A DNA stretch of 60,221 nt from Micavibrio sp. Lineage in GTDB: Bacteria; Pseudomonadota; Alphaproteobacteria; Micavibrionales; Micavibrionaceae. How positions within the stretch are numbered: the first letter of the stretch is position 1; each line of letters starts with the position of its first letter. The translations under genes were made by a program, and so were the position numbers. Below the pieces are notes generated by a model. The model saw only the letters and a list, made by a program, of their open reading frames with translations. It was not told the origin of the DNA and did not search any database. The DNA is taken from contig NZNU01000040.1 in assembly GCA_002695035.1 (NCBI GenBank), positions 1-60,221 on the forward strand, in the 5' to 3' direction. Of this stretch, positions 1 to 60,221 are shown in pieces.

Positions 1-507
1 CCTTACTTCATGGGCTCAGACACTGATTTTAAAAATGTAAGAAAAGCCGTTTCATGCCCTCTCATCCGTAAAGATTTTATGGTCGATTTGTACCAGATAT
101 ATGAGAGCAGATATTTGGGTGCGGATTGTGTTCTGCTCATAATGGCTTCACTTGATGATGGATTAGCAAAGGAAATGCGCTCTCTGGCAGAAGAACTCGG
201 CATGAGCACTCTAATTGAAGTTCATAACCGGAAAGAGCTTGAACGTGCCCATACGCTGTCCCCACGCTTAATCGGCGTTAACAGTCGCAACCTTAAAACG
301 ATGAAAGTTGATGTTGACGCTACAATATCAATGGCGGCTGACATAAAAGACGGCATACTCCCTATTGCTGAAAGTGGGATAAAAACCCCTTCCGATGTTT
401 CTGCTTTGTATAAAGGTGGATATAGAGGATTCCTGATAGGAGAATCCTTGATGAGATCAAAAGATGCTTCGCAGAGTATAAAAGCCTTAGAAAACATAAG
501 CATTTAA
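1..507 (+). CDS. trpC: Indole-3-glycerol phosphate synthase, 3' part
   Basis: Indole-3-glycerol phosphate synthase makes indole-glycerol phosphate from CdRP in tryptophan synthesis (cytoplasmic TIM barrel). The 5' end lies outside the window: the frame is open from base 1 and already reads a conserved family stretch, PYF.GS, so the Met at base 10 is internal. Family landmarks follow: the LIRKDFMVD strand with its catalytic lysine, the LIEVHN strand, IGVNSRNLKT, and the phosphate-binding ESGI and FLIGESLM near the C-terminus. About 168 residues of a usual 260 or so are present. It ends only 87 bases before lexA. In many Alphaproteobacteria moaC and moeA sit between trpC and lexA; here they do not. 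Confidence 0.96.
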   Translation, partial: PYFMGSDTDFKNVRKAVSCPLIRKDFMVDLYQIYESRYLGADCVLLIMASLDDGLAKEMRSLAEELGMSTLIEVHNRKELERAHTLSPRLIGVNSRNLKTMKVDVDATISMAADIKDGILPIAESGIKTPSDVSALYKGGYRGFLIGESLMRSKDASQSIKALENISI

Positions 508-518
508 AGCCCCCCCCC

Positions 519-547
519 TTGACGCTGCATGAGAACTAATGTAGAAC
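519..547 (+). promoter_or_regulatory. lexA promoter overlapping an SOS box
   Basis: A sigma70-like promoter reads TTGACG (519-524), 17-base spacer, TAGAAC (542-547). Lying across spacer and -10 is GAAC-N7-GAAC (533-536 and 544-547), which is the complement of GTTC-N7-GTTC, the known LexA operator of Alphaproteobacteria. A LexA dimer here would block RNA polymerase, so lexA should repress itself. The -35 is directly preceded by a run of nine C (510-518). Confidence 0.85.
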
Positions 548-594
548 AAATAGAGGACATTAAATAAACCAACGATATTATCTATGGGGATATT

Positions 595-1266
595 ATGCTA
601 ACCAAAAAGCAAAAAGACCTGCTTGTTTTTATTCATGATCGCATGACCAGTGATGGAGTTGCGCCCTCTTTTGACGAGATGAAAACAGCTCTCGAACTTA
701 AGTCTAAATCAGGTGTACATCGCCTTGTTACCGGACTTGTTGAGCGGGGCTATCTTGAGCGCCTGCCAAATCGCGCCCGCGCCTTGGATATTAAAAGGCT
801 ACCGGACGACATGACTGCAGACAATGTCGCCAACGCAAATTCAGACAGCGGGAACCAGCTTTTTCAACATGATACTGGCGGGGTACGACATGTACCTCTT
901 TATGGAAAAATTGCAGCCGGAACACCTATTGAGGCTATACGTCACGAAGGGGAATATATCGATGCCCCTCTTAGCATGATGGGTGGGAAGGGTGATTTTT
1001 ACGCACTGACTGTTGACGGTGAATCTATGAAAGATGCCGGTATTTGTGATGGTGATATGGCTATTATTCGCAGGACCGAAGAGGCGCGCAACGGAGATAT
1101 AGTTGTCGCACTGGTCAAAGGTGAAGAAGTAACACTAAAAACTCTAATGAAAAAAGGGGCAAAAGTTGATCTTGTCCCTGAAAACAAAGAACATAAGGTT
1201 CAGACCTATGATGCAGATCAGGTTCAAATTCAGGGCGTCCTGTCCTCCATTATCAGAATGTACTGA
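595..1266 (+). CDS. lexA: LexA repressor
   Basis: LexA is the SOS-response repressor, a DNA-binding autoprotease that self-cleaves when RecA is activated. The N-terminal winged helix-turn-helix covers about residues 1-66 (MLTKKQKDLL start, recognition region with KSGVHRLV). The C-terminal S24 peptidase domain shows the Ala108-Gly109 cleavage site in KIAAGTP, catalytic Ser144 in DGESMKDAG and catalytic Lys182 in VTLKTL. The Ser-Lys spacing of 38 residues matches E. coli closely (119 and 156). Length 223 is usual. Its own promoter carries an SOS box. The gene is convergent with comEC, with only five bases between stops. Confidence 0.97.
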   Translation: MLTKKQKDLLVFIHDRMTSDGVAPSFDEMKTALELKSKSGVHRLVTGLVERGYLERLPNRARALDIKRLPDDMTADNVANANSDSGNQLFQHDTGGVRHVPLYGKIAAGTPIEAIRHEGEYIDAPLSMMGGKGDFYALTVDGESMKDAGICDGDMAIIRRTEEARNGDIVVALVKGEEVTLKTLMKKGAKVDLVPENKEHKVQTYDADQVQIQGVLSSIIRMY

Positions 1267-1271
1267 AAACC

Positions 1272-3389
1272 TCATTGCCAAGGCCGTTTTTTGTCCTGAT
1301 TAACGGCTTTTTTCAGAACGATGGCACCTCTCTCCAGACTTATACTATGGCTGCCACCTTGTTTTAGCTGCCAATATCCAATCAGTTTTTTATCGGTGCA
1401 TGATTTTTGCCTCAGACCGAAAGGTGCTATAACATAATCAACGTCGGGATTAGAACAATCTTCTGATAAAGCATATTTCTGTCTTAGATAACTTACGCGC
1501 TCCCCGTTACTCAGTTTGATGTGGCATGCAGACATGTCACAGCAAATATTTTTCTCACAGCCTATCGCGGGAAATGTCTGAACTTCCTTCCCTGTCACGT
1601 TGAGTTGCTCCATCCATTGGCTTCGTACAAATCGTTCTTTAATTTTGCTCGACACATATAATGTTTTATTATCATGTACACCGACGAGCTTACCTGTTGA
1701 TGATACTAAAAGCTGTGGTGTCTGGTGGCTAATCACGAGTGCCATGAAGACAGCAAATAGTGGTACACATAAAAATCTAAAAAAGCCTTTTAATGCAAAA
1801 AGTGAAAATATTGACATTATAAGTATTAAAAATGCGGAAAAAGGCATCTGGCTAATACTGAATGTCGCATTTGGTAAGGACGCAACATTTTTTGCGATGT
1901 CGATAATAAGCCCGGTCCCCCATGACATTGGCTTCAAAGCCAGCCACTCCAAATTAAAAGGGGCAAGAAGAAAAGTCAGCACAGCAGACGGCATAACAAC
2001 AAAGGATAATATCGGCATAGCAAGCACATTTGCTAACAGTCCATACTTCGCCAAGGCGTTAAAATGATATAATGCAAAAGGAGCCGTTGCAATTGTGGCA
2101 ATCATTGTTGTGGCACAAATACCGCCAAAATAAAGCATGGACTTCCTAATAAGTCCTGCATGACTATACCACCTTGTGATTTTGGGTCTCAGGGCCTCAT
2201 AAAATAAAACCAAAGCCAAAACAGCAGAAAAAGACATTTGGAAACTTACTGTAGTCAGGTTTTCAGGCTTCCAGATCAAAAGCACCAGGGCGGCAAAAGA
2301 CACCAGTCGTAGCGATACCGGCGAACGATCCGCCATAATGGCAAAAAAGGCTATAACTGTCATCATCATAGCCCGCACTGATGGTGTGCCTGCGCCCACA
2401 AAGACTGTATAGAATATTGCAGCCATTATACCTGCAAAAGCTGCGATTTTCTTAATGGGCCAGTTCAAAGCAAGATAGGGAACACAGGCCATTAAAAAAC
2501 GTGATATGAAAAAGACAAAACCCGAAAAAAGCCCCACATGCAAGCCAGATATTGCAAGCATATGCGCCAGACCCGATTCACGAAACGCCCCCCAACTCGC
2601 ATCATCAATTGCCGCCCTTTGTCCTGTTAGAAGTGCCGTCATTACTGCCGACACCTGAACATCAGAACTTTCCAGAACTTTAGCGGACATATTTCTTCGT
2701 AACTGCTCAAGAACAGTGAACAGTTTCCTGTTTTGAGGCTCCTGTAAAATTTCAGGCTGTCCGTATGCAAAGCCTATTGCGCCGATATTTTTAAAATAAG
2801 AATACCTCTTGAAAGAAAAGTCACCCGGTATGGCTGGTCCGGCTGGTGGTTTTATATTTGCGCCAAAAGAAATAGTTTGACCAGGTTCAAGCCCTTCATC
2901 AGAACGGAACGTCATTTGAATATAGTGAGGGGTATCACTGCGCTCCAGATTTTCAACTTCCTGGACCTTGATTACGGCTTTACTACCGCTATCTGATGTC
3001 TCAATCTTATCGATAACACCTTTTACAACCGCGTAGCGGTCATGCTTTTCAAGAAATATTGTATCAACCGAGTGCGTCCTAAGCTGAGCAAGCCCGAAGC
3101 CACAGGCAGATACCATCAATGCAGAAATAAGTATAAAGCTGACTTGATGGCGCGCATATTTATATTTGTAAAAACCGGTTACTGCCAAAAGCATAGCCAG
3201 AAAGACTATCAAGCTGATTATATATGTCGGGTCAGGCTCGGCTGAAAGTCCGAAATAAAGACTTATCCCACAACCGAGGAAAAGCGGTGACAGCATAAAA
3301 AAACCGGACGCAAAGCTTTCCATCTGCCCGGCCAGAAAAGTTTTCAGGGGGTTTTCTGCCTCTCCCCAATGTGCAGCCCTTTTAAACAT
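1272..3389 (-). CDS. comEC: ComEC/Rec2-family inner-membrane protein
   Basis: ComEC-family proteins form the inner-membrane channel for single-stranded DNA uptake in natural transformation. The product (about 705 residues) has hydrophobic N-terminal helices, a soluble DUF4131/OB-like region (about 100-210), then the multi-helix Competence domain with the hallmark GLAHMLAISGLHVGLFSG and GAGTPSVRAMMM segments. The C-terminal 150 residues are soluble and show no HxHxDH motif, so the metallo-beta-lactamase domain of Bacillus ComEC is absent or unrecognisable; it ends in KKRPWQ. The ATG at 3389 was preferred to a TTG six bases upstream; neither has a clear ribosome-binding site. Divergent from gltX. 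Whether the cell is competent cannot be told from this gene alone. Confidence 0.9.
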   Translation of the reverse strand: MFKRAAHWGEAENPLKTFLAGQMESFASGFFMLSPLFLGCGISLYFGLSAEPDPTYIISLIVFLAMLLAVTGFYKYKYARHQVSFILISALMVSACGFGLAQLRTHSVDTIFLEKHDRYAVVKGVIDKIETSDSGSKAVIKVQEVENLERSDTPHYIQMTFRSDEGLEPGQTISFGANIKPPAGPAIPGDFSFKRYSYFKNIGAIGFAYGQPEILQEPQNRKLFTVLEQLRRNMSAKVLESSDVQVSAVMTALLTGQRAAIDDASWGAFRESGLAHMLAISGLHVGLFSGFVFFISRFLMACVPYLALNWPIKKIAAFAGIMAAIFYTVFVGAGTPSVRAMMMTVIAFFAIMADRSPVSLRLVSFAALVLLIWKPENLTTVSFQMSFSAVLALVLFYEALRPKITRWYSHAGLIRKSMLYFGGICATTMIATIATAPFALYHFNALAKYGLLANVLAMPILSFVVMPSAVLTFLLAPFNLEWLALKPMSWGTGLIIDIAKNVASLPNATFSISQMPFSAFLILIMSIFSLFALKGFFRFLCVPLFAVFMALVISHQTPQLLVSSTGKLVGVHDNKTLYVSSKIKERFVRSQWMEQLNVTGKEVQTFPAIGCEKNICCDMSACHIKLSNGERVSYLRQKYALSEDCSNPDVDYVIAPFGLRQKSCTDKKLIGYWQLKQGGSHSISLERGAIVLKKAVNQDKKRPWQ
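1282..1313 (+). terminator. Putative intrinsic terminator of lexA
   Basis: Inverted repeat GCCGTT (1283-1288) and AACGGC (1302-1307) with a 13-base loop, followed by a run of six T (1308-1313) on the plus strand. It lies 16 bases after the lexA stop, inside the 3' end of the convergent comEC. The stem is short, so termination strength is uncertain. Confidence 0.5.
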
Positions 3390-3448
3390 AGACAAAATCT
3401 ATATACTCATTTCTGTTTTAAACCAATGAAGAATAACTGAAAATACTT

Positions 3449-4864
3449 ATGACTGTCATTACACGCTTCCCCCCTTCCCCTACTGGCTTTATGCATATAG
3501 GAAATGCACGTACAGCCATGTTTAACTGGCTCTTTGCAAAACACGAAAAAGGGAAGATGCTTCTGCGTATAGAAGATACTGACAGAACGCGCCACTCAGA
3601 AGAGGCCGTGCAGGCCATATATGACGGGATGAATTGGCTCGGCTTATCCTGGGACGGCGATGCTGTATCACAGTTTTCACGCTCTGACAGACATACTGAG
3701 GTGGCAGAGGCCCTTCTGGAAAAAGGGATGGCCTATAAATGCTACTGCACCTCCGAAGAGTTGGAAGCCATGCGTGAGAAAGCTCAGAAGGAAGGTCTGC
3801 CTACCTTTTATGACCGCAGGTGGAGAGACAAAGATGAAAATGATGCACCAGCGGATGTAAAACCTGTTATACGCATAAAAGCCCCCTTAACAGGTGAAAC
3901 TGTCATCGAAGATAAAGTGCAGGGCAAGATTACTATCAAAAATGAGCAGCTGGACGACTTCATCATATTGCGCTCTGATGGTACGCCCACTTATATGCTT
4001 GCTGTTGTGGTGGACGATAATGATATGGGTGTTACTCATGTTCTACGTGGCGATGATCACATGAATAATGCTTTCCGCCAGAAAATCATTATTGAGGCAA
4101 TGGGTTGGGACACACCGATTTATGGACACATGCCTATGATCTTAGGTCCTGATGGCTCTAAACTCTCAAAACGTCATGGGGCAGTCTCTCTGGAGGACTT
4201 TCAAGCCATGGGCTATTTACCCGAAGCTGTCTTTAATTATCTCCTGCGCTTGGGATGGAGTCATGGCAATGATGAAATTATCTCCAGAGAACAAGCTATC
4301 GAGTGGTTTACAATAGATAATATCGGCCACTCTCCCTCAAAATTCGACTATGACAAGCTCGAGAACCTGAACGCGCATTATATAAAGGAGCTGGATAATG
4401 AAAGGTTCAGCATACTTGTTCAGGATTTCTGGACAAAACTAAAAGTCCCCCAAATTTCAGAAGACATGCTGAAGGGTTTTCTACAACTGGCGGATGAGTT
4501 GAAGTCAAGAGCAAAGACATTAAAGCAAGCCGCTGAAGAATCAGTATTTTTATCATACTCAGCAGAGTATAATTTTGAAGGTGATGCACTCAATATACTC
4601 ACAGATGATGCTTTAACTTTACTGAAGGATTTAAAGCGTAGCTTATCCGGGTTAGATGATTTTTCTACTGATTCCGTGCAATCTGCCTGCAAACAATTTG
4701 CTAAAGAAAATGTCGATGGGAAGCTTGGTAAAATAGGTATGCCTTTACGGGCTGCAATTACTGGCCGAACACAATCACCATCTGTATTTGCCTGTGCCTC
4801 TGTTTTAGGCAAAGACGAGGTATTAAGGCGGATTGATTTTGCCATCGACAAACTCTCATCATAA
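3449..4864 (+). CDS. gltX: Glutamyl-tRNA synthetase
   Basis: GltX charges tRNA-Glu with glutamate (class I aminoacyl-tRNA synthetase, cytoplasm). The Rossmann catalytic core starts at once with [10 protein letters not shown] and the HIGH-type motif HIGN (residues 16-19). The KMSKS-type loop is KLSKR at 238-242. A helical anticodon-binding region follows to residue 471, a normal length. Two cysteines at about 98-100 recall the zinc site of the E. coli enzyme, but the later ligands are not evident. Many Alphaproteobacteria carry two gltX copies, one charging tRNA-Gln as well; this sequence does not decide which this is. It precedes gltA by 65 bases. Confidence 0.96.
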
Positions 4865-4929
4865 GGATTGAAAATTTTCTAATTTCACTTAAGTTTTTAA
4901 ATAGAAAGACAAATCAGAAAGATTACAAC

Positions 4930-6243
4930 ATGACAGATAAAACAGCCGAAGATACTTTTACACTAACCAATGACCAGACAGGTGATAGCTGGAAACTCCC
5001 GGTTGCCAAGGGCACTTTAGGACCTGACGTCATAGATATCAGGAAACTTTATTCCCAGGCCGGAGTTTTTACCCTGGACCCTGCATTTACAGCAACAGGA
5101 AGCTGTAAGTCCCGCATCACATTCATTGATGGTGATGAAGGTGTACTGATGCACAGAGGCTACGATATTAAAGAACTTGCCGCCGAGAGCAATTACCTTG
5201 AAGTTTGTTATCTGCTTCTTTACGGAGAACTGCCTTCCAAAGCAGAAATGGAAGAATTCCGTCACAACATCACTTATCACACCATGGTGCATGAACAGGT
5301 TCATAAATTCTTCACTGGTTTCCGCCGCGATGCCCACCCGATGGCTATTATGTGCGGAATAGTCGGTGCCTTATCGGCTTTCTATCACGACTCACTTGAT
5401 ATTTGGGATGAAAAACAACGCGAGATTTCAGCGCATCGTTTGATTGCTAAAATACCTACACTTGCGGCGATGACCATGAAGTATTCACTCGGACAGCCAT
5501 TTGTATATCCCCGTAATGATCTTGGCTATGCCGAAAACTTCCTTCACATGTGTTTTTCCGTCCCTGCAGAGGAATACAAGGTAAGCCCTGTTCTGGCAGA
5601 TGCTATGGATAAAATTCTTATTCTTCATGCAGATCACGAACAAAATGCTTCGACCTCAACTGTGCGTATTGCCGGATCTTCTCAAGCTAACCCGTTCGCT
5701 TGCATAGCCTCCGGTATTACCTCACTTTGGGGGCCGGCACATGGCGGTGCAAATCAGGCCGTGCTTGAGATGCTGGAACAAATCGGTTCAAAAGAGCGCA
5801 TTCCAGAATTCCTTGAGCGCGCAAAGGATAAGGATGACCCCTTCCGTCTGATGGGCTTTGGCCACCGCGTTTACAAAAACTATGACCCGCGCGCAGCCGT
5901 TCTTAAGAAAAATTGCGATGAAGTTCTTGAAGAGCTTGGTGTTGAAAATGAACCTTTATTGGAAATCGCAAGAGAGCTTGAAAAAATCGCGTTGGAGGAT
6001 GACTATTTCGTTCAAAGAAAATTGTTCCCCAATGTCGATTTCTACTCAGGTATTATCCTCAAAGCTATGGGCTTCCCCACCAGCATGTTTACAGTCTTAT
6101 TTGCTGTAGCAAGAACAGTTGGGTGGGTCTCACAGTGGAAAGAGATGATGGAAGAAACAGCCTTGAAAATTGGCCGTCCACGCCAGTTATATGTTGGTGA
6201 AGGTCCACGTGACTACGTCCCCATGGACAAACGTAAATCTTAA
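4930..6243 (+). CDS. gltA: Citrate synthase
   Basis: Citrate synthase condenses oxaloacetate and acetyl-CoA at the entry of the TCA cycle. The 437-residue product is the hexameric type II form by length and motifs. Catalytic residues align with E. coli: His271 in WGPAHGG, His312 in [13 protein letters not shown] and Asp370 in [20 protein letters not shown] (residues 231-242) is the conserved active-site segment. It is the last plus-strand gene before the long minus-strand lipid A block, convergent with lpxB with a five-base gap and no visible terminator between them. Confidence 0.97.
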
Positions 6244-6248
6244 CGGTT

Positions 6249-7436
6249 TTATGTACTAGCCAAATTTAAGATAAATTCTGCAGACCCTTGCGAAGGTGCT
6301 TTTGGGGTCTGCAAAATATGAATAAGACGCTCAAAACCTTCTTTTTGTTTTGCCGCAACATCCGGTTGCATTAATAATCTTTCCAAGCCTTTATATAAAT
6401 TATCGCTATTGCATTCATCCTGTAGATATTCCGGAACAACTTCATTTCCCAGCATGATATTTGCTAAATGGGCATGATCAATTCTGACGAGCCGTTTTAT
6501 GATTTGGTAGCTGAGCTTGTTTAGCTTATAGCCAATGATATGAGGTACACCAGATAAAGCCAGTTCGAGTCCGACTGTCCCTGATACAGCAACTGCCATA
6601 TCAAGTCCTTTAAATATCGCCTTTTTTTCGGCCTGATTGGTCACAAAAACAGGGTCATTTTTGAATTTAAAATCTTCTGCCTTGGCTTTTAAGGTTTCTA
6701 CCAGATGCGGCAGTGTTGGGAATATAAGCTGAAGCGATTTTCCCGGGTGCGTCTCTTCTAATCTTTTGAGAGATTGAAGAAATATGTCTGAATGTTTTTT
6801 AACTTCCTGTGTTCTACTTCCACAATATACGCCGATTGCAGTCTCATTGGCGCTCAGCCCGAGAGCGTGCCGCGATTGCGCCTTATCAGGCATTTGGGAA
6901 AGACTTTCCAGAAAAGGGTGTCCCATATAAAAAGCGTCCATCCCTTCCCTTTCAAAATATGGCGGCTCAAAAGGAAACAGACATATTATCGCATCCAGAA
7001 ATTGTGCAATATGCTCCGCCCTCCCCGGACGCCAAGCCCATACAGAAGGAGCCACTACATGAACCTGTTTTGGCCGATTCTCCAGTTTTTGTAATTTCTT
7101 TTGTACTCTGAAACAGAATTCAGGCCCATCAATTGTAATAACAACATCTGGTTGCAGGGTTTCAATTGCCTCAACTGTCTGGTTAATGCGTTTCAGCATA
7201 TGGGGGATTTTAGGCACGATTTCTGCAATCCCCATAAGAGAGAGCTCGGTCATGGGAAAAAGCGATTCCTTCAGTCCGGCACTTCGCATTCCGGTCCCGC
7301 CAATCCCAGCAATTGCGATATCAGGTTTCGCATCCACTAAGCCTTTTATAATCGCACTTCCTAATCGGTCTCCCGACTCCTCGGCCGCAATTATAAAGAC
7401 TCTTAGCGCCTTAGGATTCATCGTCATTTGGATCAT
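6249..7436 (-). CDS. lpxB: Lipid-A-disaccharide synthase
   Basis: LpxB joins UDP-2,3-diacylglucosamine and lipid X into the lipid A disaccharide at the inner-membrane face. The GT-B glycosyltransferase begins with RVFIIAAEESGDRLGS and keeps GIGGTGM, VVAPSVWAWRPGR and the C-terminal nucleotide-binding region (GTVGLELALSG). Length 395 is normal. The first ATG overlaps lpxI by 26 bases; ATGs at 7427 and 7421 are equally possible and the last starts right before the conserved KALRVFI. It takes the product of LpxI as one substrate, which explains the coupling. Last gene of the minus-strand lipid A run. Confidence 0.96.
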   Translation of the reverse strand: MIQMTMNPKALRVFIIAAEESGDRLGSAIIKGLVDAKPDIAIAGIGGTGMRSAGLKESLFPMTELSLMGIAEIVPKIPHMLKRINQTVEAIETLQPDVVITIDGPEFCFRVQKKLQKLENRPKQVHVVAPSVWAWRPGRAEHIAQFLDAIICLFPFEPPYFEREGMDAFYMGHPFLESLSQMPDKAQSRHALGLSANETAIGVYCGSRTQEVKKHSDIFLQSLKRLEETHPGKSLQLIFPTLPHLVETLKAKAEDFKFKNDPVFVTNQAEKKAIFKGLDMAVAVSGTVGLELALSGVPHIIGYKLNKLSYQIIKRLVRIDHAHLANIMLGNEVVPEYLQDECNSDNLYKGLERLLMQPDVAAKQKEGFERLIHILQTPKAPSQGSAEFILNLAST

Positions 7437-8280
7437 CCAACCCGATAATAAAAAGCTCGCTCTGATTTGCCTCCCGAATTACAGCATCCTTGTGAACCAT
7501 AAGCGACATGCCTGCATGTACAGCGATCCCTGCAAATCCCTGCTCTGCTGCTTTTTGTACAGTTTTAACACCGATCGTCGGCAAATCCATTGCCTTGTCC
7601 TGCTGGGGCTTGCATGTTTTTACCAAAACAGGTTTGTTTTTAGCACCTTCACGTGCCAAGCCGCCTGCTCGACCAATAAGTGCATCAGTTCCCTCTATGG
7701 CCTCTACCCCTAGGATTATACCGTCCTGAACGACCACAGATTGTCCTATATCAAGTCTGCCGATTTCTTGTGAAATACGAAAACCTGTCTTTATATCCTC
7801 CAAATACGATTCCTTTGGTGCCGTATCCGTTAAAACACCCTTCGGAGTTAGAACATCATTCATAAACTCATGGACACCGTGGAATACAAAACCTTCTTTT
7901 TCCAGCTCTTTTCTAACAGCCGTTAAAAGGCCATCATCACCAAGTGCTTTCAAACCAACCTTTGTAAGAAACCTTGCAGCTTTCCAATCGGGCTTCATGC
8001 CCTTAAAGCTGGGTCTTTTTATCGAACCGCAGAATACCAGATGTTTGATATCCCGTTTTTTCAAAGCGTTTATGTTCTTTTTTGCAGCACCCAGATCCGT
8101 CCAGATATGGTCTGTTCCCTCAACAGTTTCAATATCAGTATTACCTTCAAAGGCGATTATAAATAGCTCTATGTTATCTTCACGGCATGATTTAATAAGC
8201 TTGCGGGGTAAATCACCACCGCCGGCTATTACTGCCAGTTTATCGACTTTATTCAGGCCGCGCTTTTCCTCGGCTGACAT
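7411..8280 (-). CDS. lpxI: UDP-2,3-diacylglucosamine pyrophosphatase LpxI
   Basis: LpxI (formerly DUF1009) hydrolyses UDP-2,3-diacylglucosamine to lipid X; it replaces the unrelated LpxH in most Alphaproteobacteria. Recognised from KLAVIAGGGDLPRKL at the N-terminus, the GSIKRPSFKGMKPD segment in the middle, and the C-terminal region with PTIGVKTVQKAAEQG and GIAVHAGMSL. Length 289 fits the family. It overlaps lpxA upstream by 28 bases and lpxB downstream, so the three are translationally linked and act in consecutive steps. Confidence 0.95.
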   Translation of the reverse strand: MSAEEKRGLNKVDKLAVIAGGGDLPRKLIKSCREDNIELFIIAFEGNTDIETVEGTDHIWTDLGAAKKNINALKKRDIKHLVFCGSIKRPSFKGMKPDWKAARFLTKVGLKALGDDGLLTAVRKELEKEGFVFHGVHEFMNDVLTPKGVLTDTAPKESYLEDIKTGFRISQEIGRLDIGQSVVVQDGIILGVEAIEGTDALIGRAGGLAREGAKNKPVLVKTCKPQQDKAMDLPTIGVKTVQKAAEQGFAGIAVHAGMSLMVHKDAVIREANQSELFIIGLDDPNDDES

Positions 8281-9053
8281 AGGGGAAACCTCTTTTTTGC
8301 CCGGGCAAATTCTACAATTTTTGAAATATGAGGGTCTTCTTCGGCTTGCTCTTCAAGGGTCTTGATACGATCTTCAAACGTGCCTTCTGATGAGAAAAGC
8401 GATTTATAGGCCTTTTGCATTTTACGGACTTCATCCTTACTAAAACCGGAACGCTCAAGCCCGATCAGGTTAAGACCTGCAAGATTGGCCCGCTCGCCTT
8501 TTGCGCGCCCATAGGGAATTATATCTGCATCAATACCTGACAGGCCGCCAATTACGGCAAAGTCTCCTATTCTGATGAATTGGTGAACAGCGGCCAACCC
8601 TCCGATCACTACGTGGTTCCCGACCTGAACATGTCCTGCAAGTGTAGCATTATTTGCCATTATAACATTGTTCCCGACCTGACAGTCATGGGCTATATGC
8701 ACGCCAACCATAAAGTGGCCGTTATCGCCTACTCGCGTTACCATGCCGCCTTTCTCGGTTCCGGTATTCATTGTCACATGTTCAAAAATGCGGCAGTTCT
8801 CACCGATGATAAGCTCCGAGTTCTCACCACCGAATTTGAGGTCTTGAGGCGGACCAAAGGACGCAAAAGGTGACACCAACGTGCCTGCACCTAATGTTAC
8901 TTTACCTTCGATACTGACATGATTTTTTAAAACCACATTGTCGCCAAGAACCGCCCCCTTTCCTATTACACAGTAAGGACCAATCTTTACGTTAGCACCG
9001 ATATTAGTATCGGGGTCAACAACAGCGGTAGGATGTATATTTGAATCACTCAT
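8253..9053 (-). CDS. lpxA: UDP-GlcNAc O-acyltransferase
   Basis: LpxA adds the first 3-hydroxyacyl chain, from acyl-ACP, to UDP-GlcNAc and opens lipid A synthesis. The N-terminal two thirds is a left-handed parallel beta-helix of hexapeptide repeats (IHPTAVVDP onward). The catalytic histidine is His122 in VHIAHDCQVGN, aligned to His125 of E. coli; NNATLAGHV and VHQFIRIG follow. A helical C-terminal domain (about 195-266) includes NLIGLERSGFS. Length 266 is usual. Sits between fabZ and lpxI, with 70 bases before fabZ. Confidence 0.97.
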   Translation of the reverse strand: MSDSNIHPTAVVDPDTNIGANVKIGPYCVIGKGAVLGDNVVLKNHVSIEGKVTLGAGTLVSPFASFGPPQDLKFGGENSELIIGENCRIFEHVTMNTGTEKGGMVTRVGDNGHFMVGVHIAHDCQVGNNVIMANNATLAGHVQVGNHVVIGGLAAVHQFIRIGDFAVIGGLSGIDADIIPYGRAKGERANLAGLNLIGLERSGFSKDEVRKMQKAYKSLFSSEGTFEDRIKTLEEQAEEDPHISKIVEFARAKKRFPLCQPRKSAA

Positions 9054-9123
9054 AAGATAATAACTTTATTGGAATACCGCAAAATCGCCAGTCACAAGAC
9101 CTTACAGGGTGTGACAGAAAGGG

Positions 9124-9591
9124 CTAGCCTGCCGATTCCTTGTCCACAATCATTGCACTGAATGTTGCTTCCGAGACAACTTTGTCGTCTACTTTTGCAG
9201 TACCTTTAAACTTCCAAACAGCACCACGCGTACGAATGACTTCAATATGTAGATAAAGAGAATCACCGGGAGTTACGGGTTTGCGAAAGCGCGCATCATC
9301 AATAGCCATAAAATAGACAAGTTTATCTTTGGCATTTTCTCCCATGGAGTTGACGGCAAGAACACCAGCTGCCTGGGCTAATGCTTCAATAATCAGAACG
9401 CCGGGCATGATAGGCACATCCGGAAAATGACCTGTAAAATGCGGTTCATTCATAGTCACATTTTTTAAGCCGACAACAGACTCACCTTTTTTAAGATCAA
9501 CAATCCTGTCAACAAGAAGGATTGGATAGCGATGAGGAATCATCTCTAGGATTTTGGTAACAGGAATAGGCTCAAATTTTTCGTCAGTCAT
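9124..9591 (-). CDS. fabZ: 3-hydroxyacyl-ACP dehydratase FabZ
   Basis: FabZ dehydrates 3-hydroxyacyl-ACP in fatty-acid elongation and competes with LpxA and LpxD for the same acyl donor, which explains its place between them. The hot-dog fold protein has the diagnostic GHFPDVPIMPGVLIIEALAQ with catalytic His55 and Glu69, preceded by the FabZ start MIPHRYPILLVDRI. Length 155 is typical. Lies 34 bases after lpxD on the same strand. Confidence 0.97.
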   Translation of the reverse strand: MTDEKFEPIPVTKILEMIPHRYPILLVDRIVDLKKGESVVGLKNVTMNEPHFTGHFPDVPIMPGVLIIEALAQAAGVLAVNSMGENAKDKLVYFMAIDDARFRKPVTPGDSLYLHIEVIRTRGAVWKFKGTAKVDDKVVSEATFSAMIVDKESAG

Positions 9592-9625
9592 AATGATGGC
9601 ATTATAGAGAGATTTTTTAGCTTAT

Positions 9626-10639
9626 CTAGTTCTTTTTACTCATTTTTCTAAGCCAGGCTGTTTGCTTCAAAAATTGCCGCCTTGGCATAGCCGGGCTTCC
9701 CATATATGTTTCGCCACCTGTCAGATCATTCATAACACCAGATTTAGCAGCAACTTGTGTACCAGAGCCAATTTTTAAATGCCCTGCAATACCAGCCTGA
9801 CCACCGAGCACAACAAAATCACCAAGCTCCGAACTTCCGGCGATGCCTGTTTGTGAAACAACCACGCAATTGCTGCCTGTTTTTACATTATGCCCGACCT
9901 GAACCAGGTTATCTATCCAGCTGCCGCTGCCAATAACGGTATCAGGGCCTGCGCCTCTATCGATACACGTATTTGCCCCTATCTCACAATTCTTACCAAT
10001 TATGACGCGCCCCAACTGTGGCACTTTAACGAAACCTGTCGGATCCATTGCAAAACCAAAGCCATCCTGGCCTATGCGACAACCAGGATAAATGCGTGTG
10101 TTTTCGCCAATTTCGCAGTGAGAAAGAGTGACATTTGACTGAATCCTGCAATTATCACCAATTACAACTGCATCACCGATAACTGTGTTGCTCTCGATAA
10201 CTGCATTATCGCCAATTACAGCATCATCACCAATGACCACGTAATGTCCAATAAAGCACCCTTTTCCTATTTTTGCTGTGTCGGAAACGACCGCGGTTTT
10301 TTCAACTTTTCTATCAAAAGACGGCTCAGGGTAAAACGCACGCGCAGTTAAAGCATAGGATCTATACGGAGACTGGCTGACCAGTGCAATAGTGGTCTTG
10401 GGAACCAGGTCGATGAACTCTTCTTTTACAAAGCAAGCTCCGGCTTTCGTATCAATCAAGTCCTGTTTATACTTAACATTATCCAGAAAACTTATGTCGG
10501 AAGGTGTAGCTTTAGAGAGCGGCGCAACATCAGTAAAGACAGTGTCGCAAACATCACTCTGGCAGTCTGCATTTGCAAGATTGCATATCTCCTCGCAAGT
10601 CAGCTTACCTGAATTTTTGAAAAACTTTTGATCAACCAT
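9626..10639 (-). CDS. lpxD: UDP-3-O-acylglucosamine N-acyltransferase
   Basis: LpxD adds the N-linked 3-hydroxyacyl chain to UDP-3-O-acylglucosamine (third lipid A step). An N-terminal uridine-binding domain (about 1-105, with PSDISFLDNVKY) precedes a long hexapeptide-repeat beta-helix (about 110-310). The active-site histidines are likely His250 in VQVGHNVKTG and His287 in AGIAGHLKIG. A short C-terminal helix ends with RRQFLKQTAWLRK. Length 337 fits. Five bases separate it from the upstream skp-like gene. Confidence 0.96.
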   Translation of the reverse strand: MVDQKFFKNSGKLTCEEICNLANADCQSDVCDTVFTDVAPLSKATPSDISFLDNVKYKQDLIDTKAGACFVKEEFIDLVPKTTIALVSQSPYRSYALTARAFYPEPSFDRKVEKTAVVSDTAKIGKGCFIGHYVVIGDDAVIGDNAVIESNTVIGDAVVIGDNCRIQSNVTLSHCEIGENTRIYPGCRIGQDGFGFAMDPTGFVKVPQLGRVIIGKNCEIGANTCIDRGAGPDTVIGSGSWIDNLVQVGHNVKTGSNCVVVSQTGIAGSSELGDFVVLGGQAGIAGHLKIGSGTQVAAKSGVMNDLTGGETYMGSPAMPRRQFLKQTAWLRKMSKKN

Positions 10640-10644
10640 TGAAG

Positions 10645-11202
10645 TTATTTAATAGTAATTTTATCGACGTCTTTGTTTACTCTTTCGAGCACATCAGCAG
10701 TAATGTCGACTGTTTTTTCAACAATAACAACATCTTGTCTTGTAATAACCAGCTTATAGTCATTCTCTGTGGCTAGATTACCTACAGCTTTTACAATTTC
10801 TGATCTTAATTTAGAAAGCGCTTCTCCTGCTGACTTATCAAACTCTACACGTTTCTTTTGCAGTTCTTTTTGAGAGTTGATGAGCTGCTTTTCGAAAGAT
10901 GTTGCCTTTTGCTTAAATTCTTCCGCATCCATATCGCCTTTTTGAGCAATTAGCTTTTCTTGCTCTGCACGAAGTGCTTTTTCTTTTGCTGCGACATCTT
11001 TTTGGAACGTCTCACGCTTGGATTTGAGCTGTTGCTGCAAGCTTTGACCCGCTGTCGACTTTGCCTCAACTTGCTGTATATCAACGACAACTATGCCATT
11101 AATACCTTTAGATGTCGAAGTTTCCTGCGCTGTAGCCAAAGAGGTTAAAAAAGGAAAAGCACAAAAAACAATGAGTAGTAAAAGGTGATGTCGAAGTTTC
11201 AT
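10645..11202 (-). CDS. skp: Periplasmic chaperone, OmpH/Skp family
   Basis: Skp-type chaperones hold unfolded outer-membrane proteins in the periplasm on their way to the BAM complex. The N-terminus is a classic signal peptide (basic MKLRHH, hydrophobic core, likely cleavage after LATA near residue 25). After a short beta segment (INGIVVVDIQQV) comes a charged coiled-coil stretch (about 60-140, rich in K, E, Q), the tentacles of the Skp fold, then a C-terminal strand. Length 185 is normal. Lies between bamA and lpxD, the conserved alphaproteobacterial place. Confidence 0.9.
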   Translation of the reverse strand: MKLRHHLLLLIVFCAFPFLTSLATAQETSTSKGINGIVVVDIQQVEAKSTAGQSLQQQLKSKRETFQKDVAAKEKALRAEQEKLIAQKGDMDAEEFKQKATSFEKQLINSQKELQKKRVEFDKSAGEALSKLRSEIVKAVGNLATENDYKLVITRQDVVIVEKTVDITADVLERVNKDVDKITIK

Positions 11203-11227
11203 AAGTTAAACCCAATAATCTTTTAAA

Positions 11228-13492
11228 TTAAAATGTGGTTCCAAAGCTGAAGCGGAAAATCTCTGTCTCGTCCTCTTCTTCTTCAAGATAAGGCGTTGCC
11301 AAGTCAAAACGGATCGGACCGAAAGGTGATCTCCATGACAAGCCCACACCCGCCGCAGCACGCAATGAACCGGAGTCAGCAATTTCAGGACCAGTTTCAT
11401 CGCCCGGCTCCAGAAGGCTACCGAAATCTGTAAACAGATGGCCTTTCACTCCAAGCTCTTCAGGCAGTCCGATTGGGAAGCTTCCCTCCACACTACCACG
11501 ATAGAAATAGTTTCCACCAAGTGCATCATTTGTAGTTATATCGCGAGGACCTATACCGGCGCTCTCAAAACCACGTAATGTATTTCCGCCAAGATAAAAT
11601 CTTTCGTTAATTTGCGCATCTTCGCCTGCAATACCTGTGATTGCTCCGACCTCACCAAGAAAGCTAATATTGGCATTATCAGTTAGAGGGTAGAAATACT
11701 GACTTCCTACACGGCCTGATATATATTTCGCATCTCCGCCAAGGCCGGCAAGTTCTGTGTCAAACCAAGCGCGCGTTCCTTCATTAGGGAAGATAATGCT
11801 ATCAAGGTCTGTATATGAAAGACGTTGTGAAACAGCAGATGTCAGACGGTCACCTTCCTGATCACGTATAAATCTTGAGGCATCAGACTGTACATCTGTA
11901 ATTTCATTGGTTTCTATACGATACGCAATATTTTGACGCACATTTTCTGACAGAGGATATCCAAATCCGAAGCCCCCACCGGTACGTCTTTGGTCATATG
12001 AACTCTCATCCTGAAGGTCGCGGGTAATGTGAAACGCATCGACAGATGCGGACAAATCACGATCAAGGAAATAAGGCTCAGTCAAAGAGGCATCAAACTC
12101 TGTACGCTCACCGGCAACTGTTGCAGCCAGCACGACTTCTTGACCTTTTCCAAGGAAGTTACGTTCACGAATTCTGAAATCCCCCAACGGACCATCTGTT
12201 GTTGAAAAACCGGCACCCACTGATAATTCACCAGTTGATTTTTCCGTAACGTCAACTTCCACGACCTGCCTATCCGGTGTGCTACCAGGTTTGGTATTCA
12301 CTGCAACAGTTTCAAAATAGTTCAGATTACGAACATTCTGCTCAGATTTTGCCATTTGCGTTTTGGTCAAAGGATCGCCCTCAACGACCTCAAACTCACG
12401 ACGGATAACTTTATCCTGCGTGCGAAGATTACCTTTAATATCAATTCGCTCAACAAACACAGGCTGGCTTTCTGTCACGGCAAAAATCACATCAACCGTT
12501 TTATTTTCGCGGTCACGCTTTACATCAGGCGCCACTTTCACGAAAGAATAACCATATTCTTCCAAGGCCTGCGTCATATCATCTACAGAAGCTTCCACTT
12601 CTTCTGAGTTATACCAGTCGCCTTGCTCGAAAGTAACTTCCTCTTTCAGGACGGAGCCGGAGAAATTCTGCAATGAAGAATGGACAAACACGCCATCAAC
12701 CTTGTAGCGCTCACCTTCATCAACGGTCATTGTAAGGTAAAAGTCTTCTTTATTTTCAGACAATTCCGCCACTGATGACAAAACGCGGAAATCGGCATAC
12801 CCCTCGCTTAAGTAAAAACGGCGAAGTTGCTCTTCATCGAAGGCCAGACGGTCGGGATCATAACGATCACTGTTGGACAGGAAGCGGTACCAGGCATCTT
12901 CTTTTGAAGATAAAACACTTCTCAACTCGCTATCATCATAATTTTCATTACCTACAAAGCGAATACTTCTAATTTCGGTGACAGGTCCTTCTGTTATTTC
13001 AAAAACCAAGTCTACACGATTTTGGTCAAGTTCAATAACCTTAGGATCAATATTTGCAGAAAAGCGCCCATTTGAACGGTATAGCTGGTATAAACGGGCC
13101 AGATCATTTTGCACCTTGGTACGTGTCAAAACGGTACGAGGCCTTAAAGTAATTTCGCGGCGAAGCTCTTCATCATCAAGCTCATCATTACCTTCGAATG
13201 CGATGCGGTTAACGACTGCGTTTTCAATAACTTCAACAATAACAACATTATTTTCTGAGCGCACTGACACATCGGCGAAGAAACCCGTATTAAACAAAGC
13301 CTTTAGAGAAGAGTCTAATGCCTCATCTGTCAATTCATCGCCCGGTTGTATAGGAAGGTATGTTTTTACGGTTTCAGGCTCAACACGCTCAGAACCTACA
13401 ATTTGTATATCCCTAATGGGTGCGGCCTCTGCAATCGAAGGAGCCAGTAATATCGCCGCAAGCGCGCTGATCAAAACGTATCGAAACATCAT
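11228..13492 (-). CDS. bamA: Outer-membrane protein assembly factor BamA
   Basis: BamA is the central barrel of the BAM complex that folds beta-barrel proteins into the outer membrane. A signal peptide (MMFRYVLIS... ending AEA near residue 23) is followed by five POTRA repeats (about 25-420; segments such as RIAFEGNDELDDEELR and RIDIKGNLRTQDKVIRR) and a 16-strand barrel domain. The lid loop motif RGF is seen in NTLRGFESAGIG, and the protein ends in a beta-strand with terminal Phe (FSFGTTF). Length 754 is usual. Between rseP and skp. Confidence 0.97.
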   Translation of the reverse strand: MMFRYVLISALAAILLAPSIAEAAPIRDIQIVGSERVEPETVKTYLPIQPGDELTDEALDSSLKALFNTGFFADVSVRSENNVVIVEVIENAVVNRIAFEGNDELDDEELRREITLRPRTVLTRTKVQNDLARLYQLYRSNGRFSANIDPKVIELDQNRVDLVFEITEGPVTEIRSIRFVGNENYDDSELRSVLSSKEDAWYRFLSNSDRYDPDRLAFDEEQLRRFYLSEGYADFRVLSSVAELSENKEDFYLTMTVDEGERYKVDGVFVHSSLQNFSGSVLKEEVTFEQGDWYNSEEVEASVDDMTQALEEYGYSFVKVAPDVKRDRENKTVDVIFAVTESQPVFVERIDIKGNLRTQDKVIRREFEVVEGDPLTKTQMAKSEQNVRNLNYFETVAVNTKPGSTPDRQVVEVDVTEKSTGELSVGAGFSTTDGPLGDFRIRERNFLGKGQEVVLAATVAGERTEFDASLTEPYFLDRDLSASVDAFHITRDLQDESSYDQRRTGGGFGFGYPLSENVRQNIAYRIETNEITDVQSDASRFIRDQEGDRLTSAVSQRLSYTDLDSIIFPNEGTRAWFDTELAGLGGDAKYISGRVGSQYFYPLTDNANISFLGEVGAITGIAGEDAQINERFYLGGNTLRGFESAGIGPRDITTNDALGGNYFYRGSVEGSFPIGLPEELGVKGHLFTDFGSLLEPGDETGPEIADSGSLRAAAGVGLSWRSPFGPIRFDLATPYLEEEEDETEIFRFSFGTTF

Positions 13493-13536
13493 ATAACCTG
13501 TTTAATTTAAAATTACTTTATAGAATTTGAGTTCTT

Positions 13537-13564
13537 TTTATAGCACTGCCAAAGCTGTGGCAAG
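13537..13564 (-). promoter_or_regulatory. Possible bamA promoter with inverted repeat
   Basis: In the 116-base gap between rseP and bamA, the minus strand reads CTTGCC (13559-13564), 16 bases, TATAAA (13537-13542), about 45 bases before the bamA start. TGCCA and TGGCA form an inverted repeat across the -35. The spacer after TTGNNN is only 15, so this is a weak call. The same spacing is seen upstream of nuoJ. Confidence 0.3.
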
Positions 13565-13608
13565 TCCTACTCCATGAAAGAGCAAAAATAATTCTAAAGA
13601 ATTTTCAA

Positions 13609-15018
13609 TCAAAAGACCAGTTGGAAAATATCATTGACGTTTGTAAACAGCATCAAGGCTATAATTACCACTAATCCAAAACGGAAAGCATATTCCTGAG
13701 ACCGCTCTGAAACCGGAGATCCCTTAACGCTTTCAATCGCGTAGAACACAAGGTGTCCACCATCGAGAACGGGGATCGGGAAAAGGTTGATCAAACCAAG
13801 ATTGATAGACAATAATGCCGTAAACGTAATCAAGGCAATAAAACCTTGCTGAGCCATATCACCTGCAATAGCACCGATGCGGATAATACCGCCCAGTTCA
13901 GTAGCGCTCCTTACACCTGTTATGATTTGCCCAACGGCCTTAAGGCTATCGGCAGTAATTTCATATGTACGAAGACCAGCTTCCGATATGGCAGTCAAAG
14001 GAGACATAGTCAAAATATCAATAGCGCCTGTCTGTTCATTCAGAAAAAGAATATTCTCGTAAGGAACAGTATCCTCTGATACTTCGCTTTCGTCACTGGC
14101 AGGCTGTTCTGACGGTGTTACAGGATCAACCCTGAACTCACTATCCTCATCAAACCCTTCCAGCGTAATAGTAAAGTCACTTCCCATCTGTGAAGAAATC
14201 ACATTCCTTTTCGCATTGATATCATCAGGCAGAGTTTGGCCATTAACAGCCTCGATAGTAGAAATATCAATGCCGTTGCCAGGGCCTAATATACCAATCA
14301 TTCCTCGCTCATGAGTAAAACCAAAACGGTCGGTAAGCTCATTGCGCTCAGGGGTGGCTGTAAGTTGGATAATCTCGCCATCACGGTCTACAGTGAAGTC
14401 CATAGGCGTGTCCAGAGCTATTGTTACAGCACGTTGTATGTCTCCGAACTCATGAACTGCCCTCCCATTAATATCAAGAACAATATCATGGGGCTGAAAT
14501 CCTGCTGTATCAGCAGCTCCGCCTACCTCAACTGCCGTAACAGTTGCCGGGGTTACAGGCTTTCCTACAAACATATAAAGACCTGCAAGAAGTAGAATAG
14601 CAAAAATAAAATTGATTGCAGGACCTGCAAAAACAATAAGCGCCCTTTGCCAAACTGGCTGAGAGAAAAAGGCGACCTTTCTCTCCTCCTCCGTCATGGG
14701 ACGGGCATCGCCCTCATCACTCTCAACTTCTTTTTTGTGACCAGTGCTGGCGGGGTCTGTATCCCCGAACATTTTCACATATCCACCGAGCGGTATCATG
14801 GCAAACTTCCAGCGTGTGCCATTTTTATCATAGCGCCCGAATATTTCCTTACCAAAACCGATAGAGAATGTCTCAACACGAACACCACAAAGTCGCGCAA
14901 CTATATAATGTCCCCATTCGTGGATGAACACCAAGACAGACAAAACGATTAAAAAAGAAACACCATAAGTCCAGATGTTGCCTGCTGCGACTGAGAGAAA
15001 ATCAAAAATATTTTCCAT
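13609..15018 (-). CDS. rseP: Site-2 intramembrane zinc metalloprotease RseP
   Basis: RseP cuts transmembrane segments of anti-sigma factors and leftover signal peptides in the inner membrane. The first helix carries the zinc motif HEWGH (residues 33-37) and the distal ligand lies in NLFPIPVLDGGH (Asp419). A PDZ region is visible near 185-270 (FQPHDIVLDINGRAV). Between it and the last helices is an acidic, serine-rich insert around residues 300-325 (PSEQPASDESEVSEDTV), probably a disordered periplasmic loop. Length 469 is normal. Lies between dxr and bamA as in most proteobacteria. Confidence 0.95.
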   Translation of the reverse strand: MENIFDFLSVAAGNIWTYGVSFLIVLSVLVFIHEWGHYIVARLCGVRVETFSIGFGKEIFGRYDKNGTRWKFAMIPLGGYVKMFGDTDPASTGHKKEVESDEGDARPMTEEERKVAFFSQPVWQRALIVFAGPAINFIFAILLLAGLYMFVGKPVTPATVTAVEVGGAADTAGFQPHDIVLDINGRAVHEFGDIQRAVTIALDTPMDFTVDRDGEIIQLTATPERNELTDRFGFTHERGMIGILGPGNGIDISTIEAVNGQTLPDDINAKRNVISSQMGSDFTITLEGFDEDSEFRVDPVTPSEQPASDESEVSEDTVPYENILFLNEQTGAIDILTMSPLTAISEAGLRTYEITADSLKAVGQIITGVRSATELGGIIRIGAIAGDMAQQGFIALITFTALLSINLGLINLFPIPVLDGGHLVFYAIESVKGSPVSERSQEYAFRFGLVVIIALMLFTNVNDIFQLVF

Positions 15019-15053
15019 ATATGAAAACCCGTATTATACCTTTTATTCTATTT

Positions 15054-16241
15054 CTATATTGCTGCGCTCTGCGAGATGTAGGTATCAATTATATATGATT
15101 CAGTGAGTTTACGCACCCTCTCATCTGTTTGCCTACACATTTCAACACTTTGTATTTGGGACGGACCTTCATACATGTCAAGTATCTTTGTACATATATC
15201 TACGATGTCTGTAAACAATACCTTCTCTTCCAGAAAATTGCGGACAGCAACTTCATTAGCAGCATTCAAAGCAAGACATCCGCCCTGCCCCATTTCTAAT
15301 GCTCTATAGGCAAGATTTAGAGCCGGGAATTTATCGGCATCTACGGCCTGAAAAGTTAAAGAACTGAGCTTCTGGATATCAAGCTCCTCAGTACATGTCC
15401 CCAGCCTTTGCGGATAGGAAAGCGCATGAAGTATGGGCACCTTCATATCGGCCGGTCCCATATGTGTCAGAACTGAACCATCTGAGTAACTGACAAACGC
15501 ATGTATAAGAGATTGCGGATGTACCACAACATCAATTTGCTCAGGAGACAGGTCAAAAAAGATAACGGCCTCTATAACCTCAAGGGCTTTATTCATTAAT
15601 GTCGCGCTATCGACCGATATTTTCTGCCCCATAGACCAGTTGGGATGTGCCACTGCTTGCTCTGGTGTGGCCTTACGCATTTCTTCATAAGACCAGCTCA
15701 AAAATGGACCGCCTGATGCGGTGAGAGTAATTTTGGAAAGACTGCTTTTATTTTCCGTCTCAAGACACTGAAAAACCGCATTATGTTCGCTGTCTACCGG
15801 CAGAAGAACCGCACTGCACTTACCTGCTGCTGTTTTCAAAAGATGTCCTGCGGCGACAAGAGGCTCTTTATTAGCAATCGCTATATGCCCGCCGCGTTGA
15901 ACCGCCGCAAAAAGAGAGTCCAGGCCCGCAAAACCTGCAATCGCCGCCATTGTCCAGTCAACTTTTTCGGAAGCCAACTCCAGAAGAGCCTGCTCACCCG
16001 CCAAGGCTTCTATATTATGCCCCTTCAGGCGCTCCCTCAATTCGGCAAGCTTGCCTTGGTCGGCAATAACGGCCTTACGCGCTTTCAATTTTATTGCCTG
16101 TTCAGCCAGCTTTTCCGCATTACTATTGGCGGTTAGTCCGTAGACTTCGAATTTTTCAGCATGATAGCCCAACAGTTCAACTGTATTTGTACCGACTGAG
16201 CCTGTAGCTCCCAAAACTGTAACTGTTTTCTTCTGTGACAT
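15054..16241 (-). CDS. dxr: 1-deoxy-D-xylulose 5-phosphate reductoisomerase
   Basis: Dxr converts DXP to MEP, the first committed step of the MEP isoprenoid pathway; ispD, ispE and ispF of the same pathway lie 38 kb away in this window. The NADPH-binding GATGSVGTNT is at residues 11-20. The metal-binding and active-site segments are LLPVDSEHNA (about 146-155), LTASGGPF and HPNWSMGQKISVDSATLMNKALEVIEA-type helix (about 197-225). Length 395 is typical. It is two bases from cdsA. Confidence 0.96.
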   Translation of the reverse strand: MSQKKTVTVLGATGSVGTNTVELLGYHAEKFEVYGLTANSNAEKLAEQAIKLKARKAVIADQGKLAELRERLKGHNIEALAGEQALLELASEKVDWTMAAIAGFAGLDSLFAAVQRGGHIAIANKEPLVAAGHLLKTAAGKCSAVLLPVDSEHNAVFQCLETENKSSLSKITLTASGGPFLSWSYEEMRKATPEQAVAHPNWSMGQKISVDSATLMNKALEVIEAVIFFDLSPEQIDVVVHPQSLIHAFVSYSDGSVLTHMGPADMKVPILHALSYPQRLGTCTEELDIQKLSSLTFQAVDADKFPALNLAYRALEMGQGGCLALNAANEVAVRNFLEEKVLFTDIVDICTKILDMYEGPSQIQSVEMCRQTDERVRKLTESYIIDTYISQSAAI

Positions 16242-16243
16242 TT

Positions 16244-16876
16244 TTAAATTACATATGTGTAGAATATAAGCATTAGAGGAGAAATGACCAGCAAAGCGTC
16301 GATCCTGTCAAGTATCCCTCCATGACCTGGCAGTAATGTTCCTGAGTCCTTAACCCCCGCTTGCCTCTTCAAATACGATTCCAGAAAATCTCCGGCCTGA
16401 CCAATCACCCCAAGCAGACCTGCAAAAAGAGTGAATATTATAATGTTATCCGGCGAGAAGGCTAAATGAAGAACAATTACTGGTGCAATAACAGCCCCCA
16501 GCAAGCCTGACCATGTTTTATTGGGGCTTATTTTAGGCGCAATTTTTGGGCCTTTAAGGTTTTTGCCAAAAACAAAGGCGAAAGTATCGCTGCCAAAAAC
16601 AACCGCAAAGAGAACAATGGCCCGTAGAAAAACATCCTCGCCATAACAAATCTTGAACAGAGAGTAAAAGCCGATCAGCATAACTCCTGCAAACGCATAG
16701 CTAGCCCATAGTTTGGGCAAAAACAGCTTTCTAAACTCCCACAGAGAAAGACAAAAAACAGCGGCGATAGTAAGAATTAGCAGAGGTCCGTTATACCATA
16801 ATAAACCGAACAAAATCGGTATACCGATGAAGGCTGTTATGAGACGCTGCCCCAGCGGTGTGCGGAGAGTTGACAT
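16244..16876 (-). CDS. cdsA: Phosphatidate cytidylyltransferase, short form
   Basis: CdsA makes CDP-diacylglycerol from phosphatidate and CTP, the precursor of all phospholipids. The family signature is present at the C-terminal end: SPNKTWSGLLGA (about 116-127) and GQAGDFLESYLKRQ.GVKDSG..LPGHGGILDRID, which holds the metal-binding aspartates. About six hydrophobic helices are seen. With 210 residues it is shorter than the E. coli enzyme (about 285); the missing part is N-terminal membrane helices, a pattern known in Alphaproteobacteria. Four bases separate it from uppS. Confidence 0.93.
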   Translation of the reverse strand: MSTLRTPLGQRLITAFIGIPILFGLLWYNGPLLILTIAAVFCLSLWEFRKLFLPKLWASYAFAGVMLIGFYSLFKICYGEDVFLRAIVLFAVVFGSDTFAFVFGKNLKGPKIAPKISPNKTWSGLLGAVIAPVIVLHLAFSPDNIIIFTLFAGLLGVIGQAGDFLESYLKRQAGVKDSGTLLPGHGGILDRIDALLVISPLMLIFYTYVI

Positions 16877-16879
16877 GGT

Positions 16880-17635
16880 TTAATCCCGAAACTTGCTATT
16901 ACTGCTTGAGTCCTGCGACACCGTACCATAGCGTCTGTCTCTTTTCGTATATTCAATCAAAGCCTGCTCAAAATGCTCTTTTGCAAAATCGGGCCATAAA
17001 ACATCTAAAAATACAAACTCGGTATAGGCGCATTGCCATAGAAGGAAATTACTGAGACGCAATTCACCACTTGTTCGGATAAGAACATCAGGGTCTGGAG
17101 TATCTGCAGTCATAAGATGTGCAGGGAACTCATCCCTAACCTTGTTGAAGTCAGGAGCTTCATTTCTTTCTACGCATTTTCTAGCATACGTCTCAACTGC
17201 CTTAACGATTTCCTGACGCCCACCGTAATTTAAGGCTATTGTCAGATAAAGTTTGGTATTATCTTTTGTTAACTCCTGCGCATTATCAATTAACTCAAGA
17301 ATATCCTCGTCGAGACCTTCACGAAGCCCAACCACTTTCAGGCAAACGCCGCCTTTATGCAGCTCTGCCGTTTCAGACTTGAGATAGAATCTCAAAAGGC
17401 TCATCAAATCCCTGATCTCATCTTCAGGCCTGTTCCAGTTTTCAGCAGAAAAACCAAACAACGTAAGGTATTCAACGCCTAAATCCCCCGCAGCCCTTAC
17501 GGCACGGCGAGCCGCTTCAACGCCCTGCTTATGACCCGCAGTACGTGGTAAGCCTCGCGCCTTTGCCCACCGCCCGTTACCATCCATAATGATAGCAACG
17601 TGACGTGCATTTTTGTAATCTTGGGTGATCGACAT
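16880..17635 (-). CDS. uppS: Undecaprenyl diphosphate synthase
   Basis: UppS elongates farnesyl diphosphate with eight isopentenyl units to undecaprenyl diphosphate, the lipid carrier for peptidoglycan and O-antigen. The cis-prenyltransferase signature HVAIIMDGNGRWAKARGLPR starts at residue 12, with catalytic Asp18. LTLFGFSAENWNRP and DVLIRTSGELRLSNFLLWQ are the other conserved blocks. Length 251 is usual. Same strand as frr, 24 bases away. Confidence 0.97.
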   Translation of the reverse strand: MSITQDYKNARHVAIIMDGNGRWAKARGLPRTAGHKQGVEAARRAVRAAGDLGVEYLTLFGFSAENWNRPEDEIRDLMSLLRFYLKSETAELHKGGVCLKVVGLREGLDEDILELIDNAQELTKDNTKLYLTIALNYGGRQEIVKAVETYARKCVERNEAPDFNKVRDEFPAHLMTADTPDPDVLIRTSGELRLSNFLLWQCAYTEFVFLDVLWPDFAKEHFEQALIEYTKRDRRYGTVSQDSSSNSKFRD

Positions 17636-17658
17636 AAAGTTTTCGACAGCTTGTGACC

Positions 17659-18213
17659 TTAAACGGTCATTATGTCCTTTTCTTTTTCAGCCAAACGCTC
17701 ATCAACTTTCTTGATGGCATCATCTGTCATTTTCTGAACTTCATCACTAAGACGCTTGTGATCGTCTTCGGATATCTCGCTGTCTTTTTCCATTTTCTTA
17801 AGCGCATCCATCCCATCGCGACGGATGTTACGAATGGCAATTCTGGCTTGCTCCGCATAGTTCCGAGCAACCTTAACCAGTTCAGCACGGCGTTCTTCGT
17901 TGAGCTCAGGAATAGGAATGCGGATCAGGGTGCCTTCCGCCTGCGGATTTAGTCCCAGACCACTGTCCCTTATAGATTTCTCAACGCTTTTCGTAGCGTT
18001 TGCATCCCAAACCTGCACAGTTAATAAACGAGGCTCGGGAGCTGAAATATTCCCCACTTGTTGGAGCGGCATTTTGCTGCCATAAACGTCAACAACGACA
18101 GGCTCAAGCATAGCTGTGCTTGCACGACCAGCCCTTAACCCGCCAATCTCTTTTGCAAAATTCTCGTAAGAACTGTCCATTCTGCGTTGTAAATCTGATT
18201 TATTATAGCTCAT
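17659..18213 (-). CDS. frr: Ribosome recycling factor
   Basis: RRF, with EF-G, splits the post-termination ribosome. The whole 184-residue three-helix-bundle protein is recognisable: [20 protein letters not shown] near residue 26, the beta-rich domain II ([18 protein letters not shown]), and the C-terminal helix ending [17 protein letters not shown]. Position between pyrH and uppS is the universal proteobacterial order. Confidence 0.97.
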
Positions 18214-18234
18214 AGCTTATGCTCCTCTTATTTT

Positions 18235-19002
18235 TTAACTATCTGTGACAAGCGTAAAGTCGCCGTCACCTTTAATCACTTTTTTGAAATTGCCAGGCTC
18301 TCTGATTGAAAAAACCATGATTGGAATTTCATTCTCGCGGGCCAGCGATATAGCAGTTGCGTCCATAACACGCAGATCCTTTGTTAGCACATCAAGATAT
18401 GAAACGCGTTCATATTTCTTGGCCTCCTTGTCTATCATGGGGTCAGCCGTATAGACACCGTCAACTTTCGTACCCTTTGCAATCAGATCACAATTCATTT
18501 CTGAGGCCCGCAACGCAGCCGCTGTATCAGATGTAAAATAAGGATTTCCTGTACCAGCTGCAAATATAACGACCCTGCCCTTATCCATATGACGGATTGC
18601 ACGGCGGCGGATATATGGTTCACAGATTTCATCCATTCGGATACCTGACTGAACGCGTGTATCAACCCCTACTGATTCAAGGGCATTTTGAAGGCAAAGC
18701 GCATTTATCACAATACCAAGCATCCCCATATGGTCCGCCGTGGTTCTGTCCATTCCAGAAGATGCACCGGACACACCGCGGAAGATGTTTCCGGCTCCAA
18801 CTACGATGCAAACCTGTACGCCAAGCTCAACAGCCTCTTTTACATCATTAGCGACGCGAGCCACTGTTGCGGGATCGATTCCGAACTCATTTTTACCCAT
18901 AAGGACTTCGCCGGATATCTTCAATAAAACGCGATCATAAGCGGCTTTGCTGGAAGTCTTCTTCATGTCCTTTTCCTTTAACTGTAACGGAGCGTTGGCC
19001 AT
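18235..19002 (-). CDS. pyrH: UMP kinase
   Basis: PyrH phosphorylates UMP to UDP. The amino-acid-kinase fold begins [49 protein letters not shown] and [19 protein letters not shown] mark the UMP and ATP sites. Two starts each have a good Shine-Dalgarno: ATG 19002 (AAGGA, 255 residues) and ATG 18966 (AAGGAAAAGGA, 243 residues, closer to the family norm). I give the longer. A strong hairpin lies between it and tsf. Confidence 0.95.
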
Positions 19003-19057
19003 TCTCTATCCTTTTGCCTGGTAAGACATATTAATCTCAATATTGCCTAATGTACAA

Positions 19058-19086
19058 ACAGCCGCGTTAAAGTGCAACGCGGCTGT
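19058..19086 (-). terminator. Strong hairpin between tsf and pyrH
   Basis: A perfect 11-bp inverted repeat, ACAGCCGCGTT and AACGCGGCTGT with a 7-base loop, sits 36 bases after the tsf stop and 55 before pyrH. On the transcribed strand it is followed only by TTTGTACATT, a weak U-run. It may be a partial terminator or RNA-end barrier that lowers pyrH-frr-uppS expression relative to rpsB-tsf. Confidence 0.6.
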
Positions 19087-19122
19087 CTGAAAAATTCGAT
19101 GTTATTCGTAAGAATTTTTGGA

Positions 19123-20052
19123 TTATGCGCTGCGAGCTGTCTTGGCCACCTCAGCTGCAAAGTCCTCTTCTTCTTTCTCGATACCTTCACCAAGTGCAAA
19201 ACGGATATATCCGGTCAGCTTGATAGGTGAGCCCATTTCTTTGGCGGCATTTTCAATAACTTGTGAAACTTTATTTTCGCCATCCATAATAAAAGTCTGC
19301 TCTGTCAGGCACACTTCTTCGTAATATTTACGGATACGGCCTTCGACCATTTTCTCTGCAATATCGGCAGGCTTGCCGCTCTCTTTAGCTTGCTCAAGAA
19401 GAACAGCTCTTTCGCGCTCAAGATCTGACGCATCAACAGTTGAAGGGTCTAGTGCCTGCGGGTTTGCAGCAGCAATATGCATCGCGATTTGCTTACCTAG
19501 CGTTTCAAGCTTTTCCTGATCGCCTTCTGACTCAAGAGCCACCAAAACACCAATCTTACCAAGATTTTCTGCAACTGCATTGTGGACATATGTCGCGACA
19601 ACGCCGTCCTCAACATCCAGGCTTTCATAACGGCGAAGCGTCATGTTTTCACCAATTTTAGCAATAAGGTCTGTCAATTTCTCAGCAATCGTCTTGCCTT
19701 CCATTTCTGTACCGGACAGAGCCTCAAGTGTGTTTTCTGCTGTAAGCGCAAGGTTCACAACTGTTTTTGTAAATGTCTGGAATTGCTCGTTACGTGCAAC
19801 GAAATCAGTTTCAGAATTGATTTCAACAATGGCACCGCTTTTTCCGGTTGCGCTTGTCGTAACAGCCACAAGACCTTCAGCTGCTGTACGCGCTGATTTC
19901 TTGGCGGCTTTTGCCAAACCTTTTGCACGAAGCCAGTCAATAGCAGCATCCATATCACCGTTATTTTCTGTCAGAGCGTTTTTAGCATCCATCATGCCCG
20001 CACCTGTTTTTTCGCGCAGTTCCTTAACCATAGAGGCAGTAATCTGTGTCAT
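19123..20052 (-). CDS. tsf: Elongation factor Ts
   Basis: EF-Ts recharges EF-Tu with GTP. The N-terminal UBA-like domain holds [21 protein letters not shown] (about 9-29), and the core shows [14 protein letters not shown] (the TDFV motif that inserts into EF-Tu, near residue 81) and [20 protein letters not shown]. Length 309 matches alphaproteobacterial EF-Ts. Paired with rpsB, 51 bases upstream, as nearly everywhere in bacteria. Confidence 0.97.
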
Positions 20053-20079
20053 TTCTTTTTCCTTACTTTTTAATGATTT

Positions 20080-20113
20080 AAACTAAAAAGCTGAACGCTT
20101 AAATTAAGCGTTC
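20080..20113 (-). terminator. Possible attenuator overlapping the rpsB stop
   Basis: GAACGCTTAA and TTAAGCGTTC (20093-20113) form an inverted repeat that contains the rpsB stop codon; on the minus strand it is followed by AGCTTTTTAG. It looks like a weak intrinsic terminator between rpsB and tsf. The T-run is short and the loop tight, so this is tentative. Confidence 0.35.
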
Positions 20114-20964
20114 GCTGCTTTTTTCACATCAGCATCTTCAGATTTTTCATCTGATTTTGCTTTCGCATCTGCTTTGTCATCGGACTTGGCGTCTTTGGCT
20201 TTTTCTTTACCTTCAGGCAAATCAACCTTAACGTCCTCGGCCTTACCAAGATCCGCACCTGAAGAAGCCAGCTCAGCCTGTACACCATCAAGAATAGCGC
20301 CAACAGCCAGATCGCAATAAAGCTCAATTGCACGAATAGCGTCATCATTACCCGGGATAGGGTAATCAATACCATCAGGGCAGCTGTTTGAATCCACAAT
20401 AGCAACAACAGGAATGCCGAGCTTGTTAGCTTCACTCACTGCAATATCTTCCTTATTCGTATCAAGAATGAAGATCGCATCAGGAACACCACCCATTTCA
20501 CGAATACCGCCAATAACCTTCACCAGACGGTCGCGCTCACGCTCAAGCATGAGAAGTTCTTTTTTAGAACGCAAATCAGTCTGTCTATCTGATTCAAAAA
20601 TCTCCTCAAGTTCTTTAAGGCGTTTGATTGAAACAGAAACTGTTTTCCAGTTCGTAAGCATCCCGCCCAACCAGCGGTGATTAACAAAGAACTGACCGGA
20701 ACGCTGAGCAGCTTCTGCAACCTTGTCCTGAGCCTGTCTTTTTGTACCAACGAAAAGAACGCGACCGCCCTTGGCTGTTGTGTCACGTAAGAACTGCAAA
20801 GCATCTTTCATTGCAGGCACAGTTTGTTGTAAGTCTATGATGTGAACGCCGTTACGAACACCAAAGATGTAATGACGCATTTTTGGATTCCAGCGACGTG
20901 CGTGGTGTCCGAAGTGAACGCCTGCTTCCAATAGCTGACGCATAGTAAATTGAGGTATAGCCAT
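20104..20964 (-). CDS. rpsB: 30S ribosomal protein S2
   Basis: S2 is a late-binding protein of the small ribosomal subunit. It starts with [25 protein letters not shown] and includes [16 protein letters not shown] and [13 protein letters not shown], all diagnostic. The core ends near residue 240 and is followed by a K/D/E/A-rich low-complexity tail (to residue 286), as is common in Alphaproteobacteria. First gene of the rpsB-tsf-pyrH-frr block. The 154 bases before it contain long-range inverted repeats that may be an autoregulatory leader. Confidence 0.98.
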
Positions 20965-20980
20965 GATATGTACTCCTTTT

Positions 20981-21118
20981 CCGGTTAATCCTCTACGGGA
21001 ATGGAATTGTGCCGGATGAAATTATCAACCTGCCAACACCGGACGGTAACACAAAAAGATTTAACAAATCTGAAAGGCCACCAATTCCCGTATGTGTAGT
21101 TTTGTGGCCTGTATAGCG
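20981..21118 (-). promoter_or_regulatory. Structured leader region upstream of rpsB
   Basis: The gap before rpsB contains several complementary segments: ACGGGAAT (20995-21002) with ATTCCCGT (21086-21093), CCGGT (20981-20985) with ACCGG (21038-21042), and AGGCCAC (21075-21081) with GTGGCCT (21104-21110). The last hairpin could instead end transcription of the upstream gene. A leader for S2 autoregulation is known in other bacteria; that this is one is inference. Confidence 0.35.
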
Positions 21119-22276
21119 TTAAGAGGCTTTTTTTGCAAGGAAAACTTTGCTGAATTTATTAAAAAAACTGCGCTTTGAAGACATTTTTTGCTTTTTACCG
21201 CCCTCACTTGCAAACATGTCGTCATGGTAAGGTTGATCATCTACAATAAGAACCGACGATAAGGGCCTTCGAATATTAAGCTCAGGCTTACCATTGCTGT
21301 GTCCTATCCGCAAAATGACGTGGGCACGCCCCTGCTGGTTTATCTCGTCATGTAATCTGAGGCGTAATTCAGGAATCTCACAGACTTGATTCAACGTAGA
21401 AACAGACAATCCACGCGAGGCAGCAGTCAGACAAAGTCGCATTAAGGCCTGGCCCGTTAATATCCGCTCAACCATACCTCCCGTAACTGACCCCAGGATG
21501 GCCAGAAGCGGAACGCCATTCGTAAATTCGTCATCTGTTGCAACATCGCCCTCACCCCCCTTAAAGCGACGCACCTCACTCGGCGTAAACGTATTCATGG
21601 ATTTGGAAAAGCTTTTTGCATATTGGGGCAGGCCGTCCCCACCAAGTTTGCGGCGCCAATCCGTCCATGATGCAAATTCTCTTCTGAAGTTTTTATTCAT
21701 TGTCTGTGTCTGGTCAGCCTCTGCGATCATATTCATAATCTCAGGCTTGCAATCCCTGTCACAGATGTAAAGCCACGCCCGTTCCTGAACGACAGCATCC
21801 TTAAGTGCTTGCACATCTTCTTGTGACACAGCTTTGTCCGAAAATGCAGAATGGTCAAACTCAAAGGAAGTTAATGCTTCGAAACGTTTATGGCTTTCGG
21901 GCGTTACACTTACCTCTGACTTTTTGCCTATCTTAACCCTTGCAAGAATACTTTCACGCTCCGTATTTGGAAGATATTCGGTGATTTCCTCATAGCCGAA
22001 ATTACGAATAGCCAGTCGTAGATTATAAAGTGCCGCCGATGCTGCGATAATAAGTCCCCGGTCATCAGGGTCACTTACAGGCAAACAGTAACGGCGGTCA
22101 GCGTAAACGGTGAGCGTATCGCCCTTTATCTCGAAAAACCAAGGCTGCGTATTAAAGGGAGACGGCGCTAAAATCGCATATCTTACGCAAAAAGCCAGCT
22201 TCTCTTGAGCGCTACCATCGTGAGGAAAGTCACTTTTTGATACCGACCAGGCATCCATAAATTTCGATTTTTGCAT
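21119..22276 (-). CDS. Acg-like nitroreductase-fold protein
   Basis: The N-terminal part resembles the Acg family of FMN-binding nitroreductase-like proteins (Mycobacterium Acg type): RYAILAPSPFNTQPWFFEI (about residues 30-48), YADRRYCLPVSDPDDRGLII, and a second half with GQALMRLCLTAASRGLSVS and ARVHVILRIGH-like (AHVILRIGHSNGKPE) segments. Acg proteins bind or sequester FMN; substrates are unknown. The length, 385 residues, is a two-domain fused form. The ATG at 22276 is chosen because AGGTGGAG lies six bases before it; an in-frame GTG 12 bases upstream overlaps that site. The last 25 residues are basic. Downstream of dnaE on the same strand; no functional link is evident. Confidence 0.7.
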   Translation of the reverse strand: MQKSKFMDAWSVSKSDFPHDGSAQEKLAFCVRYAILAPSPFNTQPWFFEIKGDTLTVYADRRYCLPVSDPDDRGLIIAASAALYNLRLAIRNFGYEEITEYLPNTERESILARVKIGKKSEVSVTPESHKRFEALTSFEFDHSAFSDKAVSQEDVQALKDAVVQERAWLYICDRDCKPEIMNMIAEADQTQTMNKNFRREFASWTDWRRKLGGDGLPQYAKSFSKSMNTFTPSEVRRFKGGEGDVATDDEFTNGVPLLAILGSVTGGMVERILTGQALMRLCLTAASRGLSVSTLNQVCEIPELRLRLHDEINQQGRAHVILRIGHSNGKPELNIRRPLSSVLIVDDQPYHDDMFASEGGKKQKMSSKRSFFNKFSKVFLAKKAS

Positions 22277-22372
22277 AACAAACTCCACCTTACAGCCATT
22301 TTATCCAGTTCTACATAGAATAGAGCAAAAATATAATTCTGAAAGGCCAAATAGCGCGTTGAGGTCAGAAAA

Positions 22373-25300
22373 TTACATTTCCTGGATATCGGTAACGCCA
22401 GCCGTCCGAAATAGTGTGTGGCGGGTGTCAGCCGTGAAATTATAACGCCCCGGCAAGCGCATCGTCACCGTCCGCCCTTTATCAATATCAAATCCGAAAA
22501 TAATCTTGCTACCGGTCGGCCCATCGTCTTTGACCAAAATGTCTTTGAGAGATGCCACAGCGTCTTTGTCCAACAGTGTCAAACGAACTTCTGCTATTTT
22601 GTCTTCCAGATTGGCCTCCAAAGGCTCAACATCCTGAATAGTATAACGTATCTGATCTTCCTTTTTTTCGACATCAACTGTCAAAAGCAATGACTCACCA
22701 ACCGTTAACACATCTCTGGCCCGCATCAAAGTTTCTGAAAATGCCATGCCTTCATAAACGCCGGACGCATCAGATATTTGAAGAAACGCATATTTGTTAC
22801 CGCTTTTTGGGGAAACCTTAACTTGCTTCTTGAGGAGAACGCCCGCCATTTTTTCGCGCGTTGAGCTCCTATCCAACAAAATCTCATTAACCTGCGTCAG
22901 GTTTCTGATACGAAGCCGTGCAAACTGTTTCGCTTTGGTATCCAACGGATGCGCTGATAGATAAAATCCGACCGCATCAAATTCATAGCGCAGTTTTTCC
23001 AGAGGATCCCATTCATCAACTACTGGTAAGTCAGGAAGGCCCAGCCCGCCATCATTGCTATCGCTTCCAAAAAGGGAGTTTTGCCCGCTATCTCTCTCAT
23101 CTGCCAAGGCATTCGCATGAGACAGCAACATGTCAGCGGCATTGTAGACCCGTGCGCGTGATTTCACCAGAGATTCAAAAGCTCCGGCTGCGGCAAGTTG
23201 CTCAAGCTGGCGACGATTAAGAGATTTTGGATCCATACGCCCGACAAAATCTTCAAGATTTTTAAATATGCCGCTGTCCTCTCGCTCATCTACAACCAAA
23301 CGCATTGCCCCCTCGCCCACACCTTTTAATGCGGCCAAGGCATAACGAATACTCTCCCCCTCGACTGAGAAGTTAACGCGGCTGACGCAAATATCGGGGC
23401 CATTTAAAGGCACCTCCATTCTGTCCAGCTCCTGCTTAAAAACAGCCAGTTTTTCAGTGTTCCCCTTATCAAGGGTCATGGAAGCGGCCATGAACTCTAC
23501 AGGATAATTGGCTTTCAACCACGCTGTCTGATAGGCAATAAGGGCATAAGCGGCTGCGTGAGACTTATTAAATCCATATCCGGCAAATTTCTCAATCTGA
23601 TCAAAAATAGTTGTTGATTGGTCTTCCGGCACATTATTTTTCTCTTTGGCACCAGCCGTAAAGGTGACGCGTTGCGCATCCATTTCTTCCTTAATTTTTT
23701 TACCCATTGCGCGCCTCAAAAGGTCAGCATTACCAAGGGAGTAACCGGCAAGTATTTGTGCGGCCTGCATAACCTGCTCCTGATACACCATAATACCGTA
23801 TGTTTCTTCCAACAGAGGTTGCAAGAGCGGGTGCATGTAATCGGCCTCTTCCGAGCCTGCTTTGGTCGCGATATATTTTGGGATATTGTCCATCGGCCCG
23901 GGCCGGTAAAGCGCCACCAGCGCGATAATATCTTCAAACCTGTTTGGCTTCATTTTGCGAAGCACGTCACGCATTCCCGAACTTTCCAACTGGAATATAC
24001 CGATGGCATGTCCAGTCGCCAGCAAATCGTAAGTTATCTCGTTGTCGAGAGGCACTTGCAGAATATCAAAATTCTCGCGCTTTTCCTTCTCCTCGATTAA
24101 CTCGACGGCCTTTCTGATAACCGTCAGTGTTTTCAATCCCAAAAAGTCGAATTTTACCAGACCGGCCGGCTCAACATATTTCATATTGAATTGGGTCACC
24201 GGCATAGTTGAGCGTGGGTCACGATAAAGTGGCAATAATTCATGTAAGGGTCTGTCGCCGATAACAACCCCGGCCGCGTGCGTTGAGGCATGGCGGTATA
24301 GACCTTCCAGTTGCAAAGCGATGGTAATCAGCTTGTCATGCGTATCATCTTTATAGCGTTCTGCGCGCAAATCCGCATCTTGATCCAGTGCCTCTTCCAA
24401 GGTCATAGGGTTTGCAGGATTATTAGGTATCATTTTGGCGATACGGTCGACGACCGGATAAGGAATTTGCAAAACACGCCCCACATCACGCACAACAGCC
24501 CGAGCCTGCAACTTACCAAAGGTGATAATTTGCGCCACACGGTCATAGCCATAGCGTTCCTGAACATATTTAATAACCTCATCACGGCGCTCCTGACAGA
24601 AGTCGACGTCAAAGTCAGGCATGGACACACGTTCAGGGTTAAGAAAACGCTCAAAAAGTAGGTTAAAGCGTAACGGATCAAGATCTGTAATTTTAAGGGC
24701 CCAAGCTATAACAGAGCCAGCACCTGACCCCCTGCCCGGTCCCACAGGTATACCCTGATCCTTGGCCCATTTGATAAAGTCCGATACAATCAGGAAATAT
24801 CCCGGAAAACCCATTTCTTTGATAATCCCAAGCTCGTAATCCAGTCTTTCAAAATACGGCTTTGGGATCTCGTCACGTTTGCCTGCATCCATATCATCTG
24901 TATAGACGAAGTTCTCAAGACGCCACTTAAGGCCCTTTCTGGATTGGTCTTCCAGTTCTTTTTCTTCTGTATTTCCGCTTTCCGTTTCAAATGGAGGGAG
25001 AATTGGGTCAATCGGTTTCAAGAGATATGAGCATCGCTTCGCAATAAGCGATGTATTATAAATTGCTTCCGGTATGTCCGAAAACAGTTCGCGCATTTCG
25101 TCCTGGCTTTTAAAGTAATGTTCCTTGGTCTCGCGTCTGCGATCATCTTCGGTGATGTACCGCCCGCCCGCTATACACAACAGGGCGTCATGTGCCTCAT
25201 ACATTCCGCGCCGCGGGAAGAAGCAGTTATTAGTTGCAACAAGGGCAATATTCAGCTCGTAAGCCATATCAATCATACGGCTTTCAATTTCTTCCTGCTG

Positions 25301-25813
25301 TGACAACCCGTGCCTTTGAAGCTCCATATACAGCCTGTCACCGAAAATGTTCTGAAGATTTTGGCAATAAGCCTTTGCCTCGTCATTTTGACCATGCACA
25401 AGTCGTTGCCCCAGAGGTCCTTGATACCCCCCACTCAGACATATTAGACCCTGATTAAATTCTTTGAGTTTTTCGAGGTTAAGCGTCGGTTCTGCATTTG
25501 CCTCACCTTCCATATATGCGTCACTGACCAAACGGCATAAATTCCGGTAGCCTGCTTCGTTTTGTGCCAGCAGGACAATTTGTGTGGAAGCATCGTCAAT
25601 ATTAATTTGAGTGCCTATAATAGGCTGGATACCGTTTTTTGCAGCCTCGACCGCAAACTCCATAGCTCCAAACATGTTATTCGTGTCAGTAACTGCCACG
25701 GCAGGCATCTTCTGCTCTTTGCAAAGCTTCACAAGGTCCTTAACCTTTATGGCTCCCTCAGCCAGTGAAAAGGCCGAATGAACACGTAAATGTATAAATG
25801 GCTGATCAGTCAT
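22373..25813 (-). CDS. dnaE: DNA polymerase III alpha subunit
   Basis: DnaE is the replicative polymerase catalytic subunit. Domains in order: PHP domain (starts FIHLRVHSAFSLAEGAIKV), palm with PMPDFDVDFCQERRDEV near residue 400 (two catalytic aspartates), fingers with GRGSGAGSVIAWAL before it and YRPGPMDNIPKYI and GYGFNKSHAAAYALIAYQTAWLK after, then helix-hairpin-helix and an OB-fold (AGVLLKKQVKVSPKSGNKYAFLQI) before the tail. About 1146 residues is normal for DnaE1. The ATG at 25813 (MTDQPFIHL) is preferred to a TTG 15 bases upstream. It keeps its conserved place between lolD and the rpsB block. Confidence 0.97.
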   Translation of the reverse strand: MTDQPFIHLRVHSAFSLAEGAIKVKDLVKLCKEQKMPAVAVTDTNNMFGAMEFAVEAAKNGIQPIIGTQINIDDASTQIVLLAQNEAGYRNLCRLVSDAYMEGEANAEPTLNLEKLKEFNQGLICLSGGYQGPLGQRLVHGQNDEAKAYCQNLQNIFGDRLYMELQRHGLSQQEEIESRMIDMAYELNIALVATNNCFFPRRGMYEAHDALLCIAGGRYITEDDRRRETKEHYFKSQDEMRELFSDIPEAIYNTSLIAKRCSYLLKPIDPILPPFETESGNTEEKELEDQSRKGLKWRLENFVYTDDMDAGKRDEIPKPYFERLDYELGIIKEMGFPGYFLIVSDFIKWAKDQGIPVGPGRGSGAGSVIAWALKITDLDPLRFNLLFERFLNPERVSMPDFDVDFCQERRDEVIKYVQERYGYDRVAQIITFGKLQARAVVRDVGRVLQIPYPVVDRIAKMIPNNPANPMTLEEALDQDADLRAERYKDDTHDKLITIALQLEGLYRHASTHAAGVVIGDRPLHELLPLYRDPRSTMPVTQFNMKYVEPAGLVKFDFLGLKTLTVIRKAVELIEEKEKRENFDILQVPLDNEITYDLLATGHAIGIFQLESSGMRDVLRKMKPNRFEDIIALVALYRPGPMDNIPKYIATKAGSEEADYMHPLLQPLLEETYGIMVYQEQVMQAAQILAGYSLGNADLLRRAMGKKIKEEMDAQRVTFTAGAKEKNNVPEDQSTTIFDQIEKFAGYGFNKSHAAAYALIAYQTAWLKANYPVEFMAASMTLDKGNTEKLAVFKQELDRMEVPLNGPDICVSRVNFSVEGESIRYALAALKGVGEGAMRLVVDEREDSGIFKNLEDFVGRMDPKSLNRRQLEQLAAAGAFESLVKSRARVYNAADMLLSHANALADERDSGQNSLFGSDSNDGGLGLPDLPVVDEWDPLEKLRYEFDAVGFYLSAHPLDTKAKQFARLRIRNLTQVNEILLDRSSTREKMAGVLLKKQVKVSPKSGNKYAFLQISDASGVYEGMAFSETLMRARDVLTVGESLLLTVDVEKKEDQIRYTIQDVEPLEANLEDKIAEVRLTLLDKDAVASLKDILVKDDGPTGSKIIFGFDIDKGRTVTMRLPGRYNFTADTRHTLFRTAGVTDIQEM

Positions 25814-25924
25814 TACTTCAACGCACAATAATTGCTGTTTGATTTCGTGCAGGATACCTGACAGTATATAAGGAATAAAGAAAAGAAATAAATCTATTCA
25901 TATGACCTGGGGAGGTCTCTTACA

Positions 25925-26623
25925 GTGCTAAACTTTTTTCCTGACTCCATCGCAGTCTACTGGGATGAGATAACTTGCGATTCACCACCTGAAGCTGCCG
26001 CGGTAATTGAAGACATACTGGTAAGGCAATATTCAAAGAAGAACCGTCACTATCACAATTTAAATCATCTGGAGGAGCTTTTTGAGCAGATGGAAAGCTA
26101 TCCGATGGAGGATGAAACACGAAGAAAGGAAGTTATAGGCGCGATTTTCTGGCATGATGCGGTATACAGAACAGATAAAAACATGATGTTCTCATCAAAA
26201 TCAAATGAAGAGCGTAGTGCCCGAATGGCTGATCTTCATATGCGTCAACTTGGCTTTGGAGCTTATTGTCGTGAACAGATAAAAAAATATATCAAACATA
26301 CACAAACGCATAGCTGGCGAAATTTCCTGACAAACCCGGAAGGCGCTGCGTTTCTGGACATGGATATGGCCATACTTGGAGCTTCACCGGAGCGTTACTT
26401 TGAATACACGCAACAGATACGTGATGAATACAGAGAGTTTTCTGATCTGGAATTTGACGCAGCGCGCCTTCAGAAGTTTATTTTACCTACCCTACAAAGG
26501 GAGCGCATTTTTTTAACAGATGAATTCAATGAAAAATTTGAAGACCGGGCACGCGAGAACCTCGCATGTGAAAAAGCCTGGATCGAGCACCGTCTTGCAC
26601 GGCATCGCTCATTAGCCCTTTGA
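25925..26623 (+). CDS. HD-superfamily metal-dependent phosphohydrolase
   Basis: The product (232 residues) matches the COG4339-type predicted HD phosphohydrolases: RHYHNLNHLEE (residues 41-51), FWHDAVYRTD (75-84, with the HD pair His77-Asp78), a further histidine in IKHTQTH (about 125-129) and FLDMDMAILG (144-152). These are the expected metal ligands; the substrate is not known. The start is GTG, chosen because GGGGAGGT lies seven bases upstream. It is divergent from dnaE and followed on the same strand by another accessory gene. Confidence 0.85.
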   Translation: MLNFFPDSIAVYWDEITCDSPPEAAAVIEDILVRQYSKKNRHYHNLNHLEELFEQMESYPMEDETRRKEVIGAIFWHDAVYRTDKNMMFSSKSNEERSARMADLHMRQLGFGAYCREQIKKYIKHTQTHSWRNFLTNPEGAAFLDMDMAILGASPERYFEYTQQIRDEYREFSDLEFDAARLQKFILPTLQRERIFLTDEFNEKFEDRARENLACEKAWIEHRLARHRSLAL

Positions 26624-26668
26624 TTATTACCTTGAAAAAAGCTGTAACTTTATGTAAATGTTTTTTGC

Positions 26669-27169
26669 ATGAAGATATATCACTATACCAGCGTTATAAA
26701 ATGGCTGTGCATACAAAGTAAAGGATTACATGTTAGTGAAGAGCATGGACGTAAGATGCTGCACCCTTTAACAAATGATTTTAAGGGAGCTATCTGGGCT
26801 TTTCCTGAAGCAGCTCCGCAAAGCTGGATAGATAATATATCAACTACAGAATTTAATCTTACCTGCCTTTTTGGGCATTGTGCGGCAGGTGACACCTTAA
26901 CTTTACTTGAGCTAGACATACCTGATGATGCTGATTTGTGGGCGACAGATTGGGCTTATGGTTATAAGGATGCCGAGACGGGATGGCGTTCTGTAGATTA
27001 CTTTGAAGCTTTAAGACGCTATGAAGGAAAAGATCATTTAGCCGGATTTAGACTCCCTGAAGTTATTTGTTTTGATAATATAGCTCCGGAACGCATCAGG
27101 CAGATTGATATACCAGAAAATGTGCGCCCCCATGTCAGACCAATAGATCTGATGACGCCGCCTTATTAA
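26669..27169 (+). CDS. Unrecognised protein with ART-like landmarks
   Basis: A 166-residue soluble protein that I do not firmly recognise. It has features seen in small ADP-ribosyltransferase-like folds: an N-terminal IYHYTS (His5-Tyr6), a KGLHVS segment, an aromatic GAIWAF (Trp43), and near the C-terminus PEVICFDNIAPERI with Glu131 where such folds place the catalytic Glu. The match is by eye only. No good ribosome-binding site precedes the ATG. It follows the HD phosphohydrolase gene by 45 bases and overlaps the convergent lolD stop by four bases. No antitoxin-like partner is adjacent. Confidence 0.55.
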   Translation: MKIYHYTSVIKWLCIQSKGLHVSEEHGRKMLHPLTNDFKGAIWAFPEAAPQSWIDNISTTEFNLTCLFGHCAAGDTLTLLELDIPDDADLWATDWAYGYKDAETGWRSVDYFEALRRYEGKDHLAGFRLPEVICFDNIAPERIRQIDIPENVRPHVRPIDLMTPPY

Positions 27170-27864
27170 TCCTCGTAAACACGTCCGTTACGGATTGTTA
27201 AAATCCTGTCCATGCGTTTTGCCAGCTCCATATTATGTGTGGCAATCAAAGCGCCTGCTCCGCTCTCGCGGGTTCTTTTTAGCAACATATCGAAAACCCT
27301 GTCTGATGTATCAGGATCAAGATTCCCCGTAGGCTCATCAGCTATAAGCAGCTTAGGATCATTTGCCAGAGCGCGGGCAATAGCAACACGCTGCTGCTCA
27401 CCACCGGATAGTCTCGCAGGGCGATGTTCAAAACGGTGGCCAAGCCCCATGCTCTCTAGCATAGATTTGGCATTTTTTTCTGCGTCCGATTTCTTATCAC
27501 CTTTTATCATTTGTGGAATGACAACATTCTCAAGAGCGGTAAATTCCGGTTGCAGATAGTGAAACTGGTAAACAAATCCCATGGCAAAGCGTCTAACTCT
27601 GGTTCGCTCTTCATCTGTAAGCGTTTTTGTATCACGCCCCCCTACGATTACTTGCCCATCAGTGGGGGTATCAAGCATGCCGATAATGTGTAAAAGCGTT
27701 GACTTACCTGACCCGCTTGGCCCGACAAGGGCTATGATTTCACCTTGTTTAATGGCCAGAGAAGCTTCGTCAAGCACAACAAGCTTTTCACTTCCATTGG
27801 AATAGGTTTTGGATATCTTTTCAGCCTTGAGGAGATTCTTGGCAGATATTTTTGCATCAGCCAT
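27166..27864 (-). CDS. lolD: Lipoprotein-releasing ABC transporter ATPase
   Basis: LolD powers the LolCDE complex that extracts lipoproteins from the inner membrane for delivery to LolA. The ABC ATPase shows Walker A GPSGSGKST, a Q-loop VYQFHYLQPEFTALENV, signature LSGGEQQRVAIARAL, Walker B LLIADEPTGNLD and the H-switch ATHNMEL. The ATG at 27864 is chosen because GTGGAGG lies eight bases upstream and it overlaps the lolC/E stop by eight bases; a longer in-frame reading to 27924 would add 20 residues from within the upstream gene and is unlikely. 232 residues is the usual size. Confidence 0.95.
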   Translation of the reverse strand: MADAKISAKNLLKAEKISKTYSNGSEKLVVLDEASLAIKQGEIIALVGPSGSGKSTLLHIIGMLDTPTDGQVIVGGRDTKTLTDEERTRVRRFAMGFVYQFHYLQPEFTALENVVIPQMIKGDKKSDAEKNAKSMLESMGLGHRFEHRPARLSGGEQQRVAIARALANDPKLLIADEPTGNLDPDTSDRVFDMLLKRTRESGAGALIATHNMELAKRMDRILTIRNGRVYED

Positions 27865-29101
27865 AACGAAGCGCCTCCACCGGGTTAAGCCTTGCGGCAC
27901 GCCAGGCCGGATATAAAGTGGCAAGGATGGATAAGATCATGGCCATTCCAATAACTACGAATACCTCATTCCATTCGACCACGGCAGGAAGCTCGGACAA
28001 AAAGTAAATCTCATCCGAAAACAGCTCTGTTCCAGTCAGACCCTGCAACCATTGCCTTATGCTTTCGATATTGACGGCAAATAATGTGCCTATTAATCCG
28101 CCCACGGCGGTTCCGGCAAAGCCGATACTTGCACCTGTGAGAATAAAGATTTTAAGCATCGATTTCTGCGATGCCCCCATAGTCCTCATAATAGCAATAT
28201 CAGCAGACTTATCTTTAACAAGCATAATCATCGACGAGATAATATTAAATGCGGCAACCAGAATGATAAGCGTCAATATAAGAAACATAACATTCCGCTC
28301 TACCTTTAAGGCATTGACAAATGAACTATTGGCATCGCGCCAGTCATATACATCATTACCGGGCGGAAGAATATCACGCACCTCTTGCTTTGTTTTATCG
28401 AGGTTATTCAGGTTTGTCGTGAGAAGCTCAAGATAAGTTACATTGTTTTCGTTTATGGAATAAAATTTCTGTGCTGACTCCAAGGGGATAAAAACAAACC
28501 CGGAGTCATACTCGAACATACCTACATCAAAAATCTGCGCGATCCTGAATTTCCGTGATCTGGGTATCGTACCAAAGGGCGACGCTTTTCCCTTCGGGGC
28601 TGTCAAAGATATCTCGTCACCGATGTGGAGGCCAAATTTTTCTGCTAGTTTAGCTCCAACGACTACGCTATAGCCTTCAAAATCATACAAATCGCCTGCA
28701 ATATTTCCATCACGCAAAATGGTTTTGTTTAAGTAATCATCTTTATTGAGCCCTCTAACAATAACGCCGCTTGCCATTCCATTAATTGTTAAAAGAGCCT
28801 GGCCTTCAACTAATGGTGTCGCAGAGACAACCCCATCAAGTTGCTCAACATCTTCTGCAATAGTTTTGTAATTCGAAAGTGGTTGTCCCGCAGAATATAT
28901 ATTCATATGGCCATTTAACCCCATAATCCGGTCAAACAGCTCCATCCGAAAACCGTTCATAACGGACATCACGATAATCAGTGTTGCAACACCCAGCATA
29001 ATCCCCGTAAAGGAAAAGGCCGCAATAACAGACACAAATCCTTCTGCCTTTCTTGCGCGCAGATACCTCCACGCCAACATCTTTTCAAATGGAGAAAACA
29101 T
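27857..29101 (-). CDS. lolC: Lipoprotein-releasing permease LolC/LolE
   Basis: Inner-membrane subunit of the lipoprotein export ABC transporter. The layout is that of LolC/E: one helix near the N-terminus (VIAAFSFTGIMLGVATLIIVMSV), a large periplasmic MacB-like domain (about 45-265), then three helices and an ATLYPAWRAARLNPVEALRYG ending, which couples to the ATPase. Length 414 is usual. A single lolC/E-type gene is present here, as in many Alphaproteobacteria, where it may form a homodimer (LolF-like). Ten bases separate it from proS. Confidence 0.93.
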   Translation of the reverse strand: MFSPFEKMLAWRYLRARKAEGFVSVIAAFSFTGIMLGVATLIIVMSVMNGFRMELFDRIMGLNGHMNIYSAGQPLSNYKTIAEDVEQLDGVVSATPLVEGQALLTINGMASGVIVRGLNKDDYLNKTILRDGNIAGDLYDFEGYSVVVGAKLAEKFGLHIGDEISLTAPKGKASPFGTIPRSRKFRIAQIFDVGMFEYDSGFVFIPLESAQKFYSINENNVTYLELLTTNLNNLDKTKQEVRDILPPGNDVYDWRDANSSFVNALKVERNVMFLILTLIILVAAFNIISSMIMLVKDKSADIAIMRTMGASQKSMLKIFILTGASIGFAGTAVGGLIGTLFAVNIESIRQWLQGLTGTELFSDEIYFLSELPAVVEWNEVFVVIGMAMILSILATLYPAWRAARLNPVEALRYG

Positions 29102-29111
29102 CTTACCGCGC

Positions 29112-30425
29112 TTATTTGCCTGTTAATTTTTCGGTGATTGCGTCTATGGACACTTCGTGTTTTTCGCCCGTTTTACGCTTTTTAAGTTCCACCATGCCTT
29201 TTTCCAGGCTCTTTGGTCCTATGGCAACCTGCCAGGGCAGCCCTATAAGATCCATATTCGCAAATTTGGCACCCGCGCCGCTATCTGTATCATCATAAAG
29301 AACTTCCAGTCCGGCATCTGTGAATTTTTTATATAATTCATCACAAGCCTCAGAGCAGGCACGGTCAACAGGCTTCAGATTCATGAGGCCTATTGAGAAG
29401 GGAGCAACTTCCTCCGGCCATATGATGCCGTTTTCATCATGAGATGCCTCAATTATAGCTCCGACCAGGCGCGATACGCCTATACCATATGAGCCCATTT
29501 CAAGTGTAACCATCTTACCGTTACTGTCTTGCACCTTTGCCCCCATACTCTCGGAATATTTAGTTCCAAAATAGAAAATATGACCGACCTCTATACCGCG
29601 CGCCGTTATAAGATCTTTTGGAGCATTGGCAGCATCATGCTTTTCATCCGTTGCCGCATAAATAGATGATAAGGCTTTGTAGTAATTACCTAACTGCCTT
29701 TTGTTACCATAGTCAATTCCATCACCAGTAGTGTCAGCCTGCATCCACGCTTTATCAACATAGACTTCACTTTCGCCTGTTTCTGCCAAAACAATAAACT
29801 CATGCGAAAGGTCTCCACCAATGGGACCAGTGTCAGCAGCCATCGGTATAGCCTGTAATCCCATACGTGTAAAAGTACGCAAGTAAGCCAGATACATTTT
29901 CTGATATGAATATAATGCGTCTTCATATGTCAGATCAAATGAGTAGTTATCTTTCATAAGAAACTCACGCCCCCTCATAACACCAAAACGGGGACGTATT
30001 TCATCACGGAACTTCCATTGAATGTGATAAAGGTTCTGAGGCAAGTCACGATAGGACTTCACATGAGAGCGCACAATATCCGTGATCATTTCCTCGTTGG
30101 TCGGGCCATAAAGCATTTCACGCTCATGCCTGTCTGTGATCCTAAGCATTTCTTTGCCGTAAGCATCATAACGTCCGCTTTCCTTCCAAAGATCTGCGGA
30201 TTGAATGGTTGGCATCAAAATTTCATTCGCACCCGATTTATTTTGTTCATCACGGACAATATTTTCAATCTTCTGCAAAACTTTGATGCCCAGAGGTAAC
30301 CAAGAGTATATCCCCGCACTTGTTTGTTTTATCATACCCGCGCGTAGCATGTATTTATGAGAGGCAATTTCTGCTTCTTTCGGGTCTTCTTTTAATGTGG
30401 GAAGAAAATAATTTGATAAACGCAT
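29112..30425 (-). CDS. proS: Prolyl-tRNA synthetase, short alphaproteobacterial type
   Basis: ProS charges tRNA-Pro. Class II motifs are clear: [19 protein letters not shown] (motif 1), [16 protein letters not shown] (motif 2) and [17 protein letters not shown] (motif 3). A C-terminal anticodon-binding domain follows ([23 protein letters not shown]). At 437 residues it lacks the YbaK-like editing insert found in the E. coli enzyme (572), which is the known alphaproteobacterial form. In the conserved run lolC/E-proS-DUF1467. Confidence 0.96.
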
Positions 30426-30454
30426 TGGGGAATACCCGTCCTTAATAAATAGTT

Positions 30455-31039
30455 TTAATTGTTAGTTACAGTATTGAGTGTGTTTTGACCATAGCTACCA
30501 ACGATAGGAGCATTGTCTATTTCCACATTCGGTTCATCTCGCGAACCGACTTCAACATCTTCAGAAGATACGGGAGCGCTTGCAGCCTGTCCAGAATTAT
30601 CAGTAACCATCGGCTCTTCTGACTGAATTGGAATAACAGCTTCTTCCGTAATGACCTCTGTACCTTCTGGATCATTACAATAAACAACTGTGCGGCTGGT
30701 TATATCCTGACCGTTAAACAAGACACGGTTATCGTCAGTCACGCTTAAAAGCCCCACCACAGGTTCAAGGTCGAGCGCATCTATATCGAGATCAAGCCTT
30801 TGTGCCAATTCAATCGTTACAGGAATTTCAAAAGAGGTGAAAGGCTGCGGCGAACTATTCAAATCGGCAGGGACTACCGGATTGCCACGGACATCTACAC
30901 CTGGCTGGTATTCAACATCATTAAAAGGCACATGCTCTTCCAATATACGGCAAACCTCTCTCTCATTCTTATCCTGAGCTTTGGACTGCATTGGGAAAAC
31001 CAGAAACAGGGAAAATATTATAAGAAAAAAGCGTATCAT
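30455..31039 (-). CDS. Secreted protein of unknown function
   Basis: I do not recognise a family. The first 22 residues are a signal peptide ([17 protein letters not shown], likely cut after SKA). The mature part begins with a Cys-containing segment ([11 protein letters not shown]), then a distinctive block [19 protein letters not shown] (about 42-60), a hydrophobic-patterned region to about 120 with a second Cys (YCND; a disulfide with the first is possible), and an acidic, Ser/Glu-rich C-terminal tail (about 130-194). It overlaps the DUF1467 gene by four bases (coupled start) and precedes proS. A periplasmic role is likely. Confidence 0.75.
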
Positions 31040-31302
31040 GTTCCGTCTTGCGCTTGCATTCCTTCGGCTATCTGCCTGAAATCAATTATTCTATGGTCTA
31101 CAAGTATATATACTACAATCCATATAATAATCGAGCCTATCGCCGTTACAAGAAACCTTTTTTTCATAGAGGCTTTCACGGGCGCACCCGGTCCATGGGC
31201 TGCAGGTTTGTCTTCACCCTGCCTGACACCGAAAGGAAGGACACAAAAAAGGAATGTCCAGAAAATCATTAAGTAAACGATTATGCCTGTAAACCAGTCC
31301 AT
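31036..31302 (-). CDS. DUF1467 small membrane protein
   Basis: An 88-residue protein with two hydrophobic helices (about 5-24 and 50-68) joined by the conserved LPFGVRQGEDKPAAHGPGAP loop typical of DUF1467. Function unknown. It lies in the alphaproteobacterial order rnj-DUF1467-proS, four bases after rnj. In many relatives a methylmalonyl-CoA epimerase gene sits beside it; here it does not. Confidence 0.88.
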   Translation of the reverse strand: MDWFTGIIVYLMIFWTFLFCVLPFGVRQGEDKPAAHGPGAPVKASMKKRFLVTAIGSIIIWIVVYILVDHRIIDFRQIAEGMQAQDGT

Positions 31303-31306
31303 GCCC

Positions 31307-33010
31307 CTAGCTCCTCTCGGACCTCACCAGATGAACAACCACCTGTGGCTTGAAGCCATATATATGCGTCAACAACCGACGTGTCACAATTCTTAGTTCT
31401 TCAGAAACTATATGATCGTTACCCCAATCCCTCTTATTGATATCAATGAGCGTATCCTTAATCTCATCAATAATATCTTCGTTCAGGGCCTCCATATCGT
31501 CGCTATCTGCTTCTTCCAGACCTAACGTGGAAATTTCCGGTGCCCTAACAAGGCGGCACCTTTGGTCAAGTGTGATGGTTACGAATGCCGCTCCGGTATA
31601 TTGCAACTTCCGGCGTGCGGAAATGGCTGTGTTATCTGTATCAATCAATCTTTTGGGCTCCACGCCTATAAAACCTGTCTCCACATGGTTTATAATGCGG
31701 GGATTGGTCGGATCGAGTGCAATTACCGACCCGTTTGATGGTATAACTGTATGAGGCACGCCACATTCACGCGCAAGTTCGGCATGTGCCTCGGTCATCA
31801 TACGTTCTCCATGGACAGGCACTGCAATTCGCGGCTTTATCCATGATATCATATCTTTAAGCTCATCACGGCAGGGATGGCCTGACACATGGACATGCAC
31901 GCCCCATTCCGACATCGCCGATTTGTCATTAATAACCGTAATGCCTGAGGCAATAAGACTGTTTTTGACCTCATTAATATCTTTTTCGTTCCCAGGAATA
32001 TCTCGCGAAGAAAATATAACTGTATCCCCTTTTTCCAAGGATACACCCTTAAACTCTCCACGTGATATGCGGGATAAAGCGGCTCGGGATTCTCCTTGCG
32101 AGCCAGTTACCACCAAAACTACATTTTCCCGGGGGAGTAAGTCCAAATCCTCCTCATCGACGAAATCAGGTATATCGTCGAGCAAACCGCAGTTCATACC
32201 CGCACCGACCATATTCTTTAAAGACCTTCCCACGATGCAGACTGACCTGTTAGCGGCACGTGCCGCTTTGGAGATAGATTTCAAACGTCCGAGATTTGAA
32301 GAGAATGTTGTAATTGCCACTCTTTTCTTCTGCATTTTTAAGACTTCGGTTAATCCCGCTTCCACTAAGCTTTCAGAGGGAGTTCTGCCCGGCACTTGCG
32401 CATTTGTAGAATCCCCCACATAGGCAAGTACATTTTTCTCGCCTGCCTTTATAAAAGCATGCGGATCAACAGGTTTTCCCATCGCCGGATCTGTGTCCAG
32501 ATTCCAGTCACCTGTATGAATTATTGTTCCCTTATCTGTGTTTATAAATGTTGCAACCGCCTCTGGTATAGAATGAGTTACTCTTATGAAATCCAATTCA
32601 AACGGGCCGAGATCCAGGCGTTTTCCTGCCGAAATCTCAGTCACAGGCATATCCTTGCTTTCTGGAAACTCACTTATTTTTCGACGCATGACTTCAGCCG
32701 TAAAATGTGTGCAATAAACTGGGCAGGACAAGCGCGGCCACAGATAAGGAACCGCTCCAATATGATCTTCATGGCCATGTGTAACAATCAATCCAAGAAT
32801 ATCTTCTTTATATTTTTCTATAAAATCTGTCTTGGGCAAAAGAATATCAATCATGGGAAAGCGATGATCCGCAAAGCCTATACCGCAGTCCATTAGGAGC
32901 CACTTGCCCTTATAAGCATAGGCATTGAAATTGCAGCCGAATTCTTCACTACCCCCTAATGGAATGAAATGAATTGTATCCGGATCAAGATTTACATCGG
33001 TAACAGGCAT
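31307..33010 (-). CDS. rnj: Ribonuclease J
   Basis: RNase J is a metallo-beta-lactamase-fold enzyme with 5'-3' exo- and endonuclease activity in mRNA decay and rRNA processing. The metal motif HGHEDH spans residues 78-83 and further ligands lie in IIHTGDWNLD and HVSGHPCRDEL (beta-CASP). The beta-CASP part includes GRTPSESLVEAGL and VTGSQGESRAALSRIS, and the HPCRD/PVHGERMM segments complete the active site. Length 567 fits alphaproteobacterial RNase J. Five bases downstream of coaX. Confidence 0.95.
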   Translation of the reverse strand: MPVTDVNLDPDTIHFIPLGGSEEFGCNFNAYAYKGKWLLMDCGIGFADHRFPMIDILLPKTDFIEKYKEDILGLIVTHGHEDHIGAVPYLWPRLSCPVYCTHFTAEVMRRKISEFPESKDMPVTEISAGKRLDLGPFELDFIRVTHSIPEAVATFINTDKGTIIHTGDWNLDTDPAMGKPVDPHAFIKAGEKNVLAYVGDSTNAQVPGRTPSESLVEAGLTEVLKMQKKRVAITTFSSNLGRLKSISKAARAANRSVCIVGRSLKNMVGAGMNCGLLDDIPDFVDEEDLDLLPRENVVLVVTGSQGESRAALSRISRGEFKGVSLEKGDTVIFSSRDIPGNEKDINEVKNSLIASGITVINDKSAMSEWGVHVHVSGHPCRDELKDMISWIKPRIAVPVHGERMMTEAHAELARECGVPHTVIPSNGSVIALDPTNPRIINHVETGFIGVEPKRLIDTDNTAISARRKLQYTGAAFVTITLDQRCRLVRAPEISTLGLEEADSDDMEALNEDIIDEIKDTLIDINKRDWGNDHIVSEELRIVTRRLLTHIYGFKPQVVVHLVRSERS

Positions 33011-33015
33011 TGTTC

Positions 33016-33804
33016 TTAAGCTACTTTCTGCTCAGCGTTTTTAATTGATTTATATATTGTCAAAAGTCCTTTTAGGGTCAGCTCCTGGTCCACTTCGTTT
33101 ATACATTTAAGGTTTTTTGCATAAATACCCGCTAAACCTCCTGTGGCGACAATAACTGGACTTCCATTTATTTCGTTTCTCAAGCGACCGATAAGACCTT
33201 CGATCATGCTGACATAGCCCCAATATATTCCCGACTGCATAGCTTCTACCGTGTTTGTACCTATGACTTTTTCAGGAGCTGCGATATCAATTTTGGGAAG
33301 TTTAGCCGCCGCCGCATGTAAGGCATTTAGAGATAAATTAATTCCCGGGGCAATTATGCCGCCGGCATATGCGCCCTCAGCAGTCACCACATCAAAGGTT
33401 GTTGCTGTACCAAAATCGATAATGATCGCGGGGGTTTTATAAGTGTTATTAACGGCAACGGCATTTACAAGGCGGTCGGCCCCAATCTCTTCCGGTTTCC
33501 TTAACAGGATTTCTACAGGCGGCCTGACGGCGTCATGTCCGATGAAATGGGCCTCGCACTCGAAATGTATTTTACACAACTGTTGCAGCTGAAAATTGGC
33601 ATCAGGCACAACAGAACTGATAATTGCTTCCTTAACCATACCGAAATCCAGTGATTTGATTTGGAAAAGTTGATACAGCATTGCCGCATATTCATCAGCA
33701 CTTCGCGCAGAATCTGTTTTACAACGCCACGACGCCTTAAATTCATTGCCATCATGTAAGGCAAATACGCAATTTGTGTTTCCGGCATCAATCAGCAAAA
33801 GCAT
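33016..33804 (-). CDS. coaX: Type III pantothenate kinase
   Basis: CoaX phosphorylates pantothenate, the first step of coenzyme A synthesis; the type III enzyme is not feedback-inhibited by CoA. The actin-like ATPase fold shows LLLIDAGNTNCVFAL (phosphate 1, Asp6), EEIGADRLVNAVAV, and IIDFGTATTFDVV (phosphate 2), plus GGIIAPGINLSLNAL and VIVATGGLAG. Length 262 is usual. Nine bases after birA and five before rnj, a conserved alphaproteobacterial trio. Confidence 0.96.
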   Translation of the reverse strand: MLLLIDAGNTNCVFALHDGNEFKASWRCKTDSARSADEYAAMLYQLFQIKSLDFGMVKEAIISSVVPDANFQLQQLCKIHFECEAHFIGHDAVRPPVEILLRKPEEIGADRLVNAVAVNNTYKTPAIIIDFGTATTFDVVTAEGAYAGGIIAPGINLSLNALHAAAAKLPKIDIAAPEKVIGTNTVEAMQSGIYWGYVSMIEGLIGRLRNEINGSPVIVATGGLAGIYAKNLKCINEVDQELTLKGLLTIYKSIKNAEQKVA

Positions 33805-33813
33805 CGGAATATC

Positions 33814-34539
33814 CTATTTTTCAAAATATACATCACCCGCAGTTATACGTTTTATATCACCATTGTCCAGTAACAAAAGCAACGCCCCGTCATCGTCCAA
33901 ATCCTTAAAAACCCCATGATACTCACCCGATGCTGTCCGTGCTCTCCCGCGTTCGCCAAGGCCAAAAGCATAGGAACGCCACGCCGAGGCAATTTCTAAG
34001 AATCCATTTTTTCTATATATATTAATGAAATATTCCAGATTCTTAAGAAAATTATTCAATACCGTTTCCCTTAATACACCCTCTGCGTAGTCCGACAAAC
34101 CTATTCTATCGCCTTCTTCTTGCGGTAAAATGTTTACCCCAAACCCTATAAACAGATGAGTTACAATATTCTTTGAATTTGTTTCTGTTTCCAGAAGAAT
34201 GCCTGCGCATTTCCTCTTTTCGATTAGCACATCATTCGGCCATTTTAATTTTGGCTGTATACCATCTGTATCAATGATATCCTCGATTGTGTTGGCAAGT
34301 GCTACTGCAACTATGAACGCATAGAGCCCCGCCTCCTGTAGAGAACACTCAGGTTTTAAAAGGAGTGAACAATAGAGGTTACCTGTGGGAGAGTCCCATT
34401 GGCGTCCTTGACGGCCACGTCCGCCCGTTTGTTTATCTGCATAAACAACCGTTCCTTCATCAGCACCGCTTACCGCTTTTTCACGCAAAAGATGCTGCGT
34501 AGAGTCTACCGATTTAACGTGATGTATTTTCCAGTTCAT
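33814..34539 (-). CDS. birA: Biotin-[acetyl-CoA-carboxylase] ligase
   Basis: BirA attaches biotin to carboxylase carrier proteins. It lacks the N-terminal DNA-binding domain of E. coli BirA, so it is a pure ligase. The catalytic core has VDSTQHLLRE, the GRGRQGRQWDSPTGNLYCSLLLKP biotin-AMP loop (split here by convention), WPNDVLIEKRKCAGILLE and a C-terminal SH3-like domain. The ATG at 34539 (MNWKIHHV) is preferred: GGCGG lies eight bases upstream, and longer readings would start deep inside nuoN. It overlaps nuoN by 26 bases. Confidence 0.93.
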   Translation of the reverse strand: MNWKIHHVKSVDSTQHLLREKAVSGADEGTVVYADKQTGGRGRQGRQWDSPTGNLYCSLLLKPECSLQEAGLYAFIVAVALANTIEDIIDTDGIQPKLKWPNDVLIEKRKCAGILLETETNSKNIVTHLFIGFGVNILPQEEGDRIGLSDYAEGVLRETVLNNFLKNLEYFINIYRKNGFLEIASAWRSYAFGLGERGRARTASGEYHGVFKDLDDDGALLLLLDNGDIKRITAGDVYFEK

Positions 34540-36028
34540 AGGCATTACCGCCATCAGAAGTGCTCGGTGTATCTTGTGAGACATATACGACCTGGGTTGC
34601 CTGGCGGGCCGTCTCAAGCAGCTTTAAAGGTGACAGAATGAAAAGCACTGAAAATGCGAGAGCAAGGACAGCTACTGATTTTCGGCCAATACTGTGAGGC
34701 TGGTCGAAGGCATCTTCTTCTTCATCAAAAAACATCACCTTAATAATTCTCAAATAATAAAAGGCTGCAACCACAGAGGTTAAAACACCAAAGACTGCCA
34801 GTGCATACATGCCTTCTGCAACGGCGACTTCAAAAACGAAGAACTTACCAAAGAAGCCCGCAAGCGGAGGAATACCGCTGATAGAAAACATTAAGACAGC
34901 AAAACCATAGGCCATCAAAGGATGCGTTTTTGAAAGCCCTGATAGGTCACTGATTTCTTTTAAAGCCCGCCCGTCACGGCGCATAAACATGACAAAAGCA
35001 AATATGCCTGCTGTCGTAATCATATAAATGACCATATAAAACATGGCTGCGGCATATCCTTCTGCAGTAGCAGCAGCCACCCCGATAAGGGCAAAACCGA
35101 CATTACTGATTGAGCTATAGGCAAGAAGGCGTTTAATGCGTGTCTGGGCAAGCCCTGCAAACGCGCCCCATGCCATAGACATAACCGAAAGAAAGATAAT
35201 GACAACCTGCCATTGATCGGCAAGGTTTTCCAATGGCCCGCCCAAAAATCTTATTAACATTGCAAAAGCCGCAAGCTTAGGCGCCATTGCAAAGAAAGCC
35301 GTTACAGATGTAGGGGCCCCCTCATAGACATCGGGTGTCCACATGTGGAATGGTACCGCAGAGACTTTGAACGCTAGTCCGGATAAAACAAACATAACCC
35401 CGAAAAGAAATCCTGTTAGGCGATCACCTTCAAGCCCCGGCACTACAGAGGCAATATCGCTGTACCCAAGTACACCGGTAAAGCCGTAAATAAGAGAAAT
35501 CCCAAAGAGAATTAATCCTGAGGATAAAGCCCCAAGGATAAAATATTTAAGCCCTGCTTCACTGGATGTGACAGAGCGACGACGAAATGCGGCTAACACA
35601 TAAAGGCTTAAAGACTGCAATTCCAATGCGATATAAAAGGAAAGTAAATGACTGGCCGACACCATCATGAACATGCCCAGTGTCGCAAACATCATAAGTA
35701 TGGGATATTCAAATCTGTTAAGCGCCTCTTCCCTCAAATAACGGGAGGACAGAATAAGGCTTATACCGACAGCAACCGCAATTGCCAGCTTTGAGAACAT
35801 GGCAAAACGGCCGAGAACAAACATGTCGTTCAAAGCATAAATCTTTTCAGTCGGCACGCCAAACATCATGATTGCAGAAATCGCAACCACACCAAAACAT
35901 AATTTAAAAAGAAGGCTTGTAAACTCATTACCTTTGATTACACCGATAACCAAAAGCATCAATGTTGAGATGACCATAAACAGTTCAGGCCATACAGGGT
36001 AAAGGGATACGAAAGTCAAACCGGTCAT
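34514..36028 (-). CDS. nuoN: NADH-quinone oxidoreductase subunit N
   Basis: NuoN is one of the three antiporter-like proton-pumping subunits in the membrane arm of complex I. The 504-residue protein has about 14 hydrophobic helices, with the conserved core SAVPFHMWTPDVYEGAPTSVTAF (about 240-262) and KRLLAYSSISNVGFALIG. Glu and Lys residues inside helices (for example EL in SFYIALELQSLSLYVL) are the expected proton path. Directly abuts nuoM and overlaps birA. Confidence 0.96.
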   Translation of the reverse strand: MTGLTFVSLYPVWPELFMVISTLMLLVIGVIKGNEFTSLLFKLCFGVVAISAIMMFGVPTEKIYALNDMFVLGRFAMFSKLAIAVAVGISLILSSRYLREEALNRFEYPILMMFATLGMFMMVSASHLLSFYIALELQSLSLYVLAAFRRRSVTSSEAGLKYFILGALSSGLILFGISLIYGFTGVLGYSDIASVVPGLEGDRLTGFLFGVMFVLSGLAFKVSAVPFHMWTPDVYEGAPTSVTAFFAMAPKLAAFAMLIRFLGGPLENLADQWQVVIIFLSVMSMAWGAFAGLAQTRIKRLLAYSSISNVGFALIGVAAATAEGYAAAMFYMVIYMITTAGIFAFVMFMRRDGRALKEISDLSGLSKTHPLMAYGFAVLMFSISGIPPLAGFFGKFFVFEVAVAEGMYALAVFGVLTSVVAAFYYLRIIKVMFFDEEEDAFDQPHSIGRKSVAVLALAFSVLFILSPLKLLETARQATQVVYVSQDTPSTSDGGNAYELENTSR

Positions 36029-37564
36029 TTAAAAGTCCTCCTCTATCACGGGAGAGGTAATTTCAGCAGGCCCTGACGCATTGACAAGGGCTGCGTTATA
36101 ATTGGAGATAATTTGTTTTACCGCAGGTTCAGTTCGCTCAAGGACGTATCCAGGCTGCACTCCAAGCCATATTACAAGCGCAATAATGGGAATGAAAATC
36201 ATCATTTCGCGGTAATCCACGTCAGGCATGGCGGCGGCCTCGTTGTTAGTAACCGGTCCGAAGACAACACGGCGGTACAAGTACAGCATATAAGCAGCAC
36301 CCAAAATCACGCCTGTTGCGGCAAAAGCAGCTACCGCAGTATTGGCCTGGAATGCCCCTAACAGAGCAAGAAACTCACCTACAAACCCGGAGGTTCCAGG
36401 AAGGCCAACAGAGGCCAGCATGAAAATCATAAAAATAGTTGCATAGCGCGGCATATTCCGGACAATTCCGCCATATTGGCTTATATCCCGAGTATGCAAT
36501 CTGTCATATATGACACCCACACAAAGGAATAATGCCGCTGATATCAGGCCGTGACTTATCATCTGGAAAATCCCACCCTGCATACCTTCGACTGTTGCGG
36601 TAAAAAGACCAAGAGTTACAAAGCCCATATGTGCAACTGATGAGTAAGCTATAAGCTTTTTCATATCCTCTTGCACAAGCGCAATTAGAGATGTGTAGAT
36701 AATAGCCACGACGCTCAACCAGAAAATCATAGGTGTGAAGAACTCGGTCGCTTCGGGGAACATTGGAATTGAAAACCTGAGGAAACCATACCCCCCCATT
36801 TTCAACAACACTCCTGCCAATATAACAGAACCGGCAGTCGGGGCTTCAACGTGTGCATCAGGCAACCATGTGTGGACCGGCCACATTGGCATCTTCACAG
36901 CAAAAGACGCAAAGAAAGCGAGGAATAGCCAAATTTGCAAATTGCGTGCGACCGGATTTTCCATCAGTTCCAGAATATCCATTGTTCCGACTTGCGTATA
37001 AAGTGTCAGCAAGGCAACCAACATCAAAACAGAGCCGAGCAACGTATATAAAAAGAATTTGAATGACGAATAGACACGCCTTGGGCCGCCCCATACACCG
37101 ATGATAAGAAACATCGGAATGAGAACACCTTCAAAAAAGACATAGAACAGCATCGCATCCAACGCGCTAAATGTTCCTATCATAAATGTTTCAAGGACAA
37201 GGAAGGCAATCATGTACTCTTTTACACGGGAAGTAATTGAGCGCCAGCTGGTCAGAATACATATTGGCAAGAGAAAAGCAGATAATACGATGAAGAACAA
37301 GGATATCCCGTCCACACCCATGTGATAGGATATGCCCAGATTACCAAACCAGTCAGCTTTCTCAACAAATTGGAAATCGGGATTCCCTGGCTCAAATCTG
37401 GAAAGCATCAATAGCGATAAAAGGAAAACAAAAAGAGATGTGTAAAGCGCCGCATATTTAGCATTACGTGCTTTCACAACATCATCGCCCTGAATCATGG
37501 CGATAAAGAAAACCCCCACAAGCGGCAGGTATGTCATTAGTGAAAGTAAAGGAAAATCAACCAT
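36029..37564 (-). CDS. nuoM: NADH-quinone oxidoreductase subunit M
   Basis: NuoM is an antiporter-like membrane subunit of complex I that pumps protons. Recognised from [35 protein letters not shown] and the helix glutamate region in [22 protein letters not shown] (key Glu in FFEG). About 14 helices, 511 residues, normal. It abuts nuoN with no gap and follows nuoL by six bases. Confidence 0.97.
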
Positions 37565-37570
37565 TGAAAC

Positions 37571-39586
37571 TTACCACCCTTTTAACCGGATAAACAGCCA
37601 TGTCACGATACCGATAACACCCAGCATCATCACAAAAGCATATTGATAGACAAGGCCTGCCTGGAATTTGCTTAAGAGCGACCCACCGCGTCTTGAGATT
37701 TTGGATACGCCGTCCGGTCCCAAACCGTCAATTACGGCCTTGTCACCCTTTTTCCAAAAGACATTTCCGAGACGGAACGTGTTCTTTGTGAAGACCTGAT
37801 TATAAAGCTCATCGAAATACCATTTATTCAGGAACAGTAGATATACAGGCTTGAAAAGCTTTTTAAAACCTCCGGCTATTCCCTCTTTAAACATGTATAT
37901 CAGATATGCAAGCCCGATACCGATAAGACCGACCACCAATGGCGCAAGCTTTACCCAGAGGTCAACATTATGTGCGGCTGTTACCGTATCATTGCCTTCT
38001 AAAATAAACAAAGCGTCACCCCAAAAATCTTCGCTGCCGGGCAATAGTCCCGAGGCGTGAGTTTCAGTACCCGCCTCATGAGAGATTTCAGCATGGGCAC
38101 CACCTTCTTCATGATGGGTGCCGCTTACAAACGGCGTGTAAAATGCCATTCCTGCAAATATTGCACCAATTGCAAGCACACAAAGAGGCACCAGCATAAT
38201 GCGCGGAGACTCATGCACATGATCCTGTACATTTTTGGACGCGCGCGACTTTCCGTGAAAGGTCATCAGTATTAAGCGCCATGTATAAAATGCCGTCATA
38301 AAGGCAGCCGCTATCCCGAACCAGAAAGCCATAGTTCCAAACCAGCTGTTATCTGCGTAAGCCGCTTCCAAGATCATATCCTTGGAATAATATCCGGCAA
38401 ACAAAGGTATCCCGGCAAGGGCAAGGCCGCCAATCCACATAAACGCGTATGTAAAAGGAATTTTTCGCCAGAGACCACCCATGTTGCGCATATCCTGCTC
38501 ATCAGACATTGCGTGAATAACAGAGCCTGCGCCCAGGAATAAAAGCGCTTTGAAAAACGCGTGTGTCATAAGGTGAAATACCGCCGCACCATATGCAGAC
38601 ACCCCAAGTGCAAAGAACATGTAACCCAGCTGGCTCATGGTGGAGTAAGCTATAACCCGCTTAATATCGAATTGAGTCATACCAATAGTTGCCGCAACAA
38701 AGGCAGTTACCGCACCGACTATACAGACAACCATCAATGCAATTGGAGCAAATTCAAAAACAGGTGAAAATCTTGCAACAAGGAAAACACCAGCTGTTAC
38801 CATCGTAGCGGCGTGAATGAGGGCTGACACAGGTGTAGGCCCCTCCATCGCATCGGGCAACCATGTATGAAGGCCAAGCTGCGCCGATTTACCCATAGCC
38901 CCTATAAATAGAAGCAGACAGATCAATGTCAGGGCGTGAATCTCAAAACCGAAAAATTCAAGCACACGACCGGCCTGATCTGGTGCCGCCTCAAAAATCA
39001 CATCAAAGGATATGCTGCCGAAAACGACAAAGCAGGCCATCATACCAAGAGCCAAACCGAAGTCACCAACACGGTTGACGACAAAAGCCTTAATGGCCGC
39101 AGCATTCGCAGAATGTTTTGTGTTCCAGAAGCCGATAAGCAAATATGAGGCTAGCCCCACGCCTTCCCAACCAAAGAAAAGCTGAAGGAGGTTATCGGAA
39201 GTGACCAGCATTAACATGGCAAAAGTAAACAAGCTCAAATAAGCCATGAACCGGCTTTTATGCTTATCATGTGCCATATAGCCAATTGAATAAACATGGA
39301 CACACGCTGAGACTATATTGATGACGCACATCATCACCACGGTCAGCGTGTCCATCTTTAAAGCCCAATCGACACTCAGGCCTCCGGTATGCACCCATTC
39401 TGCAAGTGTTAATGTATAAGGTGCCTGCCCTACTCCGACTTTAAAAAACAGAAATACCGAGCAAATTGCAGAGACGATCACACCTGCACACGTTACAAAT
39501 TGTACTGCCTTGTCACCAATTTCACGACCAAAGCAACCCGCTATTAAAAAAGCAATTAAAGGCAAAAATACGGCTAAATAATCCAT
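37571..39586 (-). CDS. nuoL: NADH-quinone oxidoreductase subunit L
   Basis: NuoL is the distal proton-pumping subunit of complex I with a long lateral helix at its C-terminus. Conserved blocks: LLQLFFGWEGVGLASYLLIGFW (key Glu), GLHTWLPDAMEGPTPVSALIHAATMVTAGVFL and KRVIAYSTMSQLGYMFFALG. A His/Glu-rich soluble loop lies near residues 490-515 (GTHHEEGGAHAEISHEAG), then the lateral helix and last membrane helix. Length 671 is usual. Confidence 0.97.
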   Translation of the reverse strand: MDYLAVFLPLIAFLIAGCFGREIGDKAVQFVTCAGVIVSAICSVFLFFKVGVGQAPYTLTLAEWVHTGGLSVDWALKMDTLTVVMMCVINIVSACVHVYSIGYMAHDKHKSRFMAYLSLFTFAMLMLVTSDNLLQLFFGWEGVGLASYLLIGFWNTKHSANAAAIKAFVVNRVGDFGLALGMMACFVVFGSISFDVIFEAAPDQAGRVLEFFGFEIHALTLICLLLFIGAMGKSAQLGLHTWLPDAMEGPTPVSALIHAATMVTAGVFLVARFSPVFEFAPIALMVVCIVGAVTAFVAATIGMTQFDIKRVIAYSTMSQLGYMFFALGVSAYGAAVFHLMTHAFFKALLFLGAGSVIHAMSDEQDMRNMGGLWRKIPFTYAFMWIGGLALAGIPLFAGYYSKDMILEAAYADNSWFGTMAFWFGIAAAFMTAFYTWRLILMTFHGKSRASKNVQDHVHESPRIMLVPLCVLAIGAIFAGMAFYTPFVSGTHHEEGGAHAEISHEAGTETHASGLLPGSEDFWGDALFILEGNDTVTAAHNVDLWVKLAPLVVGLIGIGLAYLIYMFKEGIAGGFKKLFKPVYLLFLNKWYFDELYNQVFTKNTFRLGNVFWKKGDKAVIDGLGPDGVSKISRRGGSLLSKFQAGLVYQYAFVMMLGVIGIVTWLFIRLKGW

Positions 39587-39590
39587 TGCA

Positions 39591-39902
39591 TTACCCCTTC
39601 AAGCTCGAAATGTCTTCAATGGCAATTGAGCCGCGTGATCTGAAAAACGAAACGAGTATAGCCAGACCGATTGCCGCCTCTGCAGCAGCCACGGTAAGGA
39701 TAAAGAGGCTGAAAACCTGGCCGGATAAATCGTTCAGATAGGCTGAGAAAGCAACAAAGTTGATATTAACCGAAAGAAGGATCAACTCGATAGACATCAG
39801 TATGACAATCACATTTTTCCGGTTAATAAAAATTCCCATTACACCAAGCGTGAAAAGCGCCGATGCCAGAAAAAGGTAATGTATTAAAGTAATCTCAAAC
39901 AT
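39591..39902 (-). CDS. nuoK: NADH-quinone oxidoreductase subunit K
   Basis: NuoK is a three-helix membrane subunit of complex I. It has the conserved buried glutamates in [20 protein letters not shown] (about residues 31-50) and in [15 protein letters not shown] (about 69-83), which form part of the central proton pathway. Length 103 is exact for the family. Between nuoJ and nuoL with five- and four-base gaps. Confidence 0.97.
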
Positions 39903-39907
39903 GGGAC

Positions 39908-40507
39908 TTAAACACCTGTCCTTTTTTCAACCTTATGAATCTCAAGAACATCCTCGGGGCGTCTGGAGACCTGATCTCCAACATTCTGACGCTTAACGCC
40001 GGTTCTATGTGTCAGAGTAAGAACAATGGCACCTATCATCGCGACGAGAAGGATCAAACCTGCAGACTGGAAAATGTATATGTAATCTGTGTAAAGCACC
40101 TGGCCTAATGCTTGTGTATTTGTAACATCATCAGTAACAGCCTGAGTTTCAAAACGCCCTTCCCCAAAAACAGCCCGGAAAAGAAGCAGCAATTCAGCAA
40201 GGAGGACCACCCCTAAAACTATTCCGATGGGGGCATATTTAACAACACCTTCGCGCAGCCTCGAAAAATCAATATCCAGCATCATAACAACGAAGAGGAA
40301 AAGCACCGCCACAGCGCCTACATAAGCAATGACCAAAATCATGGCCACAAATTCTGCACCGAGCATCAGGAACAACCCGGCCGCATTAAAGAAAGCCAGG
40401 ATCAGACATAAAACAGAGTGAACCGGATTTTTCAATGTAATGACCGCCGTCGCGCTTAAAAGCATGACAGAGGCAAATAAATAAAAAACAACGGCTTGAA
40501 CAATCAT
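39908..40507 (-). CDS. nuoJ: NADH-quinone oxidoreductase subunit J
   Basis: NuoJ is a membrane subunit of complex I lying next to the quinone chamber. Five helices are visible in 199 residues; helix 3 reads [24 protein letters not shown], the conserved segment whose pi-bulge changes shape on turnover. The C-terminus after the last helix is basic. It heads the detached nuoJKLMN-birA-coaX-rnj unit, since a plus-strand gene separates it from nuoI. Confidence 0.96.
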
Positions 40508-40550
40508 GAGGTGATCCGCGAATTGTGTTTAATAAACATATATGAAGTGT

Positions 40551-40578
40551 TTTATAGATTCCTCATATACAGTGCAAG
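40551..40578 (-). promoter_or_regulatory. Possible promoter of the nuoJ-N unit
   Basis: The minus strand of the divergent gap reads CTTGCA (40573-40578), 16 bases, TATAAA (40551-40556), ending 44 bases before the nuoJ start. Spacing is a little short, as for the candidate at bamA. If real it would give nuoJ-N a separate promoter. Confidence 0.3.
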
Positions 40579-40672
40579 GGGCAAAGCAGGATTTCCCCAA
40601 AAGTTATTTGCCTTTTTAAAAGAATAATTTACTTTTAAAACATAAGTTTAAGAAAATTAAGGAAAAATAGAT

Positions 40673-42004
40673 ATGCCTCGCTGGAAATGGCTTATAACAA
40701 AAATAACAAACCGCTTGTGGTTCAGGTCAAGTATCTTCTGCCTTGCTGGTATCGGTAGCGCATTATTGGCTCTTTACGGGAAAACCTTCATTCCAGATGA
40801 GTTTTCAAGAACGCTCGAGCCTGGAGCCATTGAGGACATTCTTAATATTATTGCCTCCAGTATGCTGGCTGTCACAATTTTCTCACTAACAACAATGGTA
40901 GCCGCGTTCAGGGCTGTTACAGATAACGCAACGCCACGTTCCACAAAACTTCTTATCAGTGACCGTGCCGCGCAAAATGCCCTCTCAACATTTTTAGGCT
41001 CTTTCATATTTTCTTTGGTTGGCATCATCACGATTAAGCTTGGACTTTATGAAGATTCGGGCAGGATAATCTTATTTGTTATCACTATCGGTGTTATAAC
41101 CCTGGTTGTGGCCACAATGTTAAGCTGGATTGAATATCTTATTAAGCTAGGCCGCGTAGGTGAGACCATTAAAAGGATAGAACAGGCGGCAACCGAGGCG
41201 ATAAGCAATACCGCCAAAGACCCTTATTTCGGGGCAAAACCTTTTAATCAAGACAAGGATAAACCTCCCTCGAAAGTCACCGAAGTCTATCAAAATAAAA
41301 TCGGCTACCTTCAGCATATAGATATGGCTTCTTTAAATTCTGTTTGTGACGATCAGGGAGTTGAAATATATGTCAATATAATTCCAGGCTCATTCTGTGA
41401 CGGCAGTACGTCTATAGCTTCTGTTAAAGGAACTTGCGGTGATGATGATATCGACAAGATCAGAAACGCATTTATGATCGATGAAGTCAGATCTTTCACA
41501 CAAGATCCACGCTATGGTCTGATTGTTTTATCAGAGATCGCGTCAAAAGCCTTATCACCGGGAATAAACGACCCAGGAACCGCCATAGCGGTTATAGTCT
41601 CAATGACGCGTATCTTATCATATTGGCAGAACAAGAAAGAGCCGATCAGTAGCGAAGAAAAGGACAAGCTCGAGAATAAAGACGGGTCACAAAACGGTGA
41701 CAGTGATGGAATACCTGTTATTAAATATCCGTCCATCCATATGCCATGTGTCGATGTATCAAGTATGTTTAACGGTGCCTTCAACGCAATTGCCCGTGAC
41801 GGGGCATCCATTTTAGAAGTTCAGCTTTACCTGCAAAAATCCTTTAAATCTCTCTCGGAAATGGCCGCTGATGATTTTAAAGAGAATGCAGAGAGGCATT
41901 CCTATCTATCATATCAACGCGCTTTGGCTGAGATGAGTATTCAGGAAGATAAAGACCGGTTGAAAGAAATTGTCCTAAGAAAAACAAAGCCCAAAAGCGT
42001 TTGA
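40673..42004 (+). CDS. DUF2254 membrane protein
   Basis: A 443-residue inner-membrane protein of the DUF2254 family (function not established). Four hydrophobic helices cover about residues 15-165, including SSMLAVTIFSLTTMVAAF and the following AVTDNATPRSTKLLISDRAAQNALSTFLGSFIFSLVGI, which is characteristic. The soluble C-terminal half has GLIVLSEIASKALSPGINDPGTAIAV, the second hallmark. A Glu/Asp/Ser-rich loop (about 322-345) interrupts it. AAGGA lies eight bases before the ATG. It is on the plus strand between nuoI and nuoJ, which are both on the minus strand, and ends four bases from the nuoI stop. No terminator is visible at that junction. Confidence 0.9.
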   Translation: MPRWKWLITKITNRLWFRSSIFCLAGIGSALLALYGKTFIPDEFSRTLEPGAIEDILNIIASSMLAVTIFSLTTMVAAFRAVTDNATPRSTKLLISDRAAQNALSTFLGSFIFSLVGIITIKLGLYEDSGRIILFVITIGVITLVVATMLSWIEYLIKLGRVGETIKRIEQAATEAISNTAKDPYFGAKPFNQDKDKPPSKVTEVYQNKIGYLQHIDMASLNSVCDDQGVEIYVNIIPGSFCDGSTSIASVKGTCGDDDIDKIRNAFMIDEVRSFTQDPRYGLIVLSEIASKALSPGINDPGTAIAVIVSMTRILSYWQNKKEPISSEEKDKLENKDGSQNGDSDGIPVIKYPSIHMPCVDVSSMFNGAFNAIARDGASILEVQLYLQKSFKSLSEMAADDFKENAERHSYLSYQRALAEMSIQEDKDRLKEIVLRKTKPKSV

Positions 42005-42008
42005 GTTT

Positions 42009-42491
42009 TTATCTGTAAGGGGCATCCGCTGCAAGGTTTGCCGCAAGCTGGGCTTCCCATTTATCTCCATTATCAAGCAGTTTTTGCTTGTTATAATAAA
42101 GCTCTTCGCGGGTTTCTGTAGAAAACTCAAAATTAGGCCCTTCCACGATCGCATCAACCGGACAGGCTTCCTGACACAATCCGCAATAGATACATTTTGT
42201 CATATCAATATCATAACGCGTTGTGCGTCTTGATCCATCAGCACGAGGCTCGGATTCGATCGTTATTGCAAGAGCGGGGCAAATTGCTTCGCACAGCTTA
42301 CAGGCTATGCAACGCTCTTCTCCATTCGGATAACGTCGAAGTGCGTGCTCACCGCGAAAACGTGGTGAAATAGGTCCCTTCTCAAACGGATAGTTAATTG
42401 TAGCTCTTGGCACAAAAAACATGTATTTCAGGGTTAACAGCATACCCTTGGCTATTTCTTTAAGAAGAAGAGAATTTAAAAAATTATTCAT
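42009..42491 (-). CDS. nuoI: NADH-quinone oxidoreductase subunit I
   Basis: NuoI carries clusters N6a and N6b of complex I, passing electrons to NuoB. Two CxxCxxCxxxCP motifs are intact: Cys61, 64, 67, 71 and Cys100, 103, 106, 110. Length 160 is typical for Alphaproteobacteria. It ends the nuoA-I segment; downstream lies the oppositely oriented DUF2254 gene. Confidence 0.97.
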
Positions 42492-42507
42492 GCTCTTAGA
42501 ACCTTGC

Positions 42508-42996
42508 TTATGCAGGCCTCCTTAGATCGTTATTCCATTTGTATTTTAAATCATCATCGATTGCTGCAACACCGCGCAATCCCTCATCCAATATAGTCGG
42601 TATTGACAAATCTATAATTCCTAGAGGGGATTGGTCACGACAATAGTCCGTTTCTTTGAAAGAGAAAAGCTCCCCATAGCCCTCCTGCTTCCAAAAACTT
42701 TGCCTGCTTAATATTTCACTTACCGGGTTATCTTTATGAAAGGGAAGTATGATTTCTGTATAGCCGGCCTGAGCAGCCTCTGATTTCAAAAGCGAAAGTA
42801 TTGCCCCCATCTGATCTAGAGGTTTTTTATTAACCCAATGATTTTCAGGGTAGGTTAAATCTATCCAGGTGGATGCCGTACCAAGATAGCGCGTTAGACC
42901 TACCAGTGTCGGTGATTGTGGCATTTCTGAAAATGTCTGGGTACTGGCCCGTCTAAAAGTATCGGATAATTCTATCAGATCAAGTGGCTTACTCAT
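42508..42996 (-). CDS. Unrecognised protein between nuoH and nuoI
   Basis: A 162-residue soluble protein with no family that I recognise, three bases after nuoH and 16 before nuoI, so it is co-transcribed with both. It has no signal peptide or membrane helix. Patterned beta segments ([45 protein letters not shown]) might suggest an alpha/beta fold such as GNAT, but this is a guess. One cysteine only (TDYCRD), so an iron-sulfur role is unlikely. It could be an assembly factor, an accessory protein or a passenger gene. Confidence 0.7.
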
Positions 42997-42999
42997 AAA

Positions 43000-44013
43000 T
43001 CACATCCCCGGCAATTGATTAGTGTAGATGAGGAAACCGGAGACGACAAGAACCCAGAGAAGCGTTAGAGGAAGGAAAACTTTCCAGCCCAGCCTCATTA
43101 GCTGATCATAACGATATCTTGGGAATGTAGCTCTTGACCATATAAAGAAGAATAATATCAGGCAGGTTTTAAGGATAAACCAGATATATCCCGGCACAAA
43201 TGACAGAAATTCAATTCCAAACGGAACCTTCCAACCACCCAAAAACAAAATGGTTGTCATCGCACTCATCAAAATCATGTTGATATATTCACCAAGGAAA
43301 AATAGCGCAAAAGTGAAAGAAGAGTATTCAACCATGAACCCGCCAGACAGCTCCGACTCCCCTTCTGGTAAGTCAAAAGGCGCGCGGTTTGTCTCTGCCA
43401 ATATCGAGACAAGGAAAATAATGAGCATTGGGAATAAAAGAACACTCATTCCAAAACTGCGTTCCGCCAGAACAATTTCCGTAAGGTTTTGGGAACCACA
43501 ACACAGCAATACTGTCACGATGACCAGCCCCATAGAAACTTCATAAGAGACCATCTGTGATGCAGAGCGCATCGCACCAAGAAACGCATAGCGGGAATTC
43601 GATCCCCAACCTGCCATCACAACACCATATACCCCCATCGAGGATATTGCGAAAAGATAAAGAATACCCACATTGATATCTGCAAGAGCAAGACCGACAT
43701 CAACAGGAATAACGGCCCAGGCAGCCAGAGCGAGCGTAAATGTCAACATAGGCGCAATCAGGAAAACCCCTTTATTGGCCTGCGTCGGCATAATGGTTTC
43801 TTTGGTTAACAACTTTATGCCGTCAGCAATTGGCTGAAGAAGACCAAATGGGCCGACGGTCATCGGTCCCTGTCTGCGTTGCATCGCTCCCATAACTTTG
43901 CGCTCTGCATAGGTCATATAGGCCATACCACCCATTACGACGCTAATCGTAATGCTGATATGGAGTAAAATCATTGCAAAGGGTTGACCGTATGAGTTCC
44001 AGAATTCCAGCAT
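43000..44013 (-). CDS. nuoH: NADH-quinone oxidoreductase subunit H
   Basis: NuoH forms the quinone entry chamber at the junction of the two arms of complex I. Eight helices in 337 residues. Conserved segments include [30 protein letters not shown]-type loop 1 (about 36-65), [21 protein letters not shown] (quinone site, about 205-225) and [18 protein letters not shown] near the end. Preceded by a MazG-like gene and followed by an unrecognised gene, each at three bases. Confidence 0.97.
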
Positions 44014-44016
44014 GTT

Positions 44017-44430
44017 TTAAGCAGCCTCTTCTTTTTCAAAATCTGACATCACTTTTTCAATATCGGGAGGCAGGTAATTCGGGCCCTTCATCACCTTCCC
44101 ATCACTTTCACGGCGAATGGGCTTACCATCCTCACCCAGCTTACTCATATTTGCCCGGTGTACCTCGGTGAATGCTACTTCTTTTAGATTTTGAAGGCCG
44201 AAAGAAAGATATGCACCATCCAGTACGTATTGCAAATCTGTCAGAGCATCCAGAACTTCGACAATGTCTTTTTGTTCCAATGCTTCTTTTAACTCATCAA
44301 GCTCCTCAGCAAGCAGATTGATCCTTAGAAGATTTGTTTTCTCATCGGAAATATCAACCGCTTCACTTACAGGCAGCCCGTAAGCTCTGTGAAATTCAGC
44401 GACTCTTTCAAGAGTTGTTTCTTTAGACAT
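44017..44430 (-). CDS. MazG/PRA-PH-like NTP pyrophosphohydrolase
   Basis: A 137-residue all-alpha protein resembling the PRA-PH/MazG-like pyrophosphohydrolases. The metal-binding pattern is seen as NLLAEELDELKEAL (Glu42, Glu43, Glu46) and VEVLDALTDLQYVLDGAYL (Glu58, Asp61, Asp65). The C-terminal half carries HRANMSKLGEDGKPIRR and KGPNYLPPDIE, typical of phage-type MazG-like members. It probably hydrolyses a nucleoside triphosphate to monophosphate and PPi; the substrate is unknown. It lies between nuoG (one base) and nuoH (three bases), an unusual place for a nucleotide-pool enzyme. Confidence 0.8.
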   Translation of the reverse strand: MSKETTLERVAEFHRAYGLPVSEAVDISDEKTNLLRINLLAEELDELKEALEQKDIVEVLDALTDLQYVLDGAYLSFGLQNLKEVAFTEVHRANMSKLGEDGKPIRRESDGKVMKGPNYLPPDIEKVMSDFEKEEAA

Positions 44431-44431
44431 T

Positions 44432-46465
44432 TTAAGCAGCCTTCTCGTTTAAGGGTTTTAGTATGAACTCTTCATAGCATTGATGCATTGTATTAGAAGC
44501 ACGACAAATGCTGTTTGCCAGATAGAAACCATCTGTGTCTACTTTTATATCAACATCCCCTATTTTTCCATTGGATGAGGCACTTACCCATTCCCCTTCA
44601 GGCAAAACATCAACATTTTGATACTCTGAAAATTCTTTATAGATACGCTCTCTTAGCTCATAGTGGCTCGAATAAGAAAAGGTTTTGTTCAGTTTTTCAG
44701 ACAAGGCACGAAGAATTCTCCAATCTTCCTTTGCCTGGCCGGGTGCAAAAACTGCGCGTTTACCCAGCTGCACACGCCCTTCTGTATTAACAAGAAGGAA
44801 GTCTTTTTCAGTAAAGGCTGAGCCAGGTAAAATAACATCGGCACGATGTGCACCTCGGTCTCCGTGATGCCCCTGATAAATTACAAAAGCATCTTTTGAA
44901 ATAGTTTCAACTACTTTTGAATCTGCATTGAGAAGATATACAACCTCTGATTTTTTAAGATCAAAGTCACTTACCAGCCCCATATCCAAGGCTGCGGTGG
45001 TGGCTGCATGTGCATGGACAACATTAAAGCCATTCCAATCATTGTCCTTATTAATAACACCGATTTTTTCAGCTAATGCCACTGTCGCTTTGTGAATATC
45101 CTCACCATCTTTGTGCTGAAGGGCCTCACTGCCCAGCAAAATCAAAGGCTTTTCTGCTGATTTAAACTCTTTGGCAAAACCGGATCTGGCAGAACCTATT
45201 TTGTCGATTTCCTTCAGGTTGTTACCAAGATACTCACAAGGATAGCCAAGGTCTATTTCCTGTCCGATCATCGCAATAGGAATACGTTTTTCAAGCCAGG
45301 TCTTGCGAATGCGTGCATTCAACAAGGCAGCATCATGTCTTGGGTTAAAGCCAATGATAAGTATTGCATCAGCATTCTCAACACCAGCAATCCCGGAATT
45401 CATAATATAATGCCCGCGACTTGCGGTAGAAAGCATCATCCCGTGCGGGACAGCAGATATATGCTTTACATCAAGAGCATCAGCGAGGTCCTTAAAAGCG
45501 ACAAGGTCTTCTACCACGCATAAGCCCCCTGCCCGCATGCCGATTTTGGAAGCAGGCACCTTCTGTAATCTTGTTGCACATAATGATAGGGCGTCTTCCC
45601 AGCTGCATTCCTCAAGCTTACCTTTTGCATTTCGCATATAAGGTCTATCGAGTCTGCGCTTTTTCAAGCCATCATAGGAAAAACGCGTACGGTCATCAAT
45701 CCATTCCTCATTGACGTCTTCATGCAAACGGGGCAAAACACGCATTACCTCTCCACCACGGCTATCAACACGTATATTACTGCCAAGACCGTTATGGACA
45801 TCAATGGTCTCTGTTTTTGTAAGCTCCCACGGGCGCGCTTTGTAAGCGTAAGGTTTATTGGTCAGGGCCCCGACAGGGCAAATATCGATCATATTACCGG
45901 AAAGCTCTGTAGTAACAGCCTTTTCAATAAAGGTACCGATTTCAACATCTTCACCGCGATTAAGAAGGCCAAGCTCCGGAGTGCCCGCAACCTCTTCGCC
46001 AAATCTGACACATCTGGTACATTGGATACAGCGTGTCATAATCGTTTTAATTAAAGGGCCTAAATCCTTATTGGGAACGGCACGTTTTGACTCACGGTAG
46101 CGGGAACGGTCGAAACCATATCCCATGGCCTGATCCTGCAAATCACATTCCCCACCCTGATCACAAATCGGGCAATCAAGCGGATGGTTGATAAGGAGCA
46201 TTTCCATCACACCACGGCGCGCTTTCTTTACGACATCGGACTCGGTTTCAACTTCCATGCCGTCACCCGCAGCCATCGCGCAAGAGGCAACCGGCTTGGG
46301 TGCTCCCTTAACCTCGACGAGACACATGCGGCAGTTGGCAGGCACACTCAAGCGGTCATGGTAGCAAAAACGAGGTATCTCATAGCCGACCTGCTCTGCG
46401 GCCTGCAAAATAGATGTGCCGTTTTCGACTTCGACTTCTGTTCCATTTATCTTTAACTTAGGCAT
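44432..46465 (-). CDS. nuoG: NADH-quinone oxidoreductase subunit G
   Basis: NuoG is the largest peripheral subunit of complex I. The N-terminal ferredoxin domain holds the 2Fe-2S ligands Cys34, 45, 48 and 62; next the His94/Cys98/Cys101/Cys107 cluster and the CxxCxxC (146, 149, 152) plus Cys196 cluster. A molybdopterin-oxidoreductase-like domain follows without cofactor residues. The extra N7 cluster motif seen in E. coli is not evident. Length 677 is usual for Alphaproteobacteria. Confidence 0.96.
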   Translation of the reverse strand: MPKLKINGTEVEVENGTSILQAAEQVGYEIPRFCYHDRLSVPANCRMCLVEVKGAPKPVASCAMAAGDGMEVETESDVVKKARRGVMEMLLINHPLDCPICDQGGECDLQDQAMGYGFDRSRYRESKRAVPNKDLGPLIKTIMTRCIQCTRCVRFGEEVAGTPELGLLNRGEDVEIGTFIEKAVTTELSGNMIDICPVGALTNKPYAYKARPWELTKTETIDVHNGLGSNIRVDSRGGEVMRVLPRLHEDVNEEWIDDRTRFSYDGLKKRRLDRPYMRNAKGKLEECSWEDALSLCATRLQKVPASKIGMRAGGLCVVEDLVAFKDLADALDVKHISAVPHGMMLSTASRGHYIMNSGIAGVENADAILIIGFNPRHDAALLNARIRKTWLEKRIPIAMIGQEIDLGYPCEYLGNNLKEIDKIGSARSGFAKEFKSAEKPLILLGSEALQHKDGEDIHKATVALAEKIGVINKDNDWNGFNVVHAHAATTAALDMGLVSDFDLKKSEVVYLLNADSKVVETISKDAFVIYQGHHGDRGAHRADVILPGSAFTEKDFLLVNTEGRVQLGKRAVFAPGQAKEDWRILRALSEKLNKTFSYSSHYELRERIYKEFSEYQNVDVLPEGEWVSASSNGKIGDVDIKVDTDGFYLANSICRASNTMHQCYEEFILKPLNEKAA

Positions 46466-46469
46466 ATCT

Positions 46470-46658
46470 CTACCTTCTACATGATCGGCAATTGGTTTCT
46501 TCCGGCCGGTTGCGTTTCAAGGCCGCATCCATAATATCTTTTCTGACAACTGTAATTTCTGAGCTGCCGGCTCTAAAAGTAAAAGTCAAAGGCATCACTG
46601 GACGCTCTATATCGTGCCCACATTTACATTTTCTGCTTTGACTTGTCACCTGTGCCAT
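46470..46658 (-). CDS. Small four-cysteine protein between nuoF and nuoG
   Basis: A 62-residue basic protein, not recognised. Its start overlaps the nuoF stop by one base (TAATG), with AAAGGCAG just upstream, and its stop is four bases before the nuoG start, so coupled translation is likely. Two cysteine pairs, CKCG (Cys11, Cys13) near the N-terminus and CRSC (Cys57, Cys60) at the end, could bind zinc or an iron-sulfur cluster. The middle is a hydrophobic/basic patterned segment (MPLTFTFRAGSSEITVVRKDI). A role in complex I assembly is only suggested by position. Confidence 0.65.
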   Translation of the reverse strand: MAQVTSQSRKCKCGHDIERPVMPLTFTFRAGSSEITVVRKDIMDAALKRNRPEETNCRSCRR

Positions 46659-47947
46659 TACGCTGCCTTTGCTGTCTTGCGGTATTCAAGGATCCGCTTC
46701 TCCATAACTGGTCTGAAATGACGTATAAGACCCTGTATTGGCCAGGCAGAGGCATCACCATGCGCACAAATTGTATGGCCTTCTATTTCCTTGGTCAGGT
46801 CGTAAAGCATGTCGATTTCCTCAACAGTTGCATTTCCCGTCACCATCCGCTGCATAGTACGCCAGAGCCAGCCAGTCCCTTCACGGCACGGCGTGCACTG
46901 CCCGCAGCTTTCATGCATATAAAAGAAAGACAGTCTTGCAATCGCATAGACGATATCAGTCGATTTATCCATAACGATTACCCCTGCTGTACCTAAGCCG
47001 CTCTGGACTTCGCGCAAAGAATCAAAATCCATCTTTACGGTCGAACAGATATCACGCGGCAAAAGTGGCGTAGATGAGCCACCGGGGATGACTGCTAACA
47101 GATTATCCCATCCACCGCGCACACCACCTGCATGTTTTTCAAGAAGTTCTTTAAGGCCAATGCCCATTTCTTCTTCGACATTACAGGGTTGGTTGACGTG
47201 CCCTGATATGCAGAAAAGCTTTGTCCCTGTGTTCTTTTCGTCCCGACCAAACCCTGAAAACCAAGATCCGCCCCGACGCAATATTGTTGGCGCTACCGCA
47301 ATGGTTTCTACATTATTTACTGTCGTTGGACACGCATAAAGTCCGGCCATAGCAGGAAAAGGAGGCTTGTTACGAGGCTGGCCTTTTTTACCTTCCAGGG
47401 ACTCAAGTAATGCTGTTTCCTCGCCACAAATATAGGCTCCCGCTCCACGATGCAGGTAAACATCAAAATCCCAACCGGATTTAGCGGCATTCTTCCCCAA
47501 AAGCCCGGCATCATAAGCCTCTTCAATAGCTTTTACCAAAGCCGAACCTTCGTTATAAAACTCTCCGCGGATATAAATATAAGCAGCATGTGCGCCCATG
47601 GCAAACCCCGCCAACAAAGCCCCCTCAAGAAGCTTATGCGGTTCAAAGCGCATAATATCACGGTCTTTACATGTGCCCGGCTCTGATTCATCGGCATTAA
47701 TAACCAGGTAATGGGGCTTTCCTGTTTTTTCGGGATCAGGCATGAAAGACCACTTAACACCTGTGGGAAATCCCGCACCGCCGCGACCACGAAGCCCCGA
47801 CGCTTTCATCTCGGAAATAATCCAATCTTTTCCTTTTTTAATAAAGCCGGCTGTATCATCCCAGTCACCACGTTTTTTCGCAGCCTTTAGGCCCGAATCC
47901 TGCCAGCCGTAAATATTTGTAAAAATGCGGTCCTTGTCCTGTAACAT
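46658..47947 (-). CDS. nuoF: NADH-quinone oxidoreductase subunit F
   Basis: NuoF binds NADH and FMN and holds cluster N3, the electron entry point of complex [14 protein letters not shown] (about 54-66) and [17 protein letters not shown] (about 172-188) form the nucleotide and flavin sites. The 4Fe-4S ligands are Cys348, Cys351, Cys354 in CGQCTPC and Cys394. Length 429 is normal. It abuts nuoE. Confidence 0.97.
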
Positions 47948-48601
47948 TTAAACCACCTTTTCTTTCTTTGCCAAATCCTCAAGAGTTGTAGGACCTTCCA
48001 CAGCCATTGAACCTCTGCGGCCTTGCTGTGACCCAACTGAGACTTTCTTACCTTCTTTTAAGTCTTTAAGAATTTGTGTCATGTTTTCAGGCGTAAGGTC
48101 TTCATAATAATCATCATTAATCTGCACCATAGGCGCATTTACACAAGCTCCTAAGCACTCAACTTCTATAGCAGTAAAAAGCCCGTCTTCTGTTGTCTCG
48201 CCAAGATGTGCACCAAGCTCTTTCTCACAAGCTTTCACGATATCTGCAGAGCCCCGCAACCAGCAAGGTGTCGTCGTGCAGCATTGGACCAGATATTTAC
48301 CGACTGGTGCAAGATTATACATTGAATAGAAAGTAGCCACCTCATAGACCTTTATCGGTGGTTGACCGACAACATCTGCGATCTCATCCATAGCTGCCCT
48401 TGGTATCCAGCCCCCGTAAGGTGTTTTTGCCTTTGCACCTTCTTCCCCGACCTGTCTTTGCGCCAGATCCAGTAATGGCATGATTGCTGAACGAGCCTGA
48501 TTTGAAGGGTAACGCGCAAGAATTTCATCGACTTTCTTTTTATTTTTAAAAGAAAAGTCTTTGGGCTGATACTCTGCGTTTGGTTCGAACTTTGGTTTCA
48601 T
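47948..48601 (-). CDS. nuoE: NADH-quinone oxidoreductase subunit E
   Basis: NuoE carries the 2Fe-2S cluster N1a next to FMN. Ligands are Cys108 and Cys113 in the CTTTPC segment and Cys149 and Cys153 in CLGAC. A helical N-terminal part precedes the thioredoxin-like domain. The last 30 residues are a Gly/Arg/Glu/Lys-rich extension, so at 217 residues it is longer than the E. coli form (166). It abuts nuoF directly and a 110-residue unknown upstream. Confidence 0.96.
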   Translation of the reverse strand: MKPKFEPNAEYQPKDFSFKNKKKVDEILARYPSNQARSAIMPLLDLAQRQVGEEGAKAKTPYGGWIPRAAMDEIADVVGQPPIKVYEVATFYSMYNLAPVGKYLVQCCTTTPCWLRGSADIVKACEKELGAHLGETTEDGLFTAIEVECLGACVNAPMVQINDDYYEDLTPENMTQILKDLKEGKKVSVGSQQGRRGSMAVEGPTTLEDLAKKEKVV

Positions 48602-48934
48602 CTACACAAATTCCCTGATATGAAACTGTTTAACTTTCGACATCACTTTGTCTTTCGCATAAGTCGCACTGCGGCGAAAATCCTTTACGCTAACCACATC
48701 TTCCATATCGCGAATTGCTCTTGCTACGCGCGGCGTCGCCTCCCTTACAACAATTCTGTTACCTCTTTTTGCCGAAGCCGACATGAAAGTAAACTCACTC
48801 ATAGAACCGAGCCCTCGACCATACAGGGTATCCTGCAGGGCCACTTTATTCTTGGCAGATTCACTCATACGGCACTCACCCTCTGCAGACTTTTTAAAAG
48901 TCACAAGAATATCTTTTCTAAACGAACTTCTCAT
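48602..48934 (-). CDS. Unrecognised protein between nuoD and nuoE
   Basis: A 110-residue basic protein that I do not recognise, wedged between nuoD (ATGA overlap of four bases) and nuoE (no gap). The ATG at 48934 has GGAGAAA upstream; a second ATG at 48868 (MSESAKNK, 88 residues) follows GAGGGTGAG and is also plausible. No membrane helix. The C-terminal half is rich in Arg and Lys ([34 protein letters not shown]). Paracoccus and Rhodobacter nuo operons are known to carry unassigned genes; whether this is one of them cannot be told by eye. Confidence 0.65.
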
Positions 48935-50142
48935 CGGTCAATTTCTCCAAATACGATGTCAAGTGAGCCTATAATTGAAACTGTATCGGCAAGCATGTGT
49001 CCTTTCGACATAAAATCCAGCCCCTGCAGATGATAGAAGCCCGGCGCACGTAAACGGCATCGATAGGGTCTGTTTGTTCCATCTGACACAATGTATACCG
49101 CAAATTCACCCTTAGGCGCCTCAACAGCCGCATAAGTTTCACCAGCAGGCACGTGATACCCTTCAGTATACAGTTTGAAGTGATGAATCATTGCTTCCAT
49201 TGAGCGCTTCATCTCGGCACGAGGCGGTGGGGCAATCTTATAGTCATTAACCTTAACAGGGCCCTCCGGCATCTGCTCAATTGCCTGGCGCATAATTTTG
49301 ATAGATTGCCGCATTTCTTCCATGCGCACCAGATACCTGGCATAACAATCGCCCGTTTTTCCTACAGGAATATCAAAATCCATTTTTTCATAAGCATCAT
49401 AAGGCTGGCTCTTACGTAGGTCCCAAGCAACATTTGATCCACGCAGCATTGGGCCTGTGAATCCCCAATCGAGCGCTTCTTGTTTGGAAACCACCCCGAT
49501 ATCAACAGTCCTTTGCTTGAAAATACGGTTATTTGTCAGAAGGTTATCCAGATCATTTATGACTTTTGGAAGTGTCTCCGTCCACTCATAAATATCCTCA
49601 GCAAGCCCGGCAGGCATGTCCTGATGAACACCACCAGGGCGGAAATAATTGGCGTGCAAACGTGCTCCACAGACACGCTCATAAAACTCCATTCCAATTT
49701 CGCGTTCTTCAAATCCCCAAAGCGATGGCGTAATCGCCCCGACATCAAGCGCAAAAGTTGTTATATTCAAAAGATGGTTGAGAACACGACCCAACTCACA
49801 GAACAATACACGGATATATTGTCCACGCTCAGGCACTGTGATTCCAAGAAGCTTTTCAACACCAAGCGCAAAAGCGTGCTCCTGATTCATTGGCGCGACA
49901 TAATCAAGCCTGTCAAAATAAGGGATCGCCTGTAAATAAGTCTTATATTCGATAAGTTTTTCCGTACCACGGTGCAAAAGACCAATATGAGGGTCAGCAC
50001 GTTCAACGACCTCACCCTCCATCTCAAGAACTAACCTTAGAACGCCGTGTGCCGCAGGGTGTTGCGGTCCAAAATTCATAGTATAGGGCTTGATTTGGGT
50101 CTCATCAGAGATTTCAACATTCTGGGTCAAAGGCTCGGTCAT
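48931..50142 (-). CDS. nuoD: NADH-quinone oxidoreductase subunit D
   Basis: NuoD is the 49-kDa-type subunit that forms the quinone-reduction site together with NuoB and NuoH. The quinone loop [15 protein letters not shown] is at about residues 22-36; [31 protein letters not shown] and RSGVNWDLR-like ([19 protein letters not shown]) segments follow, and the protein ends DIVFGEIDR, the invariant terminus. Length 403 is usual. One base from nuoC; it is not fused to it. Confidence 0.98.
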
Positions 50143-50143
50143 A

Positions 50144-50812
50144 TTACTCTCCCGCCTCCTTTACAGATTTCTCATAGGGCATATACCCTGTCTCAGGCTT
50201 GGTAGCTTTTTCATCACCCGGAAGCTGAATTTTTGTCAGCCCCTCCCATGGTGATAAGTTATCATACACACGAAAGTCCTGATTAAGTTGCACAGGTTCG
50301 TAGACCACCCGTTTCTCTGCTTCATCGTAGCGCAACTCAACAAAACCTGTCAGAGGAAACTCCTTGCGCAAAGGATGACCATCAAAGCCATAATCGGTCA
50401 GGATGCGCCTGTGGTCGGGATGCCCTTCAAACATAACGCCATACATATCCCACACCTCACGCTCTGCCCAGTTTGCACCGGCAAAAACAGAAACAACACT
50501 TGGCACAGGCGTATCTTCATCAGTTGTCACCTTCACACGGACACGGTTGTTCTGCTCCATCGAAAGAAGGTTATAGACAACCTCGAAACGCTCTGCTTTT
50601 TGAGGGTAGTCTACCCCGCATATATCTACGAGCTGCTTAAACTCACATTCCGGATCATCTCTTAAGAAAATAAGAAGTTTTTTCAGGCTTTCACGAGACG
50701 TATGGAGGATCAGCTCACCCTTAGCAATTGTGAAATGGGACACCGCACCATCAGTTTCTTCCTGAATGTGCTCAGCCAGTTCCGTCATAATATCATCTTG
50801 TGTAAAAGACAT
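50144..50812 (-). CDS. nuoC: NADH-quinone oxidoreductase subunit C
   Basis: NuoC is the 30-kDa-type peripheral subunit of complex I. The signature [26 protein letters not shown] and [25 protein letters not shown] runs from about residue 115 to 165. Length 222 includes an alphaproteobacterial C-terminal extension. Between nuoB and nuoD. Confidence 0.97.
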
Positions 50813-50827
50813 GTGGCAATCCTCGTC

Positions 50828-51403
50828 TTATCTGACTATCCGTGTATCTTCGCGTGCTATTTTCTTTTGCAGCTGCAAAAGACCGTAAACCAGAGCTTCG
50901 GCTGTTGGGGGGCACCCCGGGACATATATGTCTACAGGAACAATACGGTCACATCCACGCACAACTGAGTAAGAATAATGGTAATATCCCCCGCCATTAG
51001 CACAAGACCCCATGGAAACAACCCAGCGTGGCTCTGGCATCTGGTCGTAAACACGACGCAGCGCAGGAGCCATTTTATTAGTCAGCGTACCGGCAACAAT
51101 CATAACATCTGATTGACGTGGGCTTGGACGAGGTATCATACCAAACCGGTCAAGGTCATAGCGGCTCATATAGGAATGAATCATTTCAACCGCACAACAC
51201 GCCAGACCAAAAGTCATCGGCCAGATTGATCCTGTTCTGGCCCAATCGAAAAGCTTATCCGCAGATGTCAAAACAAAGCCTTTTTCTTCAACAGATTTTG
51301 CAATGGCCTGTGGAACGACATCCTGCTCACGAGGGTCAGGGTATTTTACATCTGTCGTCAATGGCGCGATGGGCGCATCAATTACTTTTCTTTCATGGCT
51401 CAT
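50828..51403 (-). CDS. nuoB: NADH-quinone oxidoreductase subunit B
   Basis: NuoB holds cluster N2, the last electron carrier before quinone. The four ligands are Cys69 and Cys70 in GLACCAVEM, Cys134 in [16 protein letters not shown] and Cys164 in VPGCPP. Length 191 is normal. Three bases from nuoA and 15 from nuoC. Confidence 0.98.
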
Positions 51404-51406
51404 AAA

Positions 51407-51778
51407 TCACTCCCAATCCAATGCGCCTTTTTTCCACTCATAGATAAAGCCGATAGTTAAAACGCCCAGAAAAACGACCATTGACCAAAAGCCAAACAGA
51501 CCAATCTTCCCCAAAGACACCGCCCAAGGGAAAAGAAAGGCTATTTCCAGGTCAAAAATAATGAACAGTATTGCAACGAGGTAGTAACGCACATCAAATC
51601 TTGAACGGGCATCATCGAATGCGTCGAATCCGCATTCATAGGCTGCGTTTTTTTCAGCATCCGGCTTTTGCTTCGCTGCAAATAAGGACAAAAGAACCAT
51701 TACAAGCGACATGCCGCCTGCAACGAGCAGGAAAACAAGTATCGGGAAATATTCACTTAAGAATTCTGTAGAAGCCAT
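51407..51778 (-). CDS. nuoA: NADH-quinone oxidoreductase subunit A
   Basis: NuoA is a three-helix membrane subunit near the quinone chamber. The conserved [39 protein letters not shown] runs through the loop and helix 2 (described in parts: YECGFD loop Cys, [11 protein letters not shown] helix). Length 123 is typical. First nuo gene; 34 bases separate it from an unknown gene upstream on the same strand, and I see no clear promoter in that gap. Confidence 0.96.
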
Positions 51779-51812
51779 ATTTATAAGTTCTCACTAAATT
51801 ACATGACAACTA

Positions 51813-52724
51813 CTACCGAAAACATCCCCCAATTACAAGGTTTGAGCAGAAAAGAATTACAAATATCGGAATATAAAACCAGCCCGGCGACATATTCTTA
51901 TAAACGTCCCATAGAAGGACTACACGAGGCACCTCCTCACCCTTTACTATAGAGCATAAAGGAGCACGCGGCCTGCCATGTGCTATTGGCCTGTCCATTG
52001 CGGTATGGCTAATACTAAGCAGTGCATTATTTGGTACTTCATAGCTACACGCTCCCTCTTTAAGCATAAGGGCGTTGCCTGCACCTTTTTCACAACTGCT
52101 GTCAGGACAAATCACGGTAGAAGGCCCGATAATCGTTTCTATCGCCCGAAAAAGAAGGCCGCTATTATTGTTTCCGTCGCTGTCATAGTGAAGGTCTATG
52201 CTTGCTGCGTTACCTCCGGGGCGACCACAAGACAGACTTGTATGCGCCTCTCCGGAACGGATAAATGGCTGAACCGAAACATCTGCAAATTGTTTGCGTA
52301 TCAATGAAGAAATAGACGACTGGTACTCAAGAACATTTTCAAAAATTAATTTGGTGTCAGGATCCATATCAATAAAAGCACCTGTCTCCCGGTTACGCGC
52401 ACGCAACTCATCCACCTGAATATCGCTTGCACGGTCTGACCTTGATGCATTGTAATAAATAAAATTACCTCTGCGCCATTCGGTCAGTGCCTTTATGCCA
52501 TCTTCACTGACAACACCATTTTCCTTTACCCAAACCCCGGCATTATAGCTTGTATTCAAAACATGCGCTGTCGCAGCCTCACCCACGGCCTTTACCGCAC
52601 TATCTTCATCATCTCCAAAGACAAAATTAACATGAGCCAATTCCGCAGGTATACACTCTGCACTTCCTGAAAGTTTAAGCACAGGATATTCAAAAGCTGC
52701 TCTTAAGGTTTGATTCACACTCAC
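51813..52724 (-). CDS. Unknown protein with HxD motif and C-terminal helix
   Basis: A 303-residue protein not firmly recognised. The central-to-late part has IDLHYDSDG (His179, Asp181), a later ISHTAMDRPIAHG (His240, His249) and PRVVLLWDVYK (Arg267). An H-x-D...H...R order recalls double-stranded beta-helix dioxygenases or DUF1826 proteins; this is a by-eye suggestion. Residues 282-301 form a hydrophobic helix right at the C-terminus (FYIPIFVILFCSNLVIGG), suggesting a tail anchor with the bulk in the cytoplasm. The start is GTG with no good ribosome-binding site, so the N-terminus is uncertain. Same strand as nuoA, 34 bases away. Confidence 0.7.
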   Translation of the reverse strand: MSVNQTLRAAFEYPVLKLSGSAECIPAELAHVNFVFGDDEDSAVKAVGEAATAHVLNTSYNAGVWVKENGVVSEDGIKALTEWRRGNFIYYNASRSDRASDIQVDELRARNRETGAFIDMDPDTKLIFENVLEYQSSISSLIRKQFADVSVQPFIRSGEAHTSLSCGRPGGNAASIDLHYDSDGNNNSGLLFRAIETIIGPSTVICPDSSCEKGAGNALMLKEGACSYEVPNNALLSISHTAMDRPIAHGRPRAPLCSIVKGEEVPRVVLLWDVYKNMSPGWFYIPIFVILFCSNLVIGGCFR

Positions 52725-52791
52725 TCACAAAACATATAGGCAAATTAATAAAGTGAGTTATGTATAATATATGTGGAGTTAAAAAGGCAAG

Positions 52792-52819
52792 AAAAAAAGC
52801 AGCCATAAAAGGCTGCTTT
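52792..52819 (-). terminator. Intrinsic terminator after tRNA-Asp
   Basis: GCAGCC and GGCTGC (52799-52816) with a 6-base loop, extended by A-T pairs, followed on the minus strand by TTTTTTT. It lies 19 bases after the tRNA-Asp 3' end and should end the ald-tRNA transcript before the 303-residue unknown and nuoA. Confidence 0.85.
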
Positions 52820-52837
52820 ATATTTTCTTTCTTAAGA

Positions 52838-52914
52838 TGGCGCGAGTGACGGGACTCGAACCCGCGACCTCCTGCGTGACAGGCAGGCGTTCTAACCAAC
52901 TGAACTACACCCGC
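52838..52914 (-). tRNA. tRNA-Asp(GTC)
   Basis: A full cloverleaf is read on the minus strand: acceptor GCGGGTG with CACTCGC (one G-T pair), D-arm GTTCAGTTGGTTAGAAC, anticodon arm CCTGC-CTGTCAC-GCAGG with anticodon GTC, T-arm GCGGG-TTCGAGT-CCCGT, discriminator G and an encoded CCA at 52838-52840. Only 16 bases separate it from the ald stop, so it may be processed from an ald transcript. A strong terminator follows. Confidence 0.97.
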
Positions 52915-52930
52915 TTATAAATACGCTATC

Positions 52931-54052
52931 TTAAGCCACCATTTCCGGCGGATTTTCTATGTAGTCCATTTTTAACGACTCTGCAACACCTTTATGCGTA
53001 ATTTTTCCAAAACATACGTTTAAACCTTCCCTAAAGTTAGGGTCTTCTGCCAATGCCTGCTTCCACCCTTTATTCGCAATGCGAAGTGCATAGGGCAATA
53101 CAGCGTTATTAAGGGCCAGTGCAGACGTCAATGGAACCGCCCCTGGCATATTTGCGACACAATAATGAGTTACACCTTCTACTGTGTAAACAGGATCATT
53201 ATGTGTTGTAGCCTTTGACGTTTCAAAACATCCACCCTGATCAATGGCGATATCAACAACAACAGAACCTGGATTCATAGTTTTTAAGATATCACGGTTG
53301 AGCAATTTTGGAGCAGATGCCCCAGGTATTAGAACAGCACCGATTACGATATCAGCCTCGGCTGCGTATTTTTCAAGTGTATCGGTTGTTGAGTAAAGAA
53401 TCTGTGCGCGGCCAGCAAAATAGTCGTCCAGCTCACGAATCTTGTCGGGAGACCTTTCTAAAATAGTGACATTGGCTTCTAATCCCGCGGCCATACGTGC
53501 CGCATTAAATCCAGCAACACCGCCACCCAAGACAAGAACGTCAGCAGGTTTTACCCCTGGAACACCACCAATCAGACGACCAAGGCCGCCAATATGTTTT
53601 TGCAAATAATGCGCACCAACTTGTGTGGAAAGGCGTCCCGCGACCTCACTCATTGGCGCCAATAGCGGCAAACCTCTTCCGTTAGGCCCCAAGACTGTTT
53701 CATAGGCAATGGCCACACACCCGCAGTCAATCAACCCTTTGGCCTGTTCCGGATCCGGAGCAAGATGAAGATATGTGAAAAGAATCTGGCCTTCGCGCAA
53801 CATTTTGCATTCCTGAGCTTGAGGCTCCTTCACCTTTATAATCATATCAGCTGTGTCGAAAACGGCCTTGGCGTCATTCAGAACATGAGCTCCGGCTTCC
53901 TTATATGATTTATCGTCATAACCAATCCCTGCGCCGGCATTGGTCTCCACAAAAACCTCATGACCAGCTGCAATCATTTCTTTCACAGAGGCAGGCACAA
54001 GCCCCACTCTATGCTCTTGTGACTTAATTTCTTTGGGAACACCAATTTTCAT
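52931..54052 (-). CDS. ald: Alanine dehydrogenase
   Basis: Ald interconverts L-alanine and pyruvate with NAD and ammonia. It begins MKIGVPKEIKSQEHRVGLVP, the family hallmark. Catalytic residues are Lys75 in IIKVKEPQ and His96 in FTYLHLAPD; the NAD-binding loop is VLGGGVAGFNAARMA (about 175-189). Length 373 is normal. Its ribosome-binding site (AGGGG, eight bases before ATG) is in the 3' arm of a terminator-like hairpin, so expression may be controlled by RNA structure. tRNA-Asp follows 16 bases downstream. Confidence 0.96.
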   Translation of the reverse strand: MKIGVPKEIKSQEHRVGLVPASVKEMIAAGHEVFVETNAGAGIGYDDKSYKEAGAHVLNDAKAVFDTADMIIKVKEPQAQECKMLREGQILFTYLHLAPDPEQAKGLIDCGCVAIAYETVLGPNGRGLPLLAPMSEVAGRLSTQVGAHYLQKHIGGLGRLIGGVPGVKPADVLVLGGGVAGFNAARMAAGLEANVTILERSPDKIRELDDYFAGRAQILYSTTDTLEKYAAEADIVIGAVLIPGASAPKLLNRDILKTMNPGSVVVDIAIDQGGCFETSKATTHNDPVYTVEGVTHYCVANMPGAVPLTSALALNNAVLPYALRIANKGWKQALAEDPNFREGLNVCFGKITHKGVAESLKMDYIENPPEMVA

Positions 54053-54054
54053 AC

Positions 54055-54085
54055 AAAAAACCCCTGTTTAAATATTGAACAGGGG
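54055..54085 (-). terminator. Terminator-like hairpin covering the ald ribosome-binding site
   Basis: On the minus strand CCCCTGTT (54078-54085) pairs with AACAGGGG (54061-54068) across a 9-base loop and is followed by TTTTTT (54055-54060), then GT and the ald ATG. The AGGGG of the 3' arm is the only ribosome-binding site for ald. So the same hairpin looks like an intrinsic terminator for the small upstream gene and a cover over the ald start. Confidence 0.75.
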
Positions 54086-54129
54086 CTTTATAACATTGCT
54101 TTGCGTAGAATTCTATATGCGTTGCGGTA

Positions 54130-54306
54130 TTATCCCATGCCGCCAGGGCCATCAGAAGGCGTTTGCGGAGAAATATCCCGTGCTGGCTCTGGTTCTTTTA
54201 TTATTACAGGGCCACGCTCTTCCATCATGGCTTTGAAAGCATCCGGATCCGTGTAAGGAAGATCCCCATACTCTCCCAACCTGATATTAAATTTTCTTTC
54301 GCCCAT
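54130..54306 (-). CDS. Small 58-residue protein
   Basis: Starts at ATG 54306 with AAGGAG six bases upstream (an in-frame GTG lies one codon earlier). It reads MGERKFNIRLGEYGD..., with a central DPDAFKAMMEERGPVIIKEPEP and a Pro/Gly-rich end PSDGPGGMG. It is polar, has no membrane helix or signal peptide, and is not recognised. A terminator-like hairpin follows 45 bases after the stop and precedes ald. Good ribosome-binding site and terminator make it a credible gene. Confidence 0.6.
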   Translation of the reverse strand: MGERKFNIRLGEYGDLPYTDPDAFKAMMEERGPVIIKEPEPARDISPQTPSDGPGGMG

Positions 54307-54346
54307 CACATTCTCCTTAATTCTTTTAAAGAATACCTTTAAAGTC

Positions 54347-54361
54347 TTAACAACCTGTTAA
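54347..54361. repeat. Short palindrome TTAACA-N3-TGTTAA
   Basis: A perfect 6-bp inverted repeat with 3-base centre lies between the two tiny genes upstream of ald, directly after the stop of the first. It could be an operator for the second small gene, or chance in an AT-rich gap. Confidence 0.35.
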
Positions 54362-54362
54362 A

Positions 54363-54452
54363 TCAGGCCGAATAAAGCTGATTAGCGAAAAATCCTGTGA
54401 TTGAGTCGCTGTTGTCTTTGAATTCCAATATAAGTGAATTTTCTTTTGGCAT
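54363..54452 (-). CDS. Possible 29-residue peptide
   Basis: ATG 54452 is preceded by AAGGGA at eight bases and opens a 29-codon frame, MPKENSLILEFKDNSDSITG and a hydrophobic end FFANQLYSA. It lies between ispE and the 58-residue gene on the same strand. A TATGAT box lies about 35 bases upstream. It might be a true small protein or a leader; evidence is only the ribosome-binding site and position. Confidence 0.3.
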   Translation of the reverse strand: MPKENSLILEFKDNSDSITGFFANQLYSA

Positions 54453-54532
54453 GATCCCTGTCCCTTTTTATTTGTTTTTTGTTATGTCTAGATCATAGGG
54501 AACGAATCTTAAAAAAAGTTTAAAACTATAAA

Positions 54533-55333
54533 TCAGTCTATAATCTTAGCGATCCGTACCCACCAAGCGGGAAATTTATTTTGCGTGTATTCCATTGCTG
54601 TTTTAACATGCGCCTCATCTTCAAACACAGCAAAACACGTGCTTCCGCTGCCGGTCATATCTATATGTTTTGCGGTCTTAAATTTTTGAAGAAAAGACAG
54701 ACACACCCCTATTTCAGGATTAACCGAGATCGCCGCCGCTGTTAGATCATTCGAAAACTCAGGGCGCTTGGAAACTTTATGATAAGCCTCAAAAACATCC
54801 TTTGTGGCGCTTTGCACGCCTGGCCAGACCAAAAGAAAATAGCCATTATAAGGCAACGCGGAATTTTTTAGAACTTCCCCCCTGCCCGACATCATAACTG
54901 TACCACCATGGACACAGACCGGCACATCACTGCCCAGTTCCGCACCTAAATCACATAACTGGCTTATACTTAACCGCGTATCATATAGTGTATTAAGTGC
55001 TTTTAAGACAGCGGCTGCATCACTTGACCCGCTTCCGAGGCCGGAGCCAGCCGGAATGTTTTTTACCAAGCGAAGCGATACAGATGCCTCAATATTAACG
55101 GTGTCTTCAAAAAGCCTTACAGCCTTTATGACCAGATCCTCATTAATATCATCAGGCAAATGATGAGCGTATTGCCCTTCTTTTTTATAGTCAAAACATT
55201 CAGATAAATTTATTTCTAACCCGTCGCCTATATCCAAAAAAGATGTAACTGATTCGATCTCATGGAATCCGTCAGAACGCTGACCTTTAACTTCAAATGT
55301 GAGGTTTATTTTTGCCGGTGCGAATATTTGCAT
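54533..55333 (-). CDS. ispE: 4-diphosphocytidyl-2-C-methyl-D-erythritol kinase
   Basis: IspE phosphorylates CDP-ME in the MEP isoprenoid pathway, between the two activities of the IspDF protein encoded just upstream. The GHMP-kinase fold shows QIFAPAKINLTFEV at the N-terminus, NIPAGSGLGSGSSDAAAVLKALN (ATP loop, about 84-106) and HIDMTGSGSTCFAVF near the end. The ATG at 55333 fits the family start; a GTG 18 bases upstream lies inside ispDF. Five bases separate it from the ispDF stop (266 residues). Confidence 0.93.
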   Translation of the reverse strand: MQIFAPAKINLTFEVKGQRSDGFHEIESVTSFLDIGDGLEINLSECFDYKKEGQYAHHLPDDINEDLVIKAVRLFEDTVNIEASVSLRLVKNIPAGSGLGSGSSDAAAVLKALNTLYDTRLSISQLCDLGAELGSDVPVCVHGGTVMMSGRGEVLKNSALPYNGYFLLVWPGVQSATKDVFEAYHKVSKRPEFSNDLTAAAISVNPEIGVCLSFLQKFKTAKHIDMTGSGSTCFAVFEDEAHVKTAMEYTQNKFPAWWVRIAKIID

Positions 55334-55337
55334 ATCT

Positions 55338-56465
55338 TTATCGGAACACACTGACTGCGGCTTGGGCCGCTATTCCTTCTTCGCGCCCCGCAAAGCCCAG
55401 TTTTTCAGTAGTAGTGGCCTTTATATTCACAAAGTCGACTTCTATTTTAAGAATATTGGCAATGATGGCCTGCATTTCTTGCCTGTAGGGAGATATTTTG
55501 GGCGCCTCACAGATAATTGTAATGTCTGCATTATTCACAACCACACCTTTATCCTGTACAAGTCCCACCACATGCTCCAGCATAATTTTGGAGTCCGCAC
55601 CTTTCCATTTTTCATCTGATGGAGGGAAATGGTATCCTATATCTGCGAGAGCAGCCGCGCCCAACAATGCATCGGTAAGCGCGTGTAGCACGACATCGGC
55701 ATCAGAATGCCCCTCCAAGGATTTATCGAAAGGTATTTTAACGCCTCCCAGAATAATCTCCTTACCGTCAACAAGTTTGTGAACGTCATACCCTTGTCCA
55801 ATACATGGTCTGTTTTGTGTCATGTTTAATGCTCTTTTATAATCAGAATAAGTTGTTATTTTAAAAAGGTCTTCATCGCCGTTTATAGTAAGAACATGCT
55901 CGCCCATTTTTTCTAAAAGTCCGGCGTCATCTGTTTCGTTCACACCAAATTCTTCATACGCTTTTTTAAGGATTTTAACATTAAACCCTTGTGGCGTCTG
56001 AACCCTAGTAAGGCGACTTCGGTCCAACGTTTCTTTTATACAATCGTCTTCTATAAATTTTATTGTATCGATAACAGGTAAGACCGGGATAACGCCGCTT
56101 GCACCTTTTACCAGTATTTCAGACAGAGCATCAATTGTATCAACTGGAATAAATGGACGAGCCGCATCATGCACCAATACATATTCACTATCTAAGACAG
56201 AAAGTCCGTTTAGAACTGATTCACCACGGGACTGACCGCCGATTATCGGAGGAGGCAAATCAAGCCCCTCTACGGATTGTTTATACAAATCACTATGGGA
56301 TTTATTTATAACGACCTGAACATTTTTAATATCGGGATGCGCAAGAAAGCTATCAATAGAATGGCGTAAGACAGTTTTCGCCCCCAATGGCAGATAAGGT
56401 TTTGGCAACCCCTCCCCCATACGGGAACTTGTTCCAGCTGCAACTATTAAGGCCGTAATTGTCAT
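55338..56465 (-). CDS. ispDF: Bifunctional IspD/IspF
   Basis: A fusion of MEP cytidylyltransferase (IspD, about 1-215) and MECDP synthase (IspF, about 220-375), the two steps on either side of IspE. The IspD half has ALIVAAGTSSRMGEGLPKPYLPL and LVHDAARPF. The IspF half has metal ligands Asp227 and His229 in GQGYDVHKL and His261 in HSDADVVLHALTDALLG, aligned to Asp8, His10, His42 of E. coli. The fused form is common in Alphaproteobacteria. Directly upstream of ispE. Confidence 0.96.
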   Translation of the reverse strand: MTITALIVAAGTSSRMGEGLPKPYLPLGAKTVLRHSIDSFLAHPDIKNVQVVINKSHSDLYKQSVEGLDLPPPIIGGQSRGESVLNGLSVLDSEYVLVHDAARPFIPVDTIDALSEILVKGASGVIPVLPVIDTIKFIEDDCIKETLDRSRLTRVQTPQGFNVKILKKAYEEFGVNETDDAGLLEKMGEHVLTINGDEDLFKITTYSDYKRALNMTQNRPCIGQGYDVHKLVDGKEIILGGVKIPFDKSLEGHSDADVVLHALTDALLGAAALADIGYHFPPSDEKWKGADSKIMLEHVVGLVQDKGVVVNNADITIICEAPKISPYRQEMQAIIANILKIEVDFVNIKATTTEKLGFAGREEGIAAQAAVSVFR

Positions 56466-56523
56466 GGGCCATAGTCATACATTATTTCGTGATTTTGGCA
56501 AGGTCAGTATGCTGAAGCTTTTA

Positions 56524-56871
56524 TCAGCCAAGTGTGCGACTTGCTAAAGCAAGGGCTTTTTTACGCTTGTTTTCGTCATGGTGGTAAACTTCAACCACAT
56601 CGAAAAAATCCATATTTGCACATTTCCTAAACTCTGTATCTATATCAATCAAAAGGCCTAAAATATTGGGGTCCTCAGACTGGGCAGCCTCATGGAAAAC
56701 TGTGGCATTTTCCGCAGCAACCGAAAAAAAGGCCGCCACCTTAATACTATGCACTGCATCAAGGGAGGAAACATTCTCTTCGGCATCCTCGTTCAGCTTC
56801 TTAAAGCTTTCAAATGTTTTTGTAAGAAAAGCGGATGTTTTTTTTGTTTCACTGTCCATAGGCAGGAACAA
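56524..56871 (-). CDS. Unknown small helical protein
   Basis: A 115-residue, mostly helical, charged protein not recognised. The middle VHSIKVAAFFSVAAENATVFHEAAQSEDPN and the C-terminal KRKKALALASRTLG are amphipathic; no membrane helix or cysteine pair. The longest start is TTG at 56871 with GGGA close upstream; ATG at 56859 (MDSETKK) has no ribosome-binding site. It lies 58 bases before ispDF on the same strand, downstream of the tRNA-Val region. Confidence 0.55.
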   Translation of the reverse strand: MFLPMDSETKKTSAFLTKTFESFKKLNEDAEENVSSLDAVHSIKVAAFFSVAAENATVFHEAAQSEDPNILGLLIDIDTEFRKCANMDFFDVVEVYHHDENKRKKALALASRTLG

Positions 56872-56953
56872 TAATCCCGAACTGCAATTATGTCAATGAA
56901 ATAAAGTCAAAGCGTTATTTTTTTAATTTCATGCTTTGGCTTTATGAAGTAGG

Positions 56954-56978
56954 TGGTGGGCCGTGACGGGTTCGAACC
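56954..56978 (-). pseudogene. tRNA-Val 3'-end remnant
   Basis: On the minus strand this reads the T-loop, 3' acceptor strand and CCA of a tRNA and matches the intact tRNA-Val (57070-57094) in 23 of 25 bases. The sequence 5' of it has no matching D-arm, anticodon arm or 5' acceptor strand, and the T-stem is broken, so no working tRNA is encoded. Beside it GCATGAC-TACA-GTCATGC (56981-56998) is a perfect hairpin. It may be an attachment-site scar or a decayed duplicate. Confidence 0.65.
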
Positions 56979-57069
56979 TCGCATGACTACAGTCATGCTT
57001 ATTATAAAAATGGCGGTGGTAACCAGATTAACCAGCCGTTCTGTCTTCCAGTATCTTTATTGTTGTGAA

Positions 57070-57145
57070 TGGTGGGCGGTGACGGGCTCGAACCGCCGAC
57101 CCTCTCGGTGTAAACGAGATGCTCTACCAACTGAGCTAACCGCCC
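57070..57145 (-). tRNA. tRNA-Val(TAC)
   Basis: Full cloverleaf on the minus strand: acceptor GGGCGGT with ACCGCCC, D-arm GCTCAGTTGGTAGAGC, anticodon arm TCTCG-TTTACAC-CGAGA with anticodon TAC, T-arm GGCGG-TTCGAGC-CCGTC, discriminator A and encoded CCA (57070-57072). The place downstream of hupB is shared with other Alphaproteobacteria, where nuoA usually follows. Confidence 0.97.
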
Positions 57146-57201
57146 TCCTTAAGAAGAACTATTGAAATACCCGTCTTTAAAACAAAAATCAAGTCATTTA
57201 C

Positions 57202-57240
57202 GCATAAAAAAACGGCCATATCCAAAGATATGACCGTTTT
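57202..57240 (-). terminator. Intrinsic terminator of hupB
   Basis: AAAACGG-C-CATATC (57209-57222) pairs with GATATG-A-CCGTTTT (57227-57240) with one mismatch and a 4-base loop, and the minus strand continues TTTTTTT. It lies 21 bases after the hupB stop and separates it from tRNA-Val. Confidence 0.88.
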
Positions 57241-57260
57241 AGAATTTTGTTTACAAGAAA

Positions 57261-57536
57261 TTACTTGTTAACAGCATCTTTCAATTCTTTACCAGCTTTG
57301 AAAGTAGGACGCTTTGAAGCAGGAATTTTGATCGCTTCGCCTGTGCGTGGGTTACGGCCTGTTGTCGCCTTGCGGTCTGATACTGAGAAAGTACCGAAAC
57401 CAACCAAGCGTACTTCTGAGCCTGATTTCAAAGTTGTTTTGATAACATTAGTCATAGCTTCGATAGCGGCCTGTGCTTTTGTTTGTGGTAGGTCTGCTTC
57501 TTTAGCTACTGCACTTACTAGTTCTGATTTGTTCAT
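57261..57536 (-). CDS. hupB: DNA-binding protein HU
   Basis: HU is a small nucleoid protein that bends DNA without sequence preference. The 91-residue protein is standard: MNKSELVSAVAKEADL helix start, VRLVGFGTFSVSDRKA, and the DNA-binding arm GRNPRTGEAIKIPASKRPTFKAGKEL with the intercalating proline in RNPRTG. It lies 137 bases after lon on the same strand, the conserved lon-hupB order, and has its own strong terminator. Confidence 0.97.
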   Translation of the reverse strand: MNKSELVSAVAKEADLPQTKAQAAIEAMTNVIKTTLKSGSEVRLVGFGTFSVSDRKATTGRNPRTGEAIKIPASKRPTFKAGKELKDAVNK

Positions 57537-57673
57537 GGGTATCCCCTATAAGTTTATAGTTTGAACATCCTGGCACAACCTATGCGCCAGAATAAGAAAT
57601 TGTGCAGTTGCGCTCTAATGCGCGCTCACACTCATTTCTTAAGAATCAGTTTTAAATGGTTTTCAAAGTGATT

Positions 57674-60100
57674 TCAATGGCGAATCACATCTTCTGCCTT
57701 GTTTTCTGCGGTTTTTGAGGATATTTCGCCTATTTCTTTTACAGAATCGCCATCTATGGGCTCAGGTTGACGCGATAAAGCATGTGCAAAGACTTCTTCA
57801 ATCGTTTTAACCGGAATAATTTTCAGCCCTTTTTTGATCTTATCCGGCACATCGGCAAGGTCTTTTTCGTTTTCCTCAGGTATCAGAACAGTTTTTATAC
57901 CACCTCTCATTGCGCCAAGAAGTTTTTCTTTTACTCCGCCAATGGCCGTGACTTTACCACGAAGGTTAACCTCTCCGGTCATTGCCACATCGGCATGGAC
58001 AGGTATTTCGGAAAGAGCAGAGATGATGGCTGTCACCATTGCGGCTCCGGCTGATGGACCATCTTTTGGAATCGCTCCTTCGGGTACGTGGACGTGAATC
58101 TGTTTCGTTTTCAGTTCTTCATAATCTATACCAAACTGATTGGAACGTGACTTAATCAACATTTCGGCAACCGTAATAGATTCTTTCATTACTTCTTTCA
58201 GGTTACCTGTTGTTGTTACCTTACCGTCCTTACCGTTCAAAGTAACGGCCTCAATAGAGAGCATGTCACCGCCGGTTTCGGTATAAGCAAGACCGTTAAC
58301 AATACCGATCTTGTTTTCTTCTTCAGCCACACCAAAGCGGTACTTCCGGACGCCTGCGTATTTTTCAACATTGCGAAGCGTAATTGCGACACGTTTCTTC
58401 TTTTTGTTCATCAAAATTTCTTTGATGACTTTCCGGCAAAGATTGGCCATTTCACGCTCAAGATTACGAACACCCGCTTCTCTTGTGTAATAACGGATAA
58501 CATGGCGAATTGCGGCATCGTTAATTGAAAACTCGCTCTTTTTCAATCCGGCCGCCTCTCGCTGCTTTTCAAGCAAATGACGTTTTACAATTTCCAGCTT
58601 TTCGTCTTCTGTGTAGCCGGAAATACGAATAATCTCCATACGATCCAGCAAGGGCTGAGGCATATTGAGTGAGTTTGCTGTACAGACAAACATTGTGTGG
58701 GACAAATCATAGTCCAACTCAAGATAATGGTCTGCGAAAGTTGCGTTCTGTTCAGGATCAAGCACCTCGAGAAGGGCTGAGCTAGGGTCGCCCCTCCAAT
58801 CAGAACCGAGCTTATCAACCTCATCCAAAAGGAATAAAGGGTTGGACGCTTTTGCTTTCTTCATACCTTGTAAAACTTTACCGGGCATCGCACCAATATA
58901 TGTTCTTCTATGACCGCGAATTTCACTTTCATCGCGCACACCACCAAGTGACATTCTTACAAATTCACGGTTTGTAGCTTTGGCAATAGATCGTCCCAAT
59001 GATGTTTTACCAACACCGGGAGGCCCAACAAGACACAAAATAGGCCCCTTCACTTTTTCTGATCTTTGCTGAACGGCGAGATATTCCAAAATACGCTCTT
59101 TAACCTTTTCAAGACCGTAATGATCCTCATCAAGCACCTTCTTGGCGCCCTTTATCTCTTTTTTGATTTTGGTAAATTTCTTCCAAGGAAGAGATAATAT
59201 CCAGTCAAGGTAGTTGCGAACCACTGTTGCCTCAGCAGACATAGGGCTCATCGATTTGAGCTTTTTAAACTCTGCTTTGGCTTTTTCCTCGGCATCCTTG
59301 GAAAGTTTTGTCTTTTCTATTTTCTTTTCAAGCTCAGCCATCTCATCGCCGCCGCCATCTATATCGCCCAGCTCCTTTTGAATAGCCTTCATTTGTTCAT
59401 TCAGATAATACTCGCGCTGTGTCTTCTCCATTTGGCGCTTAACACGGCTGCGAATTCTTTTTTCCACCTGAAGCACACCTATCTCCCCTTCCATGAAAGA
59501 GTAAATAAGCTCAAGCCTTTCTTCTGTATCCCCGGCCTCAAGAATTTTTTGCTTGTCCTCGATTTTCAAAACCAGATGTGATGCAATAGTGTCAGCCAGT
59601 TTAGTCGGCTCATTAATTTGCTGGAGAGAAACAATAACCTCAGGAGGGATTTTTTTATTTAGCTTCACATATTGTTCGAATTGAGTTACAGCCGCACGAG
59701 AAAGAGCCTGTAATTCGTCATTCCAAGGCGACTTATCTTCCAATGGCTCGTATTCTGCCTGTAAATAGCCATCTTCTTTTTCTGACATCTTAGAAACTTT
59801 TACACGCTCAAGCCCCTCAACAAGAACTTTAACCGTTCCGTCGGGAAGCTTAAGAAGTTGCAAAATACTTCCCTCGACACCGATATCATATAAATCATCC
59901 TCCGCAGGATCATCTACTGAAGGTGATTTCTGTGTCAGGAGAACAATTTTTTTGTCTTCCTTCATTACAAGCTCTAGTGCTGTCACTGATTTCTCACGCC
60001 CTACAAACAAAGGCACAATCATGTGAGGAAAAACCACTATGTCCCTTAATGGTAGAACAGGCAATGTTTTAGATGAGTCGGAAGAAGATAGGTTCAACAT
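57674..60100 (-). CDS. lon: ATP-dependent protease Lon
   Basis: Lon degrades misfolded and short-lived regulatory proteins. Domains: N-terminal substrate-binding LON domain (about 10-200, starting TLPVLPLRDIVVFPHMIVPL), coiled coil, AAA+ module with Walker A GPPGVGKT (359-366) and Walker B PLFLLDEVDK (421-430), sensor region, then the peptidase domain with the catalytic Ser683 in KDGPSAGAAM and Lys726. Length 808 is typical. A sigma70-like promoter lies about 33 bases upstream. Confidence 0.98.
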   Translation of the reverse strand: MLNLSSSDSSKTLPVLPLRDIVVFPHMIVPLFVGREKSVTALELVMKEDKKIVLLTQKSPSVDDPAEDDLYDIGVEGSILQLLKLPDGTVKVLVEGLERVKVSKMSEKEDGYLQAEYEPLEDKSPWNDELQALSRAAVTQFEQYVKLNKKIPPEVIVSLQQINEPTKLADTIASHLVLKIEDKQKILEAGDTEERLELIYSFMEGEIGVLQVEKRIRSRVKRQMEKTQREYYLNEQMKAIQKELGDIDGGGDEMAELEKKIEKTKLSKDAEEKAKAEFKKLKSMSPMSAEATVVRNYLDWILSLPWKKFTKIKKEIKGAKKVLDEDHYGLEKVKERILEYLAVQQRSEKVKGPILCLVGPPGVGKTSLGRSIAKATNREFVRMSLGGVRDESEIRGHRRTYIGAMPGKVLQGMKKAKASNPLFLLDEVDKLGSDWRGDPSSALLEVLDPEQNATFADHYLELDYDLSHTMFVCTANSLNMPQPLLDRMEIIRISGYTEDEKLEIVKRHLLEKQREAAGLKKSEFSINDAAIRHVIRYYTREAGVRNLEREMANLCRKVIKEILMNKKKKRVAITLRNVEKYAGVRKYRFGVAEEENKIGIVNGLAYTETGGDMLSIEAVTLNGKDGKVTTTGNLKEVMKESITVAEMLIKSRSNQFGIDYEELKTKQIHVHVPEGAIPKDGPSAGAAMVTAIISALSEIPVHADVAMTGEVNLRGKVTAIGGVKEKLLGAMRGGIKTVLIPEENEKDLADVPDKIKKGLKIIPVKTIEEVFAHALSRQPEPIDGDSVKEIGEISSKTAENKAEDVIRH

Positions 60101-60132
60101 ATTATTCCCGGGTTTTGGTAAATGCTAATTAT

Positions 60133-60161
60133 AAAATAGGCTCACTACACTATGATGCCAA
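60133..60161 (-). promoter_or_regulatory. Putative lon promoter
   Basis: On the minus strand TTGGCA (60156-60161), 17 bases, TATTTT (60133-60138), about 33 bases before the lon ATG. Six bases upstream of the -35 is TAACCA-AA-TGGTTA (60167-60180), a palindrome that could be an operator. No clear heat-shock (sigma32) pattern is seen. Confidence 0.5.
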
Positions 60162-60221
60162 GGCTGTAACCAAATGGTTAACAGGATAGCTTTTTCTATT
60201 ATCTATTAATCAATATAGGAG

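Follow-up and report, generated by a model that had tools for sequence, protein, structure and literature searches.

The DNA analysed here (the window, 60,221 nt from Micavibrio sp.; contig 64 of the 82 that make up a 2.14-Mb genome) encodes all 14 genes from nuoA to nuoN on the minus strand with their order kept, as the first-pass annotation had described and as Pfam (nuoA-E, H, K, N) and NCBIfam (nuoF, G, I, J, L, M) matches bear out. The nuo genes are usually regarded as one operon, and the nuoJ-N block encodes most of the proton-pumping membrane arm of complex I. The stretch 40508-42008 is the entire gap between nuoJ and nuoI and consists of a 165-bp divergent spacer, a plus-strand DUF2254 gene and 4 bp up to the nuoI stop. 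Thus, the DUF2254 gene stands head to head with nuoJ and tail to tail with nuoI, and its earlier placement between these genes with a four-base gap to nuoI holds, both as an ORF and as a match to PF10011. The features of the region are as follows.

31307..33010, minus strand: RNase J-like gene, end of the block as followed here (TIGR00649; gene order)
33016..33804, minus strand: type III pantothenate kinase gene (PF03309; gene order)
33814..34617, minus strand: biotin protein ligase gene, overlapping nuoN (PF03099, PF02237; gene order)
34514..36028, minus strand: nuoN (PF00361 and position in the block)
36029..37564, minus strand: nuoM (NF004499)
37571..39586, minus strand: nuoL (NF005141)
39591..39902, minus strand: nuoK (PF00420)
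39908..40507, minus strand: nuoJ, first gene of the J-N block (NF005164, 269.9 bits)
40508..40672, no strand: divergent spacer between DUF2254 and nuoJ, 165 bp, putative promoter region for both; same length in the congener G002
40550..40578, minus strand: candidate nuoJ promoter-like element CTTGCA-N16-TATAAAA with 9/13 matches to the family element (degenerate), 71 bp upstream of the nuoJ start codon ATG
40673..42004, plus strand: DUF2254 membrane protein gene, antiparallel to nuo (ORF, 443 aa; PF10011, 293.7 bits)
42005..42008, no strand: convergent gap between the DUF2254 and nuoI stops, 4 bp; intrinsic terminator not found
42009..42491, minus strand: nuoI (NF004539, 304.5 bits)
42508..42996, minus strand: 162-aa ORF between nuoH and nuoI, present in G002 at 74.2% amino acid identity
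43000..44013, minus strand: nuoH (PF00146)
44017..44430, minus strand: MazG/PRA-PH-like gene between nuoG and nuoH (PF01503)
44432..51778, minus strand: nuoG, F, E, a 110-aa ORF, nuoD, C, B, A (NCBIfam, Pfam)
48602..48934, minus strand: the short codirectional ORF (110 aa) between nuoD and nuoE; Pfam searched, without match

The three codirectional extra ORFs (48602-48934, 44017-44430 and 42508-42996) were absent from the first-pass annotation. The MazG/PRA-PH-like gene (PF01503) also lies between nuoG and nuoH in many loci of the family that includes the window's genome (f1, see below), and the 162-aa ORF had no match in Pfam or NCBIfam. Downstream of nuoN, the biotin protein ligase gene is kept with the J-N block in many relatives; the RNase J-like gene scores 393.9 bits against TIGR00649, slightly below the cut-off of 400.

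The product of the plus-strand gene belongs to the DUF2254 family, with a score far above the PF10011 cut-off (28.8 bits) over profile positions 2-367 of 368. Its AlphaFold2 model, built from 11 sequences, is of middling confidence (mean pLDDT 73.8) and matched no PDB fold at E <= 0.001, and the best match of the sequence among solved structures had an E value of 0.38; the knotted folds of this family are treated in PMC11184937. A DUF2254-related protein is encoded in 11 of 58 genomes, including that of the window (G000), and adjoins nuo only in G000 and in G002, where it has the same place and orientation and likewise a 165-bp spacer. The other nine have it at a distance from nuo or on a separate contig. 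The second congener, G001, has a gene-free nuoI-nuoJ gap of 93 bp.

The nuoI/nuoJ junction was surveyed among 115 genomes, of which the window's genome and 72 others constitute the Micavibrio-like family f1, which includes Micavibrio aeruginosavorus ARL-13; 100 regions around nuoI and nuoJ (L044-L143) were extracted, with nuo genes located by tblastn. A gap of at least 150 bp separates the two genes in 42 of the 53 f1 loci in which they are linked vs none of 15 outgroup loci, and an antiparallel ORF of at least 100 aa occupies the junction in 33/53 vs 0/15. The comparison of nuoI-nuoJ spacing in related genomes, which the first-pass annotation had proposed as a check, thus reveals a slot for an antiparallel gene beyond chance expectation. 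The largest cluster of inserted ORFs has 35 members, every one of them antiparallel, from 34 genomes of f1 and two further families, f2 and f7. The four members that were scanned match the lipid A 3-O-deacylase PagL (PF09411) at 54.1-64.3 bits (cut-off 23), and in an alignment of 24 rows H170, S172 and N173 are invariant and E184 is conserved at 90% or more; the catalytic residues of PagL are His, Ser and Glu. The scores of these four proteins and the residue conservation in the 24 rows identify the gene in the relatives' slot as PagL-like (pagL below).

A PagL profile search of the 115 genomes yielded matches in 61, namely 43 of the 73 genomes of f1, four of f2/f7 and 14 of f3/f5, the last being weaker. 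In all 40 f1 genomes with a match and a located nuoJ, pagL shares a contig with nuoJ, reads from the other strand and lies 152-333 bp from the nuoJ match (positions compared by eye; G021, G027 and G070 have a PagL match without a nuoJ match and fall outside this count, and G031 pagL was taken from the profile search). The gene is also divergent from nuoJ on one contig in 4/4 genomes of f2/f7. In f3/f5, nuoJ was located in 11 of the 14 genomes, and in each of these 11 the homolog is separated from it by over 40 kb or sits on a different contig. PagL is therefore the usual occupant of the slot in f1, and the window's genus differs: the profile has no match in G000, G001 or G002, one of the two congeners being only 66% complete. 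The arrangement is older than DUF2254, which varies it at the level of the genus and has the same backward orientation as pagL. The first-pass annotation missed the usual holder of the slot and described only the current occupant; the main interest of the locus is the conserved divergent pair of pagL and nuoJ, together with the element upstream of nuoJ described below, and the DUF2254 case is a late variant.

The width of the gap is not in itself special to f1 because gaps are also wide in named alphaproteobacteria, where only 10 of 80 loci (four without a measurement) have nuoI and nuoJ less than 60 bp apart. Rhizobiaceae loci have gaps of about 115-170 bp without PagL, and nuoI-nuoJ gaps of about 100-170 bp recur across L152-L222, a set that includes Rhizobiaceae and Azospirillaceae; in these two families they come without the nuoJ element. 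As far as searched, the antiparallel gene and the nuoJ element are what is special to f1.

In eight genomes, nuoI and nuoJ are wholly unlinked (G004, G017, G020, G024, G035, G079, G081 and G091). They are 1.18 Mb apart on one contig in G024 and on different contigs in the other seven, each counted with at least 2 kb of contig left in the direction in which the partner was expected. On a tree of concatenated Nuo proteins from 85 genomes (five of 90, G002, G028, G043, G066 and G097, were dropped for too little nuo sequence), in which a branch supported at 100 sets off the outgroup, unlinking requires at least six changes. Five of the eight genomes (G017, G020, G035, G079 and G091) keep pagL beside nuoJ. 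Therefore, in these eight genomes nuoJ-N is independent of the nuoI transcript.

Upstream regions of nuoJ in f1 share the element CTTGCG-N16-ATTAGAA, located 54-100 bp before the start codon. With the spacer of 16, at least 10 of its 13 positions are matched in 50 of the 62 f1 regions that were scored, each more than 100 bp in length; this count is not independent, the consensus having been read from 64 f1 sequences including the same 62 (G028 and G074 were left out of the scoring). Dinucleotide shuffles of the f1 regions give a mean of 1.84 and a maximum of 6, and the remaining spacers within 13-20 give 0-12 of 64. Outside f1, 5 of 26 regions reach the threshold (four in f2/f7 and one, G046, in f5), with a shuffle mean of 0.86 and maximum of 3. 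When the f1 genomes are divided by arrangement, the element is present in 33/37 of those with PagL, 15/19 of those with a gap and no PagL, 2/3 of those that are unlinked and PagL-less, and none of the three (G012, G032, G072) in which nuoI and nuoJ are contiguous. Other regions below the threshold include those of the unlinked G024 (7 matches), of G013 (8) and of the PagL-bearing G022, G060, G067 and G079 (8-9).

More independent checks come from counts of exact copies in 104 family genomes and from 80 named alphaproteobacterial loci. The 104 genomes contain 29 exact matches in 28 genomes, 25 of them directly upstream of nuoJ, vs seven for the reversed-pattern control; in the genomes from which the consensus was not derived, nuoJ accounts for 7 of the 11 exact copies (G124, G125, G127, G129, G130, G136, G143). 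The four exact copies away from nuoJ are all from genus g28 (G140, G141 and twice in G142; L256-L258, L261). In a set of 58 relatives, eight genomes have the exact element once each, in all eight upstream of nuoJ (reversed control, 4). A matrix built from 52 copies, with G000 and G002 added by hand although they are below the threshold, exceeds 11 bits at 72 places in the window and the 100 loci, of which 58, its own source copies included, are upstream of nuoJ; the best match elsewhere has 16.9 bits. Of the 80 named loci, six reach at least 14 bits and the other 74 have at most -4.1; five of the six correspond to f1 regions already surveyed, the exception being L153 (27.6 bits).

The element departs from the sigma-70 consensus. 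We considered it as the general vegetative promoter of these genomes and rejected this reading because the relaxed form occurs about as often as its reversed control (189 vs 180 matches in 58 genomes, hand-summed) and the exact form is mostly at nuoJ. It may nevertheless be one sigma-70 promoter among many degenerate ones.

The window's own copy, CTTGCA-N16-TATAAAA, falls below the threshold of 10/13, and the relaxed pattern occurs in the window at chance level (3 matches vs 3.71 expected); what singles it out is its position, its spacing and its resemblance to the G001 copy. The window's genus (g1) and its sister in the tree (g17) score low in general, with 9 matches of 13 in G000, 10 in G001, 9 in G002, 7 in G018 and 8 in G072; judged from these sequences, the element is weak or absent in both genera, apparently decaying or changing there. 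Promoter-like sites in this region of the window are at the level of shuffled sequence, and 40508-40672 contains no TTGACA/TATAAT pair 16-18 bp apart, although the lineage's own promoter types may differ. Since the element decays or changes in this branch, the promoter proposed for the window would owe its placement to position and kinship, not to the score of the window's copy.

Taken together, these observations suggest that the nuo cluster consists of two transcription units, nuoA-I and nuoJ-N, the latter transcribed from a promoter upstream of nuoJ; we give this reading a probability of roughly 75%. The nuoA-I genes would form one unit, perhaps broken further, and nuoJ-N would form another that continues into the genes for biotin ligase, pantothenate kinase and RNase J, with its promoter, probably the conserved element, in the spacer upstream of nuoJ. 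The first-pass annotation had raised, as its second option, that nuoJ-N has a promoter of its own and that the two halves of complex I are set separately. Across the family, the conserved element, its scores below the threshold in the three contiguous genomes and the unlinking in eight genomes support this option well, and the separate regulation of the two parts is probable on that basis; the degenerate copy in the window (9/13) counts against it for the window itself. We further propose that the spacer probably dates from the last ancestor shared by f1, f2 and f7, in which nuoI and nuoJ were parted by an antiparallel pagL-like gene, that pagL was subsequently lost several times, and that in the window's genus DUF2254 came to fill the slot backward, sharing the divergent spacer with nuoJ and converging on nuoI.

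A more specific version, which we regard as speculative and on balance unlikely, is that a sigma factor or regulator dedicated to the element recognizes it and sets J-N apart from nuoA-I. If so, J-N would be set by its own signal, given that the exact element is almost unique in each genome and located at nuoJ; the divergent gene (pagL, or DUF2254 in the window's genus) would then possibly be under the same control, and the same would apply to predatory and related alphaproteobacteria.

The two-unit reading has to be weighed against the possibility that DUF2254 inserted recently and neutrally into a junction that tolerates insertions, with nuoJ using a nearby promoter and the arrangement having no regulatory meaning. 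This explanation overlaps with two transcription units and departs from that reading only in rejecting a conserved promoter and separate control. It fits the restriction of nuo-adjacent DUF2254 to G000 and G002 among the 11 of 58 genomes with a related gene, and it fits the looseness of other nuo junctions in f1, where gaps of at least 150 bp occur at nuoF|nuoG in 25 of 32 linked loci and at nuoG|nuoH in 43 of 54. We nevertheless consider it doubtful because conservation of both the nuoJ element and the divergent orientation reaches well outside the window's genus, and because the junctions within the J-N block are mostly tight, with gaps of this size at J|K in 2/63, K|L in 9/62, L|M in 2/59 and M|N in 6/58 f1 loci. 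At the two loose junctions themselves, compared across the window (44432-46657) and L044-L117, an antiparallel ORF of at least 100 aa is found at nuoF|nuoG in 13 of the 32 loci, and a MazG-like gene is often inside the nuoG|nuoH gap.

The other option of the first-pass annotation was a noncontiguous operon, in which the nuoA-I transcript crosses DUF2254 over its whole length in antisense and continues into nuoJ-N, with mutual control. In this noncontiguous-operon or excludon reading, the two mRNAs would act on each other through RNA polymerase collision and RNase III. A gene of opposite direction does lie inside the nuo cluster, as such an operon demands, and an antiparallel gene in the slot is widespread across f1. 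The remark that no terminator is visible also stands after a terminator scan and junction folding: terminator-like sites in 39500-43000 number 4 vs 3.7 expected, with none between the nuoI and DUF2254 stops, and folding of the junction on the two strands reveals no notable hairpin in the window (z of -0.33 and 0.33) or in G002 (0.45 and 1.82). A bulged hairpin seen by eye at about 41986-42006 was considered as a terminator and rejected, folding giving it no support in either genome, and two matches to known RNA families at the junction were below gathering scores and are taken as chance. Across f1 loci, terminator-like hairpins, filtered with a single-hairpin pattern, follow nuoI in just 5/64, nuoJ in 4/63, nuoH in 2/38 and the RNase J gene in 0/14. 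Intrinsic terminators are therefore not a feature of the nuoI end, where they are about as rare as after nuoJ and nuoH. The 3' end of the nuoI mRNA may overlap the DUF2254 (or pagL) mRNA, or Rho may end both. Read-through that yields antisense RNA may thus occur, but as the main source of nuoJ mRNA it is improbable, because nuoJ has its own conserved upstream element, which PagL-less loci with a gap mostly retain (15/19), and because in the eight unlinked genomes, five of which keep the pagL-nuoJ pair, nuoI sits elsewhere than nuoJ and such read-through is dispensable.

Among known systems, the closest in organization is the menE-menC-MW1733-ytkD-MW1731 noncontiguous operon of Staphylococcus aureus, in which one mRNA spans both parts (PMC7154746). 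As in that case, an opposite-strand gene splits a cluster devoted to one pathway and, at the nuo junction, an intrinsic terminator was not found; unlike in the men operon, the distal part of nuo has a conserved upstream element of its own and is wholly unlinked in several relatives. The convergence of nuoI and DUF2254 across 4 bp with no terminator found also resembles the class b excludons of PMC7154746 (convergent genes with overlapping 3' ends), with the difference that the 3' overlap at nuoI/DUF2254 is only predicted. Split nuo clusters are already known: most clades mix split and single-cluster complex I (PMC12361115). As in such clusters, the complex I genes of f1 are spread over at least two units; the f1 break differs in having a fixed junction, usually a divergent gene and a lineage-specific element upstream of the distal block. 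A conserved pagL/nuoJ divergent pair with a nuoJ element was not seen described in the titles and abstract openings among the matches listed.

The family appears to start the J-N block separately, with the exact promoter-like element nearly confined to nuoJ in each genome, and it offers a natural experiment on one junction, with versions that are pagL-filled, refilled, emptied, unlinked and apparently re-fused. Balanced expression of the complex I arms thus becomes a testable question in M. aeruginosavorus, for which an RNA-seq study has been published (PMC3189940).

The history of the slot can be traced to some extent on the Nuo tree, where the presence of pagL at nuoJ requires at least 12 changes. 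G000 and G001 group with G018 and G072, all without PagL, and the sister group of G035, G079 and G091 (support 90) carries it. The simplest history would be a loss of pagL before the g1/g17 split, followed by a later entry of DUF2254 in the G000/G002 line; alternatively, DUF2254 may have replaced pagL in the slot directly. In G012, with contiguous nuoI and nuoJ, the junction looks re-fused because its congener G069 still has pagL in the slot.

The G000/G002 comparison is itself heterogeneous. G002 (L045) is 97-99% identical to the window at 40097-40696 and 48497-49846; elsewhere on the contig, identity is 52-94% per 150-bp block (mostly 70-87%) and only 31-54% of four-fold sites in the genes outside the two tracts are identical. 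Purifying selection on the 165-bp spacer, which we had considered from its 161/165 identity between G000 and G002, is withdrawn: this identity is no evidence of selection because the spacer falls within a part of the mosaic that is 98-99% identical as a whole. The mosaic reflects either recombination with a sister species or an assembly of mixed origin.
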